A stretch of DNA of 64,000 nt from the NCBI GenBank assembly GCA_945957605.1, contig CAMFLR010000015.1, positions 62,001-126,000 on the forward strand, given 5' to 3'. The DNA comes from an uncultured Isosphaeraceae bacterium. Its GTDB lineage: Bacteria > Planctomycetota > Planctomycetia > Isosphaerales > Isosphaeraceae. Position numbers and translations under genes: made by a program. The notes below the pieces were generated by a model, which saw nothing but the letters and a program-made list of their open reading frames with translations, searched no databases and had not been told where the DNA came from. Positions 1 to 64,000 of the stretch are shown one piece after another (positions within the stretch are counted from its first letter, which is position 1; every line of letters starts with the position of its first letter).

Positions 1-1518
1 CGCGACCGCCTCGACCTCCGTCGCGCTCGCAAGGTGCTCGACACCGATCATTACGACCTCGAGAAAATCAAGGAACGCATCCTTGAATACCTCGCGGTCC
101 GCAAGCTCAAGAAGGACATGAAGGGCCCGATCCTTTGCTTCTCGGGTCCGCCGGGCACAGGTAAAACCTCCCTGGGCAAGAGCATCGCCAAGGCGCTTGG
201 GCGTGAGTTTGTGCGCATCAGCCTGGGTGGCGTGCACGACGAGGCCGAAATTCGCGGCCACCGTCGCACGTACGTCGCAGCCATGCCCGGACGGATCGTC
301 CAGGGCATTCGCAAGGCGAAAACGAATAATCCCGTGTTCATGCTCGATGAGGTCGACAAGCTCGGCAACGACTTCCGCGGCGATCCCTCCGCCGCGCTTC
401 TGGAAGTTCTCGACCCCGAGCAAAATTCGACCTTCCGCGACCATTACCTCGATGTCGATTTCGACCTCTCGAAGGTGATGTTCATCGCCACGGCGAACAT
501 GCTCGAAACGATACCCGCCCCCCTGCTCGATCGCATGGAAGTTCTTCAGCTTCCCGGTTACAGCGAGGAAGAAAAGCTCCTTATCGCGCAGAAGTACATC
601 ATTCCCAAGCAGCTCGAAGCTCACGGACTCGGGACGGAACAAGTCACGTTCCTCGACGAAACCGTCAAGCGGATCATCGCCGATTACACCCGCGAAGCCG
701 GCCTGCGCAACCTTGAGCGTGAAGTCGCGACTGTTTGCCGCAAGATCGCCCGCAAGCACGCCGAAGGCGACCGCAAAGCAACAACCGTTGTGCCGGATCG
801 GATTGTCGACTCGCTCGGCCCGCCCAAGTTCTTCCGCGAAGTCGCCGACCGCACTGGTACGCCTGGAGTGGCGACCGGCCTCGCCTGGACGCCCACCGGC
901 GGCGAGATTCTCTTCATCGAAGCCACGGGCATGCCAGGCAAGGGTTCGCTCACGCTCACCGGTTTGCTTGGCGAGTCGATGAGGGAATCAGCCCAGGCGG
1001 CAATGAGCTACCTGCGAAGCCACGCGAAGGAAATGGGGCTCGACGCCTCGAAGATCGTCAAAACCGACGTGCACATTCACGTCCCCGCTGGCGCCGTTCC
1101 CAAGGATGGCCCTTCGGCCGGCGTGGCGATTTCCGCGGCATTGATGAGCCTGTTCCGCGGCATGCCAATTCATCAGAACCTGGCGATGACCGGCGAAGTC
1201 ACGCTGACCGGCCGGGTGCTGCCCGTTGGCGGCGTTCGCGAGAAGATTCTCGCCGCCCGTCGCGCGGGGATCACAAAAATCCTGCTTCCTCGCCACAACG
1301 AGAAGGACCTGATCGAACTGCCCGCCGAGGTGAAGGCCGATGTTTCATTCCACACGATCGAAACGCTCGACGATGTGGTCGACCATCTCTTCCCCAAAAC
1401 GCGCGGCAAATCGCAATCGACCCAGCAAGCGTCTGGCAAGAAGAAGTCGGTGCGTGTGAATGTAACGCGCAAGTCGGGCGTCCCCGACAAACCGGCTCGC
1501 CGGCCCGGCTCGGCTTAA
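1..1518 (+). CDS. lon: Lon ATP-dependent protease, C-terminal part (5' end outside window)
   Basis: The reading frame is open from base 1, so the N-terminal substrate-binding domain lies upstream. The visible 505 residues begin in the linker before the AAA+ domain and contain Walker A (GPPGTGKTS), Walker B (FMLDEVDKL) and the alpha-helical lid. They end in the Lon serine protease domain, with catalytic Ser in [11 protein letters not shown] and catalytic Lys in [14 protein letters not shown]. Lon is a cytosolic hexamer that degrades misfolded and some regulatory proteins. The GTG at 34 is internal, because the sequence before it ([11 protein letters not shown]) reads as normal Lon. The C-terminus carries a basic, Ser/Lys-rich tail of about 40 residues after the protease domain. 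The next gene starts 9 bases downstream on the same strand, so readthrough into the sugar transporter is likely. Confidence 0.97.
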
Positions 1519-1527
1519 GGTTCGCTC

Positions 1528-3045
1528 ATGCCGAGCCAGGCGCAGGACACGTCCGACGCAAGCACAGCGCCGCGTGTCAGCCTGCGCGGTATCGTCAAAA
1601 CCTATGGCGGCGTGAATGCGCTTTCGGGCGTTGATCTCAACGTCTCATCGGGCGAAATTCACGCACTCTGCGGCGAAAATGGCGCCGGCAAAAGCACGCT
1701 CATGGGCGTGCTGGGCGGCGCCACCCGAACCGACGATGGCGAGATTCGACTCGACGGCCAACTCGTCCGCTTCAACGGCCCGGCCGACGCCATCGCCGCT
1801 GGCGTCGCGGTCATTCATCAGGAACTAAGCCTCGTCGGCGGCCTGACTGTCGCAGAGAATCTGGCTCTCGGCCAGGAGCCCCGCTTCGGCCCCTGGATCA
1901 ACCGCCGCCAGATCGTAAAAACTGCGAAAGACTCTCTCGCCCGCTTCGGATTCCGTCTCGACCCCAAACGCCGTGTCGAGACTCTGACAACCGGCCAGCG
2001 GCAACTCGTCGAAATCGCTCGCGCACTCGGCCGGCAAGCTCGCGTGCTCGTCCTCGATGAACCGACTGCAGCCCTAACGCGTGCAGAAGTCGCTCGCCTG
2101 TTCACACTTCTTCGCAAACTGCGCGAGGACAGCCTGGCAATCGTCTACATCTCGCATCATCTCGACGAAGTGGCAGCAATTGCCGATCGAATCACCGTAC
2201 TTCGCGACGGTAAGCGTGTCGGCACCTGGCCGGCGGCCGAACTACCGCCTGACAAGCTAATGGCGGCAATGGTCGGCGAAGTCGTCGACGTGCGCACTTC
2301 GCGCCGTCGAGTTGCGTCGGGCGAACCAATACTCGCCATACGCGACGCCACAGGCCCGACGTTGAAATCCGCGTCGATCGAAGTACGTCGCGGCGAGGTT
2401 GTGGGAATCACCGGACTCGCCGGCGCAGGTCACGAAGACCTCGCGCGGATCGCGTTTGGAGCCACGAGCCCAGGTAGCGGACAGGTCGAATGGAACGGCA
2501 AAGCCGTTCGCTTACGACATCCCATCGCCGCGCGCCGACTCGGAATCGCCTCGCTCCCCGCCGATCGCCGCCGCGAAGGATTGATCTCCTCGCTCGGCAT
2601 TTTGCCGAATATCACTGTCGCGCGATTAAATGATCACGCGAATTTCGGTTGGCTCAATCGTCGAAGTCTGCGAAGTGAGGCCAAGTCACTGTGTCGCGAT
2701 TTCGAGGTGAAATACGCGACGCTCGCGCAGCGGGCGATCACGCTCTCGGGCGGAAATCAGCAAAAAGTCCTGCTCGCTCGGTGGGCGGCGACTTCACCGG
2801 CGCTGTTGATCTTGAATGACCCAACGCGCGGAATCGACGTCAAAACCCGCGAGGCGATTCACCGCCGGATCGACGACTGGGCCGACGCCGGCCTGGCGAT
2901 TCTGCTGGTCAGTTCCGACACGCACGAATTGCTTCGCCTGGCCGATCGCCTCGTGGTGATGCGTGCCGGGCGCGTCGTGCGCAGCCTCCCCGCCGACGGT
3001 GCCACCGAGCAAACGCTGCTCGCCGCCATGATTGACGATGCCTGA
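1528..3045 (+). CDS. Sugar ABC transporter ATP-binding protein, RbsA type (two ATPase domains)
   Basis: A 505-residue cytosolic ATPase with two ABC domains in tandem, the length and layout of the RbsA/XylG/MglA family that powers uptake of pentoses and related sugars. Domain 1 has Walker A GENGAGKST (about residue 50), signature LTTGQRQ and Walker B VLVLDEPTAA. Domain 2 has a degenerate Walker A (GLAGAGHEDLAR) but an intact signature LSGGNQQKV, as is usual for this family. The ATG at 1528 follows AAGG with 7 bases between, and the lon stop is 9 bases upstream. The permease starts 27 bases downstream and the binding protein follows, so the three genes form one importer operon. The substrate cannot be read from sequence. 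The neighbouring Gfo/Idh/MocA oxidoreductase suggests a sugar or polyol. Confidence 0.93.
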   Translation: MPSQAQDTSDASTAPRVSLRGIVKTYGGVNALSGVDLNVSSGEIHALCGENGAGKSTLMGVLGGATRTDDGEIRLDGQLVRFNGPADAIAAGVAVIHQELSLVGGLTVAENLALGQEPRFGPWINRRQIVKTAKDSLARFGFRLDPKRRVETLTTGQRQLVEIARALGRQARVLVLDEPTAALTRAEVARLFTLLRKLREDSLAIVYISHHLDEVAAIADRITVLRDGKRVGTWPAAELPPDKLMAAMVGEVVDVRTSRRRVASGEPILAIRDATGPTLKSASIEVRRGEVVGITGLAGAGHEDLARIAFGATSPGSGQVEWNGKAVRLRHPIAARRLGIASLPADRRREGLISSLGILPNITVARLNDHANFGWLNRRSLRSEAKSLCRDFEVKYATLAQRAITLSGGNQQKVLLARWAATSPALLILNDPTRGIDVKTREAIHRRIDDWADAGLAILLVSSDTHELLRLADRLVVMRAGRVVRSLPADGATEQTLLAAMIDDA

Positions 3046-3072
3046 ACCCTGCTCTCTCCACCGAGTTCCGAG

Positions 3073-4050
3073 ATGTCATCCGGATCCACCCCCGAGCCTT
3101 CAAAACGCATCCCCTGGCGCACGCTCTTCGTGCGGCTGCCGCAGCTCGCGCTCGCCGTGCTGGCGCTGGTGCTCATGCTCCGCACCGAGCGTTTTTTCAC
3201 GCCAGCAACGCTCGGCAGCATCCTCACGCTCGCGAGCATCGTCGGCGTCCTCGCCGCAGGGCAAACCTTCGCACTGATCGGCGGCGGCTTCGACCTCTCG
3301 CAAGGCGCCGCACTCGCGTTAACCGCAGCCTGTACTGCAACGCTCGCCAAGCAGGGCGTTCATCCCGTTTTGTGTGCCTGTGCCGCGCTCGCTGTTGGGC
3401 TTTTATTAGGTGCGATCAACGGCGGATTCGTGGCGATCGTGCGCACCAACCCGTTCGTCACCACGCTCAGTACCTTGCTTGTTTACCGAGGGGCGGCGTT
3501 CTTGCTCCTCGCTGGCCGGCCGATTACGGGAATTCGTTCGTTCGAGCCGCTCAATGAAGGGATCACAATCGCCGGCACGTTCCTTCCCTATCGCGGATTC
3601 GTCTTTCTGGCCACCGCGGCGATCGCGTGGATCATTCTGCGACAAACTGTCTTCGGCCAGTACGTTTACGCAACCGGCGGCAATGCCGAGGCGGCTCGAC
3701 TCGCCGGCGTACGCACGACGCGCGTGAAAATTCTCAGCTTCGCACTCAGCGGGCTGGCCGCGGGACTCGCTTCAATCCTGCTGCTCTCCTGGATTCGTCT
3801 CGCCAAGCCCGACACCGGCGAAGGCTACGAACTCGATTCAATCGCGGCGTGCGTTGTGGGCGGGGTCTCGCTGCAAGGCGGAAGCGGCAGCGTACTGGGC
3901 GCGGCGGCGGGATGCCTGTTGCTTCAAAGTCTGGCCACGCTCATCACCATGAGCGGATTTCCCGACGAGTACCGCAAGCTTGTCACAGGTGCGGTCATCC
4001 TCGTGTTCGCGGCGGCCGATGCTCTGGCCAGGCGTAGCGAACGCGCGTAG
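3073..4050 (+). CDS. Sugar ABC transporter permease, RbsC type
   Basis: A 325-residue inner-membrane protein with 8 to 10 hydrophobic segments and the family signature region GGFDLSQGAALAL near residue 75, followed by a conserved loop with NPFVTTLSTL. It matches the BPD_transp_2 permeases (RbsC/XylH). It forms the translocation channel for the ATPase encoded immediately upstream and the binding lipoprotein downstream. The C-terminal region (GGVSLQGGSGSVLGAAAG) is also typical. The start at 3073 gives a short polar N-terminus ahead of the first membrane helix. Substrate is unknown. Confidence 0.92.
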   Translation: MSSGSTPEPSKRIPWRTLFVRLPQLALAVLALVLMLRTERFFTPATLGSILTLASIVGVLAAGQTFALIGGGFDLSQGAALALTAACTATLAKQGVHPVLCACAALAVGLLLGAINGGFVAIVRTNPFVTTLSTLLVYRGAAFLLLAGRPITGIRSFEPLNEGITIAGTFLPYRGFVFLATAAIAWIILRQTVFGQYVYATGGNAEAARLAGVRTTRVKILSFALSGLAAGLASILLLSWIRLAKPDTGEGYELDSIAACVVGGVSLQGGSGSVLGAAAGCLLLQSLATLITMSGFPDEYRKLVTGAVILVFAAADALARRSERA

Positions 4051-4111
4051 CATAGCGGTTTTGCAGGACGAACGTCCTCTCTCCCAAACTATCCTTCTGC
4101 GAGACTGCATC

Positions 4112-5107
4112 GTGAACCAGCCTAGCCGTGTTTTTCTGGCGATTTCGTTTGCTTGCCTGTTCACATGCGGTTGCGGAGATTCCAAAAAACCCGAAGCTCC
4201 CCCGGCTCCTGGCGGCGTGACCGACGCACGACCCGTTCCGAGTGGTAAGGGAAAACGCATTGGCGCGGTGCTGCCGATGTTCAGCCATCCGTTCTTCGTC
4301 GCTCAGAAACAGGGGCTTGAAGATAAAGCCAAGGAACTCGGCTATGAAATCGATGTTCGTGACGGCCAGGACGACGACCTCAAGCAAATCACGCAGGTCG
4401 AAGCCCTGCTCAATCGCGGCATCGACATGCTCATTCTTTGCCCGCGCGATGAAGACGCCCTAGTGCCGGCCGTCGAAGCTGCGAACCGCGCGAATGTCCC
4501 AGTAGTCACTCTAAATCGCCGCGTCAATGGCGGTAAGGTCGTCACCTATGTTGGCGCGGACGATGCGGAGGGAGGCCGACAGCAAGGCGAGACGCTGGCG
4601 GCCGCACTGAAATCCACCAACGGCGGCTTGATCATTTATCTTCAGGGAACGCAAGGATCTTCGCCCCAGCGCAAGCGAAACGATGGGTTGCAATCGGTTC
4701 TCAAACAACATCCCGAAATCGTCATCGCCGACGATCGCTTCACGAATTTCTCGGAAGACAAGGCCAAGTCCATCATGACCGACCTCGTTCGTCGGCACAC
4801 GCGAGGCACGATCCGGGCGATCGTCACCCAGGCCGACGAGCTTGCAGTACCTGCCCTCGAAGTAGCGCGAGGCGAGGGCTGGACCGACACGTTCGTGATC
4901 GGTTTCAACGGCAACAAGGCTGCGTTCGAGGAAATCCGACTCGGCCACATGCTCGCGACCATTCTGCAAGATCCCGTGAAGCAAGGTGCCGCCGCTGTCA
5001 GCGCTGCGGTGGACCACCTGAACGGTAAGGCTGTTCCGAGTGATGTCATCACCGAGCTTGTCCTGATCACCAAGGCGAACCTTGATAAACACGCACCGGC
5101 TTATTGA
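4112..5107 (+). CDS. Periplasmic sugar-binding lipoprotein, RbsB type
   Basis: A 331-residue type-1 periplasmic binding protein (Peripla_BP_4/RbsB family), the capture component of the importer encoded by the two preceding genes. I chose GTG at 4112 because it gives a clean export signal (VNQPSRVFLAISFACLFTC) followed by Cys-Gly-Cys and a Lys/Pro-rich linker. The in-frame start further upstream at 3980 would overlap the permease and place an implausible Arg-rich leader in front. Typical RbsB features follow: the opening strand RIGAVLPMFSHPFFVAQKQG, DMLILCPRDEDALVPAVEAA, VTYVGADDAEGGRQQG and the hinge region FVIGFNGNKAAFEEIRLG. The lipobox (LFTC or TCGC) is not canonical, so membrane anchoring is inferred rather than certain. 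Confidence 0.88.
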   Translation: MNQPSRVFLAISFACLFTCGCGDSKKPEAPPAPGGVTDARPVPSGKGKRIGAVLPMFSHPFFVAQKQGLEDKAKELGYEIDVRDGQDDDLKQITQVEALLNRGIDMLILCPRDEDALVPAVEAANRANVPVVTLNRRVNGGKVVTYVGADDAEGGRQQGETLAAALKSTNGGLIIYLQGTQGSSPQRKRNDGLQSVLKQHPEIVIADDRFTNFSEDKAKSIMTDLVRRHTRGTIRAIVTQADELAVPALEVARGEGWTDTFVIGFNGNKAAFEEIRLGHMLATILQDPVKQGAAAVSAAVDHLNGKAVPSDVITELVLITKANLDKHAPAY

Positions 5108-5171
5108 TTTGACTCATTCGTTTCAAATCATCACAAAAACTACATAGTTGGGATAATGCGATGGATAGAAA

Positions 5172-5207
5172 TGGGTGGCCTGGACAACAAGTTGTCCCGG
5201 CTACCCA
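5172..5207. repeat. REP-like intergenic palindrome, copy A
   Basis: The left arm TGGGTGGCCTGGACAAC (5172-5188) pairs with GTTGTCCCGGCTACCCA (5191-5207) at 15 of 17 positions around a 2-base loop. The same core (GGTGGCC-x-GGACAAC) recurs twice in the next intergenic region at 6301-6417. The upstream words ATGCGATGGA and AAATGGGTGG are shared with the reverse complement of copy C, so the repeat extends beyond the hairpin. It sits between two same-strand genes. Confidence 0.75.
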
Positions 5208-5273
5208 GCCTTCATTGCACCCAACATCAAGTGCGTAATTCTTTCTATCAATTTTTGATTGGGAGCAATGACG

Positions 5274-6242
5274 ATGAGCGACTCCACCAAACTGCGATGG
5301 GGGATTCTCGGCTGCGCACGAATCACGCGCAGGGGATTGATTCCGGGACTGCAAAACTCCAAGACCGCCACCCTCAGCGTTCTGGCAAGCCGCAACCTGG
5401 CAACCGCAAAAAGCTGGGCCGACGAGTTCGGCATTGCCAAGGTTTACGGCTCGTATGACGAAGTGATTTCCGACCCCGAAATCGACGTCGTCTACATACC
5501 CCTGCCCAACGAATTGCACCGCGAGTGGGTCGAGGCCGCCGCCGATGCGGGCAAGCACATTCTCTGCGAGAAGCCGCTTTCGCTCGACGCAACCGAAGCC
5601 GCCGCAATGGTCGACTATTGCGCAAAGAAGGGCGTCGTGCTCCGCGAGGCGTTCATGTGGCGGCACCAACCGCGCACGCTGGAAATCCTCAAACGCGTCG
5701 CGGATGGCGCCATCGGCCCGCTCAAGCTCATTCGCTCGGCATTTTCCTTCAACATCGATCCTGGCGATTGGCGGCTCGACCCCGCGCGTGGTGGTGGCGC
5801 CCTCTGGGACGTCGGCTGCTACGGCGTGAGCACCGCTCGGTTGTTCGCGGGCCAGGAGCCATCGCAAATCCACGCATCCGCCCACTTCGGTTCGACCGGC
5901 GTCGACCTCTCGCTCGTCGCGTCGCTCAAGTTCCCCAACGACGTGCTTGCCGTGATCGATTGCAGCTTTGAACAACCGTTCCGCTGCTCATACGAACTGG
6001 TCGGCGAAAACGGCCGGATCGGCGTCCCCGACGCTTACCTGCCGCCCGACGAACCCATCGCGCATTTCCACGGTCCCAACGGCAAGGAAACGTGGACGTT
6101 CGCGGGAACCAACCAGTACGCCGCAATGGTCGATGACTTCACCGAGGCCGTCCGCCAGACTGGCCGCAAGGGATATCCCGGCGAAGACGGCCTGGCGCAA
6201 ATGAAGGCAATCGAGGCGATCTTAGCCGCGGCGAAGCAATAA
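5274..6242 (+). CDS. Gfo/Idh/MocA family NAD(P)-dependent oxidoreductase
   Basis: A 322-residue cytosolic dehydrogenase of the glucose-fructose oxidoreductase/inositol dehydrogenase family. The N-terminal Rossmann fold opens with LRWGILGCARITRRG. It contains VVYIPLPNELHREW and the family's catalytic Lys motif CEKPLSLDATEA (about residue 97). The C-terminal alpha/beta domain contains GGGALWDVGCYGVSTARLF, which usually supplies the substrate-site Asp and Tyr/His. I chose ATG 5274 because GGGAG lies 8 bases upstream. TTG 5259 and ATG 5268 are in frame but poorly spaced. It follows the sugar importer on the same strand, separated by a REP-like hairpin. Oxidation of an imported sugar or polyol is a reasonable inference but not shown by sequence. 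Confidence 0.88.
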   Translation: MSDSTKLRWGILGCARITRRGLIPGLQNSKTATLSVLASRNLATAKSWADEFGIAKVYGSYDEVISDPEIDVVYIPLPNELHREWVEAAADAGKHILCEKPLSLDATEAAAMVDYCAKKGVVLREAFMWRHQPRTLEILKRVADGAIGPLKLIRSAFSFNIDPGDWRLDPARGGGALWDVGCYGVSTARLFAGQEPSQIHASAHFGSTGVDLSLVASLKFPNDVLAVIDCSFEQPFRCSYELVGENGRIGVPDAYLPPDEPIAHFHGPNGKETWTFAGTNQYAAMVDDFTEAVRQTGRKGYPGEDGLAQMKAIEAILAAAKQ

Positions 6243-6300
6243 ATTCTCCTCAACGCTTTGCACGTGGGCTACGCACTAAGTGTCGGGCTCAACGAAGAAA

Positions 6301-6417
6301 GGGTGGCCGGGACAACTTGCTTGTCCCGGTCGCGAAGCGACATGAGGATATTCCAACCGGTTTCGCTTCTCCCTCTTGTGGCTGCGCCACCAGGACAACA
6401 AGTTGTCCTGGCCACCC
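6301..6417. repeat. Paired REP-like palindromes (copies B and C) forming a nested inverted repeat
   Basis: Copy B (from 6301) has CCGGGACAA (6307-6315) facing TTGTCCCGG (6321-6329). Copy C has CCAGGACAAC (6390-6399) facing GTTGTCCTGG (6402-6411) with no mismatch. In addition, the left edge of B, GGGTGGCCGGGACAAC, matches the reverse complement of the right edge of C at 15 of 16 positions, and GAAGCG...CGCTTC pair in the middle. The 117-base block is therefore a head-to-head pair of related hairpins, like the paired REP units (BIMEs) of enterobacteria. It lies between convergent genes, the oxidoreductase and argC. Confidence 0.75.
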
Positions 6418-6458
6418 AATTCACTTCATCGCATTTTGTCTCGGATGCGTAATATCTA

Positions 6459-7487
6459 TCACAGCCAAAGCCCCGCCGATTCCGCGAAGCCGTGCATGAG
6501 GTTGAAATTCTGCACGGCGACTCCCGACGCGCCCTTGAGCAAATTATCCAGACACGACAGAACCAGAATCTTCCCGCGCACAACACGCACGGTGATGTCG
6601 CAGAAATTCGTGTTCGTCGAATCCTTCGTCGACGGCGGATTGTTAACGATCCGAACGAAAGGGCTGTCCTTGTAAAACGCACGAAAGAGTTCCATCAAGT
6701 CGTGCTCAACAGCATGTCCCTTGGGATTCGCATAAATCGTCGCGTGAATGCCGCGATCCATCGGCATCAAGTGCGGCGTGAAAATCACCTCAACTGGCTC
6801 ATCACGGTCGCTGCCGAGTCCAACCGTGCTGAGAACCTGATCGATCTCCGGCGTATGGCGATGTCGACCAACGCTATAAGCCATCACATTTTCATTCGCT
6901 TCCGGGAAATGAAAAGTCGGCTTGGGCGCGCGACCACCACCCGAAACGCCGCTCTTAGCGTCGATGATAATCCCGCTTCGCTCGATCAGGTTGTGCGCGA
7001 CCAGCGGCGCGAGCGCCAAAATACTCGCCGACGTATAGCACCCTGGATTCGCGATCAAACCTGCCGAAGCAATCGAAGATCGAAAGAGCTCAGGCAGGCC
7101 ATAGACTGCCTCGTTCAAACCCACGGCATCAGTGTGCGCATGGCCGTACCAATCGGCATAAACATTCGCATCTTTGAGGCGATAATCGGCCGAGAGGTCG
7201 ATCACCTTCACGCCACGTTCGCGAAGCGCAGGAGTCACGGCGAAGCTCGCAGTGTGGGGCAATCCCAGAAACGCGACGCTCGCCTTGCTGGCAAGCTTGT
7301 CGGCGTCGAACGGCTCGCACGTGAGGTTGATGCGCGAGGCGAGGCTCGGGTGCAAGGCGTCGACACGCGTCCCTTCATCGGAGCGTGAAGTGGCCATAGT
7401 CACCCTGGCGTCCGGGTGCCCCAGCAAAATGCGGAAAAGCTCCCGCGCCGCATATCCTGAAGCCCCAACAATCGCCACGTCAATCAT
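6459..7487 (-). CDS. argC: N-acetyl-gamma-glutamyl-phosphate reductase
   Basis: A 342-residue enzyme for the third step of arginine biosynthesis: NADPH-dependent reduction of N-acetylglutamyl phosphate to the semialdehyde, in the cytosol. The N-terminal nucleotide-binding motif is VAIVGASGYAARELFRIL. The active-site Cys is in IANPGCYTSASILAL, and the dimerisation and substrate region SGVSGGGRAPKPTFHF follows. The C-terminal ending (NLLKGASGVAVQNFNLMHG) is the family hallmark. Length is normal for the type-1 family. The ATG at 7487 overlaps the stop of the upstream membrane-protein gene (TGATG), so translation is probably coupled. GTG at 7490 is an alternative start. No other arg gene is visible in the window. 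Confidence 0.96.
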   Translation of the reverse strand: MIDVAIVGASGYAARELFRILLGHPDARVTMATSRSDEGTRVDALHPSLASRINLTCEPFDADKLASKASVAFLGLPHTASFAVTPALRERGVKVIDLSADYRLKDANVYADWYGHAHTDAVGLNEAVYGLPELFRSSIASAGLIANPGCYTSASILALAPLVAHNLIERSGIIIDAKSGVSGGGRAPKPTFHFPEANENVMAYSVGRHRHTPEIDQVLSTVGLGSDRDEPVEVIFTPHLMPMDRGIHATIYANPKGHAVEHDLMELFRAFYKDSPFVRIVNNPPSTKDSTNTNFCDITVRVVRGKILVLSCLDNLLKGASGVAVQNFNLMHGFAESAGLWL

Positions 7488-9928
7488 CACGCGTGCTCCC
7501 TCGCTGCCTGCTTCTGCCGACGAATACTCAAACAGTACAACACAATCCAGCCAACCCAGGCCAGTCCTGATACTCCCAGCGCGATCCTGTCATGCGTGGA
7601 GTCGTAGGAAAGCTCAAGCGTCCACCGCCCCGCTTCCGGCACCTTCACCGCCTGGAGCCCGAACCGCTCCTCGACTGCTGCAGGCTGACCGTTCAAAGTC
7701 GCCCGCCATCGCGGGTAGTACAACGACATCACAAGCAGCGTTCCAGGTTCGGTCGACTCAAAATCCACGGTCACACGCTCTGGCGTTGTCGATCGGATTT
7801 GCACCGGCACAAACCCATCGAAAACCTGCAGCAAGGCTTCATCCAACCGCGTACCTGTCACCACAGGCAATTCGCGCGCAAACCATGCTCGTACAGGCTC
7901 GGTCTCACTTCGATTGATCGCGACATTCGCCACGTTCGGTGATTGCGCGATCATCCCTTTCGCCCACGCTTCGCTCGTCAACCAGCCAAGCAAAGTCGGA
8001 TCGTTCACGATCGTTGAAGACCGAGCGTTTGGAGTCGCGACCACTCCCACACCAATCAGCTTTTGTGCACGACCAGATTCAGCACCAGCGCCGCTCGCCA
8101 AGAATGTCACGTTAGGCAGGACCGGCAGGTCGAGCGTGCGATATGCCCCGACTGGAGCAACGCCCGCCACCATGCTCATATTCTTCCCACTGTCGACCGA
8201 CCTCGTGCCTCTCGGTAGTTTCGCGAGTTCGCCGAGAACGGGACTCTGCTTGCGCAAGTCTTCGATGGGTCCCAGCTCGAAAACCCGCTTACGACTCCAG
8301 ACCCCGGATTCAAGCAACATCACGGCAAGCAACCCGATCACAAAAACACGACGCTTCCCTGCAACAAGCGACAACCCCGCGAGCAACACCAAAATCGCAA
8401 CCGTCGGCCCAAGCTCGTCGCGATAGACCGCTCCCCGGCTCTTCGATAGCGTGAGATCTTCGGCAGTGGGCCGCGTGATTCCCTGGCGTGCCAAAGCGAT
8501 CGAAACACGACTATCGGCCGATGGACGCCGCATCTCCGCCATTCGTTGCGCGAGCGTGGGCTCATTATCCCAAGGTAAGAGCGCGAATGCGCGCTGCAGG
8601 CCGTCCGCCACCGCCGGCATGCTCGGCTTTCCAGCGGCCGGCTCCGTTGCAGCAAACGCCAGTTCAATCGTTCCCACAACCAGCACGAGCAGACCACTTG
8701 CGCCAATCAAGAACATCCACAAGCTGCGCGATGGCCTCAGCATTTGCGGAAGTACATCGAACCCACGCCCCGCGAGCAGCGCCAGTCCAAGCATCGCCCC
8801 AGCGCCCCAGCGGCTCGGTGCCCGAAAGAACGAAAAGCCAGGCGACTGGCAGTACAACGAAAACCCTGGCAAATACGGCCCAAGGCTGAAGGCCGTCGCC
8901 GCCAGCACAGCGACAATCAATCCAACCGTCTCGGGCTCACGCCACCTTCGCAGTGAAACAAAGGCAAGAAAAAGCGGAACAAGGCCGATGGTCGCCAGAT
9001 GCTCCTCAGGCATGGCATGAAACGCATCCCACGCGAGTGGTCGCCAGAGTGGCGATTGGTGAAATAGTCCCGGCGCCACATAGCTAATCAAATGCGTTGG
9101 CGGACTCGAAAACGCACCCAGGTAATCAACCGTCCGCTGTTCCCGCGCCAGGCCAGCAAGTTCAGCGGTCGGCGCAAGCTGCATGGTCGAGAGCAAAAGC
9201 ACTGCACCAAGACTCAATCCAAAAACAAAAACTCGTCGCACAGTACGCCGAGGTGACTCGCGCAATGTGCTCAGAAATCCCACTGCCGCGACAACGAGCG
9301 TGGTGACCTCGGTAATAAACGCGAGCTGAAAGTGACCTGGAAGAATCTGCACCGCCAGCACTGCCGCGAGCCACAGTAGCGCCCTCGGCCCGCACGTGCC
9401 TCGACTTGCACGCCAGGCGAGTCCCCACGCCCACGGCATCCAGCTCGCGGTCGAGGCTCCCCATTGATGCGGCAAGTGGACGAGGAAGTATCCACACGTC
9501 GCGAAGGCAAATCCCGAAACCGCCGCGCCACCACGGCTGGCACCAAACTGTCGAGCCGCCCAGTACGCCCCCCACGTCGCCCAGAGCGTGTGTGCGACCA
9601 GCAGAGTGGTATATGCCGCCTCCAGCGGTAGCAGGCCGTAGGCGAGCAAATGAGGCAGGTAATAGACACCCATCTGGCTTTCGGCCAGACCGGGAAAACC
9701 GTAGCCCCACAGGTCGTTCCAGAACGGAATTCGACCGTCATGAATCGCACGTGCCAGTTCGGCCATCAGGCCGATCGAGAATTGCGTGACGTCGCCGCCG
9801 ACCGGCATCTTGCCGCCCAGGCCAATCGGCCAGAGCCACGCGAGCACCCCCACGGTCGCGAGCACCAGCGGCCCCCAGCGATGAAGTGCGGTAACTGTCT
9901 CGCCAGCGCTCGCGCAATCGTCCGTCAC
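7487..9928 (-). CDS. YfhO-like multi-pass membrane protein
   Basis: An 813-residue membrane protein resembling the YfhO family. There is an N-terminal membrane helix, an exposed loop with a conserved-looking acidic and aromatic stretch (GGDVTQFSIGLMAELARAI), then about ten hydrophobic segments. A C-terminal non-membrane domain ends in LLVMSLYYPRWRATLNGQ, the usual YfhO tail, before a last helix and a basic tail. In Firmicutes YfhO is implicated in glycosylation of lipoteichoic acid. In planctomycetes the role is unknown, and polyprenyl-linked sugar transfer at the membrane is only an inference. I prefer GTG 9928 because AGGAAAA lies just upstream. The longer frame starts at TTG 9976 without a good ribosome-binding site. 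It is followed directly by argC, and csrA diverges upstream. Confidence 0.8.
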   Translation of the reverse strand: MTDDCASAGETVTALHRWGPLVLATVGVLAWLWPIGLGGKMPVGGDVTQFSIGLMAELARAIHDGRIPFWNDLWGYGFPGLAESQMGVYYLPHLLAYGLLPLEAAYTTLLVAHTLWATWGAYWAARQFGASRGGAAVSGFAFATCGYFLVHLPHQWGASTASWMPWAWGLAWRASRGTCGPRALLWLAAVLAVQILPGHFQLAFITEVTTLVVAAVGFLSTLRESPRRTVRRVFVFGLSLGAVLLLSTMQLAPTAELAGLAREQRTVDYLGAFSSPPTHLISYVAPGLFHQSPLWRPLAWDAFHAMPEEHLATIGLVPLFLAFVSLRRWREPETVGLIVAVLAATAFSLGPYLPGFSLYCQSPGFSFFRAPSRWGAGAMLGLALLAGRGFDVLPQMLRPSRSLWMFLIGASGLLVLVVGTIELAFAATEPAAGKPSMPAVADGLQRAFALLPWDNEPTLAQRMAEMRRPSADSRVSIALARQGITRPTAEDLTLSKSRGAVYRDELGPTVAILVLLAGLSLVAGKRRVFVIGLLAVMLLESGVWSRKRVFELGPIEDLRKQSPVLGELAKLPRGTRSVDSGKNMSMVAGVAPVGAYRTLDLPVLPNVTFLASGAGAESGRAQKLIGVGVVATPNARSSTIVNDPTLLGWLTSEAWAKGMIAQSPNVANVAINRSETEPVRAWFARELPVVTGTRLDEALLQVFDGFVPVQIRSTTPERVTVDFESTEPGTLLVMSLYYPRWRATLNGQPAAVEERFGLQAVKVPEAGRWTLELSYDSTHDRIALGVSGLAWVGWIVLYCLSIRRQKQAAREHA

Positions 9929-10072
9929 CGCATTTTTCCTGAATCTGAAGGTAAAATTGGCAAAACTTTCAATCAATCCGTGGCCAATCGCGAATTCGCG
10001 AAGAAAATCGCATTCACTAAATTACGAGCCGATCAAGACTTACGCCAATCGCTCCAATCACTGCGCGCGATC

Positions 10073-10088
10073 TGGCACGGCTCGTGCG
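10073..10088 (+). promoter_or_regulatory. Sigma-54-type (-24/-12) promoter upstream of csrA
   Basis: TGGCACGGCTCGTGCG matches the sigma-54 consensus TGGCAC-N5-TTGC with one mismatch (GTGC for TTGC). The invariant GG and GC pairs are exactly 12 bases apart. It ends 55 bases before the csrA start. The sequence is closely related to the site at 32143-32158. Confidence 0.6.
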
Positions 10089-10143
10089 TTAGGTATCCCG
10101 CATCAAGCGTTTCAGTCCCGCACACTCAGGGAGGAGTGAACTC

Positions 10144-10329
10144 ATGTTGGTTCTCAGCCGCAAGCATGGTGAAAAGTTCAAGATCGGCGACGACGTGATG
10201 ATCACGATTGTCAAGATCGACAACAACTCCGTCCGCATCGGTATCGAGGCTCCTGGCGACGTCACCATCAAGCGTTTCGAGTTGATTGAAGCCGACCTCC
10301 GCAACCTGCTCGCGACCGCCGCCGCCTGA
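10144..10329 (+). CDS. csrA: Carbon storage regulator CsrA, RNA-binding translational regulator
   Basis: A 61-residue CsrA/RsmA protein beginning MLVLSRKHGEKFKIGDDV, with the basic first strand (LSRKxGE) and the RIGIEAP region that form the two RNA-binding faces of the dimer. It binds GGA motifs in mRNA leaders and represses or stabilises targets, often flagellar or carbon-metabolism genes. The start has a strong ribosome-binding site (GGGAGGAG, 4-5 bases before the ATG). That site itself contains two GGA triplets, so autorepression is plausible but inferred. It is preceded by a sigma-54-like promoter and followed by nearly 400 bases without a gene. No flagellar gene is adjacent, unlike in many bacteria. 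Confidence 0.96.
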   Translation: MLVLSRKHGEKFKIGDDVMITIVKIDNNSVRIGIEAPGDVTIKRFELIEADLRNLLATAAA

Positions 10330-10709
10330 GTTCGCTTCTCCGCTTCGCACACATCTCTTGTTCTTCTCCCTTATCATAACGTCCCGCTCGCCTGCGAGGC
10401 ATGGCAACGCGCCTCCGGGACGATTACCATCGATTCAGGCGGTAATGTCCGCCTTGTCGGTTTCGCGCCTCGCCTTTTGAGCCGCTCGCTTCGATTGTGC
10501 GCGCATCGTTTCCTGTCATCTCCGCGCTCGCGCTGAACGCGGACTCGATGACGGAATATCTTCGATCGTCCCTGATGCGGCGACACTGCGCCGCTCTACG
10601 GTCTCGTTTTTTCTCTTTTTGATGCGTTTTCGTCGTGAGTCGGTGGTGAAAGACGACGCAACCTGGCATTACAAACACGTTATTCGTCACACTCAACCCG
10701 ATTGGCTCC
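10330..10709. other. Intergenic region after csrA, with candidate hairpins
   Basis: No credible gene. I see a bulged stem CGTCCCG...CGGGACG with inner GAGGC/GCCTC (about 10380-10422), a GGCGG/CCGCC hairpin (10438-10453), and the hairpin described separately at 10577-10594 before a T-rich run. A structured 3' untranslated region or a small RNA is possible but unsupported beyond these stems. Confidence 0.4.
10577..10614 (+). terminator. Possible rho-independent terminator downstream of csrA
   Basis: GCGGCG and CGCCGC (10577-10582 and 10589-10594) form a perfect 6-bp stem with a 6-base loop. It is followed about 12 bases later by TTTTTTCTCTTTTT. The gap between stem and T-run is longer than usual, so confidence is low. 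Confidence 0.3.
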
Positions 10710-11444
10710 ATGATTTCCCAACACCGCCGATCATCACTCGTTCAATTCTCAATCCTCGCCCTCATATTCATACTCGCTGCCGGCGCGGGGCCCGACAGCA
10801 AACCAGCGTACGCGCCCAGTTCGCATTACGAAACGAGAGAGATCGAAGGCTGGTCGGTGACAATTCATAAGGACCTCCTAGCCGACAGCCCGCTTGCGAC
10901 CGCGACGCTCGACCTGCTCCGGCTCCAGCTCGTTCAAATCGAGCGAATGGTGCCGGCGCAGGCCGTCGCGAAACTACGAAAAATCCGCATCTGGGTCGAA
11001 AAGAACGAGCCGCACCACCCCTGCATGGCCTATCACCCCGATGCCGGCTGGCTCAAAAGCCACGACATGAACCCCGAAAAAGCCGGCTGCGTCGAGCTTG
11101 CAAATGCCCGCAACTTCCTCGACTGGACGAAGCAACAACCCTGGATGGTTCTTCACGAACTCGCACATGGATATCATCATCAATTCCTTCCGGATGGCTA
11201 TTCAAACGCAACGTTGGCCAAGCTCTTCAACCGCGCAACAGACAGCGACAAGTACAATTCCGTGCTGCACATCAACGGCCGCACCGAACGCGCCTACGCG
11301 CTGAACAACCCGATGGAATTCTTCGCCGAAGCAAGCGAAGCCTTTTTCGGCACCAACGACTTCTACCCCTTCGTCCGCGCCGAGCTGCAGAAGCACGACC
11401 CCGAAACCTTCGCCATCCTCAAGACCGTCTGGGAGTCGAACTAA
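10710..11444 (+). CDS. Secreted HExxH putative zinc metallopeptidase-like protein
   Basis: A 244-residue protein with an N-terminal signal peptide or anchor (hydrophobic run FSILALIFILAAGAG, residues 12-26) and a putative metal site HELAHGYHH at about residue 148. A possible third ligand Glu lies in NPMEFFAEASEAFFG about 50 residues later. That arrangement (HExxH plus a distal Glu in an xxEFFAExxxxFFG context) resembles gluzincin-like or anthrax-lethal-factor-like metallopeptidases seen as orphan secreted proteins in planctomycetes. I do not recognise a named family with certainty. ATG 10710 is chosen because it begins directly before the signal sequence. No obvious operon partner. Confidence 0.75.
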   Translation: MISQHRRSSLVQFSILALIFILAAGAGPDSKPAYAPSSHYETREIEGWSVTIHKDLLADSPLATATLDLLRLQLVQIERMVPAQAVAKLRKIRIWVEKNEPHHPCMAYHPDAGWLKSHDMNPEKAGCVELANARNFLDWTKQQPWMVLHELAHGYHHQFLPDGYSNATLAKLFNRATDSDKYNSVLHINGRTERAYALNNPMEFFAEASEAFFGTNDFYPFVRAELQKHDPETFAILKTVWESN

Positions 11445-11460
11445 AGCCCATCTCGCAATT

Positions 11461-11535
11461 TTACCCGGCTGTTATTGACACCGATTAAATCCCGGGTATT
11501 ATTGTCCGAGGATTTAACCCGGGCATTAATCGAAG
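11461..11535 (+). promoter_or_regulatory. Three repeats at 27-bp spacing (putative operator array)
   Basis: Three head-to-tail units have CCCGG(C/G) cores starting at 11464, 11491 and 11518, exactly 27 bases apart. The aligned consensus is about AACCCGGGTATTATTG. Units 2 and 3 carry the palindrome CCCGGG flanked by A/T bases, and unit 1 is degenerate (CCCGGC). The array ends about 13 bases before the start of the DUF2239 gene, so it probably covers its promoter. Confidence 0.6.
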
Positions 11536-11547
11536 TGGGTGAGCGCG

Positions 11548-12132
11548 ATGGATACAGAGCCAACATTTACAACGTTCGCGGGTGTCAGACGGGTTGTTTC
11601 CGGTGATTTGCGGACGATGCTGGCCGAAACGAAGCGGGAGATCGACGCCAACTCAGGCGAGCCGATTTTGATCTTTGACGACCAAACTGGGCGGCAGGTG
11701 GATTTCGACTTCCGCGGCACGACCGACGAAGTGCTGGCACGCGTCGAAACCACTTCGGCGCCTCGCACCGGTCCCGGCCGGCCGAAGCTGGGCGTGATCT
11801 CCCGCGAAGTTTCCCTTCTGCCGCGTCACTGGGAGTGGCTCGAGCAGCAACCGACCGGGATCTCTGCAGCGCTTCGGCGGCTCGTCGACGACGAACGCAA
11901 GCGGCAGCCAAACAAGGAACGCGCCCGACTTGCGCGCGAAGCCGCCAGCAAGTTCATGTGGGCGATCGCTGGCAACTTCGCGGATTTCGAGGAAGCCTCT
12001 CGCGCCCTTTTCGCGGGCGAGAAAGACAAATTCAGCGAGCACATCGCAAACTGGCCAAGTGACGTTCGTGAACACCTCCAGCGCCTATTACCCGAATTCA
12101 CCTGGACGCCGATTCCGGTTGCCGTTGAGTGA
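11548..12132 (+). CDS. DUF2239 family protein
   Basis: A 194-residue cytosolic protein that matches my recollection of the DUF2239 family. It opens FTTFAGVRRVVSGDLRTML, has an acidic and aromatic core (LIFDDQTGRQVDFDFRG), and then the family-typical central block GRPKLGVISREVSLLPRHW and WLEQQPTGISAALRRLVD. The C-terminal half (AASKFMWAIAGNFADFEEASRALFAG) is helical. The biochemical function of the family is not known to me. The central region looks like a short DNA-binding (ribbon-helix-helix-like) segment, which is speculation. ATG 11548 is chosen. GTG 11539 would add three residues and overlaps the GGGTGAG likely to be the ribosome-binding site. The upstream repeat array suggests dedicated, possibly autoregulated, transcription. 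Confidence 0.85.
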   Translation: MDTEPTFTTFAGVRRVVSGDLRTMLAETKREIDANSGEPILIFDDQTGRQVDFDFRGTTDEVLARVETTSAPRTGPGRPKLGVISREVSLLPRHWEWLEQQPTGISAALRRLVDDERKRQPNKERARLAREAASKFMWAIAGNFADFEEASRALFAGEKDKFSEHIANWPSDVREHLQRLLPEFTWTPIPVAVE

Positions 12133-12154
12133 TTGCTGACACGATCGAAGAATT

Positions 12155-12185
12155 GCCCGCGCGAATGTACAGCGTTTGCGCGGGC
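12155..12185 (+). terminator. Hairpin terminator after the DUF2239 gene
   Basis: GCCCGCGC (12155-12162) and GCGCGGGC (12178-12185) form a perfect 8-bp GC stem 22 bases after the stop codon. There is no clear T-run, so it may act as an attenuator or with Rho. Confidence 0.5.
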
Positions 12186-12293
12186 TCACTCGATAATTTA
12201 GTGTCGCCCATGAGTTCATGTATGCAACGCCGCATCGAAGCGACGGTTTTGCGTTGAAACTAATTTCATGAAACATTTCTCATTCGCTGACGA

Positions 12294-12322
12294 TTGACTT
12301 CATAAAAATTGCGAAATAATTG
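12294..12322 (+). promoter_or_regulatory. Candidate sigma-70-type promoter upstream of the small membrane protein
   Basis: TTGACT (12294-12299) and TAATTG (12317-12322) are separated by 17 bases in an A/T-rich island of otherwise GC-rich DNA. Transcription would start near 12330 and leave a leader of about 170 bases before the small reading frame at 12499. Only one box matches consensus well. Confidence 0.4.
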
Positions 12323-12498
12323 CCTCAAGTGACGCCAAGGACGGTCGTCTGCGAATGACCCGGTGGGCGCGAACCTTTTTTGAAAGATTTGTGCCAGATC
12401 GATCGACTAATCGGTTGCCATATGGTCGTGGCGAGTTGGGTCAAATGGCCCTGGTCTGGTCGGGAGGGAGCCCGAAGCCGGTGGCAGGAGGAAGTATC

Positions 12499-12711
12499 AT
12501 GTCGATGACAGCGTTTGAGGTTTTACTTCTTCCAGTGGTTCTTGCGCTGGTTGGTGTCTACGCGGCGAGCGCGATCTTGCTCGAGTTCAAGAACCTCGTC
12601 GTGGCGATGGTAGGCTTCGCGATTCGCGCGGCGCGGTCGCCAAGGGGCGGATCGTGGTTCCAGAGAGACTCTGAACCAGACGCCGGCCATCAAGCAGGAT
12701 GCCTCGGCTAA
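12499..12711 (+). CDS. Small single-pass membrane protein, unknown function
   Basis: A 70-residue reading frame with an excellent ribosome-binding site (AGGAGGAA, 5 bases before ATG). The first 45 residues are strongly hydrophobic (EVLLLPVVLALVGVYAASAI and a second weaker segment LVVAMVGFAI), followed by a basic, polar tail (RAARSPRGGSW) that would lie in the cytosol. It is followed by a strong terminator and preceded by a promoter-like sequence, which supports a real transcription unit. I do not recognise a family. The longer in-frame start at 12355 gives an implausible Arg-rich leader without a ribosome-binding site. Confidence 0.5.
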   Translation: MSMTAFEVLLLPVVLALVGVYAASAILLEFKNLVVAMVGFAIRAARSPRGGSWFQRDSEPDAGHQAGCLG

Positions 12712-12745
12712 CTGAGCGCCACGACATTTTTCATAAGCGAACAAA

Positions 12746-12787
12746 AACCCCAGCCTCGACCTTATCTTGTCGGTCGAGGCTGGGGTT
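12746..12787. terminator. Strong bidirectional rho-independent terminator
   Basis: AACCCCAGCCTCGACC (12746-12761) and GGTCGAGGCTGGGGTT (12772-12787) form a perfect 16-bp stem with a 10-base loop. There is CTTTT on the right and a run of A (T on the other strand) on the left. It separates the convergent small membrane protein gene and the deiodinase-like gene and can serve both. Confidence 0.92.
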
Positions 12788-12814
12788 CGCTTTTGCGATC
12801 GATTCAGGTTCAAA

Positions 12815-14053
12815 TTATCGCGCAGCAGATGTTGCGTTTTTCGATTGCGATGCCGTGTCTTGCAAAAGCAGGATCAGCGACTGTTCCAGCTCGGCCGGCT
12901 TGAACCCGAATGGGCCGCGACCGTTCTTGAACGCGATCTTGCCCTCGCGATCGATCAGATACAAACGGCTCGGCATGCCGCTATAAAATCCGCCCACCGC
13001 ATCATCCATGGTGTCGACGAGCAGCGGAAATCCAAGGTTCATTTGCTTATCGCAGCGCTTCGCAACAGCCACGCGCTCCTCATAAGTGGTCGGTTGCGGC
13101 AGCACCACGCCAACGCGCTCATTGCTATCCATCCGCCAGCCGTCGGTCGGGTGCGCCTCTCGCACATAGACCATCACAAACGTCGCCCTGTCCTTGTAGC
13201 GATGGTACAGCTTCTCAATATTTCCCGCCTGCGCTCGGAATGGTCCGCACGTGAAGTTACCAAACACAAGCACCACCGGCTTCGGGCCGACGAGCTTGGA
13301 AAGCGTGATCTCACGATCCCCTTCAAACGTCTTCAACGTGAAGTCGCGGAACTGTTCCCCAAGCCTCGGCCCGGGTTGCAACGAGCCGAGTTCTTGCTTG
13401 AAGAGCGCCTTGACGAGCACTTCCTTCGACGGCTGGCCGATGATTCCCGCCGTCGGCCTTGACGGCATTTGAGGCGCCGGCTTAAGGATGTCTTGCACCT
13501 CGCTCAGCGACAAAAACCCCTCGCTGCCGCCGCCGAGCTGGTCGAAAAACGCCTGAAATTCTTCGCGCGAAACCTTGCCATTCGCATCGCGATCCATTCG
13601 CAGAAACACTTGCGTTCCCGGCTGCGCACTACTTTGCGGCGTGTTGAAATCGAAGTCAGCAGCCGTCAGTCCGTGATCGCCGTTGCGATCGAGCCGCGCG
13701 AAATCAGCTTCTGATCCCGGAAATTCCGACGCCGCGACCGTGCCGTTGCCGTCGCGATCGTAGGCCTTCTTTGTTGCTTCCCAGTTGTAGCGAATCTGCG
13801 GCACCGCCCTGCGAAACCAACCGTCTCGCGCCCCGAGCTGGCTTCCTTGCAGAATATCGGTGTACATATCAAGCCATTCCGGACGATCGGGCCACGCTTC
13901 GGCCAGAGTCTCGGCATCGCTTTTCGCCGCCGGCTTGGTGCTCTCAACTCGAACCGGCCGCGGCTCCTGTGCAGTCGCCACGTTCGCGGCCGAAATCCCG
14001 AATGTGATCGTAAGCGCGAGACGCGCGCTCGCAAAGCTTTTTCTCAACTTCAT
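12815..14053 (-). CDS. Secreted EF-hand protein with iodothyronine deiodinase-like thioredoxin-fold domain
   Basis: A 412-residue exported protein. The signal peptide is residues 1-29 (LALTITFGISAANVATAQ). Three EF-hand-like calcium loops follow: YDRDGNGTVAASEF (about 98), LDRNGDHGLTAADF (121) and MDRDANGKVSREEF (153). Residues about 230-400 form a thioredoxin-like domain that closely resembles vertebrate deiodinases: PVVLVFGNFTCGPF, then FVMVYVREAHPTDGW, then PLLVDTMDDAVGGFYSGMPSRLYLI and GRGPFGF. In deiodinases the catalytic position is selenocysteine (SCTUPPF). Here it aligns with Gly270, next to Cys269 (codon TGC), or with Cys269 if shifted by one. No TGA/Sec codon is present. I chose ATG 14053 because it starts the signal peptide; the frame extends to 14191 with no support. 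It follows the AhpD-like gene by 46 bases, suggesting a shared transcript. Substrate is unknown; a peroxiredoxin-like or dehalogenase role is possible. Confidence 0.82.
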   Translation of the reverse strand: MKLRKSFASARLALTITFGISAANVATAQEPRPVRVESTKPAAKSDAETLAEAWPDRPEWLDMYTDILQGSQLGARDGWFRRAVPQIRYNWEATKKAYDRDGNGTVAASEFPGSEADFARLDRNGDHGLTAADFDFNTPQSSAQPGTQVFLRMDRDANGKVSREEFQAFFDQLGGGSEGFLSLSEVQDILKPAPQMPSRPTAGIIGQPSKEVLVKALFKQELGSLQPGPRLGEQFRDFTLKTFEGDREITLSKLVGPKPVVLVFGNFTCGPFRAQAGNIEKLYHRYKDRATFVMVYVREAHPTDGWRMDSNERVGVVLPQPTTYEERVAVAKRCDKQMNLGFPLLVDTMDDAVGGFYSGMPSRLYLIDREGKIAFKNGRGPFGFKPAELEQSLILLLQDTASQSKNATSAAR

Positions 14054-14099
14054 ATGAATGCTCTTTCCTAATTGTGTCGTGTTTCGGAGGAGAACGTGT

Positions 14100-16766
14100 T
14101 CACTTCGATTTCGACGTCGATCCGCTCGCGGCGGGTTTCTTGTTGTAATCCTCGAACACGTTGTCGCGTTCGAGCGGCAATGCGAAGCCATCGGAAACGC
14201 GCGTCATGTACAGGCCGCGGCAGAGCCACCAGAACGTCGCCATCGCGTCCTCGGGTCCGAGATCCGCTTCAAGCGTTTTGTAATCCACTGCGCTCAGTTC
14301 CCAAGGTGTCTTCGTCAGCTTGCGAGCAAACGCGTACGCTCGCTGTTCCTTCGGCGGGAAGCTCGACCAATCATCGCTCGCGAGCCTGCGCGTCCGTTCG
14401 GCGACACCGTTTTTGTCGAGCCCCGCGACCTCGAGCAGCATCTCGCAATGTCCCATGCAGTAGTTGCAACGGATGCTCCGCGTTTGGATCCAGAAGAGAC
14501 TCTCTTCGAACACGCGATCCTGCGGGCGTTCAACCCACATCGTCCGCGTCGACACGCTCCAGGGCACTGCGAGTTCCGGCACATAGCCGTAACACACGAG
14601 GTTCCAGATGATCCGCGTCGGCCGTGCTGTGAATGCGGGCGGAAGATTCTTCTTCACCTCGTCCCACGTCGGAATCGACAGACGAGGCGTCCGCGCACGT
14701 TGCGTATCGAGCCGGGATTGAAGCGTTTCATACGTCAGCGTCGACCATTCGGGATCGCGGTCGACAACCGTCTCGCCTCCATTGAGCAACTTCGGCAATG
14801 CATTCTGTGGGGGCAAAATCGCAGCCTGCTGGAACGCCGAGGACGCAAATTTCACATCCACCGGCGCGAGCGGTCCGCACTCTTCAAGCGGGACCTTCAG
14901 GCCGTGAATAATCCGATCCTGAAAATTGCCGTAGGCCGCAAGCAGCACGATCGATGCCACCTTCTTGTCGCCGTATTTCGCTCGCACTCGCGCAAATAGC
15001 TCGTCATTGATCGTCGAGGCCGAAACCGTCAACTGGCGAGCCAGTTCAAGCGGATCGCGATCCTGTTCCGGCCACTGCGCGTGATCGCCCGTGAGGGTGC
15101 GAATTTCCGAACCGGCGCCAGCACGATCGAGATCGGCAAGCGCCGTCGCGGCTGAATAGGCCGAACGATTTGCTTGCGCAATCACATAACGCATCTTGGC
15201 GCGAAGTACGGGATCAAGCGGGCTCTTCACGCGATGAGCATAGTCGAGTTCGAGCATCGCGGCCGCGGTGCGCGGCATGTAGGTCGCAACAGCCTTCGCC
15301 CAGTTCGGCAATGGCTGCCCTGCTCCGTGCTCTACGCTCGGCAGCTTCTTCCAGCATTCGTCGTCGCTCATGAGTTTGACCACCGTCGCGCCGCTGGCAG
15401 AGGCACTCGTCGTCGCCGGCGGCTTGGTGTTGTAGTAGTCGTAAAAAACATTTTCGCTCTCGAGCTTGAGCTGGAAGCCGTTCGAGATGCGCGTCATGTA
15501 ATGATACCGGCACGCGTTCAGCATCACGATGACGGCGCGTTCGCGGCCGAAATCGTTTTTAAGCACTTTGAGATCATCCGGCCCAATTTCGCCCGGCGAC
15601 CGCGTCAGCTTCCTAGCAAACGCAAACGCGTGCTGCTCGGCAGGCGGGAAGCTCGACCAATCATCGCCAGCAAGCAACTTGCTGCGCTCGGCGATTTCCC
15701 CCTTATTCAGCCCAGCGACTTCCCAGTTCATCTCGCAGTGGCCCATGCAATACGGGCACATGATGGCGCGAGTTGTCACCCAGAACAGGCTAGAGCCAAA
15801 GATGCGATCGTACTTGCCGGTCGCTTCAGCCCCGGCCGTCCGCATGAAGTATTCGTACGGCACCGCGAGTTCCGGCGCGTATCCAAAAACAATGCGATAC
15901 CAAACGATATCGCTGGGCTTGCTGAACATTCCGACGGGGAGCTTGCTGGCGAATTCATCCCAAGCAGGAATCCGCAAACGCGTTGGTTTCTTGCGCTGAG
16001 ATTCGAGACGCGACTGCAGCATGTCGTAAGTGATTCGCGCCCACTCGGGATCGTCGGCCACCAAATCCTTGCCCGTGGGCGACGGAAGTGGCGTCTTCTG
16101 AAGCGGCGGTGGCGGGGTTGTCTTCACTACGAAAGACGCCGGCGCGAACGCCACTTCGAGCGGCGGTAGCGGACCTTCCGGCTCAACCTGCGCACCAAGG
16201 CAAATCAACACGCGATCTTGAAAGTTGGAATAAGCGAGCAAAAGAACCATCGACGCCGCGCGGTTTGGGCCGAAGTCCCTCACGAGCGTAGCGAACTCTT
16301 CGTCGGTCACACTGTCCGAATCAACCGACATCTTACGGGCAAACTCAAGCGCCGCTCGCTCTGATGCCGGCCAGCCGGGGTAGCCGTCCTGTGCCAAAGC
16401 GTCTAGCTTCGAGGCTTCAAGCCCCGCTCTCTTTGCATCGGCCGCGGCATAGGCCTCTGCATAAGCGGAATGATTCGCATGGGCCGAAACCCAGCGCATT
16501 GCCGCGCGAAGTTTGGGATCAACCGGGCTCTTCGTTCGCTGGGCATAATCAAGCTGCAAGAACGCAGCCGTACTCTTGGGCAAATCATTCGCCAGCATCC
16601 GCGCCCAGCTTGGCAACAGTTGCCCCGCTCCCTTTTCGGGACTGGGCAGGCGATTCCACGCCTCTTCGTTGCTCAGCATCGGTGCAAGTGCGTCGGCATT
16701 CGCAGGGCTAGATCCGAGGCATGTCACGATCGGAATCACGGCGATCAGCCTCATCGTTATGCGCAT
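14100..16766 (-). CDS. Exported 888-residue protein with duplicated AhpD/CMD-like domains
   Basis: An exported protein (signal peptide residues 1-25, ending SSPANA) made of two homologous halves of about 430 residues. Each half has an N-terminal AhpD-like helical domain without cysteines (YAQRTKSPVDPKLRAAMRWV; YAHRVKSPLDPVLRAKMRYV). This is followed by a domain with the redox motif CPYCMGHCEM (half 1) or CNYCMGHCEM (half 2), then DDWSSFPP and FARKLTR/KT. It resembles the carboxymuconolactone decarboxylase/AhpD fold, in which CxxC plus His supports peroxidase activity. Here His comes three residues after the second Cys rather than four as in AhpD. The likely location is periplasmic. It is encoded just upstream of the deiodinase-like gene. 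The two may form a thiol redox pair, which is inference from adjacency. Confidence 0.8.
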   Translation of the reverse strand: MRITMRLIAVIPIVTCLGSSPANADALAPMLSNEEAWNRLPSPEKGAGQLLPSWARMLANDLPKSTAAFLQLDYAQRTKSPVDPKLRAAMRWVSAHANHSAYAEAYAAADAKRAGLEASKLDALAQDGYPGWPASERAALEFARKMSVDSDSVTDEEFATLVRDFGPNRAASMVLLLAYSNFQDRVLICLGAQVEPEGPLPPLEVAFAPASFVVKTTPPPPLQKTPLPSPTGKDLVADDPEWARITYDMLQSRLESQRKKPTRLRIPAWDEFASKLPVGMFSKPSDIVWYRIVFGYAPELAVPYEYFMRTAGAEATGKYDRIFGSSLFWVTTRAIMCPYCMGHCEMNWEVAGLNKGEIAERSKLLAGDDWSSFPPAEQHAFAFARKLTRSPGEIGPDDLKVLKNDFGRERAVIVMLNACRYHYMTRISNGFQLKLESENVFYDYYNTKPPATTSASASGATVVKLMSDDECWKKLPSVEHGAGQPLPNWAKAVATYMPRTAAAMLELDYAHRVKSPLDPVLRAKMRYVIAQANRSAYSAATALADLDRAGAGSEIRTLTGDHAQWPEQDRDPLELARQLTVSASTINDELFARVRAKYGDKKVASIVLLAAYGNFQDRIIHGLKVPLEECGPLAPVDVKFASSAFQQAAILPPQNALPKLLNGGETVVDRDPEWSTLTYETLQSRLDTQRARTPRLSIPTWDEVKKNLPPAFTARPTRIIWNLVCYGYVPELAVPWSVSTRTMWVERPQDRVFEESLFWIQTRSIRCNYCMGHCEMLLEVAGLDKNGVAERTRRLASDDWSSFPPKEQRAYAFARKLTKTPWELSAVDYKTLEADLGPEDAMATFWWLCRGLYMTRVSDGFALPLERDNVFEDYNKKPAASGSTSKSK

Positions 16767-16857
16767 GGAGATGTCAACCTGTGTGATTTGGATCGATTGT
16801 AAACTGAACGGCCACGCGGCTGGGAGCAGGTCCCAACCACGCGGCGGTCACGTCGTT

Positions 16858-17274
16858 TTATTTCTTGAAGTCGCGGAACACCGTGACGGCCGGACTGGTC
16901 GTCACCAGGTAGCTCACCGACTTCTTGGTCTCTTTCCCCTTGCTGCGCACCGTCAACTTGACGGGCACGCGCAGGTTGGCGTCGATCGGCGTCCCTTCGC
17001 CCGCAACTTCGTAGTCCACAAGCGAAGCGCCAGCCAACCAGTCGAAATCCTGGGCTGTGATCGCCGGTGAACCGGTCTTGAGGCTGTCAATCGACTCACC
17101 CTTTTTCCAGGTGTCGAGCACCGCCTTGAGATATTCGCGTGCACGGTCTGAGTCGACTGGGTTCGGGCTGCCGCCGCCTCCGCCGCAACCGTACAGCAGA
17201 GGCAAGGCGAGCGTCACCGCAAGTACGGCCGCGCAGGCGTTGATTCGACGACGAAGCATATCTGCAATTCCCAT
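16858..17274 (-). CDS. Small lipoprotein following a DUF1559 gene
   Basis: A 138-residue predicted lipoprotein. Basic residues (RRR) are followed by a hydrophobic stretch (AAVLAVTLALPLLYGC), a lipobox Cys and a Gly run, then a soluble domain of about 105 residues with mixed charge. Planctomycete DUF1559 genes are often followed by such a lipoprotein, and here it starts about 18 bases after the stop of the DUF1559 gene. I prefer ATG 17274, which places AAGGGTGA at a normal distance. GTG 17286 adds four residues but lies on top of that site. Function is unknown; an accessory role for the pilin-like protein is inferred only from this pairing. Confidence 0.78.
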   Translation of the reverse strand: MGIADMLRRRINACAAVLAVTLALPLLYGCGGGGGSPNPVDSDRAREYLKAVLDTWKKGESIDSLKTGSPAITAQDFDWLAGASLVDYEVAGEGTPIDANLRVPVKLTVRSKGKETKKSVSYLVTTSPAVTVFRDFKK

Positions 17275-17292
17275 GGCGAACTTCACCCTTAA

Positions 17293-18249
17293 TCAATAAG
17301 CATCCGCGCTGATGACTTCGCCACCGGAAATCGTTCCGAGCGCACGCCAGACCGGCGTGTTGATCGTGTTCTTGATGAACTTCACCGAGCCGTCGCCAGC
17401 CAGCAAATTCACCCCGCCAGGATGCCGACTGCTCGGCGGCATCACCGCGCGAAGGGCGGTGAAGAAGCCACACGACCGCGTGTTCGGCGGCATCACGTGC
17501 TGGAAAATATGCTGACCCAGAATCCACGGCGCTCCCATGAAGAGTGGGAACTGGTTCGACAAATTCGTGGTGTCAACGGCGTTGCACATCGTGACTGCGT
17601 CATCAACAGTCGTCGGAGCGGCGGGCGAGAAGAAGACGTCGCTCGCGATCGAGACCACTGCGTTGTTGCCGTCGGCCATAACGCGTTCGCTGAAGAAACC
17701 AGTGTTCGACAGGCCGTCGGTAACCGCTGCAAACCGCGTGGAGCTATTCCCCCAGAACACGCCGTTCGGGTTGGGCAAGCCGGCGTTCGGACCACTCGCC
17801 TGCTGCCAGACAATCCAACTTCCCATGTCGGCCATGTAGTTCGTCTGGCCGCCCAGGTTCGGGCTCGGGTTCGGCAGGTCCGACGGGCAAATGAACGTGC
17901 TTACCGTCGTCATCAAGATTGTTGTGTTGGTCGGGTCGTTGTAGGGGAGCGAGAAGTTGATCGCGTTGAAAAGCGTCGACTTCTCCATCTGCCCGAGCAT
18001 CATGGTGAGCGCGGAGAATTCGGTCGTCGGATAGACGAGATAAGCCCCCGGCATCGCGCCGACTGCGTTCTCATAATTGTGAATGGCGATGCCGATTTGC
18101 TTGAGATTGTTCACGCATTGCGACCGCCGGGCCGCCTCGCGTGCCGCCTGGACTGCAGGCAACAAGAGCGCGATTAAAACCGCGATGATGGCGATGACAA
18201 CGAGCAATTCAATCAGCGTAAACGCGCGGCGATATGAACAAGAACGCAT
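17293..18249 (-). CDS. DUF1559 pilin-like protein with type IV prepilin N-terminus
   Basis: A 318-residue planctomycete-type DUF1559 (SBP_bac_10-like) protein. The N-terminus is a class III prepilin signal: basic leader [10 protein letters not shown] then [20 protein letters not shown], cleaved before the Phe or Thr by a prepilin peptidase. This is followed by the invariant [20 protein letters not shown]. The middle has the family's [14 protein letters not shown] motif, and the C-terminus has [19 protein letters not shown]. These proteins occur in many copies per planctomycete genome and are thought to be minor pilin or pseudopilin-like surface components. ATG 18249 has GGGAG 8 bases upstream. 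The longer frame to 18315 would put 22 residues before the prepilin signal. Confidence 0.93.
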
Positions 18250-18490
18250 TGCATTCGCTCCCAAAGCGAAAATCAGTTTATAAAATGACGTGAATAATTC
18301 CGAATCCAACTTCAACCGTGGGCGCGCAATCGCACACCAGGAACTCCGCGTATTCGAAACGCGCAGCCCTATACGGCAGGTCGAAGCGAAAACTCAGAAA
18401 ATGACGGCCAGCGTGTAGCGCAAAGCTCCCCAGTTGGGCGCATTACGCACGTCGGCGCAGAGACAATACAGCGTCGTTAAGACAGCGAGC

Positions 18491-18922
18491 TTATGACAGA
18501 ATCAAGCGGGGCGGATGGAAGATCGAGGCAGGACGAACAGACGGGCGGCAGTCGACTTCATCTGCCAGCAGGGCAAATGATTTCGGCTCAGGCACGCGAA
18601 GCCCAAGGTGCCATAGCGTTCCCTGTTCGCTCGCATTGGGCGCGAGCGGTTGAGAGACGGGAGCCGGCGTGGCAGGATTTCCCGAGCAAAACGCCCCCGT
18701 ACAGGGCTTGGGGAGTTGGCTAGTCGTCTTGAGCGGTGGGTCGACCATTCTGATCGATTCCAGCAACTCCAGTTCGAGGCTAGAACTCGATTGCAGACTG
18801 ATGTAGTGAGCCGAGCACCCTGCCTTCGCAGTCGACGGCGCGCACAGCCACGAGGCAAGAAGCACGGTGAGTGCTCCCCCCCAGGCTCGCCATCGAATGC
18901 TAAACGGTGCTCGTTTCATCAT
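18491..18922 (-). CDS. Small secreted protein, planctomycete-type hypothetical
   Basis: A 143-residue protein with a signal peptide (RWRAWGGALTVLLASWLCAPSTAKAG; predicted cleavage after AKA) and a short mature chain. The mature chain contains CSAHYIS, then a Pro-rich segment PKPCTGAFCSGNPATPAPVSQP. Similar small secreted proteins with a PC-x-G-x-x-CS segment occur in planctomycetes, in my recollection, without a known role. The start could be either of two adjacent ATG codons (18922 or 18919). The C-terminal 45 residues look irregular, so the 3' end may have drifted. Confidence 0.55.
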   Translation of the reverse strand: MMKRAPFSIRWRAWGGALTVLLASWLCAPSTAKAGCSAHYISLQSSSSLELELLESIRMVDPPLKTTSQLPKPCTGAFCSGNPATPAPVSQPLAPNASEQGTLWHLGLRVPEPKSFALLADEVDCRPSVRPASIFHPPRLILS

Positions 18923-19327
18923 CTCTCTTTTAAAGTGCAGCCGAACCCCAGCCCAGATTGCTGGCCGCGGACGATCGCATCAATTTTCAAGAGGATCGAT
19001 CCGGAGAGAGGAGGCAAGCGCACGCTCTACACGTCGAACAACTCGCATCGATTCGTCATATCGCGGCAACTTCGGCACCGCAGGATGCAACTCATCATCG
19101 CTTGTCAATTCACGGTATCCCGCGCAGCCTTTAAGCTAACCCGAGCCCACCTCATCTGCAAGGTGTTTCGGATTCTGATTCATTCCAGCAACGCCGGTTG
19201 GACACACAGCGTCACTTATCACGCACCGCAAATCAGCCGACTTGCATCTCGCACAAACAAATGAGCCCCTGCCTCATGAACGTGATGAGGACAGGAGCCC
19301 AAGTCTGCATGTCTTGCTGGACGCCAG
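18923..19327. other. Intergenic region between the small secreted protein and the Mur ligase paralogue
   Basis: About 400 bases with no credible reading frame. The only structure I see is the hairpin at 19263-19300 next to the end of the Mur ligase paralogue. The promoter of the minus-strand secreted protein gene should lie in the first 150 bases, but I recognise no boxes. Confidence 0.4.
19263..19300 (-). terminator. Terminator of the Mur ligase paralogue
   Basis: CCTCAT (19272-19277) pairs with ATGAGG (19285-19290), and the stem continues with CCTG/CAGG and GC pairs across two bulges. On the minus strand it is followed by TTTGTTTG. It begins 28 bases after the stop of the gene that ends at 19328. 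Confidence 0.55.
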
Positions 19328-20848
19328 TCAGGCAGAGTCGCGCTTGATCTCGTTCGTGCGGATGATTCGCAAGAACCGAGCGGCAACTGCGCGATCGTCG
19401 AACGGAATCACGCGATCGGCGAGAATCTCAAACGCATTGCGCCCCTTGCCCGCGATTAACACCGCGTCACCTGGTGTCGCAATCGCAATCGCAGTTTCAA
19501 TTGCGCGACGACGGTCGCCATCAAGCCGAATATGTTCGGCCCAGTCAGTCGCTCCGTGCATCTGGTCGAGGATCTGTGCAACATCCTCGCCACGCGGATT
19601 GTCTGACGTAAACACAACAACGTCTGCGCCGTCGTGTGCGGCCTTCGCGAGTGCCTGACGGTCGTTACGATCGCCGTAGCCTTCGGCACCAATCACGCAA
19701 ATCAGCTTGCCGTCGATGCCAGCACGCGTTTGCTCGATTGCAGCGGTCAGTTCTTCGACCGAACGGGCGGCGTCAATCCGAACCTCGAACGCCTGCCCTT
19801 CCTCGACGCGTTCAAAACGCCCGGGAATCCCTTCGACTGCCTCGAGTCCCTTGATAATCGTCTCGAGTGCAATGCCGCGATGGAACGCATACGCGACTGC
19901 ACAAAGTGCGGCTTGAATCGCCTCGATCCCGCCGAGACGCAACGTGATCATCGCGTCGACGCCTTCTGAGATCAGGCGGAATCGTGAGCGATTCGCTTCG
20001 TACCACTCAACCTCGGCCACAAAATCGGCAGGTTTGTTGATTCCGATCGAAATCCGCCGCGCATCGAGATTCACTGCGCCCAGGATCTCCGAATCAGGAT
20101 CATCCTGATTCACAATCACGATCCCCTGTGGCTTTACGCAACGAAGGAGTCGCGCATACGCTCGCCGACGCTCAACAAGAGCGTCCGCATCCTCGTCGGA
20201 CGCCTCGCGGACGCACGGCACGATCGCCGCACCGAGACTGAGGCCGTCGGCGATGCCTGTCGATTCGAGCGTCGCCTGCGACACCTCAACGAGGGCGCCC
20301 ACGCAGTTGCGTTTGAGCATTCCCGCGAGCATGTTTGAGAGAGAGCCAGCGTCTGTAAGACCGGCTCCCATCGGCCGCACCGCGTGACCATCAGACCAGC
20401 CGTGCGGTCCTACCTGACCGAACCGCTCGCCCTGGACGTTGCAAATCGCATGAATCAGCAACGTTACAAGCTGCGCCTCGCGGCCACCCGCAACGCCGAC
20501 GACATCGAGCCGAGTCGAAGGATCGCCCGCAAGCGCATGGCAGAGCCGGGAATAGGCGGAACGGGTCGAGGGAACGAGAATTTGGCGAGGAATTTCGGGG
20601 TGAGGCCGATCGACGATAACCGCCGTGGCCCCTTGCGCCAGAGCCCGAGCGACGAGGGTGTTACCCTGCGATTCATCGTCGCCAATCGCGACGAAAACCT
20701 GCCCCGGCTTGAGTTTACCAGCGTCGGCCGAACAGCCGGAAACTTCTAGGTCGCGCCCGCCAACAAACGTGGCTTCGGGCAACAACCGCCTCAAACTCAC
20801 TGAAGGCGACGCCTTCTGCGGCGAACGATCGACAAACCAGCGCACCAT
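19328..20848 (-). CDS. MurE-like Mur ligase paralogue with lost catalytic motifs (probably inactive)
   Basis: A 506-residue protein with the three-domain layout of MurE. MurE is the ligase that adds the third amino acid to UDP-MurNAc-dipeptide in the cytosol. Retained signs of descent are the N-terminal domain ending GQVFVAIGDDESQG, VNQDDPDSEIL, PGRFERVEEG, and SDNPRGEDVAQIL (the DNPR motif that reads diaminopimelate in active MurE). The ATP-binding loop GTNGKTT is replaced by GGREAQL near residue 124, with no Lys. The substrate motif SSH is VSQ, the DYAHTPD motif is DAARSVE, and AGKGHE is AGKGRN. ATP use is therefore unlikely. ATG 20848 has AAGGAGG 8 bases upstream. Despite these losses the frame is intact, so the protein is presumably under selection, perhaps as a binding or regulatory protein. 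Confidence 0.82.
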   Translation of the reverse strand: MVRWFVDRSPQKASPSVSLRRLLPEATFVGGRDLEVSGCSADAGKLKPGQVFVAIGDDESQGNTLVARALAQGATAVIVDRPHPEIPRQILVPSTRSAYSRLCHALAGDPSTRLDVVGVAGGREAQLVTLLIHAICNVQGERFGQVGPHGWSDGHAVRPMGAGLTDAGSLSNMLAGMLKRNCVGALVEVSQATLESTGIADGLSLGAAIVPCVREASDEDADALVERRRAYARLLRCVKPQGIVIVNQDDPDSEILGAVNLDARRISIGINKPADFVAEVEWYEANRSRFRLISEGVDAMITLRLGGIEAIQAALCAVAYAFHRGIALETIIKGLEAVEGIPGRFERVEEGQAFEVRIDAARSVEELTAAIEQTRAGIDGKLICVIGAEGYGDRNDRQALAKAAHDGADVVVFTSDNPRGEDVAQILDQMHGATDWAEHIRLDGDRRRAIETAIAIATPGDAVLIAGKGRNAFEILADRVIPFDDRAVAARFLRIIRTNEIKRDSA

Positions 20849-21033
20849 GGTGAGGGCCTCCTTGCCGCAAACTCTTTGGTGATCACAACGCATTTCGCGT
20901 GAGAGAACGACGTCGATGCATCCTGTCGCGTCGCGATCCGCAGCAATCTCTGGGCGCGAGAGTGCCGCGGATCGTCATTCTGCTTCGCCTTCGAAAAAAA
21001 GGCAATGCCAGTCGCCGCGATGCTCAAATCGAC

Positions 21034-22986
21034 TCAATGGCAACAGCTCATCTTCTTGCTCGAAGGCGGAATGTCGTTCGCCGGATTCTTCGTGAAAAAG
21101 CCCGAAGGCTTGAGCATGAAGCCAATATAAGCAGTTGGCATCACTGGATAATCTTCCGGCCTTGGAATGTGCGTGTGACCAAACGTGTACCAGAAAACGA
21201 CGTCGGTGTTCTCCGTCGAGCGATCTGCCTCGGTCCACGCGTTCAAACCCGCTCCGCCCGACGATTGGTTGGGATAATCCCCTGCGCCATACCGTTCGGT
21301 GGTGTCATAAGGCGTGACCCAAACGTGGTTCTCAACAAACCCCGCACGCTTGCGCCACCAGGCGTTCGGCGACGCGAACGGCACGGAATTGTCTCCTGGG
21401 AAGAAGCGATATCCGACCGGCTCGCCAACATGATTGAGCTTCGCCGGATTGACGATCTTCCACGTCCGGGCCGACTCGATGTTCAGCTTGCCTCGCGCTT
21501 GTTTTTCAGTCGCCAGCGGCGTGGCCTGAACGTGAAACGCGTTCTCGAACGGATTCGCAACATCAAGCGGATCGGCCACCACATCGAGCCGTTGAACCGT
21601 GTTTGGCATCCCATCGAGGTCGAAGTCGAGCCGCATGTTGAAGAAGTGCTGATGATTAGGCGCGTAAAGCTGCGGAGAAACCAGCACGCCATGCTTCGGC
21701 TTCTCGCCCGGCTGATACGCTCCTAGTGAAAGGATACCAGTCAGCTTGATCTCGAACTGGATCGATCCGTCCTGATATAAATACCAAAAGAAACCGTACT
21801 CGTAATTCTCGACCGTAGAAACCGACGACACGACCAGCCTGCGCGAGCGCCTGACCTCCGGCGCATTCGGCAATCGGCGATCGGTGTGCTTCCAGAGAAT
21901 GCCGTAATCTTCCTCGTGCATGCAAACCGCGTTTTTGACCGTAAACGGATTACCCCTACTGTCGCACAAATGAGCGTCGAAGTATCGAATCAGGCCGAGG
22001 CAGTCGCAACCAAGCACCAGGCTATTCGCGCACATCCCCATCCCATATTCGCCGACATCGAACGCATTCTTCCTGCGCTGGGAGGGCGTGGGATCGCCAT
22101 ACGGCACAACCATTTCTGTAAGCGACGCCCGATAAAGCACCGAACGTTCCTGGCCATCGTCGTCATAGCGCAGGTGATGAAGCGTCAAGCCTTCGCGGGC
22201 ATTGAAGCCGATCACAAACTTCCACTTCTGCCACGCCACCTGATAGCCATCAACCTCGAAACTCGGCCCATCCGGCTGAGCGATTTCGAGCGGCTTGATG
22301 TCGGTGCGAAACGTGTCGATCCGCTCGGCCGAGTAGTTGCAATCGCCCGGCGGAATCGGCCAATGACCGTGATCGTCGATGCGAATCACTTCCATCTTGT
22401 TCAAATCAACTACCGGCCGCAGCCCTTCAATGGGCCGAACGTAACCGTTGTCGGTGGGATCGGTCCGCAGGAAGCAAAGTGGCCGCGCGAGGCGCCTGGA
22501 GCTGTCTTCCGGATCGCCGTAATTGCCGGCGCTCCAGATATCGACCATCACCAAACTCGTGTCGTCAACGCCCGTGTGCTCCTTCAATTTCGCCTTGAAT
22601 TCAGGACTGCGCAACACGGCCTGCTCGCATTCCTCCTGCTCGTCGATCGTCATCGTCGGCTGCACGCCGGGGATGTGCTTCCACGAGGTCAGCGTGCCTT
22701 CGGTGATCGAAAGGCTCGCCTCGTAACACGCGTTCAACGCATTGTCGAATAGAACCGCGTTCGCCTCGCGCGGCAATTCAGCAAACCCACCCGACTCATG
22801 AACCAGCGCCTTGTCGGGTTCCTTGAGCGATATCGACACGAAGCGCGTGGTCGGCGTGACTTTCCCTTCACGCTTGAGAATCAGGACCGCCGCGTTCACT
22901 TCGTCCGCAGTGAGCGGTTCGAGCGCGTGCCGGCCCGTGCTCGTCGGATGGCCGTTGAGCGGAGTGATGTTCACGAGTGTGGACAT
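21034..22986 (-). CDS. Copper amine oxidase (primary-amine oxidase)
   Basis: A 650-residue copper/topaquinone enzyme that oxidises primary amines to aldehydes, releasing ammonia and hydrogen peroxide. The cofactor precursor Tyr is in STVENYEYGFFW (consensus NYD/EY). Copper ligands are the His pair in NHQHFFNMRLDFDLDG and a third His in FGHTHIPRPEDYPVMP. The catalytic base Asp region VGEYGMGM is also present. Length fits the bacterial/fungal family. There is no signal peptide (MSTLVNITPLNGHP), so a cytosolic location is suggested, unlike the periplasmic enterobacterial TynA. The short C-terminal tail ends MSCCH, with a vicinal Cys pair. ATG 22986 is preceded by GGGAGAGA, which is part of a long hairpin described separately. 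Confidence 0.95.
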   Translation of the reverse strand: MSTLVNITPLNGHPTSTGRHALEPLTADEVNAAVLILKREGKVTPTTRFVSISLKEPDKALVHESGGFAELPREANAVLFDNALNACYEASLSITEGTLTSWKHIPGVQPTMTIDEQEECEQAVLRSPEFKAKLKEHTGVDDTSLVMVDIWSAGNYGDPEDSSRRLARPLCFLRTDPTDNGYVRPIEGLRPVVDLNKMEVIRIDDHGHWPIPPGDCNYSAERIDTFRTDIKPLEIAQPDGPSFEVDGYQVAWQKWKFVIGFNAREGLTLHHLRYDDDGQERSVLYRASLTEMVVPYGDPTPSQRRKNAFDVGEYGMGMCANSLVLGCDCLGLIRYFDAHLCDSRGNPFTVKNAVCMHEEDYGILWKHTDRRLPNAPEVRRSRRLVVSSVSTVENYEYGFFWYLYQDGSIQFEIKLTGILSLGAYQPGEKPKHGVLVSPQLYAPNHQHFFNMRLDFDLDGMPNTVQRLDVVADPLDVANPFENAFHVQATPLATEKQARGKLNIESARTWKIVNPAKLNHVGEPVGYRFFPGDNSVPFASPNAWWRKRAGFVENHVWVTPYDTTERYGAGDYPNQSSGGAGLNAWTEADRSTENTDVVFWYTFGHTHIPRPEDYPVMPTAYIGFMLKPSGFFTKNPANDIPPSSKKMSCCH

Positions 22987-22991
22987 GGATT

Positions 22992-23040
22992 TCTCTCCCG
23001 GAATCCAATGGAAGAACGACGCCACGTTCGCCGGGAGAGA
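22992..23040 (-). promoter_or_regulatory. Hairpin sequestering the ribosome-binding site of the amine oxidase gene
   Basis: TCTCTCCCGG (22992-23001) and CCGGGAGAGA (23031-23040) are a perfect 10-bp inverted repeat with a 29-base loop. In the minus-strand mRNA the second arm is the amine oxidase ribosome-binding site (GGGAGAGA), ending 5 bases before the ATG. Pairing would hide it. This is a structural prediction; the trigger is unknown. Confidence 0.5.
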
Positions 23041-23331
23041 GCGGCGTGCGTCCGTGGCGATTCCGTTTGAGGGATCACCCAGACGCAAGAGACTGGCGTT
23101 ACTTCATGACTGTCGCGCACCCGAGACGACACGTCAAGCACTTGTTGCACATCGCGCGAACCGGCAATTCGCGGCAGCAGGCTCAAACGCCAATCCGCCA
23201 TGTTAAATAAGATCCTCAGCGCATTCGTTGTAAGGCCTTCTGGCCAATGGCAAAATATGGGCACTGCCTCGAATCAAATTGCGTGGGAATCGCCCAGCAT
23301 CAGGGGTTCCCCGACGTGCGAGATCAGCCCG

Positions 23332-26300
23332 GTGAACCCGATTATCTTTGCCATGCGACGCCCGCTCACCGTGATGGTGGCGATCGTCGCCGTCGTCCTC
23401 GGAAGCGTGCTCGCGCTGCTGCGGATGCGCGTCGATATCTTTCCCAACCTCAACCTGCCCGTCATCTACGTCGCACAGCCTTACGGCGGCATGGACCCCG
23501 CGCAGATGGAAGGGCTGCTCACCAACTATTACGAATACCACTTCCTTTATATTTCCGGCATCCACCACGTCGAGTCAAAAAACATTCAGGGCATGGCCCT
23601 GATGAAACTGTCGTTCCATCCCGGCACGAACATGGCGCAGGCGATGGCCGAAACGATCGGCTACGTCACCCGCTCGCGGGCCTTCATGCCGCCAGGCACT
23701 GTCTCCCCCTTCATCACTCGGTTTGACGCCGGCAGCGTTCCCGTTGGCTATCTCGTGCTTTCAAGCGAAACCAAAAGCATCGGCGAGATTCAGGACCAGG
23801 CACTCTTCAAAGTGCGGCCGATGTTCGCCAGCCTCCCCGGCGTTTCCGCGCCTCCCCCCTTCGGCGGCAGCCAGCGAACCGTCGTCGTACGTGTCGATCC
23901 CGACCGCCTGCGCTCCTACAAAATGTCGCCCGACGAAGTCACCCGAGCGCTCGCCGCGGGCAACGCCATCAGCCCATCCGGCAATATCCGCGTTGGCGAC
24001 GAAATGCCGATGGTCCCCGTCAACTCGCTGGTGAAACAAGCCGACGACCTGAAGTCGATCCCCATTCGCCCCGGCGTCACGCCCACCGTTTACCTGCGCG
24101 ACGTCGCCACGGTGCAAGACGCCTCCGACACAACCACCGGTTACGCGCTGGTGAACGGCCGCCGGGCGGTTTACATCCTGGTGACGAAACGGGCCGAAGC
24201 CTCAACGCTCGACGTCGTCAATAACGTGAAAACGGCCCTACCGAACATGCAGGCAGTTCTACCTGACGACATAAAAGTGAGCTTCGAGTTCGATCAATCG
24301 CCCACCGTTACCAACGCAGTGAAAAGCCTGGCCACCGAAGGCGCGCTCGGTGCAATTCTGACCGGCCTGATGGTGCTCGTGTTTCTGCGAGACTGGCGCA
24401 GCGTGATCGTCGTGGTTTTGAACATCCCGTTTGCCATTTGCGGCGCTCTGGTTGCGCTCTGGCTCACAGGCCAGACAATCAATCTCATGACGCTCGGCGG
24501 CTTGGCGCTCGCGATTGGCATTCTCGTCGATGAAGCAACCGTTGAGATCGAGAACATTCACTCGAAGATGGAGCATACCGAGAGCATCCCGCGCGCAGTT
24601 CGCCAAGGGAATCTCGACACTGCCGTACCGCGTTTGCTCGCAATGCTCTGCATCCTCGCGGTCTTTATCCCATCGTTCTTCATGCAAGGAGCAGCCCAGG
24701 CGCTGTTCGTACCGCTTTCACTCGCGGTCGGATTCGCGATGGTTTCCTCATATTTACTCTCAAGCACATTCGTTCCCGTACTGTCGGTCTGGATCCTCAA
24801 GCATTCGGCACGAACAACGCACAATACTGGCAATCGCGGATTGTTTGGATTGTTGACCAGCGTCTACGGAAGTTTCCTGGGCAAAGTAGTAACTCTCCGC
24901 TGGCTCGTCGTTCCGGCTTACCTCGGTCTCGCCGTAGTCGCCGCGTACACAATCGGCAGCCAACTTGGCCTCGAGATTTTTCCTCGCGTCGATGCCGGTC
25001 GCTTTCAGCTCAGAATCAAGGCGGCGGCTGGAACGCGAATCGAAAAATCCGAGCAAATTGCCAAGCGTGCGCTCGATGCGCTCAAAACCGAAGTCGGTGC
25101 CGAAAACGTCGAGATCTCGGTTGGTTACGTCGGTCTGATTCCCTCGTCCTACCCGATCAACGCGATCTATCAGTGGACGGCCGGCCCCGAAGAGGTGCTC
25201 CTTCGCGTTGCGCTTCACGAAGGCACTGGCATCGATATCGAAGCCGTGAAGCTCAAGCTCCGCGACCTGCTCACGAACGAAATGCCGACGGTACAATTCT
25301 CGTTCGAGCCTGCCGACATTGTGAGCGACGTGATGAGCTTCGGCTCGCCCACGCCCATCGAAGTCGCGATCAGCGGATCAAGCTATCCCGATGTCCGCGC
25401 GCACGCCGCGAAGGTGCGTGATGCGCTCGGAAAAATCCCCTCACTCCGCGACATTCAATATTCGTACTCGCTCGACTACCCAACCGTCAGCGTCGACATC
25501 GATCGCGAACGAGCCGGGCTGAGTGGCGTCACTGCCGACGAAGTGGCCCGATCGCTGGTCGCTGCAACGTCGTCGAGCCGGTTCGTCATGCCGAACTACT
25601 GGCCCGACCCCAAAACCGGCATCGGCTACCAGGTGCAGGTCGAGATTCCCGTCGCGACCATGAACTCGGTGAAGCAAGTCGAAACGATCCCCATCCAGCG
25701 CTCTGGCGCTCCGTCACTTCTTCTACGCGACGTCGCTCGCGTGAACCGCGGAACAAGCCCCGGCGAGTACGATCGCTACAACATGAAGCGTTCGATCAGC
25801 ATCACCGCGAACATTGTGGGCGAAGACCTGGGCCGAGTCGCCGGCCACGTTTCTCGACAACTCGCCGAGATGGAACAACCGCCCAAAGGAATCAACGTTG
25901 ACATTCGCGGCCAAGTCGTACCGATGCGTGAAATGCTCAACGGATTGTCGATTGGCCTCGGCATGTCGATCGTCGTCATTCTGCTTTTGCTCACCGCCAA
26001 TTTTCAGTCGATCCGCCTCGCTCTTGTCACAATTTCGACCGCACCGGCCGTGATTTGTGGCGTCGTGATCACTCTCTGGCTTACAGGAACGACGATCAAT
26101 ATCCAGTCGTTCATGGGAGCAATCATGGCGATGGGCGTCGCGGTCGCCAACGCGATTTTGCTCGTAACCTTCGCCGAACGTAGCCGGCGTCATGATGCAG
26201 CAGACCCGCGTGAGGCAGCGATCATCGGCGCTCAGGGACGGCTCCGGCCGATCCTCATGACAAGCTGCGCGATGACCGCGGGCATGATTCCCCTCGCACT

Positions 26301-26574
26301 TGGTTTGAGCGAAGGGGGCCAGCAATCAGCCCCGCTGGGGCGCGCCGTGATCGGCGGTCTCGTCGCCGCCACTCTCGCAACACTATTTGTTTTGCCGTCA
26401 GTGTTCGCGTTCGTACAAGGCTGGGCTGGACGCGATTCCGCCTCGCTCGATCCCGACGATCCCGAAAGCCGTTATTTCGACAATCTCGGCAACAACGCTT
26501 CTCTCAACGGCAACGGCAGCCACATCGAAGCCGTGGTCGATCCAACTCAATATATGACCGAGCAGGAACGTTGA
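23332..26574 (+). CDS. RND-family efflux transporter permease
   Basis: An inner-membrane, proton-driven efflux pump of the AcrB/CusA superfamily (about 1,080 residues). It has the usual two repeats of one membrane helix, a large periplasmic loop and five more helices. Evidence includes the opening [20 protein letters not shown], the helix-4 region [20 protein letters not shown] (proton-relay Asp area), and the second-half helices with [15 protein letters not shown] and [16 protein letters not shown]. It acts with the adaptor and TolC-like genes that follow. GTG 23332 ([11 protein letters not shown]) matches where homologues start. ATG 23257 and 23200 are in frame upstream but lack clear ribosome-binding sites and would add 25 or 44 unusual residues. 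Substrate is unknown; heavy-metal or multidrug cannot be told apart here. Confidence 0.93.
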
Positions 26575-26575
26575 T

Positions 26576-27949
26576 ATGTCTTTTTCATTTCATCACGCGC
26601 GGCTCGGTCTCGTGGGCATCGCCACGGTCGCCCTTTTTACGGCCGGTTGCAACGTGTCCGATCGAACTGGAACAGCAAAAGCTGGAAGCTCCAGCACGCC
26701 TCCTGTTCCTCGCGTGACGACCGTTAAACCTGAGCGCACAACCGTGCGCCGGACGAGCGAGCAACCTGGACAAATCGAGGCGAACGAGGTCACGCCCATC
26801 CACGCCAAGCTTTCGGGCTACGTGAAAAAGGTCGCCTTCGATATCGGCGATCGCGTGAAGCAAGGACAGGTAATGGCCGAGCTGTTCGTGCCCGAAATCG
26901 AGGCCGATGCCAAGCAGCGCAGGGCAATGATCGACGAAGCAATCGCCGAAAAGAAGCAAGCCGAATCAACGGTCGCCGTTTCGCTTGCGGGCGTCACGAG
27001 CGCTGAAGCCAAGGTCTCGGAGATTGCGGCGGGAATCGATCGGTCGGAAGCCGACGTTGCGCGGTGGCAGTCGGAGTTTACACGGATCGAACAACTGTTC
27101 CGCGAGCGAGCGCAAACGGGCAGCCTGCTGGACGAAACGCGTCACAAACTGAAAGCGGCCGAGGCGTCACGCACCGAGGTGCGAGCGCAGGTCAAGTCCG
27201 CCCAGGCCGCGCTCGCTCAGGCACAGGCCGCATTGGAAAAGGCGCGATCGGACGTCTCCGCCGCGGCCTCGCATGTCGAAGTCACGAGGTTCGATGCCGA
27301 ACGCGCTGATGCGATGGAACGTTACTCCAAAATCACCGCACCTTTCGATGGAGTGGTCATCCGCCGAAAGATTGAGACGGGCCAACTGACGACGCCCGGA
27401 ACCACCGGCGATCCGCTGTTCACCGTCGCTCGAACCGGCACCGTCACAATCTCGGTCGGCGTGCCCGAGTCAGAGGCGCCTTTCGTGAAGATGGGCAACG
27501 CAGCCACCATTCGTCTACTAGCGATCGACGGCCGCACGTTTGAGGGAAAAGTCACCCGCACCGCCTGGGCGCTCGACGCCTCGACACGCACCCTGCTCAC
27601 CGAAATAGATCTCCCGAACGAAGACGATCAGCTTCGCCCCGGCCTGTACGCGTACGCCACAATCATCGCCGATGAACATAAGAACGTGCTTACCATTCCC
27701 GCAACCGCCATCATCAAGGAAGCCGGCAAGACGTACTGTGTCGTGGTGGCTGACGATCGCGCCAGTCGCCGTGAAATCAAGCTGGGATTGAGCGACGGCA
27801 AGCTCACCGAAGTCGTCTCGGGCATCTCCGACGCGGATCAGATCGTCGAGGCGAACTCGGCGAGCCTCACTGAAGGTCAGAAGGTTGAACGCATCAAACC
27901 TGTGGCCGCATCTCCATCAACGCAACCCGCGCCGAAAGCGAAGAATTGA
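26576..27949 (+). CDS. RND efflux periplasmic adaptor (membrane fusion) lipoprotein
   Basis: A 457-residue adaptor of the HlyD/AcrA type. There is a lipoprotein signal (VGIATVALFTAGC, about residue 25) and a split biotinyl-lipoyl domain: IEANEVTPIHAKLSGYVKKV, then after the coil ITAPFDGVVIRRKIETGQLT. A long coiled coil spans about residues 100-235 (many Ala, Glu and Lys heptads), followed by a beta-barrel and a membrane-proximal domain. It bridges the RND pump and the outer-membrane channel. It starts one base after the stop of the pump gene, so the two are translationally coupled. Confidence 0.95.
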   Translation: MSFSFHHARLGLVGIATVALFTAGCNVSDRTGTAKAGSSSTPPVPRVTTVKPERTTVRRTSEQPGQIEANEVTPIHAKLSGYVKKVAFDIGDRVKQGQVMAELFVPEIEADAKQRRAMIDEAIAEKKQAESTVAVSLAGVTSAEAKVSEIAAGIDRSEADVARWQSEFTRIEQLFRERAQTGSLLDETRHKLKAAEASRTEVRAQVKSAQAALAQAQAALEKARSDVSAAASHVEVTRFDAERADAMERYSKITAPFDGVVIRRKIETGQLTTPGTTGDPLFTVARTGTVTISVGVPESEAPFVKMGNAATIRLLAIDGRTFEGKVTRTAWALDASTRTLLTEIDLPNEDDQLRPGLYAYATIIADEHKNVLTIPATAIIKEAGKTYCVVVADDRASRREIKLGLSDGKLTEVVSGISDADQIVEANSASLTEGQKVERIKPVAASPSTQPAPKAKN

Positions 27950-28067
27950 TCTCATCGTTACAACCGGCACCACTGGCTCTTTCATTAAGGCCATCTTATT
28001 GAGCGAGCGAGTAATCTCAGACGATAGATCGACTAGCTTTTGAAGTGCGGCTGGCCAGGAGGGCCAC

Positions 28068-29672
28068 ATGACCGCGATTTTGCGCCGCCGAAAAATGTTG
28101 TCGATCGCCGCCATGTTGTCGGTTTGCGCGCTGGGCGCTGCTCCGGCCGGTCGGCAAAGCGCGCCAATGTCGCCTCCGGTCCCACCGCCAGGCATCCCCG
28201 CGCTTCCCGCAACGACAGAGCGGCCGATCCAGCTCGAGGCTGAAGCACCCGCCGACGCAGCACTCGGCGCGCAGCTCATCCCCGGTCAGATCATTCAGCC
28301 GATCGACCTCCCCGGCGCACTTCGACTCGCCGGCGCAAGAGACCTCGATATCGAAATCGCCCGCCAACGTGTTGCCGAAGCCCTCGGCGAGCTCGACCAG
28401 GCCCGCGTTCTCTGGCTCCCCAGCCTCTACGTCGGCCCGAACTGGAGCCGACACGACGGCCAGGTGCAAACCGTTCAAGGGCCGATTCAAACCATCAGCA
28501 AAAGCTCGCTCTTTCTCGGTGCCACGGCCGCAGGCGGTTCGAGCGTTTCCGGCCCCGTTCCCGCAGGCGGTCCCGCGCAGGTTTCCGGCCTGACGTCGAT
28601 CCTGCGATTCTCCGACGCAATCTTCGAGCCGCTCGCTGCACGCCAGGTTGTCGCCGCACGCCGGGCCGGCATCCAAAGCGCGACCAATGACGCACTGCTC
28701 GGAGTTGCCGAAGCCTATCTCGACCTCCAGCAAGCCGCCGGAAAACTCGCGATCGCTCGCGAGGCCGCACAAAACGCCGAACAACTCGCCAGCCTTACAA
28801 GTTCGTACGCACGTAGTGGCGCGGGGCTCGATGCCGATTATCGCCGTGCGATCACCGAACGCGAAAAGCAACGCAAGAACGTTGAGCTAGCCGTCGGCGA
28901 TCTCGAAATCGCTTCAGCCGAACTGGTGCGGCGAGTTCGAATCGACCCGTCGCTCGTCGTGGCTCCCGTCGAGCCGCCCGAAACAGTGCTGCGTCTCGTT
29001 CCTGAAAGTTGCACAATCGATCAACTCATTACTACTGGATTAAAAAATCGCCCCGAACTAGCGGAAGCGCAGGCTCTCGTCGAAGCCACACTGACGCGTC
29101 TGAAACAAGCGCGGCTCAGGCCCCTCATTCCCAGTCTAGCGTTTCGTTATTCTGGCGGCGGATTCGGTGGCGGAACCAACGCGTTTTTCGGCAATTTCGC
29201 CGGTCGAAGCGATGCCGATGTCAATCTTTACTGGGAAGTACAAAACCTCGGATTCGCCGACCGCGCCATCGCTCGCCAGCGTGCCGCCCAACAACGCAAG
29301 GCGGGCCTCGAACTTCTAAAGGTTCAAGACCGCGTCGCCTCCGAAGTCGTACAGGCTGAAAAGGGCCGACTAGCCGCCTCGCGTCAGATGGAACAGGCGG
29401 GCCGAGCGGTCCCCGAAGCTCTCTCATCGCTCAACCTCAACCTTACGAATATCCGCCGAGGCGCGGGTCTCCCCGGCGCAACGCGGCCGATCGAAGTTTT
29501 GCAGCCAATCCAGGCTCTGGCACAGGCCCGAACCGACTATCTCGAAGCCGTTCTCCTCTACAATCGCGCCCAATTTCGGCTCTACCGCGCCCTCGGCCGC
29601 TGCCCCGTGCTGACGCCCGATGCCTCGACTCCAACAGAAACGGCCACACCTCCTCCACTCGCCCGGCCGTAA
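28068..29672 (+). CDS. TolC-family outer membrane efflux protein
   Basis: A 534-residue outer-membrane channel protein of the RND system. It has a signal peptide (MLSIAAMLSVCALGAAPA), a Pro/Ala-rich linker, and two internally related halves of long amphipathic helices. The halves show the family's Asn/Leu-Arg pattern (LPGALRLAGARDLDIEIARQ; LITTGLKNRPELAEAQALVE) and beta segments between them. It begins 118 bases after the adaptor, has a strong ribosome-binding site (AGGAGGG) and completes the pump, adaptor and channel set. The Gly-rich loop (GGGFGGGTNAFFG) sits where the membrane-spanning or extracellular strands are expected. Confidence 0.92.
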   Translation: MTAILRRRKMLSIAAMLSVCALGAAPAGRQSAPMSPPVPPPGIPALPATTERPIQLEAEAPADAALGAQLIPGQIIQPIDLPGALRLAGARDLDIEIARQRVAEALGELDQARVLWLPSLYVGPNWSRHDGQVQTVQGPIQTISKSSLFLGATAAGGSSVSGPVPAGGPAQVSGLTSILRFSDAIFEPLAARQVVAARRAGIQSATNDALLGVAEAYLDLQQAAGKLAIAREAAQNAEQLASLTSSYARSGAGLDADYRRAITEREKQRKNVELAVGDLEIASAELVRRVRIDPSLVVAPVEPPETVLRLVPESCTIDQLITTGLKNRPELAEAQALVEATLTRLKQARLRPLIPSLAFRYSGGGFGGGTNAFFGNFAGRSDADVNLYWEVQNLGFADRAIARQRAAQQRKAGLELLKVQDRVASEVVQAEKGRLAASRQMEQAGRAVPEALSSLNLNLTNIRRGAGLPGATRPIEVLQPIQALAQARTDYLEAVLLYNRAQFRLYRALGRCPVLTPDASTPTETATPPPLARP

Positions 29673-29781
29673 GTCGTTTTCCTGACGACAGATAACAAGC
29701 CCCCGACCTTCGGCTGCAGAACGTTCGCCCGAATAACCGATACAACTTGCAACGTCGGCAAATTCGGCCCTTGGTAAAGCG

Positions 29782-30642
29782 ATGCGATCCTTTCGGCTCA
29801 TACTGGCCTGCGCGTTGCTTTGCCTGACAGGTTGCACCTCCGCCCGATTGCGGCAGAGGACGATCAACCAGGCCGGCACCCTGCCCGAGCTGCAATTTCA
29901 GCAGGTGCTCGACAATATCGCCCAGTTCGCCGTGAATCCCGCGTCGCTGCCCTGGCACGTGAATCTGAAGGAAGGGACGTCGCAGGTCACCGATTCCGTA
30001 TCGGGTGGTGCGCTCGTCGACCTCGGTCCCCCCGCGTCAACGCAACCGCAGCTCTTCGGCTCGCGCACCGCCGTTGCCCAGTGGGGAATGGCTCCGGTCA
30101 TTGATCCAACCGAGCTCCGTCTGCTTCGCATCGCCTACCGGCGCGCCCACGGATCGAACGAAATGCCCGACGCCGAGTTCCTCAGCGAACTCTCGCATGA
30201 GCTCAAAGACCAGCTTCCCGCCAACCCCGATCTGCGCCTGGAGTCGGAGCTGTTTTTCTATCAGGAGAGCCGCGGCAGCCGTGCCGGTAGCGAACTTGAC
30301 CCGAAGGTCATCACGACGAACAACGAGCAGTTCTGCTACGGCCCCGAGACGAAAACATCGCCGCTCGCCCGCAACGTTTGCCGCAAGGTCGAGACGATTC
30401 AACGCGACCTCTCGCGGATTCAACCCGGCTGGTTCCACGTCGGCGGCAAGCACGACGTTCCCAAGACTGCCTGCTACATTGGCCGAAGCGGCAACACTTA
30501 TGTGTGGGTTTGCCCCGAAGGCCGCGAGCAACTCACGGAATTCACGCTGACTGTTTTGAAGCTATCTTCACTGATCAAAGAAACGCAAACACTCATCAAT
30601 CCTGGATCCGTCAAGTTCTCGCCCGGCGATCGCGGGGGATAA
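29782..30642 (+). CDS. Lipoprotein of unknown function downstream of the efflux operon
   Basis: A 286-residue predicted lipoprotein with a canonical lipobox (ILACALLCLTGC, Cys at residue 18). The mature part has an amphipathic helix with QFQQVLDNIAQFAVNPASLPWHV and a segment that looks structured (TELRLLRIAYRRAHG). Three further cysteines are present in the second half (QFCYGPE, NVCRKVE, TACYIG), plus WVCPEG near the end. I do not recognise the family. Similar lipoproteins are known to me only as planctomycete hypotheticals. It follows the TolC-like gene by 109 bases on the same strand and may be cotranscribed. Confidence 0.75.
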   Translation: MRSFRLILACALLCLTGCTSARLRQRTINQAGTLPELQFQQVLDNIAQFAVNPASLPWHVNLKEGTSQVTDSVSGGALVDLGPPASTQPQLFGSRTAVAQWGMAPVIDPTELRLLRIAYRRAHGSNEMPDAEFLSELSHELKDQLPANPDLRLESELFFYQESRGSRAGSELDPKVITTNNEQFCYGPETKTSPLARNVCRKVETIQRDLSRIQPGWFHVGGKHDVPKTACYIGRSGNTYVWVCPEGREQLTEFTLTVLKLSSLIKETQTLINPGSVKFSPGDRGG

Positions 30643-30779
30643 ATTCGCCGGGCGCGAACTTCGTTACTTCTTTGTGCGGCTACTTACAGGCTGAGGATCG
30701 CGCACGCATACAATTACGCTTGACGGCAGACGATTAGCTGTTACCAATCGCTCGTCCGTGCCCGAAAGCGCATCCCGGC

Positions 30780-31583
30780 TCATTCGGTATTGCCCGACTG
30801 CCTGTGCCTATCGCACAGCAATTCCCTGCGATTCGGCAGCTCCCCGTCCCCGTCAAGGCTCGCAAGTGGGCGGCCGGTCATGGTTGGTTGGTCGTCTATC
30901 CACCGGTAAAGCTGCCTCGCGCCAAGTCGATACCTCAGGTACCGCTCCAAATCGTCAGCGACGCACAAAGCGCCTCCGTGTACGGACCAGAATCGCTGCT
31001 GCCTCCCAGATATCGTCGGTCGTCGGCGGGAGTTGTTGCTGTCGTGGAAACATTGAATCCCTTGAGCGTTTCTGTATAGGCCGCTGTGTTTGAGAGTCCA
31101 TCGGTCACCTGAGCAAACCGCACCCGCGACGCGTCGAACATCAAGCCGTTGGGAGTTCAAGTCGCCGCCATCGGACCGTTACCGGCATTCGCCACGTCGT
31201 TCGTCGGGCCAAAAGCAGGGTCAACGCGATGCGGGCTAGAGTCGATCGGGCAAAGGGACGCGCTGATCAGCACCTGCACAGCCGTACGGTTCGCCATGTC
31301 GTTTCCATTGCGGCTCGATGGAGTGGCTGAGTTCACCAAGTTGTAAAGTGACCCGCCTTCCAGGAATGGCAGAATTTGGGCGAGCGAACTCCAGTGGTGA
31401 GGCGAAATCGTTCGAGCGGAGGGGAGCATGTTGTGCGTCCCCTCGTAGTTATGCATCGCCAACCCAATCTGTTTTTGCACTGCATCCGCCTGGCCGCTTC
31501 ACGGGTAGTAACAAGGCGATCGGAACGGCGATAATCGCGATCACCACCCGCAACTCGATGAACGTGAAAGCCCGACGTACCAT
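30780..31583 (-). pseudogene. Decayed DUF1559 pilin-like gene
   Basis: Starting at ATG 31583 the sequence reads MVRRAFTFIELRVVIAII, a prepilin signal. It then shifts frame near 31490, losing the usual [11 protein letters not shown] context. It continues in another frame as KQIGLAMHNYEGTHNMLPSA and ILPFLEGGSLYNLVNSA. An in-frame TGA at 31157-31159 interrupts it, and then the same frame resumes with [18 protein letters not shown] (family motif). A further frameshift near 30940 moves to RQLYRWIDDQPTMTG. The expected C-terminal HPGGVN/DGSV block is not recognisable. At least two frameshifts and one stop show it is not functional, although all family landmarks are still in order, so decay is recent. 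Confidence 0.85.
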
Positions 31584-32118
31584 CACTCGTCTCTAACAAG
31601 AATCTCAAGGGTACTAGCCAGCCGTTCGTTGCCAACCTTGCACCAACGCGGACCGACCGTCGTATCGCCGGATGCGCGTCAACAAAAAGACGACAACGCA
31701 ACCGCTTACGAATCAATGTGTTAAGAGAAACAGCCTGTCGTCGCGACGACACGTTTCGAACACGTGCTGTCTCCTGAGGGCGAAGTGCCGTTCATGCGCA
31801 GACGCATGCGTCCATCTATTGATTTATCTTGGCGCTTGCAACCGTCCCGAGAGGCGACTGGTTCGCGATGAATACCCCGATCTGCTCCCACGCATGAGAT
31901 TGGCCCATCTCGATATCTACGCCCATCCGCGCAGAAGTCTTCCCCGCCCCAACTCACTGACTTCGCGTCGCGCTCGGGTCGTCCGGAAATCGGCGTCATC
32001 TCGCCTCTGCGCAGGGGGTTGCGCATGCGAATTCGAACCGTATGATCAACTCGAATTCCGCGTCCCCGACGCTGTCCCGAATTCGTTCATTATGTTGATG
32101 TTAGGCCACGTTATAATC

Positions 32119-32130
32119 CGCCAATTGGCG
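32119..32130. promoter_or_regulatory. Perfect 12-bp palindrome, putative operator
   Basis: CGCCAATTGGCG lies 12 bases upstream of the sigma-54-type promoter of the HTH gene. A related 16-bp palindrome (TACGCCAAATGGCGTA) occurs at 46650-46665, and a half-site TACGCCA occurs upstream of csrA at 10041-10047. Confidence 0.45.
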
Positions 32131-32142
32131 TATAAGCCGATT

Positions 32143-32158
32143 TGGCACGGACCTTGCA
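32143..32158 (+). promoter_or_regulatory. Sigma-54 (-24/-12) promoter of the small HTH regulator gene
   Basis: TGGCACGGACCTTGCA matches the sigma-54 consensus (TGGCAC-N5-TTGCA) at every conserved position, with GG and GC 12 bases apart. It ends 59 bases before the start at 32218. Transcription from it would need RpoN and an enhancer-binding activator, neither encoded in this window. Confidence 0.75.
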
Positions 32159-32217
32159 CTTGGCGATCTTTATCGTTTCCCGAGAGGCCTCTCCTTCTCG
32201 AATCGAACAGGACACCA

Positions 32218-32436
32218 ATGATGAAAAAGGCCAGACCCAAGCGAAAACCGACAGTCAGCCATTTGCTCCGTGAAACGATTCGTGAGCGCGGAATGACGGC
32301 CTATTCGGCCGCCAAGCAAGCGGGTGTTTCGGTGGACGCTGTTCAGCGGTTCTTAAATGACGAGCGAGGGCTGAACTTGAAAACGGTTGACAAGCTTGCC
32401 AATGCGCTCGATCTCACACTCTGTAACGACGATTAA
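32218..32436 (+). CDS. Small XRE-type helix-turn-helix regulator
   Basis: A 72-residue, basic DNA-binding protein. After a Lys/Arg-rich start (MMKKARPKRKPT) it has an XRE/Cro fold: helices around LLRETIRERG, then the HTH itself MTAYSAAKQAGVSVDAVQRF and the last helix LKTVDKLANALDLTL. It probably binds as a dimer. Two ATG codons (32218, 32221) are possible starts. It has a sigma-54-type promoter and a palindrome upstream, and the hybrid kinase begins 113 bases downstream on the same strand, so a joint transcript is possible. Confidence 0.85.
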   Translation: MMKKARPKRKPTVSHLLRETIRERGMTAYSAAKQAGVSVDAVQRFLNDERGLNLKTVDKLANALDLTLCNDD

Positions 32437-32548
32437 GTGTCGTCCGGCTGGCACCAGTCAGTCAGCCTGAATGAACCGAAACTCAAAGCATCAACGCGGC
32501 CAGCCAGCACTGACGCGGGCGTGCAAACCGTAGAGGCTGGAGAAGTCG

Positions 32549-34453
32549 ATGTCTCACCCCCCAGAAGAGGAGTTGTTTCGTGCTCTCATCGAGACCGCGC
32601 TCGACGCGACTCTCCTCCTCACGCGCGACGGAACGCTCACATACGTCAGTCCCGCGATTTCCTCACTCCTCGGCTACACCCCACAAGAGTTCTTGCAGTC
32701 GACCCCCTTCGCCCTGCTCCTCGCCGACGACCAACCCCGAGCGCGAGACCAGTTCGAGACCGCGAAAAGCAACCCCAGCGACTCGTCGCCGATCTCGGTG
32801 CGGATGAAACACAAGGATGGTTCGTGGCCCGCAGTCGAAATGACCACGACCAATCAACTCGATGACCCCCGCGTGCAATCGGTAGTCATCCGACTCCGCA
32901 GCGGCAAGAACTTCGGCAACACCGGATCAACCGACGAACCGTTGGAACTCTCCGCCGACTCGGAACGCCAGCGTTTGATTTACGAAGCTGCGCTTTCGAG
33001 CACGCCCGACCTTGTTTACGTGTTTGGACTCGATCATCGCTTCGTCTATGCAAACAAGGCCCTTCTGCGGATGTGGGGCCGCACTCGCGAGGATGCCCTG
33101 GGGAAGAATTGCCTCGAACTCGGTTACGAACCCTGGCACGCAGCGATGCACGACCGGGAAATCGACCAAGTTGTCGCAACCAAGCGACCAATCCGCGGAG
33201 ATGTGCCATTCACCGGCACCAATGGCCGCCGCATTTATGATTACATCTTCGTCCCCGTTCTGGGTCACGATGGTGCAGTTGTCGCCGTCGCTGGAACAAC
33301 GCGCGACGTCACCGAACGCAATCAGGCGGAAGAAGCTCTCAAGGAAGCCGATCATCGCAAGGATGAATTCCTGGCGATGCTCGCCCACGAGCTGAGAAAT
33401 CCTCTTTCCGCAATCGCCTCGGCCGCTCGATTGATGCAGATGGTCGAACTGACCGACGTCCTTCGCTGGTCTTCCGACGTAATCGGCCGGCAGGTCGGCA
33501 ACCTTACACGGATGATCGAAGATCTGCTTGAGGTCTCGCGCATCACGCAGGGGAAAATCCAGCTCAAGAAGCAATATGTCGACGTCCCGTCCTTGCTGTC
33601 GCGAGCGATCGAGTCGACTCAGCCCATCATCGCCGAGCGCCGGCATGCGGTTAACGTTTCGCAGGCGCCGGGCAACTACCTGGTGGACGCAGACCCAACG
33701 CGGATCGAACAAATCTTTGTGAATCTCCTCACCAATGCCGCACGCTTTACCGACCCCGAAGGCCAGATTGATGTCAAACTAAGCCGCGATGGCGGCGAAG
33801 TTGTTGTATCCGTGCGCGACAATGGCATGGGTATCGCCTCGGAAACGCTGCCTCACATCTTCAAACTTTTTGCCCAGGCCGACCAGGGACTCGACCGCTC
33901 CCAGGGCGGTCTCGGCATCGGTTTGACAATTGTGGAAAAGTTGGTGGAAATGCACGGAGGTCGAATTTCCGCCCAGAGCAAGGGCACCGGCCAGGGTTCG
34001 GAATTCATCGTCAGGCTTCCGGGTGTATCTGAGCCTACAAAGGCAGTGATTGCTCCGCCAACGATTACTCCGCGTAGCAAGGTCGAACCGAGCATCTTGA
34101 TCGTCGACGACAACATTGATGCAGCGCTCACGATTCGCACGCTACTCGAGGCCGTCGGTCACGATGTACGCACCGCCCATGATGGCCGCACCGCCGTCGA
34201 GGTCGCCCGCACATTTCGCCCCGGTTGCATCGTGCTCGACCTCGGTCTGCCCGGAATGAATGGCTTCGAGGTCGCCTCGGCGATCAGGAAGGTCGACGGC
34301 CTCGAAAATACAATGATCATCGCCCTTACTGGGTATGGAAATGAGAGCGATCGCATTCGCTCTCGCGCCGCTGGATTCGATCATCATCTTGTGAAACCGC
34401 TTAACTTTGACGTCCTACGCGCACTCATCAAGCCCCGCGTGATTCAGTCTTAA
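32549..34453 (+). CDS. Hybrid sensor histidine kinase with two PAS domains and C-terminal receiver
   Basis: A 634-residue cytosolic signalling protein with no membrane segment. Domains in order are: PAS 1 (residues about 7-115, ATLLLTRDGTLTYVSPAI); PAS 2 (about 140-265, with the PAC-like end VAGTTRDVTERNQAEEAL); HisKA with phospho-acceptor His in FLAMLAHELRNPLSAI (about 280); HATPase_c with N box (VNLLTNAARF) and G boxes (VRDNGMGIASETLPHIF, GGLGIGLTIV); and receiver (about 510-630) with the acidic pair IVDDN, phosphorylation Asp in IVLDLGLPGM and Lys in HHLVKPLN. It probably senses a soluble or small-molecule signal. The receiver fused to the C-terminus fits a phosphorelay. ATG 32549 is preceded by GGAGAAG. 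Confidence 0.94.
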   Translation: MSHPPEEELFRALIETALDATLLLTRDGTLTYVSPAISSLLGYTPQEFLQSTPFALLLADDQPRARDQFETAKSNPSDSSPISVRMKHKDGSWPAVEMTTTNQLDDPRVQSVVIRLRSGKNFGNTGSTDEPLELSADSERQRLIYEAALSSTPDLVYVFGLDHRFVYANKALLRMWGRTREDALGKNCLELGYEPWHAAMHDREIDQVVATKRPIRGDVPFTGTNGRRIYDYIFVPVLGHDGAVVAVAGTTRDVTERNQAEEALKEADHRKDEFLAMLAHELRNPLSAIASAARLMQMVELTDVLRWSSDVIGRQVGNLTRMIEDLLEVSRITQGKIQLKKQYVDVPSLLSRAIESTQPIIAERRHAVNVSQAPGNYLVDADPTRIEQIFVNLLTNAARFTDPEGQIDVKLSRDGGEVVVSVRDNGMGIASETLPHIFKLFAQADQGLDRSQGGLGIGLTIVEKLVEMHGGRISAQSKGTGQGSEFIVRLPGVSEPTKAVIAPPTITPRSKVEPSILIVDDNIDAALTIRTLLEAVGHDVRTAHDGRTAVEVARTFRPGCIVLDLGLPGMNGFEVASAIRKVDGLENTMIIALTGYGNESDRIRSRAAGFDHHLVKPLNFDVLRALIKPRVIQS

Positions 34454-34612
34454 AGCAATAGATTAAAAAATAACTCCAACCGAACATCTGTGTGCTTGCA
34501 CTCCTCAAAACGAAGGGCGTGCGTTGTTGCACACTCAACAACGGTGTCTCTTTTTGGATGGGGACGCCGCAGGTTCGGTCTTTCTCATACCCATTTGATG
34601 GAGAGGATCGCA

Positions 34613-35203
34613 ATGCGCATCTTGCTTTTGACCCTCGGCCTGATTGGCATCATTTCGGTGTCGCCTGCCACGGCGGGAATTGTTGCTCAAGGAACGCTGT
34701 ACACAACGCCGGACATCGACGGGATCAATTTTGATCATACGATTGTGTTGACCAACACAGCAGCAAGCACGACAACAATCGGCACCTTCTGGTTCGCATG
34801 GATTCCTGGCGAAGATTTCATGTTGAATCAGCCAATTTCAGCGACGTCCCCCACCGGTTGGGTCGCGGCATTCACCCACGTTCCCAACATCGCCACGAAC
34901 GGCTGGGCGATTCAGTGGAAAGCCTCGTCTTCAGCCTCATACATGCAAGTTGGTTCAAGCTTGACGTTTAGCTTCAAGAGTGCAGAAACTGACGTTCAAC
35001 TTGCAGGTCCTTCGCCCTACTGGAATCATCCGCAGGAAACCGTCTCGTTCGTCTACAACCAGGCTCCGTTTTCCGCGGTGAGCGAGCAATTCACCGTCAA
35101 CGTGTCGACGCCCGAGCCCGCCACAATTGTTCCCGCCGCGCTCGGTCTGGTTGGATGCGCCGTGGGCGTTTATCGCCGGAAGCGTTCCGTCGCCACTGCG
35201 TAA
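34613..35203 (+). CDS. Secreted PEP-CTERM sorting domain protein
   Basis: A 196-residue exported protein. The signal peptide is MRILLLTLGLIGIISVSPATAG. The mature chain is Thr/Ser-rich and beta-strand-like (IVLTNTAASTTTIGTFWFAW). The C-terminus is a typical PEP-CTERM signal: STPEPATIVP, a hydrophobic stretch AALGLVGCAVGVY and then RRKR. This targets it for processing by an exosortase, which is not in the window. GGAGAGG precedes ATG 34613. The longer frame from 34490 would disrupt the signal peptide. Function is unknown. Confidence 0.9.
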   Translation: MRILLLTLGLIGIISVSPATAGIVAQGTLYTTPDIDGINFDHTIVLTNTAASTTTIGTFWFAWIPGEDFMLNQPISATSPTGWVAAFTHVPNIATNGWAIQWKASSSASYMQVGSSLTFSFKSAETDVQLAGPSPYWNHPQETVSFVYNQAPFSAVSEQFTVNVSTPEPATIVPAALGLVGCAVGVYRRKRSVATA

Positions 35204-35413
35204 TGCGATCCTTGTCGCGATCAATCGTCTCGACGGCTAAGGTGCCCTGAGCGACTTCGACACGCCGACTATTGCGATATAAAAGTGACAGGCACGCTTG
35301 CCACTCTCGCCCGAAGACGGACGACTCTCCGGAAGCTCAGCATTCCCTCTCCCATGAAAACCTTGATTGCTGCCATTACGTAAATTGCTTTGCTTGAGCC
35401 AATCAGGCGGCTC

Positions 35414-36832
35414 TCAAGATTTCCCGCTTGTCGCCTCAGTTTGCACGCGAGAAGCAGGTGCCAGCATCCTCCAGGAAAAATACACCGGTATTCCCGCGAT
35501 TATGCTGGCAACCGAAATAAGCGAGACGACTGGCCGCTCGTAGAAAACAGCGGCCACCAGCAGCCCGGTTCCCAAAAGGTAAACGGCCGGAACAAACGGA
35601 TAGCCGGGCGTGCGGAACGGTCGTGGAAGATCCGGTTGGGTGCGCCGTAGTACGAAGATCGACGCGACCGAAAGCATCGAGAAAATCGCCAACCCCACTC
35701 CCGAGTAGACGAGAATCATCTCGAACGACGCCGTCCAGATCAACACGAGCGACCAGAGCACCTGTAGCACTGTCGCCACCACCGGCACGCCCCTGCCCGA
35801 CAACTTTGCCGCAATTCTGAGGAACTGGCCATCGCTCGCCATCGCATACGCAACGCGCGGCCCTGTGAGAATATAAGCGCTCAGAGAAGCGAAAAGCGTG
35901 AGACCAATCGCAATCGCCAGCGGATTCGCAACGCGATCGCCAAACAAACGTTTCGCCGCAAGTTGAGCAATGGGCGCGATGGCGTTGACGTTGTCCGGAG
36001 ATCCAACAATCGCTTTCACGTCGTCTGCCGATAGTGCCAGTGCGTAAGAGAGATTCAACCCGATGTAAAGCGCAAGAACGACGCCCGTCCCAAGCAAAAT
36101 CGCCTGCGGCATCCGCTGTTGCGGCCGATCGATTTCCCCAGCGAGATACGCCGCCGCATTCCAACCTGTGTACGCGTATGAGATATAAACCAGCGACGAC
36201 GCCATCGCGATCAGTGAGCTCTGGCCAAGCTCAGGACGATCGGCAAGGTTCTCCCATCGCCCCCATCCCGCAGCAATTCCGGCAATCGCAAGCAGAGTCA
36301 GAATCACAAGCTTGATAACCGTCATCCCCGCTTGCGCCTTGATGCTCGATCCTCGGCCCAAACAGTGGACGATTCCCAGCAGCAAGATCGCTAACGACGC
36401 AACGGCCGGCTGCGCGATTGCCGCGGTTTGTTTGTCGAGCGCAAACGGCGTCAGTAGATAACTCGCGGCAGCCGACGCGGAAGCCGCGATCGGCCCGCCA
36501 AAGCCGATGAAGAACGACACCCAACCCGACAGGAACGCCATCAGCGGACCATACGCCTGCGACAGAAAAACGTAGTCGCCTCCAGATCGCGGCAGCGCCG
36601 CCGAAAGCTCGCAGAGTGTGAGCGCCCCGCAGAGCGCGAGCACGCCGCCAACGACCCAGAGAATCAGCATAAGCTGATTGCTACCGACAAAGTAAACGGT
36701 AAACCCCGAAGTGGTGAGCACGCCCGTGCCGATCATACTCGAAACCACCACGAAGATGGCCGTCGCGAGCCCGAACTGACGTTTGTGTGATGGCGTTTCG
36801 GATTCTCCGGCTAGCTCGCGATCGACCTGCAT
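35414..36832 (-). CDS. APC-family amino acid permease
   Basis: A 472-residue inner-membrane transporter of the amino acid-polyamine-organocation superfamily. About twelve membrane helices are visible. The family's substrate-binding first helix is FVVVSSMIGTGVLTTSGF, and the helix 6 region is SSLVYISYAYTGWNAAAYLAGEI. A cytosolic loop DRPQQRMPQAILLG follows, and the C-terminus ends in a polar tail. It most resembles the cationic/branched amino acid transporters without a decisive match, so the substrate is unknown. ATG 36832 has GGAG about 8 bases upstream. GTG 36841 would add three residues. Confidence 0.9.
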   Translation of the reverse strand: MQVDRELAGESETPSHKRQFGLATAIFVVVSSMIGTGVLTTSGFTVYFVGSNQLMLILWVVGGVLALCGALTLCELSAALPRSGGDYVFLSQAYGPLMAFLSGWVSFFIGFGGPIAASASAAASYLLTPFALDKQTAAIAQPAVASLAILLLGIVHCLGRGSSIKAQAGMTVIKLVILTLLAIAGIAAGWGRWENLADRPELGQSSLIAMASSLVYISYAYTGWNAAAYLAGEIDRPQQRMPQAILLGTGVVLALYIGLNLSYALALSADDVKAIVGSPDNVNAIAPIAQLAAKRLFGDRVANPLAIAIGLTLFASLSAYILTGPRVAYAMASDGQFLRIAAKLSGRGVPVVATVLQVLWSLVLIWTASFEMILVYSGVGLAIFSMLSVASIFVLRRTQPDLPRPFRTPGYPFVPAVYLLGTGLLVAAVFYERPVVSLISVASIIAGIPVYFSWRMLAPASRVQTEATSGKS

Positions 36833-36904
36833 GAACACCACTCCGATGAAGTCGTCCCCCGTTTGCGCCGAAGGACCAATCGACCATTACCAGCTTACCA
36901 AAGC

Positions 36905-37639
36905 TCAACGCTTCTTGAGCGTGACGCCCATCCCCGCGCCGTCCATGAGCACGAACGAGCTATCAAGATCTGGATTGGTCGTGATCGCCTCGAGGTAACG
37001 CTGGTTGGGTGCCGGCCGCTTCATGTTGTGTGCGAGAATCAACCCGCCTGGCTTCACCAGCGGCAAGAGTTCCTTGAGATACGCGTCGTAGCCTTCCTTC
37101 TCCGCGTCGATGAAAAGGATATCGATTGGCTCGGTGTTCTTGATGGCCGTCTTGTGAGCATCGCCTTCCGTGATCGTGATGAGTTCCTCAACGCCCCCGC
37201 GCTTGAAGTTCTCGCGAGCGACGGCAATGCGTCCAGCGTCGATGTCATATGTGTAGAGTTTCCCGCCAGTCTTTCGCAAGGCCAGCGAGAACCACAGGCC
37301 CGACTCGCCAGTCGACGTCCCCAACTCGACAACACGCTTCGCGTTCACAGCCTCGGTAAGCTGGCGCATCAGGCGACCGTCGGCCGTCGAGACATTCGCG
37401 TAACGCTGGCCCTGGCGCGCATGCTCGATCGCTTCGAGAATCCGCTTCTCACCATCATCCTTGGCGATCGGCGGTTTCGATGGATCGTTCGATGCATCAG
37501 TCATTCCAGATCCTCCGCGTCCTCTGCCTTGCTTGGTCTGTTCCTGCTTCGGCTCGGCCTTTGGCTCCTGAGCCAGGGCCGTGCGAGCCAGGAATGTTGT
37601 ACCAAAAATAGCGACCGACACGATCATCAAGCGTTTCAT
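36905..37639 (-). CDS. O-methyltransferase-like protein with an N-terminal signal peptide
   Basis: A 244-residue class I SAM-dependent methyltransferase fold, similar to catechol/caffeoyl-CoA O-methyltransferases (COG4122). Motif I is VVELGTSTGESGLWFSLAL (GxSTGES), a SAM-ribose acidic residue lies in LYTYDIDAGRIAVA, and the DILFIDAEKEGY metal/SAM loop and GGLILAHNMKRP (usually DNxL/W) follow. Ahead of it are a signal peptide (RLMIVSVAIFGTTFLARTALAQ) and an EPKQEQTKQG linker. An exported methyltransferase is odd, because SAM is cytosolic. Its product may be bound to the envelope, or the protein may have changed function. It is encoded downstream of an intradiol dioxygenase with a Tat signal, on the same strand. 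Confidence 0.82.
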   Translation of the reverse strand: MKRLMIVSVAIFGTTFLARTALAQEPKAEPKQEQTKQGRGRGGSGMTDASNDPSKPPIAKDDGEKRILEAIEHARQGQRYANVSTADGRLMRQLTEAVNAKRVVELGTSTGESGLWFSLALRKTGGKLYTYDIDAGRIAVARENFKRGGVEELITITEGDAHKTAIKNTEPIDILFIDAEKEGYDAYLKELLPLVKPGGLILAHNMKRPAPNQRYLEAITTNPDLDSSFVLMDGAGMGVTLKKR

Positions 37640-37700
37640 GAGAGTCCCTCGAATAGCTCGTTCACACAAGACGCGGTTTTGGATCTCGCGAGCCGAGCCA

Positions 37701-38366
37701 TCAGGCTTCCGGCGTATGGTTCAAAACGATATCCCACTTCGCAGCAAGCTCGCCAATTTTCGACGACTTGACCGCGGCGAAGTCAAGACAGAGCATTGCG
37801 TGCCCCTTGGGGTCTCGGCTGCGAATCTGGCGGAACTGACCATCCTGCTCGTTGCTGGCGAAACCCTTGATGAAACATTCGGTCGTCAGCAGTTTCTTGC
37901 TTCCCTTCCATACCCGCGCGTGAATGTGAGCAGCGGGCCGGCCGCGATACGGCACCGGCTTGATCGTCCGGAAGTAGTACTCGCCTGTGGAGCCAGTAAG
38001 AAATCGACCGTATCCCTGGAAGTTCGTGTCGAACGTACCCTGGTTTTGCGTGTGCTGCTTCAGGTAAGTGCCGTCCTTATCGCATTGCCAGATCTCGATC
38101 ATCGCATTCCGCAACGGCTCACCACTCGCGTCAAGAATCCGGCCGCTGAGGTGCGTGATTTCCCCCACAGCAGGCGTGATGCCGTCGTTGATGATCAGCA
38201 GGTCGTTATCGGTGTCGACTGGAAGTTTGGTGGGGTAGAACGGTCCTTCGTTGGCCGTCGGTGTTCGCGTGAGTTCTTCCGCGAACGCGCCTCGCGCGGT
38301 GAAAGCGGTTGCTCCCAACGCAAGTGCGCCGAGAAACTGGCGTCGATGAGATCGTGAAGTCGGCAT
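37701..38366 (-). CDS. Tat-exported intradiol ring-cleavage dioxygenase
   Basis: A 221-residue non-heme Fe(III) enzyme of the protocatechuate 3,4-dioxygenase/catechol 1,2-dioxygenase family, which cleaves catechol rings between the hydroxyls. Candidate iron ligands are Tyr in ANEGPFYPTKLP or GYGRFLTGSTGEYYFRT and the two His of PAAHIHARVW. A Tat signal (TSRSHRRQFLGALALGA) precedes it, consistent with export of a folded, metal-loaded enzyme. ATG 38366 starts this signal and has GGAGA upstream. The frame extends to 38510 but the added residues are unlikely. It pairs with the methyltransferase-like gene 61 bases downstream, and together they suggest extracytosolic processing of catechol-type aromatics. 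Confidence 0.88.
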   Translation of the reverse strand: MPTSRSHRRQFLGALALGATAFTARGAFAEELTRTPTANEGPFYPTKLPVDTDNDLLIINDGITPAVGEITHLSGRILDASGEPLRNAMIEIWQCDKDGTYLKQHTQNQGTFDTNFQGYGRFLTGSTGEYYFRTIKPVPYRGRPAAHIHARVWKGSKKLLTTECFIKGFASNEQDGQFRQIRSRDPKGHAMLCLDFAAVKSSKIGELAAKWDIVLNHTPEA

Positions 38367-38627
38367 GATTTGTGTTCTCCGTCGTCGTCGGCAATACTGG
38401 CGATCGAACGCTCTCGCCTTGATAACACTAGCGATTCGTGTCGATTCAAAACGTACGTCAAACCCTAAAATCCGCTTCATTGTCGATACGTTCTGCAGCC
38501 GCCCTCGCACAATTCAAGCCCGTGTGAAATCGGCTTCATCTTGCAATCTCGTCTCCCGCCAATGTCGTGGGCCTGCTGTAATGGAAGGGTTGCGGATTTG
38601 ACGGAAACGCCGGCGCGAGGTTCGATC

Positions 38628-39329
38628 ATGGGTAACCAGGTTCTGCTCGTTGAAGACGACCCCAGCCTGGCACGATCGATTACCGAAGGGCTTTCGGACG
38701 AAGGCCTGGCCGTTGCGCACGTAAGCGACGGCATGGCCGCGACCGATGCCATCAATCGCTCGCGCTGGGACCTGGTGATTCTCGACTGGTGGCTTCCCGG
38801 GAAAGATGGCCTGGCAATTCTTGAAGAACATCGCCGCGGCGGTGGCACTGCGCCGATTCTGTTCCTGACCGCGCGTGACGCTGTGAGCGATCGCGTACGT
38901 GGACTCGACGCAGGTGCAGATGATTATCTCTGCAAGCCTTTCGCATTCGAAGAATTGCTCGCCCGCGCCCGTGCTTTGATTCGGCGCGGTCACGCCGTCG
39001 AGGTGACGACGCTTACCTATCGCGACGTGCGCGTCGACCTCGCAACCCAACGCGCCGACCGCGCGGGCGTGCCGCTGAACCTCACGTCCAAGGAACTCTC
39101 GCTCCTCATTTTCTTCCTCCGCCATCCCGACGAAGTTCTCTCTCGCGCGAGAATTTACGGACACGTTTGGGGTGACGACTACGACTTCGTTTCGAACACG
39201 GTCGACGTCCACATCAAAACGCTCAGGCGCACGCTCGAAGCGCACGGTCCCCGGATCATTCAAACACTGCGCGGTCGCGGATATCTCCTCAGCGACGTGG
39301 CTCCCGTCGGAACCGATGGTGCGTCATGA
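38628..39329 (+). CDS. OmpR-family response regulator
   Basis: A 233-residue two-domain transcription factor. The receiver domain (1-120) has acidic VEDD, phosphorylation Asp in VILDWWLPGKDGL and Lys in LCKPFAFEE. The C-terminal winged helix (about 130-228) has the Trans_reg_C landmarks LTSKELSLLIFFLRHP, VDVHIKTLRR and RGRGYLL. It is encoded with and overlaps (ATGA) the downstream sensor kinase, which presumably phosphorylates it. ATG 38628 has GAGG upstream. An upstream ATG at 38541 in the same frame reads unlike a receiver start. It diverges from the dioxygenase gene. Confidence 0.96.
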   Translation: MGNQVLLVEDDPSLARSITEGLSDEGLAVAHVSDGMAATDAINRSRWDLVILDWWLPGKDGLAILEEHRRGGGTAPILFLTARDAVSDRVRGLDAGADDYLCKPFAFEELLARARALIRRGHAVEVTTLTYRDVRVDLATQRADRAGVPLNLTSKELSLLIFFLRHPDEVLSRARIYGHVWGDDYDFVSNTVDVHIKTLRRTLEAHGPRIIQTLRGRGYLLSDVAPVGTDGAS

Positions 39330-40753
39330 CTCTGCTGACGCGCGTCTCGGTCACATTCCTTATCGCGCTTGCTCTCGCACTCGCAGGCTTCTCCGCAACA
39401 CTTTATTACGTTGTCGGGCTTAGGCTCCGTCTCGCCGTCGACCAGGAGTTGGAAGCGACTCTCGACCGATTCGGCGACCGCCGCGAGGCCGAGTCCACGC
39501 GCGTGCGCTGGGCGATTTACGACGAGTCGAACCGGCGCGTCGAGCAAGCGAGCAACGTAGGAGAATCGGCCGTTCTCGATCACGTCGACCTGGCTCCGCT
39601 TGCCATTGACCTCGCGACGACCGTCACCGACGCGAAGGGAGCGCGATGGAGAATCCTGGCTCGCAAGTTCGGCGGAGGTTGGCCCGGCCCGCGCCCTCCA
39701 GAGGGTCCTGGAAATCGCCGGCGCGGCGGCCGAGACGAGCACAGAGGCGGGCCACCGCAACGCGAGCGACCATTTCGCGTGCTCGCAGCATGGGCATCGC
39801 TGGGGCCCGTTGAGTCGGAGATTCGCTGGCTCGGCGCAGCCCTGCCGCTAATCTCTCTCGGCCTCTGGCTGCTCGCAGCGATCATCGGACGTTTCTTCGG
39901 CCGCCGGGCACTCGCACCAATCGCGCGCATGGCCGAATCCGCTCGGGAAATGCCCTTCGACGACTGCCGGCTTCCCAGCCCCGGCACACGCGACGAACTC
40001 GACGAATTCGCCAGCAGCTTCAACGGCCTGCTCGACCGACTGCACGTCGCGCTCGAACGCCAGCGACAATTCACCGGCCAGGCATCACACCAGCTTCGAA
40101 CCCCGCTCGCCGGACTGGTCGCCGCCATCGAAGTCGCGCGCCGGCGACCTCGAAGCACACAAGAACATGAGCAGGTGCTCGATCGCCTTCATGGTGATGC
40201 TTTACGTTTGTGGCGAGTTGTTGAGGCCCTGCTCTTTCTGTCTCGGGCCGATGCCGATGCCCTGCTACCCGACCTGAAAGATCTTGAGCTCAACTCCTGG
40301 CTAGACGACCATCTGCGACGATGGGAAACGCACGAACGCTTCACTGATATCGCTTATAAGCACTCTTCCATACGTCCTGCAATCGCGCGAGCACATCCAG
40401 AATTGCTTGCACAGTTGGTCGATAACTTGATCGAAAATGCCTGCAAATACAGTCCACCTGGAACGGCAATCACAGTTCGAGTGCGTTCCGAAGACTCGAC
40501 GATTCGATTGGAAGTCGACGACCGCGGCTCAGGAATTTCTGCCGACGACCTGCCCCGCATTTTCGAACCGTTCTTCCGCGCCGAGTCGGTCAGGCGACGC
40601 GGTCATGCGGGAGTAGGCCTTGGACTCGCCGTCGCTCACAGAATCGCCGAAAGTCACGGCGGTACGCTCAGCGTCTCGAGCGAACCGGGCCGGACAACCT
40701 TTACCTTCGAACTACCGGCATCAATGATTCAAGATGCAATCGAAATCACCTGA
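39326..40753 (+). CDS. Membrane sensor histidine kinase, partner of the upstream response regulator
   Basis: A 475-residue kinase with a first membrane helix (FLIALALALAGFSATLYYVV) and a periplasmic sensor of about 140 residues. The sensor contains a basic, Gly/Arg/Pro-rich stretch (GGGWPGPRPPEGPGNRRRGG). A second helix (ALPLISLGLWLLAAIIG) leads into HAMP. HisKA follows with the phospho-acceptor His in TGQASHQLRTPLAGLV, then HATPase_c (DNLIENACKYSP, DRGSGISADDLPRIF, GHAGVGLGLAVAHRI). The start ATG overlaps the stop of the regulator gene (ATGA), so the pair is translationally coupled. The Arg/Gly-rich sensor loop may bind polyanions or metals, which is speculative. Confidence 0.95.
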   Translation: MTLLTRVSVTFLIALALALAGFSATLYYVVGLRLRLAVDQELEATLDRFGDRREAESTRVRWAIYDESNRRVEQASNVGESAVLDHVDLAPLAIDLATTVTDAKGARWRILARKFGGGWPGPRPPEGPGNRRRGGRDEHRGGPPQRERPFRVLAAWASLGPVESEIRWLGAALPLISLGLWLLAAIIGRFFGRRALAPIARMAESAREMPFDDCRLPSPGTRDELDEFASSFNGLLDRLHVALERQRQFTGQASHQLRTPLAGLVAAIEVARRRPRSTQEHEQVLDRLHGDALRLWRVVEALLFLSRADADALLPDLKDLELNSWLDDHLRRWETHERFTDIAYKHSSIRPAIARAHPELLAQLVDNLIENACKYSPPGTAITVRVRSEDSTIRLEVDDRGSGISADDLPRIFEPFFRAESVRRRGHAGVGLGLAVAHRIAESHGGTLSVSSEPGRTTFTFELPASMIQDAIEIT

Positions 40754-40769
40754 TATTATCTTATCATGC

Positions 40770-43700
40770 TTATTTTGTGACTGTTTCGTATTTCGAGGAA
40801 GGTCGCGACAATAACATCGCCTCCGCCTCGCGTTTCGCAAACTGTGTTTCTGCGATCGACGGCCAGACGTTACCCCAGTCGGCCTTTTGCACTTGCGTGC
40901 TAAGAATCGCATTCGCGCTGTTGAGAAACGCCTTGGCCGCATCCTGGTTTCCTCGTTTGCACTCAGTCATGGCGCAATAATATTTGTCGAGGGCGATGCT
41001 AAGATCGTCGGGCTTTGATTCTTCGGCCTGCCGTAGCCATTGCAAAGCGTCGGCATGTTCGCCTGCGCGGTAAGCTGCCATTCCGCGAGTAAGCTGGAGC
41101 CAGGGAAGTTGGTGTCCAGTGCCGATAATCTTAAGATTCTCATCAGCAAGTTGGTGAATGCGTTTAAGTTCAAACGCGGACGAATCGGTCATCACGGCAA
41201 GCTTGGCCGTACGTTCTCGACACGGAAAACAAGGTGATTTGCTGTACGTTTCTAGCATCGACCGGACGATCAACTGATGTCCGTCGCGATGGTTTGCCTG
41301 AAGACACACCAAGCCAATTTGGAAGGCGAACCATGAATCGACATCCTCGTCATTCCAACGATACGAAGGATGAAGTTCGAGCGCACGATGCGAGTCGGCG
41401 TGAGCCAATTTCCACTGCTGGTGACGTGCGAAATAGCGCGCCCGGTTAATGTATCCCACATGATCCGTCGCGCGGCTTTCGATCGCCGCCGTCAATCCGA
41501 TGAGTTCTGCGTCGGTGGCAACTGCTTCGCCTGCGGCCATCGGTGCAAATGGATCTTGCGGGAAGTCGAGATCGAGCATGAGCAGCCGAAAATCGGCACG
41601 ACTCCGAAGCGAATCGAGATCTCGATCGTGATCCATGTGGGCTCGATCATGCATTCCGCGTTCGATCGAACTCCGCAATGCATCAACTGCACGCTTCGCC
41701 ATCAGTTCCCGTAAAATATCTCCATCAGGAGTGTGCGGCACGTCATCTTGACTGTTAAATTTTGCATATGCACACGCAAGATTGTAAGTCTCGATGTGCG
41801 ACGGAATTGAAATGGCTTCCAGCTGGTCGCAAAGAACTTGAGAAAGCTCCAAAGCTCTATGACGCTCGTGTACAGCGCTTGAAGTGGCATCGTACGCGGT
41901 TGCATCATTGACCGCAGGCTTGCCGAGCTCCGCCGATTGGCCATTTCGCCTCCCGGCCGGATTCAAGAGCTCGTGCGCCTGTTGAAAGTCGCGAAGCGAA
42001 TCGGCAACATGATCGACCGCAAGCGACTTCAAGCCGTCCCAGATTAGCACATGGGCCCGCCTGACCGACTCGATGTCCGACGCCCCGCTACGATTCATCA
42101 CCACAACGCTTGGTGTTCTTCGGCGCTCGTCGACCGTCTGCTCGACTGTTGCCACGGGAACAATTGAAAGTTCATCCCAGGCGAGACCAACGTCTTGCAA
42201 CCCCTTGCGCAGTTCGGCAATGTCCCACAAATCGACGTCGCAATTTGTGCCGACAATCATTAATCGCTGTCCTCTATGATCGAGGCTGAGATCGCGAATC
42301 GAGCCTGTCCAGGCCGGCAACTGAAATATAGGTTCGAAAGTGTCTGCATCATGAAACACGACGTGGCGATCGGCTCCCGCACTAACCAGCAAGCTGCCGT
42401 CAGGCGTGAAGGTCAGGCGTTCCACGCTTCCATCATGTGCATCGTTGAGCCGTTGAACCGACTTGAAGTTTGCCAGGGAAAGCCCCTGAATCGATCCGTC
42501 ATTGAATCCCACTATCAGCCGGCTGCGTTTGCGATCGATTTCCAACTTTCGAACAGTGCGATTCTTGAATTCGGCGACTCGCTCGATGCGCCCTGAATCG
42601 ATGTGATAGGCGAGCACGGCATCGCCACCATGCGTCAGGAGTCGCGCGGGCGCTTCGAGAAAAAACATCGAGAAAACGCGCGATCCTGTGCGGAATTCAA
42701 AGATTTGCTCACACGTCTCCAGGTTGTAAACCGCGACGACTCCACCCGATCCTCCGCACGCAATCCGCTTATTCGTGGGGTCGAACGCAACCGACTCGAG
42801 AATCTCCGGCGGTAAAAATCGCTTGAGCGTTTGCCCGGTGAATCCATCGCGAATGACGACCTCGCGATCGCTCGGCACCTTCCAGCTCGAAGTCGCAAGC
42901 AACGCACCATCGGAGCTGAATTCCATCGCCATTACCGCGCCCGAGTTCGGTTCAAGAGGCACGTTCGAAATTGACGACGGTCCTAAATCCCAGCGCGATA
43001 CCTCCGTGTAACCCGAGGTCATGAAGCGATCGAGCGAAGGGTGCGCTGCGACTTCGCGGAGTTCGACACGATGGCCTGCGAGCCAGCGCTGCACCTTATT
43101 CCGACCAGTAATCTCATAGATGTAGACGGTTCGTTCTTCATCTGTGCTGGTCGCAAGGTACTCGCCGGTCGGCGACCAAACAACGCGCCGAACTGCGTTT
43201 ATACAGGGCAGCGTCGCCAGATTCTGGCCGGTGCGTGTATCCCAGATTTTTGCGGTATAGTCGAGGCTCGCCGTGGCAATCCAGCCACCATCGGGACTGA
43301 AGGCAACGTCGTAGACCTTTTCGCGGTGCCCACGGAGTGTTCCATATTGTTCGCGCTTAATCACATCCCAGAGAATCGTCGTGTGGTCGGCAAACGCAAC
43401 GGCCAGAATCGATCCATCGGGACTGAATGCTAATGATAAGGGCCGCTCGTGCCGGCCGAGGACAACGTTCTTCTGATCGGCGGCAATCGGGGTGAGAACG
43501 ATTTGTGCATTCTGTCCGCGCGCGAGCCAATTGCCGTCGGGACTCAGGGCGAAAATCGACTGTGGGAATCTCTGGAGCACCTTTCGGCTAGGTACGTCGT
43601 AAACCACGACGCCACCAGCGTCGCTCCAACCCACGGCTATGCGCCGGCCATCCGCGCTCATCATCAGCTTGGTCGGATGGTATTTTCCTTCGGTAATCGC

Positions 43701-45770
43701 AGCGGTCCCGTCGCGATTGCCCTGCATATCGGTAAAGACAACGCCAGCTTCCGCCGTGGCGATTACGAGCCCCTTGTTATTCGGGAGAAAACAGAATTTC
43801 TGCGCTCCCGGTCCGCTCACTTTCCATTGCTTCCAGGCCGAAACGTGCGACTTACTCGCCGTGTCCCAGAAATCGAGCCCGTTTCCGCGGCTGGCGGTCA
43901 CAAGCGCTTTGCCATCGGGATTGAAGGCAAATGATCCAAGCTCGTTCGCCATGAGGTCGACGCGAGAATCGAGATGGACATCCGGCGTACCAAGCGCTGC
44001 GGCTGCCTCGGTGCGCAACTCGCGGAGGTCGCGGCGCGGGGACGCGAGTTTGGCAAGCCGTGAGAGAATTGCCAGCGCCTCGTCGCGCCAGCCGGGCTCG
44101 TGACCAATTCGTAGCGCCTTTGCTTCACTGAGCATCGCGCGATAAGCCTCACCCACGGCCGACGTGCGCGCAGCGCGTTCTGCGGACGCCGCGCTTCGCT
44201 CGTTCGTCGCAAGTTCCGACATTCGCCCGGCAACGACCAACGACACAATCGTCGACACGACAAGCATCGCCGCCAACACCGACGCCAGCACGGCAACAGT
44301 GGGATGATGGCGAGCCCACCGCGCGTAACGCTCGGCGGGAGATGGACGCCGCGCCAGAATAGTTTCGTCGTTGAGAAACCGGCGCAAATCCTCGGCCATC
44401 GCGTCCGCAGTCTGATAGCGCCGCCCGGGCTCCTTGTCGATCGCCTTGAGAATGATTGTTTCAAGATCGCGCGGAATGCGTTCATCAAGCGCCCGCGGAC
44501 GCGGCGGCTCCTCACCCTTGATACGTTCGATCAGCCCCAGCCGATCGGACGAATCGAATGCCGGCTGAAGCGTCAGCAGTTCGTAAAGTGTAAGCCCGAG
44601 CGCGTAAATGTCGGCGCTGGCGTCGCCTTCGCCGCGAAATCGCTCGGGCGCCATGTAGCGCAGCGTTCCCACAACGTCGCCCGTCGCGGTCAGTCCCTCA
44701 TCGGTCGATTTAGCGAGGCCGAAGTCGGCGATCCATATCACGCCCGTTGTGTCGAGCAGAAGATTTGAGGGTTTGATGTCGCGGTGGAGAATCCCGCGCA
44801 CGTGTGCATGCGCAAGCCCTTGTGCGATCTGACGGCCAATTTGCGCCACGCTCGAATAAAACGGCCGGCGCCGGCCCGACGAACCAATCACCGAATTACC
44901 TGTGCTGCCGTTGATGAGGGCGGAAGTGGAGGTCGTCGCGGTCTGTAGGGAATACTCCAGACCTGACAGCGGCAGGTGCGCGTCGACGACTGTCTTGGCA
45001 ACCGAATTCACTCCGAATTGCTCGGTAACAGTTCGAGCGTGGTGACTGGAATGGTCGTCGGCTACTGCTCCCAGCTGGCCGATATGGAACTGGCCGGTTC
45101 GAACCGATCGCGCGAGCTGTTCGACGCGAATTCCAACGGGTGAATTGGGTGGTGCGTTGGCAGTCCGTGTCACGCCGAGCGGCACCGTAACGCCATCGCC
45201 CGTAGGCACGACAGTTTGAGATGGCCGGCCGTCTTTCCCTTTCAGCCGTCTGAGCTCATCGATGACCTGATCGAGCCCCTGCCCCTGGATGAGCTGCATC
45301 GCAAAATACGCGACATCGCCGCTGTGGCCGACTTCAAAGATCGGCACGATGTTGGCGTGGTGCAGTCGAGCCGCCGCCTTCGCCTCGCGCCGGAAACGCT
45401 CGACGGCCTTGCGATCCTGCGTGATATGGCTGGGAAGGACTTTGAGTGCGACACGCCTGCCCAGTGAGATTTGCTCCGCCTCGTAGACGACGCCCATGCC
45501 GCCGCGGCCAATTTCGCGAATCAGCCGGTAATCGCGGAGTTGCGTGGAACCGGTGGGAATCGTGGGAGATGCGGCCGAAGGGTCGCGTTCAAGCGAGAGA
45601 TCCTGCTCGATCATCACGAGCGCGGGGAGCAGCTCGCGAATCTGTTCGGCAAGTTCGGGGTGAAGTGTCGCGAGGTCGTTGATGCTGGGTCGTTCGCCGG
45701 CGCGGTAGCGGGCAAGAAACTCTTCGGCTACCTGCTCGAACGGATCGCGATCAAGGCTGGGCTCGTTCAT
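40770..45770 (-). CDS. Ser/Thr protein kinase with WD40 repeats and TPR C-terminus
   Basis: A 1,666-residue protein. The N-terminal region (1-80) matches the short domain common before planctomycete kinases ([20 protein letters not shown]). The kinase domain (about 81-480) shows [12 protein letters not shown], the catalytic Lys in [28 protein letters not shown] and APERFRG. It is interrupted between helices D and E by an insert of about 140 residues (Ser/Thr/Gly-rich). A membrane helix follows ([20 protein letters not shown]), then about ten WD40-like beta-propeller blades (about 590-1240) and TPR-like helices to the C-terminus. The kinase is cytosolic and the propeller extracytosolic if the single helix is the only one. 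The start overlaps the ECF sigma stop by 4 bases (ATGA), linking kinase and sigma factor. Confidence 0.95.
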
Positions 45771-46423
45771 GGCCCCTCCTCGGCATTCGCTCCGGGAAGA
45801 TCGGCGAGAATCTCCTTCAGTTTCGTCAATGCACGTGTGTAGCGTTTGCTTGCGGCCGATTTATCGAGCCCAAGCGCGGCGGCGGCGTCGCCATTGCTCA
45901 TCTGCTCGTAGTGTCGCAGAACGAGCACTTCGCGGTCGAGCGGCTCCATCCGGTTGAGCGCTTCCTGGAGTCGCAACTTTCTTTCGGCGCGAACCGCGGC
46001 CTGGCTTGGACTTGTGAGATTTCCCAGCAGCCTCGCTGCGATCGCCCCTGTGCTGGCGCCTGGCATGGCGCTGCGATAGATCGACACCTCCCGGCCCACG
46101 TCGCGCCCGGTTGTCCCCAGGTGCCGCCGGTGCTGTTCCTGAACTCTCTGTCCGACAAGAAAGCGGAGCCAGATGTAAAACGGAACGGTGGGCTCGCGGA
46201 CAAACTCCTCGAGCCGGCGCATGGCGTCGAGATAGCCCTCCTGGATCACGTCAGACGCATCAACGCGTCCACGCAAGCGGGCATCTAGTCGTAGCTCGAC
46301 CATCCGACGCAGCCGGGAACGATATCGCTCGAGGAGCTCGGCGATAGCGATGCGGTCGCCGGAGGTCGCGCGCGCGACCAGATCAGGAACCTGGCCTGGG
46401 GGGGGCGACATATCGCGCATCAT
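45767..46423 (-). CDS. ECF-type sigma factor coupled to the Ser/Thr kinase
   Basis: A 218-residue sigma factor of the planctomycete type linked to Ser/Thr kinases. Region 2 contains VDASDVIQEGYLDAMRRL (core binding and -10 recognition). Region 4 contains LNRMEPLDREVLVLRHYEQMSNGDAAAALGLD (HTH for -35), ending in KRYTRALTKLKEIL. No anti-sigma gene follows. Instead the stop codon overlaps the kinase start (ATGA), so the kinase may replace the anti-sigma factor in control. ATG 46423 is chosen, since homologues start near here and AAGG lies upstream. The frame runs on to ATG 46483 with an extra 20 residues. Confidence 0.92.
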   Translation of the reverse strand: MMRDMSPPPGQVPDLVARATSGDRIAIAELLERYRSRLRRMVELRLDARLRGRVDASDVIQEGYLDAMRRLEEFVREPTVPFYIWLRFLVGQRVQEQHRRHLGTTGRDVGREVSIYRSAMPGASTGAIAARLLGNLTSPSQAAVRAERKLRLQEALNRMEPLDREVLVLRHYEQMSNGDAAAALGLDKSAASKRYTRALTKLKEILADLPGANAEEGP

Positions 46424-47033
46424 ATTAGCCTTACTGCGGGCCGGCGCTGTTTGTGGACAGCATCCCGCGATTTTTTCCAACATGCTGCCGCGAGCACGCG
46501 CAATTCACCGCGCAGCGTCCATCATGCGCGAAAGATCGCCGATTTCAACACACTTACGCTTACCAAGATGATGAACGCAGGCAACATCGGCAGCGTTGGC
46601 TAAATTTCTGTCACGGCGACGATCTCTAACTTTAGTTCAACGCGGGTGTTACGCCAAATGGCGTATGATATTTTCGCGGTTCCCACCTCATGTGCCGCGA
46701 TCTGTCAGTCCACAATCGGCCGCAGCTCGCAGTACCAAGCCCTAGTCTGCGTCACAAACGACTCGAGCAGACCGCTCTGTCGATTCGGCTCACAATCCTC
46801 TCTCAGCGCCGGTGCTGTGACGCAACTGATGCGGCACGTCCGCATGTCTCTTTGTCGATGAACGGCAAGATCTCGCTCTGCTTCGCGAAATCTTCACCCG
46901 CAACGTACTTCGCCTGTCTCTGGTCTGGCCCCGATCAGGGTCCGCCTGCTGAGAGCCGGGACGAGGCCGACAACAGAACGCATCTGTTCGGCGCGAGCAA
47001 ATCAACGAGTCACGGCCCCCCGGATTGCGCACG
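46424..47033. other. Divergent intergenic region between sigma factor and TIGR03032-like gene
   Basis: About 600 bases with no credible gene; the open frames here are short and non-protein-like. It should hold the promoters of the minus-strand sigma/kinase operon and the plus-strand TIGR03032-like gene. The only structure I can name is the palindrome at 46650-46665. Confidence 0.5.
46650..46665. promoter_or_regulatory. 16-bp palindrome, putative operator
   Basis: TACGCCAAATGGCGTA has perfect 7-base arms around AA. It shares GCCAA/TTGGC-type arms and the following GGCGTAT with the palindrome at 32119-32130. The AT-rich run GATATTTT follows. It sits in the shared promoter region of the sigma factor and TIGR03032-like genes. 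Confidence 0.45.
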
Positions 47034-48182
47034 ATGGACCTCCCGCAGACGAATATCGAAGATGGCATTGGGGCGTCGACAGTCCCGCTGCCTGCGCAAC
47101 TGGAGTCCCCTGCGACGCTGCAGGCCGTGCATTCCGCCGATTTCCCCGCCATCCTCCAACAACTCAACGCCTCTCTGCTCGTCACAACCTACCAGGCCGG
47201 CAAACTTGTCATGATTCGTGAGGAGGGGAGTCACCTCAACACCCACCTCCGTGACTTCAAAACTCCCATGGGCATGGCGCTCGACGGCAATCGCCTGGCG
47301 ATCGGCACGCACATGCAAGTTTGGCAATATGTCGACGTTCCCAGCGTCGCCGCAAAAATCGAACCGCTCGGTCGTCACGACGCCTGCTTCCTGCCACGCT
47401 CGAGTCACGTCACCGGGAACATTCAGATCCACGAAATGGCCTGGGGAACCGGAGGCGAGCTCTGGGTTGTCAACACGCGGTTTTCCTGCCTCTGCACGAT
47501 CGACAGCGCGTCGAGCTTCACACCGCGCTGGCGGCCACCCTTTATCTCAGCGCTCGAGCCGAGTGATCGATGTCATCTCAACGGCCTGGCGATGGTCGAC
47601 GGCCGCCCGCGTTATGTCACGGCGCTGGGTGAGACCGATGAGCCAGGGGGTTGGCGAGCCAAAAAGGCGCGAGGGGGCGTGTTGATTCACGTCGGCACCG
47701 GCGATGTCATTACGCGCGGGCTGTCGATGCCGCATTCACCACGATGGTACGGCGGGCGCCTCTGGCTCTGCGAATCGGGCTCGGGAACGTTTGGCTTCGT
47801 CGATGTTGCATCGGGACGTTACGAACCAATCGCCGAGGTCCCCGGATTCACGCGTGGGCTCGACTTCGCGGGAAATCTCGCGTTCGTCGGACTATCGCAG
47901 GTGCGCGAATCGGCTGTATTCAGCGGTATTCCCATCACCGAACGATTCAAGGAAGAAGAGCGAACGTGCGGAGTTTGCGTCATCGACCTGATGACAGGAA
48001 ACATCATTGCACTGTTGCGCTTTGATACGACGGTTCAGGAAGTTTTCGCCGTAACGGTCGTTCCCGGCCGCCGCTATCCCGATTTGATCAACGACGATGA
48101 TTCGCTGCTGGAAAACTCGTTCGTCGTGCCCGATGAGGCGCTGGCGGATGTTCCCGCGTCGATACGCGGCAGCAGTCGTTGA
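47034..48182 (+). CDS. TIGR03032 family (DUF4915-like) protein
   Basis: A 382-residue protein matching the conserved hypothetical family TIGR03032. It begins near LLVTTYQAGKLVMIREEG, followed by FKTPMGMALDGNRLAIGT, IHEMAWGTGGELWVVNTRFSCL, HLNGLAMVDGRPRYVTALGE and LSMPHSPRWYGGRLWLCESG. The repeated beta segments suggest a propeller. No signal peptide is evident, and no enzymatic function is established to my knowledge. Similar proteins are seen beside TPR-containing or giant surface proteins, as here, where the giant gene starts 75 bases downstream. ATG 47034 is preferred. TTG 47025 would add three residues, and neither has a strong ribosome-binding site. Confidence 0.87.
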   Translation: MDLPQTNIEDGIGASTVPLPAQLESPATLQAVHSADFPAILQQLNASLLVTTYQAGKLVMIREEGSHLNTHLRDFKTPMGMALDGNRLAIGTHMQVWQYVDVPSVAAKIEPLGRHDACFLPRSSHVTGNIQIHEMAWGTGGELWVVNTRFSCLCTIDSASSFTPRWRPPFISALEPSDRCHLNGLAMVDGRPRYVTALGETDEPGGWRAKKARGGVLIHVGTGDVITRGLSMPHSPRWYGGRLWLCESGSGTFGFVDVASGRYEPIAEVPGFTRGLDFAGNLAFVGLSQVRESAVFSGIPITERFKEEERTCGVCVIDLMTGNIIALLRFDTTVQEVFAVTVVPGRRYPDLINDDDSLLENSFVVPDEALADVPASIRGSSR

Positions 48183-48257
48183 TTTCTGTGCCAATTCCCC
48201 TGTGATTTGCACCCGACTCGAACAGTCTTCATCGCCGCACACCCATCGAGATTCACC

Positions 48258-51200
48258 ATGAATATGCGTCCCTCGAAGCGCAAGCAAAACGCCGCCCGTT
48301 CGTCGATGAAAGCGTGGCAGCGGCGCCTCCTGGAAATCGAGCGGCTCGAAGACCGCACGGTGCTCTCGACGTTTACCGTCACCAATACCCAGGATAGCGC
48401 GACGGGTAGCTTGCGCTGGGCGGTGGCGCAAGCGAATACGAATCCCGGTGCCGACTCAATCGTGTTCGATCGCTCGGTTTTCGGTAGTCCACAAACGATC
48501 GCACTTACATCTGGCGCCATCACATTCACTGACACAGCCACGACGACAGTGACCGGTCCCGGGGCGGGTTTGGTCACGGTCACCGCGAATCAACTGTCGA
48601 ACGATTTCGTCGTGAACGCGGCGGCGTCGGCCAATCTCGACACGCTGACGATCACCGGCGGACGAGCCACGACCGGCGGCGGTGTTTATAGCCAGGGTAC
48701 ACTCGTCATCTCGAACAGCCTCATCACCGGCAACACGGCGACGACCGGCAAAGGCGGCGGTGTCGACAACTCGTCCGGCGTGCTCACAATCTCGAACAGC
48801 GTTCTCAGCAACAATTCCGCGTACCTGAACGGCGGCGGCGTCGATAGCCTTGGCGATATCACACTTACGAACTGCACGATCACCGGGAATTCCCAAACGG
48901 GAAGCGGCGGAAGTGGCGGTGGCGTCGGGCAGTACGACGGCAACGTAACGATCTCCGGTTGCACGATCAGCGGAAATACCGCGACGTCTCAAGGTGGCTT
49001 GGAACTCGACACGGCTGGCCAAAGCGCGACGATTTCCAACACGACAATTAGTAACAATACAAGCACTGGCTCAATCGGCGGTATCGGTCTTTACTACGGC
49101 TTGTACACGCTGACGCAATGCACGATTACAGGCAACACGGCGGCCGGATCGACCGGTGGAGTGTATTTCCGCAGCAATTACAACTCAACGATTACCGACT
49201 GCACGATCATCGGCAACTCCGCATCTAGCGCTGGCGGGCTTTACTCTCAGATGGGAAGCCCCAAGCCCAAGAATTCGATCATCGCGGGAAATACCGCCGC
49301 AACCAGCCCGGACGTCCAGGGCCCGGTCACGTCGCTGGGAACAAACCTGATCGGCAAGACCGACGGCAGCAGCGGCTGGATTGGATCCGACCTGCAGGGC
49401 ACCGTCGCCGCGCCTTTGAACGCGTTGTTGTCGCCACTGGGTAACTTTGGTGGAACGACTCAAACAATGCTGCCGCAATCGGGCAGCCCTGCAATTGGTG
49501 CCGGCGACAACACTGGCGGTCCAGCGACCGACCAGCGCGGATTCACTCGCTCGACGGGTACGGGCGGGAACATCGGTGCCACGGAAGGCACGGCGCTCGT
49601 TGTTACGACGACGGCCGATAGTGGCGCTGGCTCGCTGCGCACCGCCGTCGCATCGGCCAACGCGGCTGCAACCGCCGACGCGATCATCTTTGATCCCACA
49701 CAGTTTGGCACGCCGCGGGTAATTACGCTGACGACCGGACAATTAACGCTGAGCGATGCGAAGACGACCACCATCACGGGCCCAGGCGCAAGCCTGCTGA
49801 CGATTAGCGGCAATAACACCAGCCGTATTTTCAACGTTCCCGCCGGCGCATCGGCCGCGATGTCGGGGCTCACTTTGACAGGCGGCAAGGTCGCGGCTGG
49901 GAACGGTGGTGCAATTTTCTCACAAGGCTTGCTGGCGCTGACGAATTGCACGGTGACCGGTAATTCAGCTCTCACCGGTTTGGGAGGCGGCATTTATAAC
50001 TTTGGCGGCCGGCTCAACGGAGGCGGACTCACGCTTACCGGCTGTACGATCAGCAGCAATTCGGCCAATAGCGGTGGCGGCGTCGGGACCACGGGTTACC
50101 CGACGACGACGATGATAAACAGCATCGTCACCGGCAACACCTCAACATTTCAAGGTGGTGGATTCTACGGCGGCGGAAACACACGTAATACGCTGACCAA
50201 CACAATTTTCAGCAACAACCGCGCGGGCGACGGAGGCGGCGGTATATTCCTCATCGCCAATGCCGTTGTTACGAATTGCACGGTGACTGGGAACTTCGCT
50301 CAGATCGGTGCGGGTGTCTACTTGCTGTCCGTAACCAACGGCAAGATCGTAGGCAGCAATATCAGCGGCAACACCGTCACCGTTGGCGCGAGCGGCGGCG
50401 GTATTGCGATTCAATTCGGCTCGATCACGGTTGCCAACACCACGATTTCAGGCAACTCTGCGTTCGGCGGCGGTGGAGTGGTCACGATCAGTGCTCCCTC
50501 CACCCTCACGCTGACAAACAGCACGATCGCGGGCAACTCGGCCACCGGCGGTACTGGCGGCGGAATCTTGAACGCCGGCACGGTCACACTCAACAACACG
50601 ATCGTCGCCACGAATACGAGCAATGCGGGCGCCAGCGACATTAGCGGCACGGTGTCCGGTTCTAATAACCTGATCGGCACCGGCGGCGCGGGCGGGCTGG
50701 TAAATCTCGTCGGCGGCAACCTCGTCGGTGTGGCGAATCCTGGCCTGATGCCGCTTGGAAACTACGGCGGTCCAGTCCAGACGATGGCGCTGCTTCCCAC
50801 AAGCCCAGCCATCAACGCCGGCAACGACACGCTGGCGATCGATCCCATAACGAGCCAGATACTCGGTGGCGACGCTCGCGGCGCAAGCCGCTTCAACAGT
50901 GGGCCGGTCGATATCGGCGCGTTCGAGATCCAGGTCTACCTGGTGACGACGACGTCTGACGTGATGACTGACGGCCAGACAACGCTGCGTCAGGCGATCA
51001 TCGGCGCGAGCCTCTTTTCCGACAGTGTGGTGCGGTTTGCGATTTCCGGAGCTGGACCGTTCGTCATCACGCCCAGTTCTGCGCTTCCCTCGATTGGTTC
51101 GAGCGTCTTGCTCGATGGTACTTCCCAGCTGGGATACGCCGGTACGCCCTTGATTCAACTTGCCGGAAGCGCGGGAGCCGGCGACGGAATCACACTGGGC

Positions 51201-54200
51201 ACAGGATCGGATGGCTCGACGGTACAGGGATTCGATATCGGCGGCTTCACTGCGGGTGCGGGGATTCGCATCCTCTCTAACAGGAATCTTATTCGCGGCA
51301 ATTATCTCGGCACCAACGTGACGGGAACTGCCGCGAATGGCGACAAGTACGGCATCGCGATTCAAGGCAGCCAGAACACGATCGGCGGACTGACAGCCTT
51401 GAGCCGAAACGTCATCTCAGGCAATCTCCAGGGCGGCATTGCGATCGCGACCGGTTCGAGCAACGTCGTTCAAGGAAACTTCATCGGCTTGAACGCGGCT
51501 GGCAATGCCGCCATCGGCAATACGCAGTTCGGCATTCAGATCGCGAACGCAGCGAACACGACCATCGGCGGAACTGCGAGCGGGTCGGGCAATCGAATCG
51601 CCGCGACGCAAGTTCTGGGATCCAACCCAGGCTCCGGTTGGGGCATTGATGTTGCTGGTGTCGGCTCGTCGGGATCTGTGATTCAAGGCAACACGATTGG
51701 TGGCTCTGGCACTTTCGGCAACGCGAGCGCGGGGATTTTCGACGATCTCGCGCCGATCACGATCGGCGGAACAATCGCTGGCCAGGGGAACGCGATCGCC
51801 TTCAACGGCGGCGCAGGCATTTCGCTGACCTCAGTCGGCGCGGCGAACAGCCGGGTTCGACAGAACTCGATCAACGCCAACACGGGTGGTGGCGTAATTG
51901 TTGGTGCTCCCACTGCGGCTTACCAACCGCCCGTTATTTCCACGGCGTCAATCGTCGGCAATACACTCAAGGTGCAAGGCGTCGCCTACCCTGGTGCATT
52001 GCTCGAGTTTTACATCGCATCGTCGGGCCAGGGTTCTGTCTTCCTCGGCTCTGCCGCCGAAGGATCTCTTGCCGACAACAATGCAACCTCGGGCACATTC
52101 AACTTCGCGCTGACCATCCCCAACGGCGTGAGCGTGACGGCCGGAAATCCGATCACGGCGATCACTGTGGCAACACCCATCTCGGGTTCGAATCCGCCCC
52201 TCAAGGATACGGTTTCGCCATTCGCGACAGCAGTCGTCTCCGACTCTGGCCCAGCGTTCGGCGGACCGGTTGTGAACGCCGGCGGCGGCGGAACGATTGT
52301 CGCAGGTTCGACGTTCACTTCGCAGGGATCGTTCACCGACACCACCTCGCAAAGCTGGACCGCGACAGTAAACTACGGCGACGGCTCGGCCACGCAATCG
52401 CTGCGCATCAATCCTGTTTCACTGACAGGCTTGAACGCCGATCAGTACAGCCAGGTCGCCTCGGCATCGTTCAACCTCTCGCACCAGTTCGCCAAAGCCG
52501 GCAACTACACAGTCGTAGTAAGTGTGACGAACGACGCCGGCCTGACCGGTACTTCGAGCTTCGTCGTTCAGGTCGCAGCCGCCGCGCCGGTCGTGAACAA
52601 CACCGACATCCACATCGCGCCGACAGCGAATCCCACGAATACGTCATCGCCGACGATCATCAACGAAAATCAGTCGGTCATCCTCACCGGTAAGTTCACC
52701 GACGCAAATCCAGGCGCGACGCACTCGGTCAACATCATCTGGGGCGATGGCTCCACGTCGCTGGCTACCGTCAACGAGGCGTCCAGCACGTTTACAGCGA
52801 CCCACACCTATCTCTCCCCTGGAACAATCAACAGCAGCTCGGGCATTTACACCGTGCAGGTTGCTGTGAACAGCAGCGTGGGCACAACGAGTTCGACGAC
52901 CTATGGTCTGTTCTACATCCAGGTCAACGACGTCGCGCCGAGCAACCTGACGGTTACGCCCGACGCCTCGACGATCGCCGAAGGCGGCATCATCCATCTC
53001 AGCGGTTCGTTCCAGGCAACCGGCCCGATCGACACACACGTCGTCACGATCGACTGGGGCGACCAATCTACCGTCACCACCTTCGACCTCGCTGGCGGCG
53101 TGCTCAGCTTCTCGGGCATCGCGCATCAGTACCGCAGCTACGCCCCAGGCGCAGCGGGCACGCCGTACGCAATTCAGGTCTCGGTCAACGACCTGTATCA
53201 GCCGCTCTCGCCTGCGAAGGCCACCACGTCGGTCATCGTCAACGCGACTGCACCGTCGAACATCGTGCTGACGCCCTCGGCCGGCACGATCAACCAGGGA
53301 CAATCGATTGCACTTGCCGGTTCGTTCGCGGCGCCAGGTACGCTCGATCACCACGTGGTATCGATCAACTGGGGCGACGGCTCGAAGCTCACCACCGTCT
53401 CTCTTGCTCCAGGCGTGACCACATTCTCTGGAATCACGCATAACTACGCCACCAACTCTTTACTCGTTGCCGGCGGCGGCTACACGATTACCGCGACGAT
53501 CACAGATCCCGCGCGGCCTGCGGCAGTCGGAACCGCGACGACGAGCGTGATCGTCCGCGACATCGCGCCTACTGTGTCGAACCTTGCACTCGCCTACGCC
53601 ACCGGCGGCGCAGTTCCGGTGCTGCCCCAAACTGGTGGCGGATCGGCCCTGCAAGTGAATGCGGGATCGAGCGTCACCTTGACGGGCAGCTTCACGACGC
53701 CCAACCCGAAGGATAAGTACTCACTCCTCGTCTCGTGGGGCGACGGCACCTCATCGACCGTACCCACTAGCTATCTCTCGAGTCATACCTTCACCGCAAC
53801 GCACCTCTATTCCGACCGCGCACTCGGCGTCACGCTCAACAACATTCATGTCAGTATTACTGACCTGGAAAATACGTCGGGCTCAAGTAATCTCACGCTT
53901 GCGGTTGCTCACGTGAACCCAGTCGCGCACGTCGGTTCCGGCGGCATCAATTCGGGCAACCAGGTGCTAACCGCCGCAGTCGCCGCGGGCAACACCTCGC
54001 CAATCGCTTCGTACTCGTGGAACGTCACCGCGCTCAATGGCTCCTATTCGCTCACGACCAGTTCCCCCACAGTCGCGCTGCCGACGAATACCAATACCGA
54101 CTACCTCGTCCAATCGAGCGTGACCGATACCCTCGGCGCGACATCGCAGACTTTCACCGCGGTCGTGCACGTTCTCGATAACACTTCGTCGAACTTTGTG

Positions 54201-57200
54201 GTTCCCCAACCTACTGCAAACGTCGACGCCGTCGTCGTCTCCGGCCTCTCTGGCAATCACGTGATCGACGGTACCGGCGTCAGTGTGCCGATCGTTTTCG
54301 ACGGCAACGGTCAAGAAACGTTCATCGGCAACTCGTCTGACGACGTCTTCAACCTGCACACCGACAATTCGATCGCTTACGGCAACGGCGGCAACAACGT
54401 CTTCAATCTCACGCCGAATTGCACGCTTTACGCCGTGGCCACGGGCGGTAACAACACGCTGAACTTCTCGTCGTCGACATATGGCGTCACGTTCGACATG
54501 AACAAGACGAGCGGCCAGGTGCAGGATGTAAATCCTGTGGCCGATCCAGGCAATCACTTCGTGAGCGTGAACGCAACCGGCGGTGCGACGTTCTCGACAC
54601 TCGTCAACAGCGCAGCCGGCGGCGATACGATCACCGCGGCCTCGAACTCGACGATCATCGGTAGCGGCGGCAAGAACTCGGTGCTCGTGAACAGCACCGC
54701 GGCGAGCCCCGTGAACAATGTAAGCATCGTGAGCGCGGCCGATGGCGATACGCTCACGCTCAGCGGTGCGAGTATCGGCAACATCAGCTTCCAGGGCGAC
54801 ACCGGCGCGAATCTCCTGACCAACACAGGAACCATCACTGGCAACGTTGTGTTCTCAGGTGGAGCAGACACTTCGACGTTCACAAACTCGGGCTCGATCG
54901 CAGGCAGCGTGAGCTTCGGCGGCGGGGCTGATGGCGGTAGCTTCACCAATACCGGCAGCGTAACGGGAACGCTCACATTCGGCGGCGGGGCCGATACAAA
55001 TACGCTCGTCAACTCGGCTGGTGCAACGCTTGGCACAGTGATCTTCAATGGCGACGTTGGCGCCACGACATTTACAAACAGCGGCTACGCGAGTTCGATC
55101 GTCTACAACGGTGGTTCAGATACTGATAGCTTCACAAATACATCCGGCGGCGTGGTTGGTTCCCTCATCTTTAACGGCAGTGCCGATACCGACACACTCA
55201 CCAACGCCGGCACTGCAGGCAGCATCACCTACAACGGCGGTGCCGATGCCGGCTCGCTGACCAACAGTGGCACTGTCACTGGTTCGATCACATTCAACGG
55301 CGGCGCCGATGCCGGCACGCTGCTAAACACAGGGACTGTGAGCGGAACCGTTACGTTCGGCGGCGGATCCGACACCGACACGTTTACGAATGCTGTCGGC
55401 GGATCGGTGGCGTCGGTGGTCTTCACGGGTGGCGCCGATTCCGGCACGCTGATCAACAACGGCACGGTCACCGGCTCCGTCAGTTTCGGCGGCGGATCTG
55501 ACGCGGGGACGATCACCAATAACGGCACAATCACCGGGACAGTCAGTTTCGGCGGCGGAGCCGATAGCAACACGTTTACCAATGCGACTGGGGCGTCGGT
55601 TGGTTCGGTCATATACACCGGCGGAGCCGATGCTGGAACGGTCCTGAACTTTGGCGCCGTGACCGGGTCGATCAACTTCGCTGGCGGATCGGACGCAGGT
55701 TCGTTGCTGAACACCGGAACGGTCGCAGGGTCGATCGTTTACACGGGCGGTGCCGATACTGATTCGCTCGTCAATCAAGGAGCGGTTTACGGCGGCATCA
55801 GCTTCAGCGGCGGCGCCGATGCCAACTCGTTCACGAATACGGGCAGTGTGACGGGCACCGTTACCTACACCGGCGGGGCCGACACCGATTCATTCACGAA
55901 CAACGGCACGCTCTCGAACGTGATCTTCTCAGGCGGGGCCGATGCCAACACATTCACGAACAATGGCACGTTTGGCTCAATCACATACACAGGCGGTTCC
56001 GACTCCGACACGCTGATCAACACTGCAACCGGCAGCGCCGGTGGGGCGATCATCTTCAATGGCGACGCCGGTGTCGACCAGCTTATCAACCTTGGCACGC
56101 TCTCCTCAGTCACATACACCGGTGGGTCTGATTCCGACACGCTCCTGAATCCCGGAACGATCTCGGGATCGGTCGTTTTCAATGGCGACAGCGGAGCAGA
56201 TTTGTTCCAGAACGGCGCGAACGTGAACGGCGTGTTCGTCGCGGGTACCGTCGGCTCGATTACATACAACGCCGGATCTGATACCGATACGCTGCTCAAC
56301 CCCGGCATTGTAACGGGCGCGATCATATTCAACGGCGATGCCAGCGCACCAGCAGGCACGGTGATGGGTGCCAAGCAGGTGATCAACACCGGCCGCGCAG
56401 GGTCGATCGTCTTCAATGGTGCACTCACGGCGAACGGCACGAACGACTTCTCGGCCGACGCCGGTGCGGAGACTCTGGCGAACTACGGCAGTGTTGGCTC
56501 GATCGTCTTCAACGGCGACGGCAATTCCGACCTGCTGATCAACCAGGCGAGCGGGGTTGGATCGATCGTCTTCAACGGCGGCGGCGACACGAATGTGCTC
56601 ATCAATACCGGATCGAATTTCGGTACGATCAGCTTCCAAGGTGACGGCGGCGTCGACACCTTCATCAACACTGCGAACGGCTCGTCGAGCTCGCATCTCA
56701 TCTTCAACGGCGGCGGCGACACTGGCACGCTGTTGAATACAGGTTCGGGGATTGGTGTCATAAATTTCACTGGCGATACCGGCTCGAACACGCTGATCAA
56801 CGAAGGTTCAAGGATCGGCCAGATTACGTTCGGAGCAGGCGCCGACGGCGGTGCCTTCTTGAACGCCGGCAATAACGTGTCGACGATCACCTTCAACGGC
56901 GGTGCCGACACGAACGTCTTCCGCAACGACGGTTCGCAAGTTGGCACAATCAACTTCAACGGCGACGTGGGCAGCGGCTACTTCCTGAACAACGGGTCCG
57001 TCGCAACGATCAACTACAACGCCGGGTCCGATACCGACACACTTGTGAACAACGGCACCGTCGGCAGCGCGAGTGGAACAGACACGGTCGGCGGCATCAA
57101 CTTCGCCGGCGACGGCAGCGCTGATGGTTTGCTGAATACGTCGACTGGCACGATCAACGGCCTGATCTTCACCAGCGGCGCGGATGCGAATCTGCTGGTC

Positions 57201-60200
57201 AATCAAGGAACGATCACGAACGCCACAGCCAATTTCCAGGGTGACGACGGCGTCAATCAGTTCGTCAATCAGGCTGGCGGCACGGTGTCGAACATCACCT
57301 ACAACGGCGGTTCCGATACCGACACGTTCACCAATTACGGCAACCTGTCGAACGTCACGTACAACGGCGACACCGGCTACGGGTCGATGTACCTGCACGG
57401 CACGCTCAATCAAAACATCACTTATAACGCGGGCGCCGATGGCGATCAGTTAATTATTGGTCCCGATGCCACAGCGGTTTCGACGATCAACTTCAACGGC
57501 GACGGCGGTACCGACTTGCTCGCCAACGCGGCAAACGGCGCGACGAACATCACGTTCCAGGCAGGGTCTGACGCCGCGAACTTCTGGAACTTCGGCAACA
57601 ACGTGAGCAATCTCACATTCCTGGGCGGCGGTGCCGATGCCTCGTTCAGCAACTCTGGCAGCGGCGTGACGGGAATCGTCTTCAATGCCCGCGGCGACAC
57701 AGGGGCCGACTCGCTCTACAACAGCGGCGACAACGTCGGCACGATCTCCTTCACCGGCGGCGCCGATACGAACACCCTGGTGAACACCGGCGCGAATACG
57801 GCTTCGATTCTCTTCAACGCCGGGTCTGACACCAACACGTTCACGAACACCGGGTCGGGTGTCGTCTCGATCATCTTCAATGGCGATACCGGCGTCGATT
57901 CGCTCATCAACTCCGGGAACAGCGTCGGCACGATCCTCTTCAACGGCGGCTCGGATGCCGATTCGCTCGTCAACACAGGCTCGGCCGGGACGATCAACTT
58001 CCAGGGCGATGGTGCGGCTGCGACGTTCACGAACTCGGGCCCGGTCAATACGCTGATCTTCAACGGTGGTGCGGACTCCGCATCGTTCCTGTATTCAGCG
58101 ACTGGACCGGCGGGATCGACGGTCACATTCACCGGTCACGGCGGCGGAAATATTTTCGTCGACTCGGGCTCGGCGGGCTCGATGACGATCAGCCTGGGCA
58201 CGGGAGACAACCAGGCCGTCATCATGACGGGTGCCACTGGCAACGTCGCAATCACCGGCGGCGCTGGCAATAACACCTACATTTTCAGCGGCACGCCGAC
58301 GGCGAACGTCTCGCTGAATCAGCCGCTCTTCGCCACCACCGGGACGATGACGAGCTCGGGCAACGGCCTTGCATTCGTCGCCAATCCGACCAATCCCGCA
58401 GGCTTTGCGGAAGGTACGAACACGCTCGACTTCTCCGCCTACACCGGCGGCGGAATTTCTCTCGACCTGATGAATACGTCCGCCCAGACGATGACCGGCG
58501 GCATGAAGCTCACGCTCAGCGATCCTGAAGGTATCGCCAACGTCGTTGGTACGCAGTTCGGCGATCAGATCAGCGGCAACATGCGTCCCAACGTGATCAG
58601 CACTGCGAATCTCCCCGACTATCGTCTCGCCGGCCAGACCGGTGGAGCTACGAGCACGCCGTTCGCGCCCGACGCGCGAACACAATGGGTCTACCTCGAT
58701 TTTGACACCTACACAGTCGCGGGCGATCACGTTTATACAGCCGCCGAACGTACGGCGATCCTCACTCGCATCGAACTCGACTATTATGGCCCCGATCCGA
58801 CGAATCCCAGCGTCCCCAACTTCGCGAATCGTTGGTTCGACGTCGCGCTCACCAACAACCGTTCAGACATTCCCGCCAACCTCCTAACGGCCGGCCAGTA
58901 CGCCACGCTCTACTTCAATCGCACGCCACCATCGGGCCTGCCTGGCGGCGAGGCGAGTGAGGTCGATTTCGGCAACACGAACTTCGGCGGATACGCGTCG
59001 ATTCAAATCAACGGAATGGTCGATGGCGGCGGACAGCCAGCTTCGATCGATCCCGTCACTGGCGCCGATAACTTCGCGATTTTGAGCGGAAAGATTGGCG
59101 CCCACGAACTCGCTCACCTTTTGGGAGTGCGTCACTCCGACGCATTCGGCCCAATTGGTTTCGGCATCCACACGCCCCCCGGCACTTCCATGTTCAACCC
59201 AACCTACGAAGGAGCAGCAGGCGCATTTGAAACATTCGACCATTTGATTAGCTCACCGGCCACGGTCGGCTCCGACCGCTTCAACGACCTGCGTGCGCTC
59301 GACTTCGGCCCGCGCGAGGCGATCAAACTTGCATTCGCCTCGCGCGGGACGACGCTCGTCGCATCCGCGGGCACACACTCGTCAACCGCCTCGGCACAGT
59401 CGCTCGCCCTCGCGCCGCTTTCTGTGCCCAACACCGATGTGAACCTGGCCGAACTCGAAAAGGGCATGAATTTCCAGGTCGCTGCGCTCGACGTTCAAGG
59501 TACAATCGGCCTCGATCCGACCACGCATCGCGCAGCGCCCGACTATTACACAATCAGTGGCCAGAAAGGCGATATTTATACGTTCGAGGTCGATTCGCAG
59601 GAACTCGCCCGCCTCGGCGGCATCAATACGATCGACTCGGTCCTGACAGTTTACGACGCCAATGGCAACGTCGTTGCCTTCAACGACGACCAGTACGAAG
59701 GCACCGACTCTCTGCTGCTCGACGTCACGCTGCCCTCGACCGGCACCTACTACGTCAAGGTTGCATCATTCGCCGCGTCTGCTGACGCTCCGGCCTACGA
59801 CCCGACAAACCCAACCAGCCCGCTTAACCCCAGCAACCTCGACAGCATCCTCAACCCGCTGAATCCGAACTTCAGCCAGGATGCGCTCAACAGCTTCCTC
59901 GCTGCCAAAAACGGCACGGCAACTGGCCAGTACGACCTCTTCATGTACCGCTTCTCGCAAGCTGACCCAACCGTTGCCGATGTGCATAACGTGCTCGTCG
60001 CGCGAGGGGCCGGCAGCACGCTGATGGGGTCGACGGGCACCGACACGTTGATGGGACCGGCTGGTACTATCATGAGCGACACGAGCACCGGCCCAGGCAG
60101 CCAGGTCACGCTGACGGTCTCGAACTCGAATCCCTCAGTTGACGTTCTCTCGCATTTCCAGGATACCGTGACGCTCGTCGGTCAGACGGGATCGACACCC

Positions 60201-63200
60201 TGGAATGTGACCATTGATTACGGCGATAACTCCGCAGCCATTGTAACGCAGGTAGCGGCAGGTTCGACGATCGGTCTCGACCATCTCTACCAGGCCGCCG
60301 GCAACTACACCGTCAGCGTTCAGGTCCAAACTGGAGCGGGAACCTTCCAGACGACGGTGCCAGCTTCGATCTCGCTCGCTCAGGCCCCTGCTCCGACGAT
60401 CACGGCCATCAGCGCCGGCCGGCAAAACGTCATCGGCTCGCCGGTCTCGCTGGGCGGTTCGCTGCAATCGCCCTACGCTAACGTCAATTACACGGTTACA
60501 TGGACGTTCACGAATATTGCGAATTCGGCCGACGTCTTGACCACGAGCAAGACGATTTCGACGAACACTGCGGGCGCGGCAATTCCGTTCACCGCTTCGC
60601 AAATCTTCACCAACGCGGCGACATATGCCGTCACGCTAACGATTCTCGATCTCGCGAACGGCAAGTCGACGACGGTGCAATCGTTCGGCGGCAACCCCGC
60701 ACAGGTGACGATCTACCAGTTCATCACCACGAACACTACCGCCACCGCGCCAAACGCGACCTACAACGGTCACGCCTACGCGGCGGCAACCGCGTCGGTC
60801 GTCGGCATTGACCAGAGTGTGCCCAACGCTCCAGCCCTCACGTTCCGCTACTATGCTAGCACCGACACAGCACTCACTAACCCGCTTCCTGCCGCTCCCA
60901 CCTCCGCGGGTCGTTACCTCGCCGTCGCGACGTTCGCGGGTGATTCGATTTACAGCGGTTCAACCAGCGTGCCGGTCGTGTTCACCATCGCCCAGGCACC
61001 GCTCACCGTCACGATCGCCGACTCGTCCAAGCCTTACGGCACGAACAATTCCGCAGCGCTAACGGGCACGATCTCCGGCATCCAGAACAACGACACGATT
61101 ACCGCTTCGTACTCGAGCACCGGCTCAAGCGGAACAGCCGACGTCGGAGCTTATGCGATCACGGCGAGCGTCTCGGGCGCGACGGCGACGCTGGCTAACT
61201 ATGCGATCACATACAAGAACGCCGCAGGAACAAAGACGACCGGCACATTGACCGTAAGCCCCGACCACACGACGACCACCGTATCGAGCGTGTCGGGAAC
61301 AGCCTTCTGGGGCAGTCCAGTCACATTTACAGCGACGGTTGCGAATCTCGATTCGGCCATCGCTCCGCTCGGTACGGTTGAATTCTTTGACGGTGCGGTC
61401 GACCTTGGTCCTGGTGTTCTCGCCGCGCCAACGGGCAATCAATCTCGATGGAGCCTCACGACCTCGACTCTCGCACCAGGGTCTCACGGCGTCACGGCGG
61501 TTTACACTCCAGCAACGCTCGCCGGCAGCTCCGATTTCTTGACCAGCAACTCGCAGAACGCGCCGTTCGCTGAACTAATCAGAGGCGGCTCGACGACAAC
61601 GACTGGCGCAGCCTCGTTGACGACCGCGTTTTACGGCCAAACTGAAATCTTCACCGCGACTGTACTCGTCAACGGAACACCCGCGGTCGGAACAGTCGAC
61701 TTCTTCGACAACACGACGGGCGTCGATCTCGGAATCGCAACTCTCAACGCAAACGGCGTGGCGACACTGACTCCCAACGTCCCGCTACCCGCCGGAACGC
61801 AGTCGATCACGATGAGCTTCGCTGCCGGAAATGGATATACAGCCAGTTCGGCAACGCTTAGCGTCGTGGTACAACCGTCGATCTACATCCTGAACTCAAC
61901 CGCGAGCGGTTCGCTCACGCTTTCAGGTAGTTCAACCATCACTGTTCCCGGTCTCGTACAGGTCAATTCGAGCTCCGCAACTGCGATTCAAGAGTCGGGC
62001 GCGACACGAACTTCGGCCTCGGCAATTCGCGTTGTAGGTGGATCCTCGGCAACTGGCAGCTCGAGCTTCAGCACGACTCCGGTGAAGAACGTCGCATCGG
62101 TGGCCGATCCGTTGCTTTCGCTGCCGATTCCCGCGGCAGCCGGCCTGCAATCATTCGCGGCCATCAACCTTGGGGCGAATAACTCTCTCACCATCAATCC
62201 CGGCATTTATCCCGCCATCAACGTTACTGCGTCTGCTCATCTGACGATGAATCCAGGGATCTACGTGATCACTGGCGGCGGCTTCAGCGTGAATGGCGCA
62301 GCCACTGTCAATGGCTCCGGCGTCATGATTTATAACGCGGGTAGCAACTACAACGGTGGAACCGGCAGCACCTATGGCGGCGTCACGCTTGGCGGAAGCG
62401 GTGCCGTGAATCTCTCCGCCCCAACTTCGGGGGTTTATGCAGGAGTTTTGCTGTTCCAGTCACGCGATAACACGCGTGCCATCAGCCTGAGCGGTGCGGC
62501 AGTCGCGGCGCTCAATGGTGGTGTGATTTACGCTTCGGCAGCGCTCGCAAGCGTGAGCGGAAGTGCCCAGCTTGGCGCTGCGAATCAAGCCGCTAGCTCG
62601 CTCCTCGTCAATCAACTTCAACTCACTGGCTCGGGGACGAGCAACCTTACCGCGGCCGGCGTAACAGACGATGCTCCCGACGTCGCGGGCCAGCTCATCG
62701 CCGGCGATCTGTCGATCTATGTCGACAACTCATCTGGCATGTTCACCTCGGCCGACCTCGCACGAATTGCCGATGCTGTGAACTCTGCCAGTGCCACGGT
62801 GGCTCCGTATGGTGTGCAAATTGTCGAGCTTTCAGACCCGACGTATGCGAACACGATTATTCGCGTCAGTTCGACAAGCCCTGCAGGATCGGCGAACGAC
62901 GGTGTTCTCGGGTGCGAAACGCCGGGTGCGATCACGCTGCTCTCCGGTTGGAACTGGTACAGCGCAAGCGACCCGACTCAGATCGGCCAGAACCAGTACG
63001 ACCTCGAAACAATCGTGCTCCACGAAATCGGTCACGTTCTCGGCCTGGGCCACAGCCCCGACGCGACGTCCGTGATGTTTGCATCGCTCGAAACGGGCCA
63101 CGCCAAGCGGTCGCTATCCGACGCCGATCTTGCAATTCCCGACGCCGAAACCGGCCCATGCGGGCTGCACGCCGCAACCGATGCCGGTCTCGAATTCGCG

Positions 63201-63491
63201 TCGACGAGTGAAGACACCGCGTCCGACCTCGCCCTCCAGAATCTGGCCGAAGAGGTGAGTGCCCTGCCGCCAAGTTCGCAGACTGTTCCAAACAAGCCAA
63301 TTGTGCTGAAGGCTGATTCGGTCGCTCGTCCGCAACGTACAACCGCTCGCCCCCGTCAGGTTTCGATCGCAACCCCGACTTCGCGTTCGACCTTCGGACG
63401 CGAGGGTGTGACCGTTCGCTTCGGTGACGACCTTCTCGAAACAATCGCGGAGGAACTCGCGACGAAGAAAACGCGCGACATGACAGGGTGA
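48258..63491 (+). CDS. Giant 5,077-residue secreted protein with beta-helices, PKD domains, solenoid repeats and two metalloprotease motifs
   Basis: The N-terminus carries the planctomycete LEPR-XLL-like motif (RRLLEIERLEDRTVLSTFTV, about residues 20-40) in place of a standard signal peptide. Approximate layout by residue: 38-445 and 448-892, two beta-helix regions with CTITGNS-type repeats ending in choice-of-anchor blocks (SPAINAG...DARG...VDIGAFE); 893-1235, a third helix (NosD-like IRGNYLGTNVTG); 1328-1975, about six PKD-type domains (INWGDGS); 2163-3353, about 55 repeats, given separately; 3462-3685, a domain with HELAHLLGVRHSD (His3616); 3728-3902, a PPC-like domain; 3951-4048, PKD; 4155-4541, MBG/Ig-like domains; 4545-4808, a Gly/Ala/Ser-rich domain; 4811-4958, matrixin-like HEIGHVLGLGHSPD (His4922) with SVM turn. 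ATG 48258 begins just before the motif. It is probably a surface or secreted adhesin or degradative protein. Confidence 0.9.
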   Translation: MNMRPSKRKQNAARSSMKAWQRRLLEIERLEDRTVLSTFTVTNTQDSATGSLRWAVAQANTNPGADSIVFDRSVFGSPQTIALTSGAITFTDTATTTVTGPGAGLVTVTANQLSNDFVVNAAASANLDTLTITGGRATTGGGVYSQGTLVISNSLITGNTATTGKGGGVDNSSGVLTISNSVLSNNSAYLNGGGVDSLGDITLTNCTITGNSQTGSGGSGGGVGQYDGNVTISGCTISGNTATSQGGLELDTAGQSATISNTTISNNTSTGSIGGIGLYYGLYTLTQCTITGNTAAGSTGGVYFRSNYNSTITDCTIIGNSASSAGGLYSQMGSPKPKNSIIAGNTAATSPDVQGPVTSLGTNLIGKTDGSSGWIGSDLQGTVAAPLNALLSPLGNFGGTTQTMLPQSGSPAIGAGDNTGGPATDQRGFTRSTGTGGNIGATEGTALVVTTTADSGAGSLRTAVASANAAATADAIIFDPTQFGTPRVITLTTGQLTLSDAKTTTITGPGASLLTISGNNTSRIFNVPAGASAAMSGLTLTGGKVAAGNGGAIFSQGLLALTNCTVTGNSALTGLGGGIYNFGGRLNGGGLTLTGCTISSNSANSGGGVGTTGYPTTTMINSIVTGNTSTFQGGGFYGGGNTRNTLTNTIFSNNRAGDGGGGIFLIANAVVTNCTVTGNFAQIGAGVYLLSVTNGKIVGSNISGNTVTVGASGGGIAIQFGSITVANTTISGNSAFGGGGVVTISAPSTLTLTNSTIAGNSATGGTGGGILNAGTVTLNNTIVATNTSNAGASDISGTVSGSNNLIGTGGAGGLVNLVGGNLVGVANPGLMPLGNYGGPVQTMALLPTSPAINAGNDTLAIDPITSQILGGDARGASRFNSGPVDIGAFEIQVYLVTTTSDVMTDGQTTLRQAIIGASLFSDSVVRFAISGAGPFVITPSSALPSIGSSVLLDGTSQLGYAGTPLIQLAGSAGAGDGITLGTGSDGSTVQGFDIGGFTAGAGIRILSNRNLIRGNYLGTNVTGTAANGDKYGIAIQGSQNTIGGLTALSRNVISGNLQGGIAIATGSSNVVQGNFIGLNAAGNAAIGNTQFGIQIANAANTTIGGTASGSGNRIAATQVLGSNPGSGWGIDVAGVGSSGSVIQGNTIGGSGTFGNASAGIFDDLAPITIGGTIAGQGNAIAFNGGAGISLTSVGAANSRVRQNSINANTGGGVIVGAPTAAYQPPVISTASIVGNTLKVQGVAYPGALLEFYIASSGQGSVFLGSAAEGSLADNNATSGTFNFALTIPNGVSVTAGNPITAITVATPISGSNPPLKDTVSPFATAVVSDSGPAFGGPVVNAGGGGTIVAGSTFTSQGSFTDTTSQSWTATVNYGDGSATQSLRINPVSLTGLNADQYSQVASASFNLSHQFAKAGNYTVVVSVTNDAGLTGTSSFVVQVAAAAPVVNNTDIHIAPTANPTNTSSPTIINENQSVILTGKFTDANPGATHSVNIIWGDGSTSLATVNEASSTFTATHTYLSPGTINSSSGIYTVQVAVNSSVGTTSSTTYGLFYIQVNDVAPSNLTVTPDASTIAEGGIIHLSGSFQATGPIDTHVVTIDWGDQSTVTTFDLAGGVLSFSGIAHQYRSYAPGAAGTPYAIQVSVNDLYQPLSPAKATTSVIVNATAPSNIVLTPSAGTINQGQSIALAGSFAAPGTLDHHVVSINWGDGSKLTTVSLAPGVTTFSGITHNYATNSLLVAGGGYTITATITDPARPAAVGTATTSVIVRDIAPTVSNLALAYATGGAVPVLPQTGGGSALQVNAGSSVTLTGSFTTPNPKDKYSLLVSWGDGTSSTVPTSYLSSHTFTATHLYSDRALGVTLNNIHVSITDLENTSGSSNLTLAVAHVNPVAHVGSGGINSGNQVLTAAVAAGNTSPIASYSWNVTALNGSYSLTTSSPTVALPTNTNTDYLVQSSVTDTLGATSQTFTAVVHVLDNTSSNFVVPQPTANVDAVVVSGLSGNHVIDGTGVSVPIVFDGNGQETFIGNSSDDVFNLHTDNSIAYGNGGNNVFNLTPNCTLYAVATGGNNTLNFSSSTYGVTFDMNKTSGQVQDVNPVADPGNHFVSVNATGGATFSTLVNSAAGGDTITAASNSTIIGSGGKNSVLVNSTAASPVNNVSIVSAADGDTLTLSGASIGNISFQGDTGANLLTNTGTITGNVVFSGGADTSTFTNSGSIAGSVSFGGGADGGSFTNTGSVTGTLTFGGGADTNTLVNSAGATLGTVIFNGDVGATTFTNSGYASSIVYNGGSDTDSFTNTSGGVVGSLIFNGSADTDTLTNAGTAGSITYNGGADAGSLTNSGTVTGSITFNGGADAGTLLNTGTVSGTVTFGGGSDTDTFTNAVGGSVASVVFTGGADSGTLINNGTVTGSVSFGGGSDAGTITNNGTITGTVSFGGGADSNTFTNATGASVGSVIYTGGADAGTVLNFGAVTGSINFAGGSDAGSLLNTGTVAGSIVYTGGADTDSLVNQGAVYGGISFSGGADANSFTNTGSVTGTVTYTGGADTDSFTNNGTLSNVIFSGGADANTFTNNGTFGSITYTGGSDSDTLINTATGSAGGAIIFNGDAGVDQLINLGTLSSVTYTGGSDSDTLLNPGTISGSVVFNGDSGADLFQNGANVNGVFVAGTVGSITYNAGSDTDTLLNPGIVTGAIIFNGDASAPAGTVMGAKQVINTGRAGSIVFNGALTANGTNDFSADAGAETLANYGSVGSIVFNGDGNSDLLINQASGVGSIVFNGGGDTNVLINTGSNFGTISFQGDGGVDTFINTANGSSSSHLIFNGGGDTGTLLNTGSGIGVINFTGDTGSNTLINEGSRIGQITFGAGADGGAFLNAGNNVSTITFNGGADTNVFRNDGSQVGTINFNGDVGSGYFLNNGSVATINYNAGSDTDTLVNNGTVGSASGTDTVGGINFAGDGSADGLLNTSTGTINGLIFTSGADANLLVNQGTITNATANFQGDDGVNQFVNQAGGTVSNITYNGGSDTDTFTNYGNLSNVTYNGDTGYGSMYLHGTLNQNITYNAGADGDQLIIGPDATAVSTINFNGDGGTDLLANAANGATNITFQAGSDAANFWNFGNNVSNLTFLGGGADASFSNSGSGVTGIVFNARGDTGADSLYNSGDNVGTISFTGGADTNTLVNTGANTASILFNAGSDTNTFTNTGSGVVSIIFNGDTGVDSLINSGNSVGTILFNGGSDADSLVNTGSAGTINFQGDGAAATFTNSGPVNTLIFNGGADSASFLYSATGPAGSTVTFTGHGGGNIFVDSGSAGSMTISLGTGDNQAVIMTGATGNVAITGGAGNNTYIFSGTPTANVSLNQPLFATTGTMTSSGNGLAFVANPTNPAGFAEGTNTLDFSAYTGGGISLDLMNTSAQTMTGGMKLTLSDPEGIANVVGTQFGDQISGNMRPNVISTANLPDYRLAGQTGGATSTPFAPDARTQWVYLDFDTYTVAGDHVYTAAERTAILTRIELDYYGPDPTNPSVPNFANRWFDVALTNNRSDIPANLLTAGQYATLYFNRTPPSGLPGGEASEVDFGNTNFGGYASIQINGMVDGGGQPASIDPVTGADNFAILSGKIGAHELAHLLGVRHSDAFGPIGFGIHTPPGTSMFNPTYEGAAGAFETFDHLISSPATVGSDRFNDLRALDFGPREAIKLAFASRGTTLVASAGTHSSTASAQSLALAPLSVPNTDVNLAELEKGMNFQVAALDVQGTIGLDPTTHRAAPDYYTISGQKGDIYTFEVDSQELARLGGINTIDSVLTVYDANGNVVAFNDDQYEGTDSLLLDVTLPSTGTYYVKVASFAASADAPAYDPTNPTSPLNPSNLDSILNPLNPNFSQDALNSFLAAKNGTATGQYDLFMYRFSQADPTVADVHNVLVARGAGSTLMGSTGTDTLMGPAGTIMSDTSTGPGSQVTLTVSNSNPSVDVLSHFQDTVTLVGQTGSTPWNVTIDYGDNSAAIVTQVAAGSTIGLDHLYQAAGNYTVSVQVQTGAGTFQTTVPASISLAQAPAPTITAISAGRQNVIGSPVSLGGSLQSPYANVNYTVTWTFTNIANSADVLTTSKTISTNTAGAAIPFTASQIFTNAATYAVTLTILDLANGKSTTVQSFGGNPAQVTIYQFITTNTTATAPNATYNGHAYAAATASVVGIDQSVPNAPALTFRYYASTDTALTNPLPAAPTSAGRYLAVATFAGDSIYSGSTSVPVVFTIAQAPLTVTIADSSKPYGTNNSAALTGTISGIQNNDTITASYSSTGSSGTADVGAYAITASVSGATATLANYAITYKNAAGTKTTGTLTVSPDHTTTTVSSVSGTAFWGSPVTFTATVANLDSAIAPLGTVEFFDGAVDLGPGVLAAPTGNQSRWSLTTSTLAPGSHGVTAVYTPATLAGSSDFLTSNSQNAPFAELIRGGSTTTTGAASLTTAFYGQTEIFTATVLVNGTPAVGTVDFFDNTTGVDLGIATLNANGVATLTPNVPLPAGTQSITMSFAAGNGYTASSATLSVVVQPSIYILNSTASGSLTLSGSSTITVPGLVQVNSSSATAIQESGATRTSASAIRVVGGSSATGSSSFSTTPVKNVASVADPLLSLPIPAAAGLQSFAAINLGANNSLTINPGIYPAINVTASAHLTMNPGIYVITGGGFSVNGAATVNGSGVMIYNAGSNYNGGTGSTYGGVTLGGSGAVNLSAPTSGVYAGVLLFQSRDNTRAISLSGAAVAALNGGVIYASAALASVSGSAQLGAANQAASSLLVNQLQLTGSGTSNLTAAGVTDDAPDVAGQLIAGDLSIYVDNSSGMFTSADLARIADAVNSASATVAPYGVQIVELSDPTYANTIIRVSSTSPAGSANDGVLGCETPGAITLLSGWNWYSASDPTQIGQNQYDLETIVLHEIGHVLGLGHSPDATSVMFASLETGHAKRSLSDADLAIPDAETGPCGLHAATDAGLEFASTSEDTASDLALQNLAEEVSALPPSSQTVPNKPIVLKADSVARPQRTTARPRQVSIATPTSRSTFGREGVTVRFGDDLLETIAEELATKKTRDMTG
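54744..58316 (+). repeat. About 55 tandem repeats of roughly 22 codons inside the giant gene
   Basis: Consensus of one unit is about G-A/S-D-T-x-T-F-T-N-x-G-T-V-T-G-S-I-T-F-N-G, 19 to 31 residues long, mean about 22. Alternate strands (TFTN, SITFNG) and turns (GAD, NGT) would stack into a beta-solenoid of about 1,190 residues. Units are divergent at DNA level in many places but share blocks such as GGCGGTGCCGATGCC and AACGGCACGGTCAC, indicating growth by duplication. Confidence 0.85.
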
Positions 63492-63565
63492 GACTTATGC
63501 TTCAAGAAATTCGAGCGTAATATCAATACTCATGGCACTAGCGATCGCCATGACACAAATCGATA

Positions 63566-63587
63566 CCGGCACCCTTCGGGGTGCTGG
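63566..63587 (+). terminator. Stable TTCG-loop hairpin between the giant gene and the next kinase-type gene
   Basis: CCGGCACCC and GGGTGCTGG (63566-63574, 63579-63587) form a 9-bp stem with one G-T pair, closed by the very stable loop TTCG. It lies 75 bases after the giant gene's stop. No T-run follows, so it may stabilise the 3' end or reduce readthrough rather than terminate alone. Confidence 0.45.
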
Positions 63588-63607
63588 GTCGATGAACGAG
63601 GATGGCA

Positions 63608-64000
63608 ATGGCAAACGACCCCAGCTCTCAGGCAGAACGCCAGCGGAAGTTGCAACAGGTCAGGGACGAAGTGGAACGCGAGCTCGCCCAGGGAGCCACG
63701 CTCTCCGTCTCCGACTGGCTCGTTCGCCATCCCGATCTCGAACCCGAACTGGGTGTCATGCTTCGGGGTCTGATCGGCTCAGAAGCCAGCGGCTCCCGCA
63801 TCGATGAAACTATCGACGCTCACACGAACACCGTCGCAGCCAACGCGCCTGGTACGGACACGACCGCATTTGCGCCGAGTGACAAGGCATCGGCATCCGA
63901 CACGCAAACCATCGACGTCCGAAGCTCTGAGATCCGCTCCTCGGCCGCGGGCGGGGCTGAATTCACGAGTGGGGGGCAACCATCGACTCAAGAAGTCACC
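63608..64000 (+). CDS. N-terminus of a further kinase-type protein (3' end outside window)
   Basis: The frame from ATG 63608 stays open to the last base. It gives MANDPSSQAERQRKLQQVRD, then SVSDWLVRHPDLEPELGVML. The latter segment matches the short domain that precedes planctomycete Ser/Thr kinase catalytic domains; the window's other kinase has [21 protein letters not shown] long Ser/Thr/Ala-rich, Asp-rich linker follows. The kinase domain itself is beyond the window, so the assignment is inferred. AGG ends 6 bases before the start. ATG 63602 is in frame two codons upstream. Confidence 0.7.
   Translation, partial: MANDPSSQAERQRKLQQVRDEVERELAQGATLSVSDWLVRHPDLEPELGVMLRGLIGSEASGSRIDETIDAHTNTVAANAPGTDTTAFAPSDKASASDTQTIDVRSSEIRSSAAGGAEFTSGGQPSTQEVT

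Follow-up and report, generated by a model that had tools for sequence, protein, structure and literature searches.

Two adjacent genes lie on the minus strand of the window, the 64,000-nucleotide stretch of DNA analyzed here; all features given below are on this strand. The upstream member of the pair (14100..16766), identified by its open reading frame (ORF) and a Pfam CMD match, encodes a duplicated sestrin-like/AhpD-like (CMD) protein of 888 aa. The downstream member (12815..14053), identified by ORF, Pfam, and NCBIfam, encodes a 412-aa protein with EF-hands and a deiodinase-like domain, a Cys form of the NF038285 family. The two are separated by a 46-bp gap (14054..14099) in an operon-like arrangement, and rechecking the ORF coordinates reproduced the positions and spacing of the original prediction. 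Both N termini look like Sec signal peptides, called by N-terminal hydrophobicity alone, so that both proteins are putatively exported; in the 412-aa protein, the putative signal peptide spans residues 1 to 29 (13967..14053).

The deiodinase-like protein

Motif inspection located three canonical EF-hand loops ahead of the deiodinase domain, as had been predicted: DRDGNGTVAASE at residues 99 to 110 (13724..13759; also matched by Pfam EF-hand models), DRNGDHGLTAAD at residues 122 to 133 (13655..13690), and DRDANGKVSREE at residues 154 to 165 (13559..13594; PF13405, 1e-10). A fourth loop, GGGSEGFLSLSE, is degenerate in the window protein and canonical in relatives such as L067. The suggestion that the protein is calcium responsive found nothing to draw on beyond the loops themselves, whose number ranges from 0 to 4 among relatives.

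The C-terminal part, residues about 230 to 398 (12860..13366), is predicted to be a deiodinase-like thioredoxin-fold domain, and independent searches agree on this assignment. Pfam T4_deiodinase (PF00837) matches residues 255 to 392 at 2.5e-27 (96.2 bits, gathering cut-off 27), NCBIfam NF038285, "deiodinase family protein," matches residues 54 to 399 at 6.5e-148 (492.8 bits, cut-off 250), and phmmer matches DIO3 at 2.4e-22 and DIO2 at 4.5e-16. Judged by sequence comparison, the deiodinase match is far above chance. The AhpC-TSA Pfam model also matches, at 4.3e-9. In the predicted fold (AF2 model), the closest structures are DIO2 (Z 18.5) and DIO3 (Z 17.7), followed by AhpE (Z 15.4) and by ResA and other TlpA-like proteins (Z about 15). 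The top structural matches are thus deiodinases, which share the deiodinase-specific AHxxDGW insert, and not generic AhpC/TlpA proteins. Because deiodinases lead in both sequence and fold, we rejected a generic TlpA/AhpC identity as the best fit.

The catalytic motif FGNFTCGPF (residues 264 to 272; 13238..13264) aligns with SCTU of the DIO enzymes and places Cys269 (13247..13249) at the deiodinase selenocysteine position. Thr268 immediately precedes this cysteine, and a residue other than Pro occupies the position seven before it; the window protein, which reads VLVFGNFTC here, lacks the peroxiredoxin signature PxxxT/SxxC, and the second active-site Cys is missing (TCGPF). Homologue alignment and the published Dio3 loop (PMC7506546) place the Omega-loop region, EAHPTDGW...QP, at residues 299 to 321 (13091..13159). 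The sole other cysteine, Cys334 (13052..13054), is a candidate resolving Cys: about 123 of 127 non-identical homologues, over which residue conservation was counted, have Cys at 334 or 331, and in some family members it is shifted or absent.

The window protein shares with vertebrate DIO1-3 (4tr3, 9h48) the thioredoxin fold, AHxxDGW, and the equivalents, in Dio3 numbering, of Thr169, Tyr197, Glu200, His202, Trp207, Arg225, and Arg260. Thr169, Tyr197, Glu200, His202, and Arg260 are invariant in 127/127 homologues, and the AHxxDGW loop together with the Thr169/Tyr197/Glu200/His202 set is invariant or nearly so; roles for Glu200, His202, and Tyr197 have been described in Dio3 (PMC7506546). Vertebrate deiodinases use a Sec nucleophile, whereas the window protein has Cys269. 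Dio3 His219, conserved in mouse Dio1-3, is replaced by Pro321 (Pro in 124/127 homologues), Phe258 is Pro in all 127, and a Cys168 equivalent is absent from the homologues. The distal Cys239 of DIO3 corresponds to Gly341/Phe342, with a different conserved Cys at 334. Unlike the vertebrate enzymes, the window protein also has EF-hands, putative export, and an AhpD-like partner.

The 412-aa protein, put forward as a discovery, is not new, because NF038285 is a named family and both bacterial deiodinases and their EF-hand fusion have been published. NF038285, a hypothetical equivalog, covers the EF-hand region as well as the deiodinase domain, leaving no difference for this gene, but its name says nothing on function or on the AhpD-like partner. 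The bacterial deiodinase-like selenoproteins reported in 2005 (Zhang; PMC1088965) and in 2021 with the EF-hand fusion (PMC9402790) are of the same kind, with Cys and Sec forms; the passages of these papers that we consulted make no mention of the AhpD-like partner, its fusion, or double-Sec fusions. The pairing and its fusion go beyond the original prediction.

The duplicated AhpD-like partner

The two CxxCxxHC centers predicted for the 888-aa protein are present, within an architecture that we can now describe further. The protein consists of two ~430-aa units in tandem, A (residues 26 to 455; 15402..16691) and B (residues 463 to 888; 14103..15380), which are 47% identical. Each comprises two AhpD-fold repeats, so that only two of the four repeats carry CxxC: CPYCMGHC in unit A (residues 337 to 344; 15735..15758) and CNYCMGHC in unit B (residues 767 to 774; 14445..14468), where relatives have CxxU. 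The Pfam CMD match scores 31.4 bits (cut-off 23). Within the clade of the window protein, the partner falls below cut-off for all NCBIfam models matched.

The AF2 model of unit B (pLDDT 91.2) matches Sestrin2 at Z 25.3 over 297 residues, a match that covers model residues 3 to 401; single-unit AhpD-like proteins match at Z about 17. Sestrin2 (5dj4), like the partner unit, has two AhpD-fold repeats per chain, but its one catalytic Cys lies in the first repeat (PMC4674687), whereas the partner has a CxxC pair in the second repeat and Ser at the N-repeat position of the sestrin catalytic Cys. AhpD differs in its catalytic motif, CxxCxxxH, from the CxxCxxHC of both units. The position 12 residues before the first Cys, which we take to be that of Glu118 in Mycobacterium tuberculosis AhpD, is Glu in unit B and Ser in unit A.

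A single-sequence phmmer search of the PDB with the partner gave no useful match. Profiles did: for the catalytic repeat, the best PDB match is the debrominase Bmp8 (1.4e-8), then AhpD (3.6e-4). Bmp8 (6ohi, 6ohj) has CMYCKSH, with the same CxxCxxH spacing, but is a single AhpD unit, unlike the multirepeat partner. AhpD-related selenoprotein families (NF041238; CMD-like CxxU, PMC13188914) have the AhpD fold and a CxxU active site, as do relatives of the partner.

Pairing, fusion, and selenocysteine in relatives

The pairing of the two genes is conserved across the class, often as a fusion. Both genes occur in 81 of 397 genomes of the class (Fisher p 1.5e-39, odds ratio 44), that is, in 81 of the 125 genomes with a deiodinase gene. 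Among the matches listed, the partner lies within 1.5 kb of 56 deiodinase genes; a rough gene-density estimate would put chance adjacency at about 0.1% per gene, and we rejected that explanation. The two halves form a single-ORF fusion at 20 of 80 loci and are adjacent at 19 more. By parsimony, the fused state accounts for 17 changes on the tree, 7 of them forced by well-supported branches for Cys fusions, and fusions occur in both domain orders (CMD first in L112 and L115). Zavarzinella formosa carries one of the natural single-chain forms (L146, 6809-9478). The deiodinase protein can nevertheless exist without an adjacent partner, since the partner is absent at E 1e-60 from 44 of the 125 genomes and lies elsewhere or on another contig for 43 deiodinase genes among the matches listed. 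A further deiodinase copy in the window's own genome likewise has no adjacent partner. Beyond the deiodinase/CMD cluster, no other conserved neighbor was clearly relevant. We came across no publication describing the pair; deiodinase and carboxymuconolactone decarboxylase appeared together only in selenoproteome surveys.

Many relatives have an in-frame TGA in the Cys269 column, and, separately, relatives of the partner have one at the second Cys of its CxxC (CFYUMGH). Three fusions appear to carry TGA at both centers. Reading these codons as Sec rests on their position and on tRNA-Sec: among 21 genomes with such a TGA that were checked, 17 contain a true copy (over 60 bits). The genome that the window comes from lacks tRNA-Sec as well as any SelB match over cut-off, which agrees with the Cys form of its deiodinase-like protein. 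A folding test for a SECIS hairpin after the TGA did not reach significance: mean z was -0.14 (deiodinase) and -0.69 (CMD), near the Cys forms. Residue 266 appears to covary with the nucleophile (Ser/Asn with Sec/Cys), but Sec and Cys forms fall into almost distinct groups, with 2 changes between them across the tree, so this pattern may be inheritance.

A possible two-module thiol reductase

The earlier proposal that the two proteins may act together in the periplasm, in thiol redox chemistry or dehalogenation, is compatible with this evidence. We favor, with some reserve, a thiol/selenol relay outside the cytoplasm, with the CxxC of the AhpD-like protein recharging the Cys of its deiodinase-like partner. 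The two genes would then encode a two-module thiol reductase in the periplasm. In the EF-hand/deiodinase-like module, the lone nucleophile Cys269 (Sec in relatives), placed by the deiodinase active-site network, would attack a small-molecule substrate at an electrophilic atom, and the oxidized Cys269 would be resolved by Cys334 or by the partner directly. Electrons would come from the CxxC (CxxU in relatives) center of the sestrin-like AhpD-type module, which some periplasmic reductant would then recharge. Such a relay would be of the AhpC/AhpD type. Like the M. tuberculosis system, it would combine a thioredoxin-fold nucleophile with an AhpD-fold CxxC partner, but with a deiodinase domain for AhpC, a sestrin-like double repeat for AhpD, CxxCxxH for CxxCxxxH, putative export, and frequent fusion.

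For the substrate, we lean slightly toward reductive dehalogenation over hydroperoxide reduction. In a dehalogenase, an aromatic compound would lose its halogen (I, Br) to Cys269 or Sec in deiodinase-like fashion, with the AhpD-like module regenerating this residue or serving as a second, Bmp8-like dehalogenating center. The closest solved relative of each module is a reductive dehalogenase (DIO2/DIO3 and Bmp8), and Bmp8 performs deiodinase-like chemistry; however, the comparison with Bmp8 is biased because few AhpD-like proteins have been solved. The conserved AHxxDGW loop and the Glu200, His202, and Tyr197 equivalents point to dehalogenation, while the absence of His219, Phe258, Cys168, and Cys239 and the lack of recurrent dehalogenation genes nearby count against it, and we rate this specific assignment as less likely than not. 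In an envelope hydroperoxidase, somewhat unlikely in our estimation, the deiodinase domain would instead play the part of a one-Cys, peroxiredoxin-like peroxidase that receives its electrons from the partner, or alkyl hydroperoxides would be reduced by the sestrin-like module itself. Sestrin2, whose fold the partner shares, is an alkylhydroperoxide reductase (PMC4674687), selenoprotein gene clusters of Prx-like and AhpD-like proteins are known (PMC13188914), and the AhpC-TSA match and AhpE's fold rank agree with this role. It would leave the absent PxxxT/SxxC signature to be explained, together with invariant deiodinase-specific residues that a peroxidase does not need.

The fold proximity of ResA and TlpA-like proteins and the putatively exported CxxC partner could also suggest a TlpA/ResA-like envelope disulfide reductase or isomerase with protein substrates. 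This is improbable given that deiodinases outscore ResA by roughly 3 Z units, that they also rank ahead of it in E-value, and that the second active-site Cys is missing. Least probable is that adjacency reflects a shared stress regulon alone, with no electron exchange between the proteins; this would suit the many genomes where the two genes are apart or one occurs alone, but co-regulation by itself would hardly account for the repeated single-chain fusions with the domains in either order.

A broader reading, speculative and probably too generous as a whole, is that planctomycetes possess an exported, modular reductive dehalogenase, often a single chain, that requires neither metal nor flavin and combines a deiodinase-type Cys/Sec center with a Bmp8/sestrin-type CxxC/CxxU center. 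It would be the bacterial counterpart of thyroid-hormone deiodination, and perhaps a relative of the system from which the latter arose. If the substrate is indeed an organohalide, the pair would add an exported, metal-free dehalogenation route and bear on the origin of vertebrate deiodinases. Bacterial deiodinase-like proteins, known since 2005, have yet to be assigned a function. A partner that is repeatedly fused, and whose own Cys center also swaps Cys and Sec, supplies a concrete functional link, namely what may recharge the deiodinase-like center. Because the deiodinase-like enzyme is fused outright to this partner in many relatives, bacterial deiodinase function becomes directly testable, and the partner shows which constructs suit an assay: single-chain fusions, and single- and double-Sec forms.

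Deiodinase-like protein and its AhpD-like partner

The genes for the 412-residue protein (12815-14053, minus strand) and its 888-residue AhpD-like (CMD) partner (14100-16766, minus strand) are ORFs separated by 46 bp, the spacing given in the original prediction. That prediction had also matched the C-terminal domain to iodothyronine deiodinases, and sequence comparisons agreed. Pfam T4_deiodinase matched residues 255-392 (2.5e-27), along with several EF-hand models and, more weakly, AhpC-TSA. The protein clearly belongs to NCBIfam NF038285 ("deiodinase family protein"; 6.5e-148), and its best sequence matches among solved proteins were mouse DIO3 (2.4e-22) and then DIO2 (4.5e-16), with generic thioredoxin-like proteins at 8e-5 or worse. 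Using an AlphaFold2 model (pLDDT 76.5, pTM 0.77), Foldseek placed DIO3 (2.5e-10) and DIO2 (4.0e-10) nearest, the next match being 1e-7, and VIA-align ranked DIO2 (Z 18.5, 171 residues, 2.9 A) and DIO3 (Z 17.7) above AhpE (Z 15.4) and ResA (Z about 15). Thus, deiodinases were nearest by both methods, and not a peroxiredoxin or TlpA lacking the deiodinase insert, the contrary named with the prediction.

The deiodinase gene itself is of an already named kind: a 2005 report describes Sec and Cys bacterial deiodinase-like proteins and suggests a redox role (PMC1088965), and a 2021 report describes the EF-hand fusion (PMC9402790). The three EF-hands predicted here correspond to three canonical loops. 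Because the number of canonical loops in the 260 residues preceding the motif varies from 0 to 4 among homologues, calcium control of the pair would be a guess.

The partner consists of two ~430-residue units, 47% identical to each other, each with one CxxCMGHC centre, in line with the two CxxCxxHC centres first noticed. A model of unit B (pLDDT 91.2) matched human Sestrin2 best (Z 25.3, 297 residues); single AhpD-like units scored about 17, Bmp8 16.7, and M. tuberculosis AhpD 11.0. Each unit thus comprises a pair of AhpD-fold repeats, of which the second holds the CxxCMGHC centre, whereas the one catalytic Cys of Sestrin2 lies in the first repeat of that protein (PMC4674687). When the catalytic repeat was searched by itself as a profile, the debrominase Bmp8 came first (1.4e-8; AhpD, 3.6e-4), and Bmp8 shares the partner's CxxCxxH spacing. 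No NCBIfam model reached its cut-off on the partner or, except for a distant paralogue, on the relatives scanned.

Active site and selenocysteine forms

We surveyed 93 Cys forms and 34 Sec forms of the domain, 127 non-identical sequences in all, mapping Dio3 residues by sequence alignment and literature numbering (PMC7506546). Equivalents of Thr169, Tyr197, Glu200, Ala201, His202, and Arg260 were invariant, and those of Trp207 and Arg225 were kept in 119 and 126 domains. In contrast, His219 is Pro in 124 of the 127 bacterial domains and Phe258 is Pro in all, the proximal Cys168 is substituted, mostly by Phe or Tyr, and the distal Cys239 has no equivalent among the 127. Glutathione reduction of DIO1 depends on its proximal Cys124 (PMC9141512); since the proximal Cys is absent from these bacterial proteins, another resolving thiol is expected. 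The only cysteines of the 412-residue protein are the catalytic Cys269 and Cys334, and about 123/127 domains have a new second Cys at 334 or one turn before, at 331. We infer that the resolving thiol would be Cys334, the partner, or both.

Three residues before the nucleophile, Asn266 (13256-13258) is Ser in 34/34 Sec forms and Asn in 90/93 Cys forms. This split is possibly inheritance rather than coupling, because Sec and Cys forms fall into almost distinct groups on the tree.

Across the phylum, numerous homologues contain a single in-frame TGA inside the deiodinase match, on the catalytic Cys column. A true tRNA-Sec (>60 bits) accompanies such forms in 17 of the 21 genomes checked. Folding of a SECIS hairpin after the TGA was not significant, with mean z values (-0.14 for the deiodinase, -0.69 for CMD) close to those of the Cys forms. 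Neither tRNA-Sec (45.8 bits) nor SelB was over cut-off in the window's genome, consistent with its Cys forms. In relatives, the partner's centre reads CFYUMGH, with an in-frame TGA in place of the second Cys. Two planctomycete loci, L163 and L130, have frames with two TGA codons. Translated whole, L163 matched models of both families and L130 matched T4_deiodinase and CMD; on this basis, each frame seems to encode one protein that has Sec at its two centres. Locus L144 has the same layout. The two-TGA frames, covering the deiodinase and AhpD-like catalytic positions, lie at L130 5292-7952, L144 5209-7989, and L163 1-2394.

Pairing and fusion in planctomycetes

Gene pairing across planctomycetes, proposed as a check on the prediction, was found. 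Among 80 named loci from genome contigs (Isosphaeraceae, Pirellula, Gemmataceae, Schlesneria, and others), deiodinase and CMD share one ORF in 20, are adjacent in 19, and lie within the flank in 6; 35, some of them truncated, have no CMD near the deiodinase. Fusions occur in the isolate Zavarzinella formosa DSM 19928 (L146) and in single-contig genomes (G373, G426), and domain order is reversed in L112 and L115. The fused state needs 17 changes on a quick tree, 7 of them forced by well-supported branches (Cys fusions), so fusion or fission occurred repeatedly.

Across 397 genomes of the class, a full-length deiodinase protein is encoded in 125 and the partner (E 1e-60) in 92; the two co-occur in 81 (odds ratio 44; Fisher p 1.5e-39, overstated because related genomes are not independent). 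A partner lies no more than 1.5 kb away from 56 of the deiodinase genes listed, where chance alone would give roughly 0.1% per gene. Pairing was observed in the EF-hand clade (104 sequences) alone; none was seen in forms outside it, most of which were viewed with only about 1.5 kb of flank. We found no description of the conserved partner, repeated single-chain fusion, or double-Sec fusions in the open-licence papers searched. The window's genome has a second EF-hand deiodinase-like gene, 61% identical (G000:C2:576252-577283; L002, L008, L040), and its surroundings out to about 7 kb hold no AhpD-like gene.

Proposed relay, substrate, and neighboring genes

A thiol relay is the simplest account of the pair. 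Electrons would pass from a reductant to the AhpD-like CxxC (CxxU), then to Cys269 (Sec), and then to substrate, with Cys334 as the putative resolving thiol. Organohalides and hydroperoxides are both candidate substrates: the nearest solved proteins of both modules are reductive dehalogenases, while AhpC/AhpD and Sestrin are precedents for hydroperoxides, although the peroxiredoxin motif is absent.

Adjoining the deiodinase-CMD genes at L126, L129, L137, L143, L147, L140, and L169 are more distant CMD paralogues whose motif is CQYCLGHQ or CTYCLGHQ, giving three- or four-gene redox clusters in several planctomycetes. At L156, a small peroxidase-related CMD gene (6269-6838; CRFCTNSH), with relatives in five other loci, adjoins the deiodinase gene and is possibly an alternative partner. 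In the window, a DUF2239 protein (11539-12132, plus strand; 8.3e-72) is encoded beside the pair on the opposite strand, and an exported HExxH metallopeptidase-like protein (HELAHGYHH; below-threshold hits to the metallopeptidase models PF07737 and PF06167) is encoded at 10710-11444 (plus strand).

Follow-up and report, generated by a model that had tools for sequence, protein, structure and literature searches.

A putative MurE pseudoenzyme retained in the bacterial family Isosphaeraceae

MurE homologues in plastids and planctomycetes

The closest described protein is MurE, the UDP-MurNAc-Ala-Glu:DAP ligase represented by the profile TIGR01085. The protein studied here, which we call pseudo-MurE, resembles it in the three-domain fold, the full-length alignment, the DNPR signature and an apparently vertical descent within planctomycetes, but it lacks residues of the ATP, Mg/His and UDP-MurNAc-peptide sites, scores under the profile cut-off and comes from a genome without the pathway. 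A second comparison is offered by plant MurE (PAP11). In the accessible text of PMC12681378, MurE homologues are placed in the plastid RNA polymerase complex and plant MurE is considered a possible scaffold. PAP11 shares with pseudo-MurE the same fold and its retention where most Mur enzymes are missing, and in many angiosperms it likewise keeps DNPR while the MurNAc contacts are eroded. It differs in belonging to a known complex, in being said there to retain many catalytic residues, and in its longer N-terminus, residue 11 of the pseudo-MurE model aligning to residue ~231 of the 8r6s_Q chain.

For planctomycetes, the accessible text of PMC5352709 reports murB, murE and mraY in Paludisphaera borealis, which would thus hold 'several but not all' peptidoglycan genes. 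PMC4432640 describes essential peptidoglycan genes in all planctomycetes analysed; neither Isosphaera nor Singulisphaera is mentioned in its main text. Peptidoglycan is reported for Gemmata in the available part of PMC5147048, and this paper and PMC12283558, as far as accessible, describe the dcw cluster as eroded in planctomycetes. The accessible text of PMC10632474 describes the mur genes of Planctopirus limnophila as non-essential and murE as semi-conserved in the class, findings that offer a possible path to loss of the pathway. The available parts of PMC3906078 and PMC12402505 add nothing further on murE. No description of a pseudo-MurE in planctomycetes or other bacteria was found in the literature searched, which covered few subscription papers and in part only accessible text, and this does not show that none exists.

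The sole MurE-family gene of its genome and its motifs

The window, the whole stretch of 64,000 nucleotides analysed here, spans positions 62001-126000 of contig C15 in an 8.84 Mb assembly that is 95% complete. Pseudo-MurE is encoded on its minus strand by an uninterrupted 506-codon frame (Table 1). An earlier sequence-only reading had claimed an intact frame, a good ribosome-binding site and a terminator; the ORF with its translation bears out the first and a perfect AAGGAGG the second, whereas a scan past the stop found no terminator-like site (2 sites observed in the region against 2.2 expected). A copper amine oxidase gene lies directly upstream on the same strand (21034-23088, minus), and elsewhere in the window two open frames are very long, with 5094 codons at 48207-63491 and 1666 at 40770-45770. 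No neighbour of the gene is constant across 26 contexts (the window and 25 named-genome loci), and no conserved operon partner was found among them. The sole shared neighbour typical of a cell-wall region is an RsmH-like (MraW-like) gene in three contexts (L044, L047 and L048), recognised by eye from its sequence rather than by a family search.

Table 1 Coordinates of pseudo-MurE, its motifs and related features (window positions unless a locus is named)
Feature	Position	Strand	Basis or remark
Pseudo-MurE gene, 506 aa	19328..20848	-	ORF and translation, Pfam matches, fold match to MurE
Shine-Dalgarno sequence AAGGAGG	20857..20863	-	8 nt 5' of ATG (20846-20848), perfect; sequence reading
Family-specific N-terminal tail MxRWFxDR...PSVSLRR, residues 1-30	20759..20848	-	identity 0.78, the family's most conserved part
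Former P-loop, now GGREAQL, residues 121-127	20468..20488	-	alignment
Former SSH, now SQA, residues 190-192	20273..20281	-	alignment
Newly conserved middle-domain stretch, residues 226-275	20024..20173	-	identity windows; Arg228 adjoins former carbamyl-lysine position
Former DYAHTDD, now DAARSVE, residues 359-365	19754..19774	-	alignment
DNPR, kept, residues 416-419	19592..19603	-	alignment
Former AGKGHE, now AGKGRN, residues 466-471	19436..19453	-	alignment
Middle-domain remnant of pseudo-MurE	L236:838-1527	-	open frame, G006/G023 genus
Middle-domain remnant of pseudo-MurE	L237:779-1522	+	open frame, G006/G023 genus
murB of the same genome	L244:7088-7966	-	Isosphaeraceae MurB without C-terminal Glu
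Overlapping fossil cluster MurC-like, MurB, FtsQ-like (in that order)	L244:6112-9320	-	frames of the same genome

The profile search matched pseudo-MurE to TIGR01085 with an E of 2e-65 and a score of 221.5 bits, short of the curated cut-off (257.3). The Pfam domains Mur_ligase_C (6.5e-21) and Mur_ligase_M (7e-7) were matched over cut-off and the Mur ligase N domain under it (16.4 vs 21 bits). An AlphaFold2 model, built on 22 aligned family sequences including its own (the remaining 21 share 35-62% identity with it), reached a pLDDT of 85.4 and a pTM of 0.77. Its best solved structure is T. maritima MurE 4bub (Z 38.7, rmsd 2.6, 476 residues; TM 0.85/0.88), and the three-domain layout read from the sequence is borne out by the M and C domains together with this fold match. 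A moonlighting role with the transcription machinery, analogous to that of PAP11 in the plastid RNA polymerase, would fit the top Foldseek E-value of the model, which goes to PAP11 (8r6s, 8.6e-43), and the angiosperm pattern reported in the accessible text of PMC12681378, in which the MurNAc contacts are the least conserved. We consider it extremely unlikely: PAP11 would be expected among the structural neighbours of any MurE, T. maritima MurE ranks higher by Z and TM, and the long N-terminal region of PAP11 is missing from the 506 aa of pseudo-MurE.

The gene had been called a paralogue, and this does not hold. Searching its genome with the protein returned the protein itself and one chance-level match, and the three Mur_ligase_C matches over cut-off are pseudo-MurE, FolC and a degenerate MurC-like gene, with no MurD/MurF-like gene among them. 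A second, active murE was found by neither search. Pseudo-MurE is thus the sole MurE-family gene of the assembly and, with no genuine murE, murD or murF in the genome, has nothing to be paralogous to; its relatives give the same picture. It had also been argued that absence of any other murE would indicate an unusual but active enzyme. The premise is correct, but the conclusion fails, as the rest of the pathway is missing too (see below).

For the motif comparison, 86 matches were reduced to 64 distinct sequences and, by dropping a partial read (contig C163 of genome G004) and three Mur ligases other than MurE, to 60. These comprise 30 Isosphaeraceae (f1 in our labelling), eight motif-intact planctomycetes (seven from f2, one from f6), two sequences from f5 and 20 further sequences whose motifs are largely intact, including one planctomycete of family f4. 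The intact-motif reference set (n=28) spans several phyla. In the alignment, the motif readings proposed earlier (GGREAQL, DAARSVE, AGKGRN and DNPR, here D416-R419) stand, except that SSH aligns to SQA and not to VSQ, being lost either way. The broader claim that every catalytic motif had gone is correct for the P-loop, where GTNGKTT has left neither Lys nor Thr, and for SSH, DYAH and GKGHE; the Mg-binding-type Glu188, Arg344, the DDP motif and GKG are still there. At the positions of DYAH, SSH, HN..N and the carbamyl-Lys, which form the catalytic His/Asn/Lys set, the protein carries R362, A192, A310/A313 and Y231.

The same losses recur through the family. The DYAH His and the second Asn of HN..N are found in 0/30 Isosphaeraceae against 28/28 motif-intact MurE, and the SSH His in 0/30 against 22/28. 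The DH His (2/30), the GKGHE Glu (2/30) and the TTPD Thr pair (3/30 and 1/30) are likewise nearly gone where the reference set has 28/28. Half of the family keeps the P-loop Lys (15/30) and half the carbamyl-lysine (15/30), both 28/28 in the reference; GK[ST] is kept in 11 sequences, seven of which also have the carbamyl-lysine, and the Mg-type Glu in 26. Recurrence in 30 distinct sequences argues for more than chance. It looks from the alignment as if catalysis was lost at the base of the family and the P-loop later and repeatedly. The extent of loss differs between genera, and few members are as eroded as the window's protein.

A changed enzyme, that is, a ligase acting on another substrate or by another chemistry, at least among the members that retain GK[ST], would accommodate these 11 sequences, the lysine in seven of them, the Mg-type Glu and the intact fold. 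We regard it as unlikely, because in the window's own protein the P-loop Lys and Thr, the lysine and the entire His/Asn set are missing, and because none of the 30 sequences has the second Asn or the DYAH His.

Most of the 30 sequences, the window's protein among them, have lost the residues that hold UDP-MurNAc-dipeptide. The amino-acid pocket fares differently. Six positions, numbered as in E. coli MurE, are taken as DAP contacts, and in the Isosphaeraceae R389 is kept in 29/30, N414 in 26/30, R416 in 27/30 and G464 in 30/30, against D413 in 11/30 and E468 in 2/30. The window's protein holds five of the six. DNPR is complete in the window's protein, as claimed earlier, and in the family its N (26/30) and R (27/30) outlast its Asp (11/30). 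Four of these contacts (R397, N417, R419 and G467 in pseudo-MurE), kept in 26-30 of 30 sequences while the ATP and UDP-MurNAc-peptide sites are mostly erased, would suit a non-catalytic ligand sensor whose C-terminal pocket binds diaminopimelate or a similar amino acid and which reports on lysine/DAP metabolism. Such a sensor has a modest chance at best, since the GKGHE Glu and the DNPR Asp have largely been lost, the DNPR loop may be structural, and the strongest new conservation lies elsewhere in the protein.

Distribution, selection and shifted conservation

The family panel comprised 37 Isosphaeraceae genomes, the window's own and 36 others. A full-length orthologue without internal stops occurs in 27 of them; in the scan of named genomes, an alignment query found relatives where a single-protein query found none. 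Among the ten genomes without a full-length gene, G006 and G023, of one genus, retain only a middle-domain remnant of 230-248 aa in an open frame, the only match in G012 is weak and to a different Mur-ligase-like protein, the assemblies of G011 and G032 are incomplete (81% and 77%), and the others have no match. Across the class, TIGR01085 matches 189/248 genomes, 114 of them over cut-off. Several Isosphaeraceae exceed the cut-off (e.g., G030 with 322 bits), and automated annotation would therefore name them murE.

In a maximum-likelihood tree, with a midpoint root for drawing only, the 30 Isosphaeraceae sequences form a single clade (100/100) next to f5 and close to other planctomycete MurE, which suggests vertical descent of the gene from a planctomycete murE. 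The f5 sequences (L032 and L039) are another planctomycete MurE lineage that has partly degenerated, and their genomes likewise have neither PBP nor SEDS. They show the reverse of the pseudo-MurE pattern, with GTNGKTT and the lysine kept and DNPR lost; GKGHE is lost as well. Six f3 genomes (G038, G043, G047, G051, G053 and G056) have no MurE match to the query protein, no PBP and no SEDS.

Pairwise dN/dS was estimated by NG86 and YN00, and by NG86 only for G036/G015 and distant pairs. A comparison across relatives, set beforehand as a check on the claim that this is not simple decay, gave no neutral value. Three of the four closest pairs lie between 0.04 and 0.09 (G018/G031 0.043-0.079, G003/G022 0.065-0.084, G010/G027 0.062-0.091) and the fourth, G036/G015, at 0.19, which indicates purifying selection. 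The own-genus pair gave 0.11-0.18 with dS >1.5, and more distant pairs gave 0.20-0.45 with dS near saturation. The low ratios and the intact frames throughout the family rule out simple decay, and that earlier claim is sustained by the ratios, the single clade and the gained invariant residues described below. A slower decay, in which a relic gene is being lost and is conserved by inertia alone, could draw on the ten genomes without a full-length gene, two of them with a remnant, and on the uneven motif loss between genera. It is nevertheless very unlikely in view of the low ratios in three of the four closest pairs, the new invariant residues and the zero internal stops in 27 full-length genes.

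Conservation has moved along the protein. Over residues 1-30 the Isosphaeraceae sequences share a mean pairwise identity of 0.78, vs 0.47 among intact planctomycete MurE and 0.24 among the others; for domain 1 the values are 0.65, 0.49 and 0.43, for the middle domain 0.47, 0.46 and 0.42, and for the C domain 0.53, 0.53 and 0.50, where the argument is the pattern along the protein, as the intact set covers several phyla and absolute identities are not comparable. Windows of 20 residues over positions 181-230 fall to 0.34-0.39 in the Isosphaeraceae vs 0.50-0.59 in intact MurE, and those over 226-275 rise to 0.53-0.65 vs 0.25-0.35. Newly invariant are Arg228 (30/30 vs 2/28), Glu336 (30/30 vs 1/28), Trp4 (29/30 vs 0/28) and Asn260 (29/30 vs 3/28), and Leu106 and Ala107 are gained in all 30 Isosphaeraceae. 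Residues 1-13 have a pLDDT <50 in the model despite the highest conservation, as might be expected of a binding motif.

Missing peptidoglycan genes, Mur companions and a possible role

The pathway search set consisted of MurA, MraY, MurG, SEDS (PF01098) and the PBP transpeptidase (PF00905). MurA, MraY and MurG were each over cut-off in 0/37 Isosphaeraceae genomes, SEDS was found in 0/37, and 36/37 had no PBP, the one exception being G004 with three matches. By comparison, PBP and SEDS, with mraY and murA over cut-off, are present in all eight genomes of f2 (seven) and f6 (one); their murG matches are strong, four of the eight passing the cut-off. The window's genome has no MurA, MraY or MurG over cut-off and no MurD/MurF-like protein, PBP or SEDS. 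Its weak matches were identified individually: that to MurA is AroA (446 bits, over cut-off), that to MurG a lipid glycosyltransferase of the diglucosyl-diacylglycerol-synthase-like type, and those to MraY two WecA-like proteins. In G004, a MAG of the family, an intact-looking murE stands beside a PBP frame on contig C163 (L238). We rejected it as an exception with live murE and PBP, for this murE is nearest to the Myxococcota/Verrucomicrobia sequences of the set, and C163 is likely, though not proven, to be contamination; the PBP matches lie on C163, C423 and C498, and the foreign look was judged from C163. Thus the peptidoglycan machinery appears to have been lost in the Isosphaeraceae.

Two further former Mur enzymes persist in the family. 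Like pseudo-MurE, the MurC-like protein and MurB have lost active-site residues while their frames remain under selection. The MurC-like gene is present in 11/37 genomes (E <1e-60), with GTHGK and the double His missing in all 11 proteins as read from the alignment, and is less constrained than pseudo-MurE (dN/dS 0.17-0.21 for one compared pair, 0.23-0.30 in the own genus). MurB, by contrast, is nearly universal (58/59 genomes searched) and more constrained (0.007-0.10 in four pairs). Its conserved C-terminal Glu (LELE-I), presumably the catalytic Glu, is kept in 0/33 Isosphaeraceae, four genomes with partial or no MurB being left out, and in 7/7 f2, 6/6 f3, 1/3 f4, 0/4 f5 and both single f6 and f7 sequences. 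The Isosphaeraceae MurB is an orphan, without a MurA partner, and has probably taken on a new function. An FtsQ-like gene adjoins murB in 14/14 Isosphaeraceae and 5/5 f3/f5/f7 contexts. Of the two f2 contexts, one has it ~1.5 kb away and in the other it was not found; nor was it found in the one f4 context. The copy in the window's genome (protein P0002) matches POTRA with E 0.0034, under the cut-off.

A homologous fold with its catalytic motifs missing is what defines a pseudoenzyme, and to judge by its sequences pseudo-MurE is a real, family-wide one, presumably without catalytic activity. The earlier suggestion that it binds cell-wall precursors finds no support, as the UDP-MurNAc-dipeptide residues are lost and none of the 37 genomes has a MurA over cut-off to make UDP-MurNAc; nor is an active Mur pathway left that it could regulate. 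The observed homology, motif loss, constraint, pathway absence and shifted conservation are, in our opinion, best read as a pseudoenzyme retained as a binding or scaffold protein, a reading we hold with slightly better than even confidence, and pseudo-MurE probably does a new, non-enzymatic job. The Isosphaeraceae would have lost the peptidoglycan pathway and the MurE protein its ligase chemistry, while purifying selection would have kept the protein for binding. On its rigid three-domain Mur scaffold, the N-terminal tail with domain 1 and residues ~226-275 may hold a protein partner, and the partly kept DAP-type pocket may still bind a ligand. The kept fold and the gained N-terminal motif and middle-domain stretch fit such a scaffold. 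In a part of the family, nucleotide binding may persist as well, as suggested by the seven sequences with both GK[ST] and the carbamyl-lysine. Against the scaffold reading stand the absence of any conserved neighbour and the dispensability of the full-length gene in some genomes (10/37 without it), and the middle-domain-only remnant of G006 and G023 speaks against the N-terminal tail as the sole working part.

The setting of the partner would plausibly be the cell envelope or the division apparatus, where the MurC-like protein, apparently dead, and MurB, its presumed catalytic Glu lost, seem to persist beside an FtsQ-like protein; the link to division is drawn from this fossil murC-murB-ftsQ cluster and the cell-biological setting only. 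More tentatively, the Isosphaeraceae could be free-living diderms without peptidoglycan, in which three former Mur enzymes (MurB, MurC and MurE) serve, together with the FtsQ-like protein, as non-catalytic structural parts of an apparatus for the envelope or for budding division, as they would probably do in sister families too. If so, a 'ghost' division-and-cell-wall cluster works without the wall it once built. If murB, murE and mraY of the family are dead or diverted, the inference of peptidoglycan in the survey of PMC5352709, as given in its accessible text, would no longer hold for the Isosphaeraceae. Cultured strains, Singulisphaera acidiphila for example, would then allow a direct test of the long-disputed question whether peptidoglycan is present in all planctomycetes. 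Pseudo-MurE may then provide an entry to the machinery of FtsZ-less budding, as proteins that outlive their chemistry point to a structural job.
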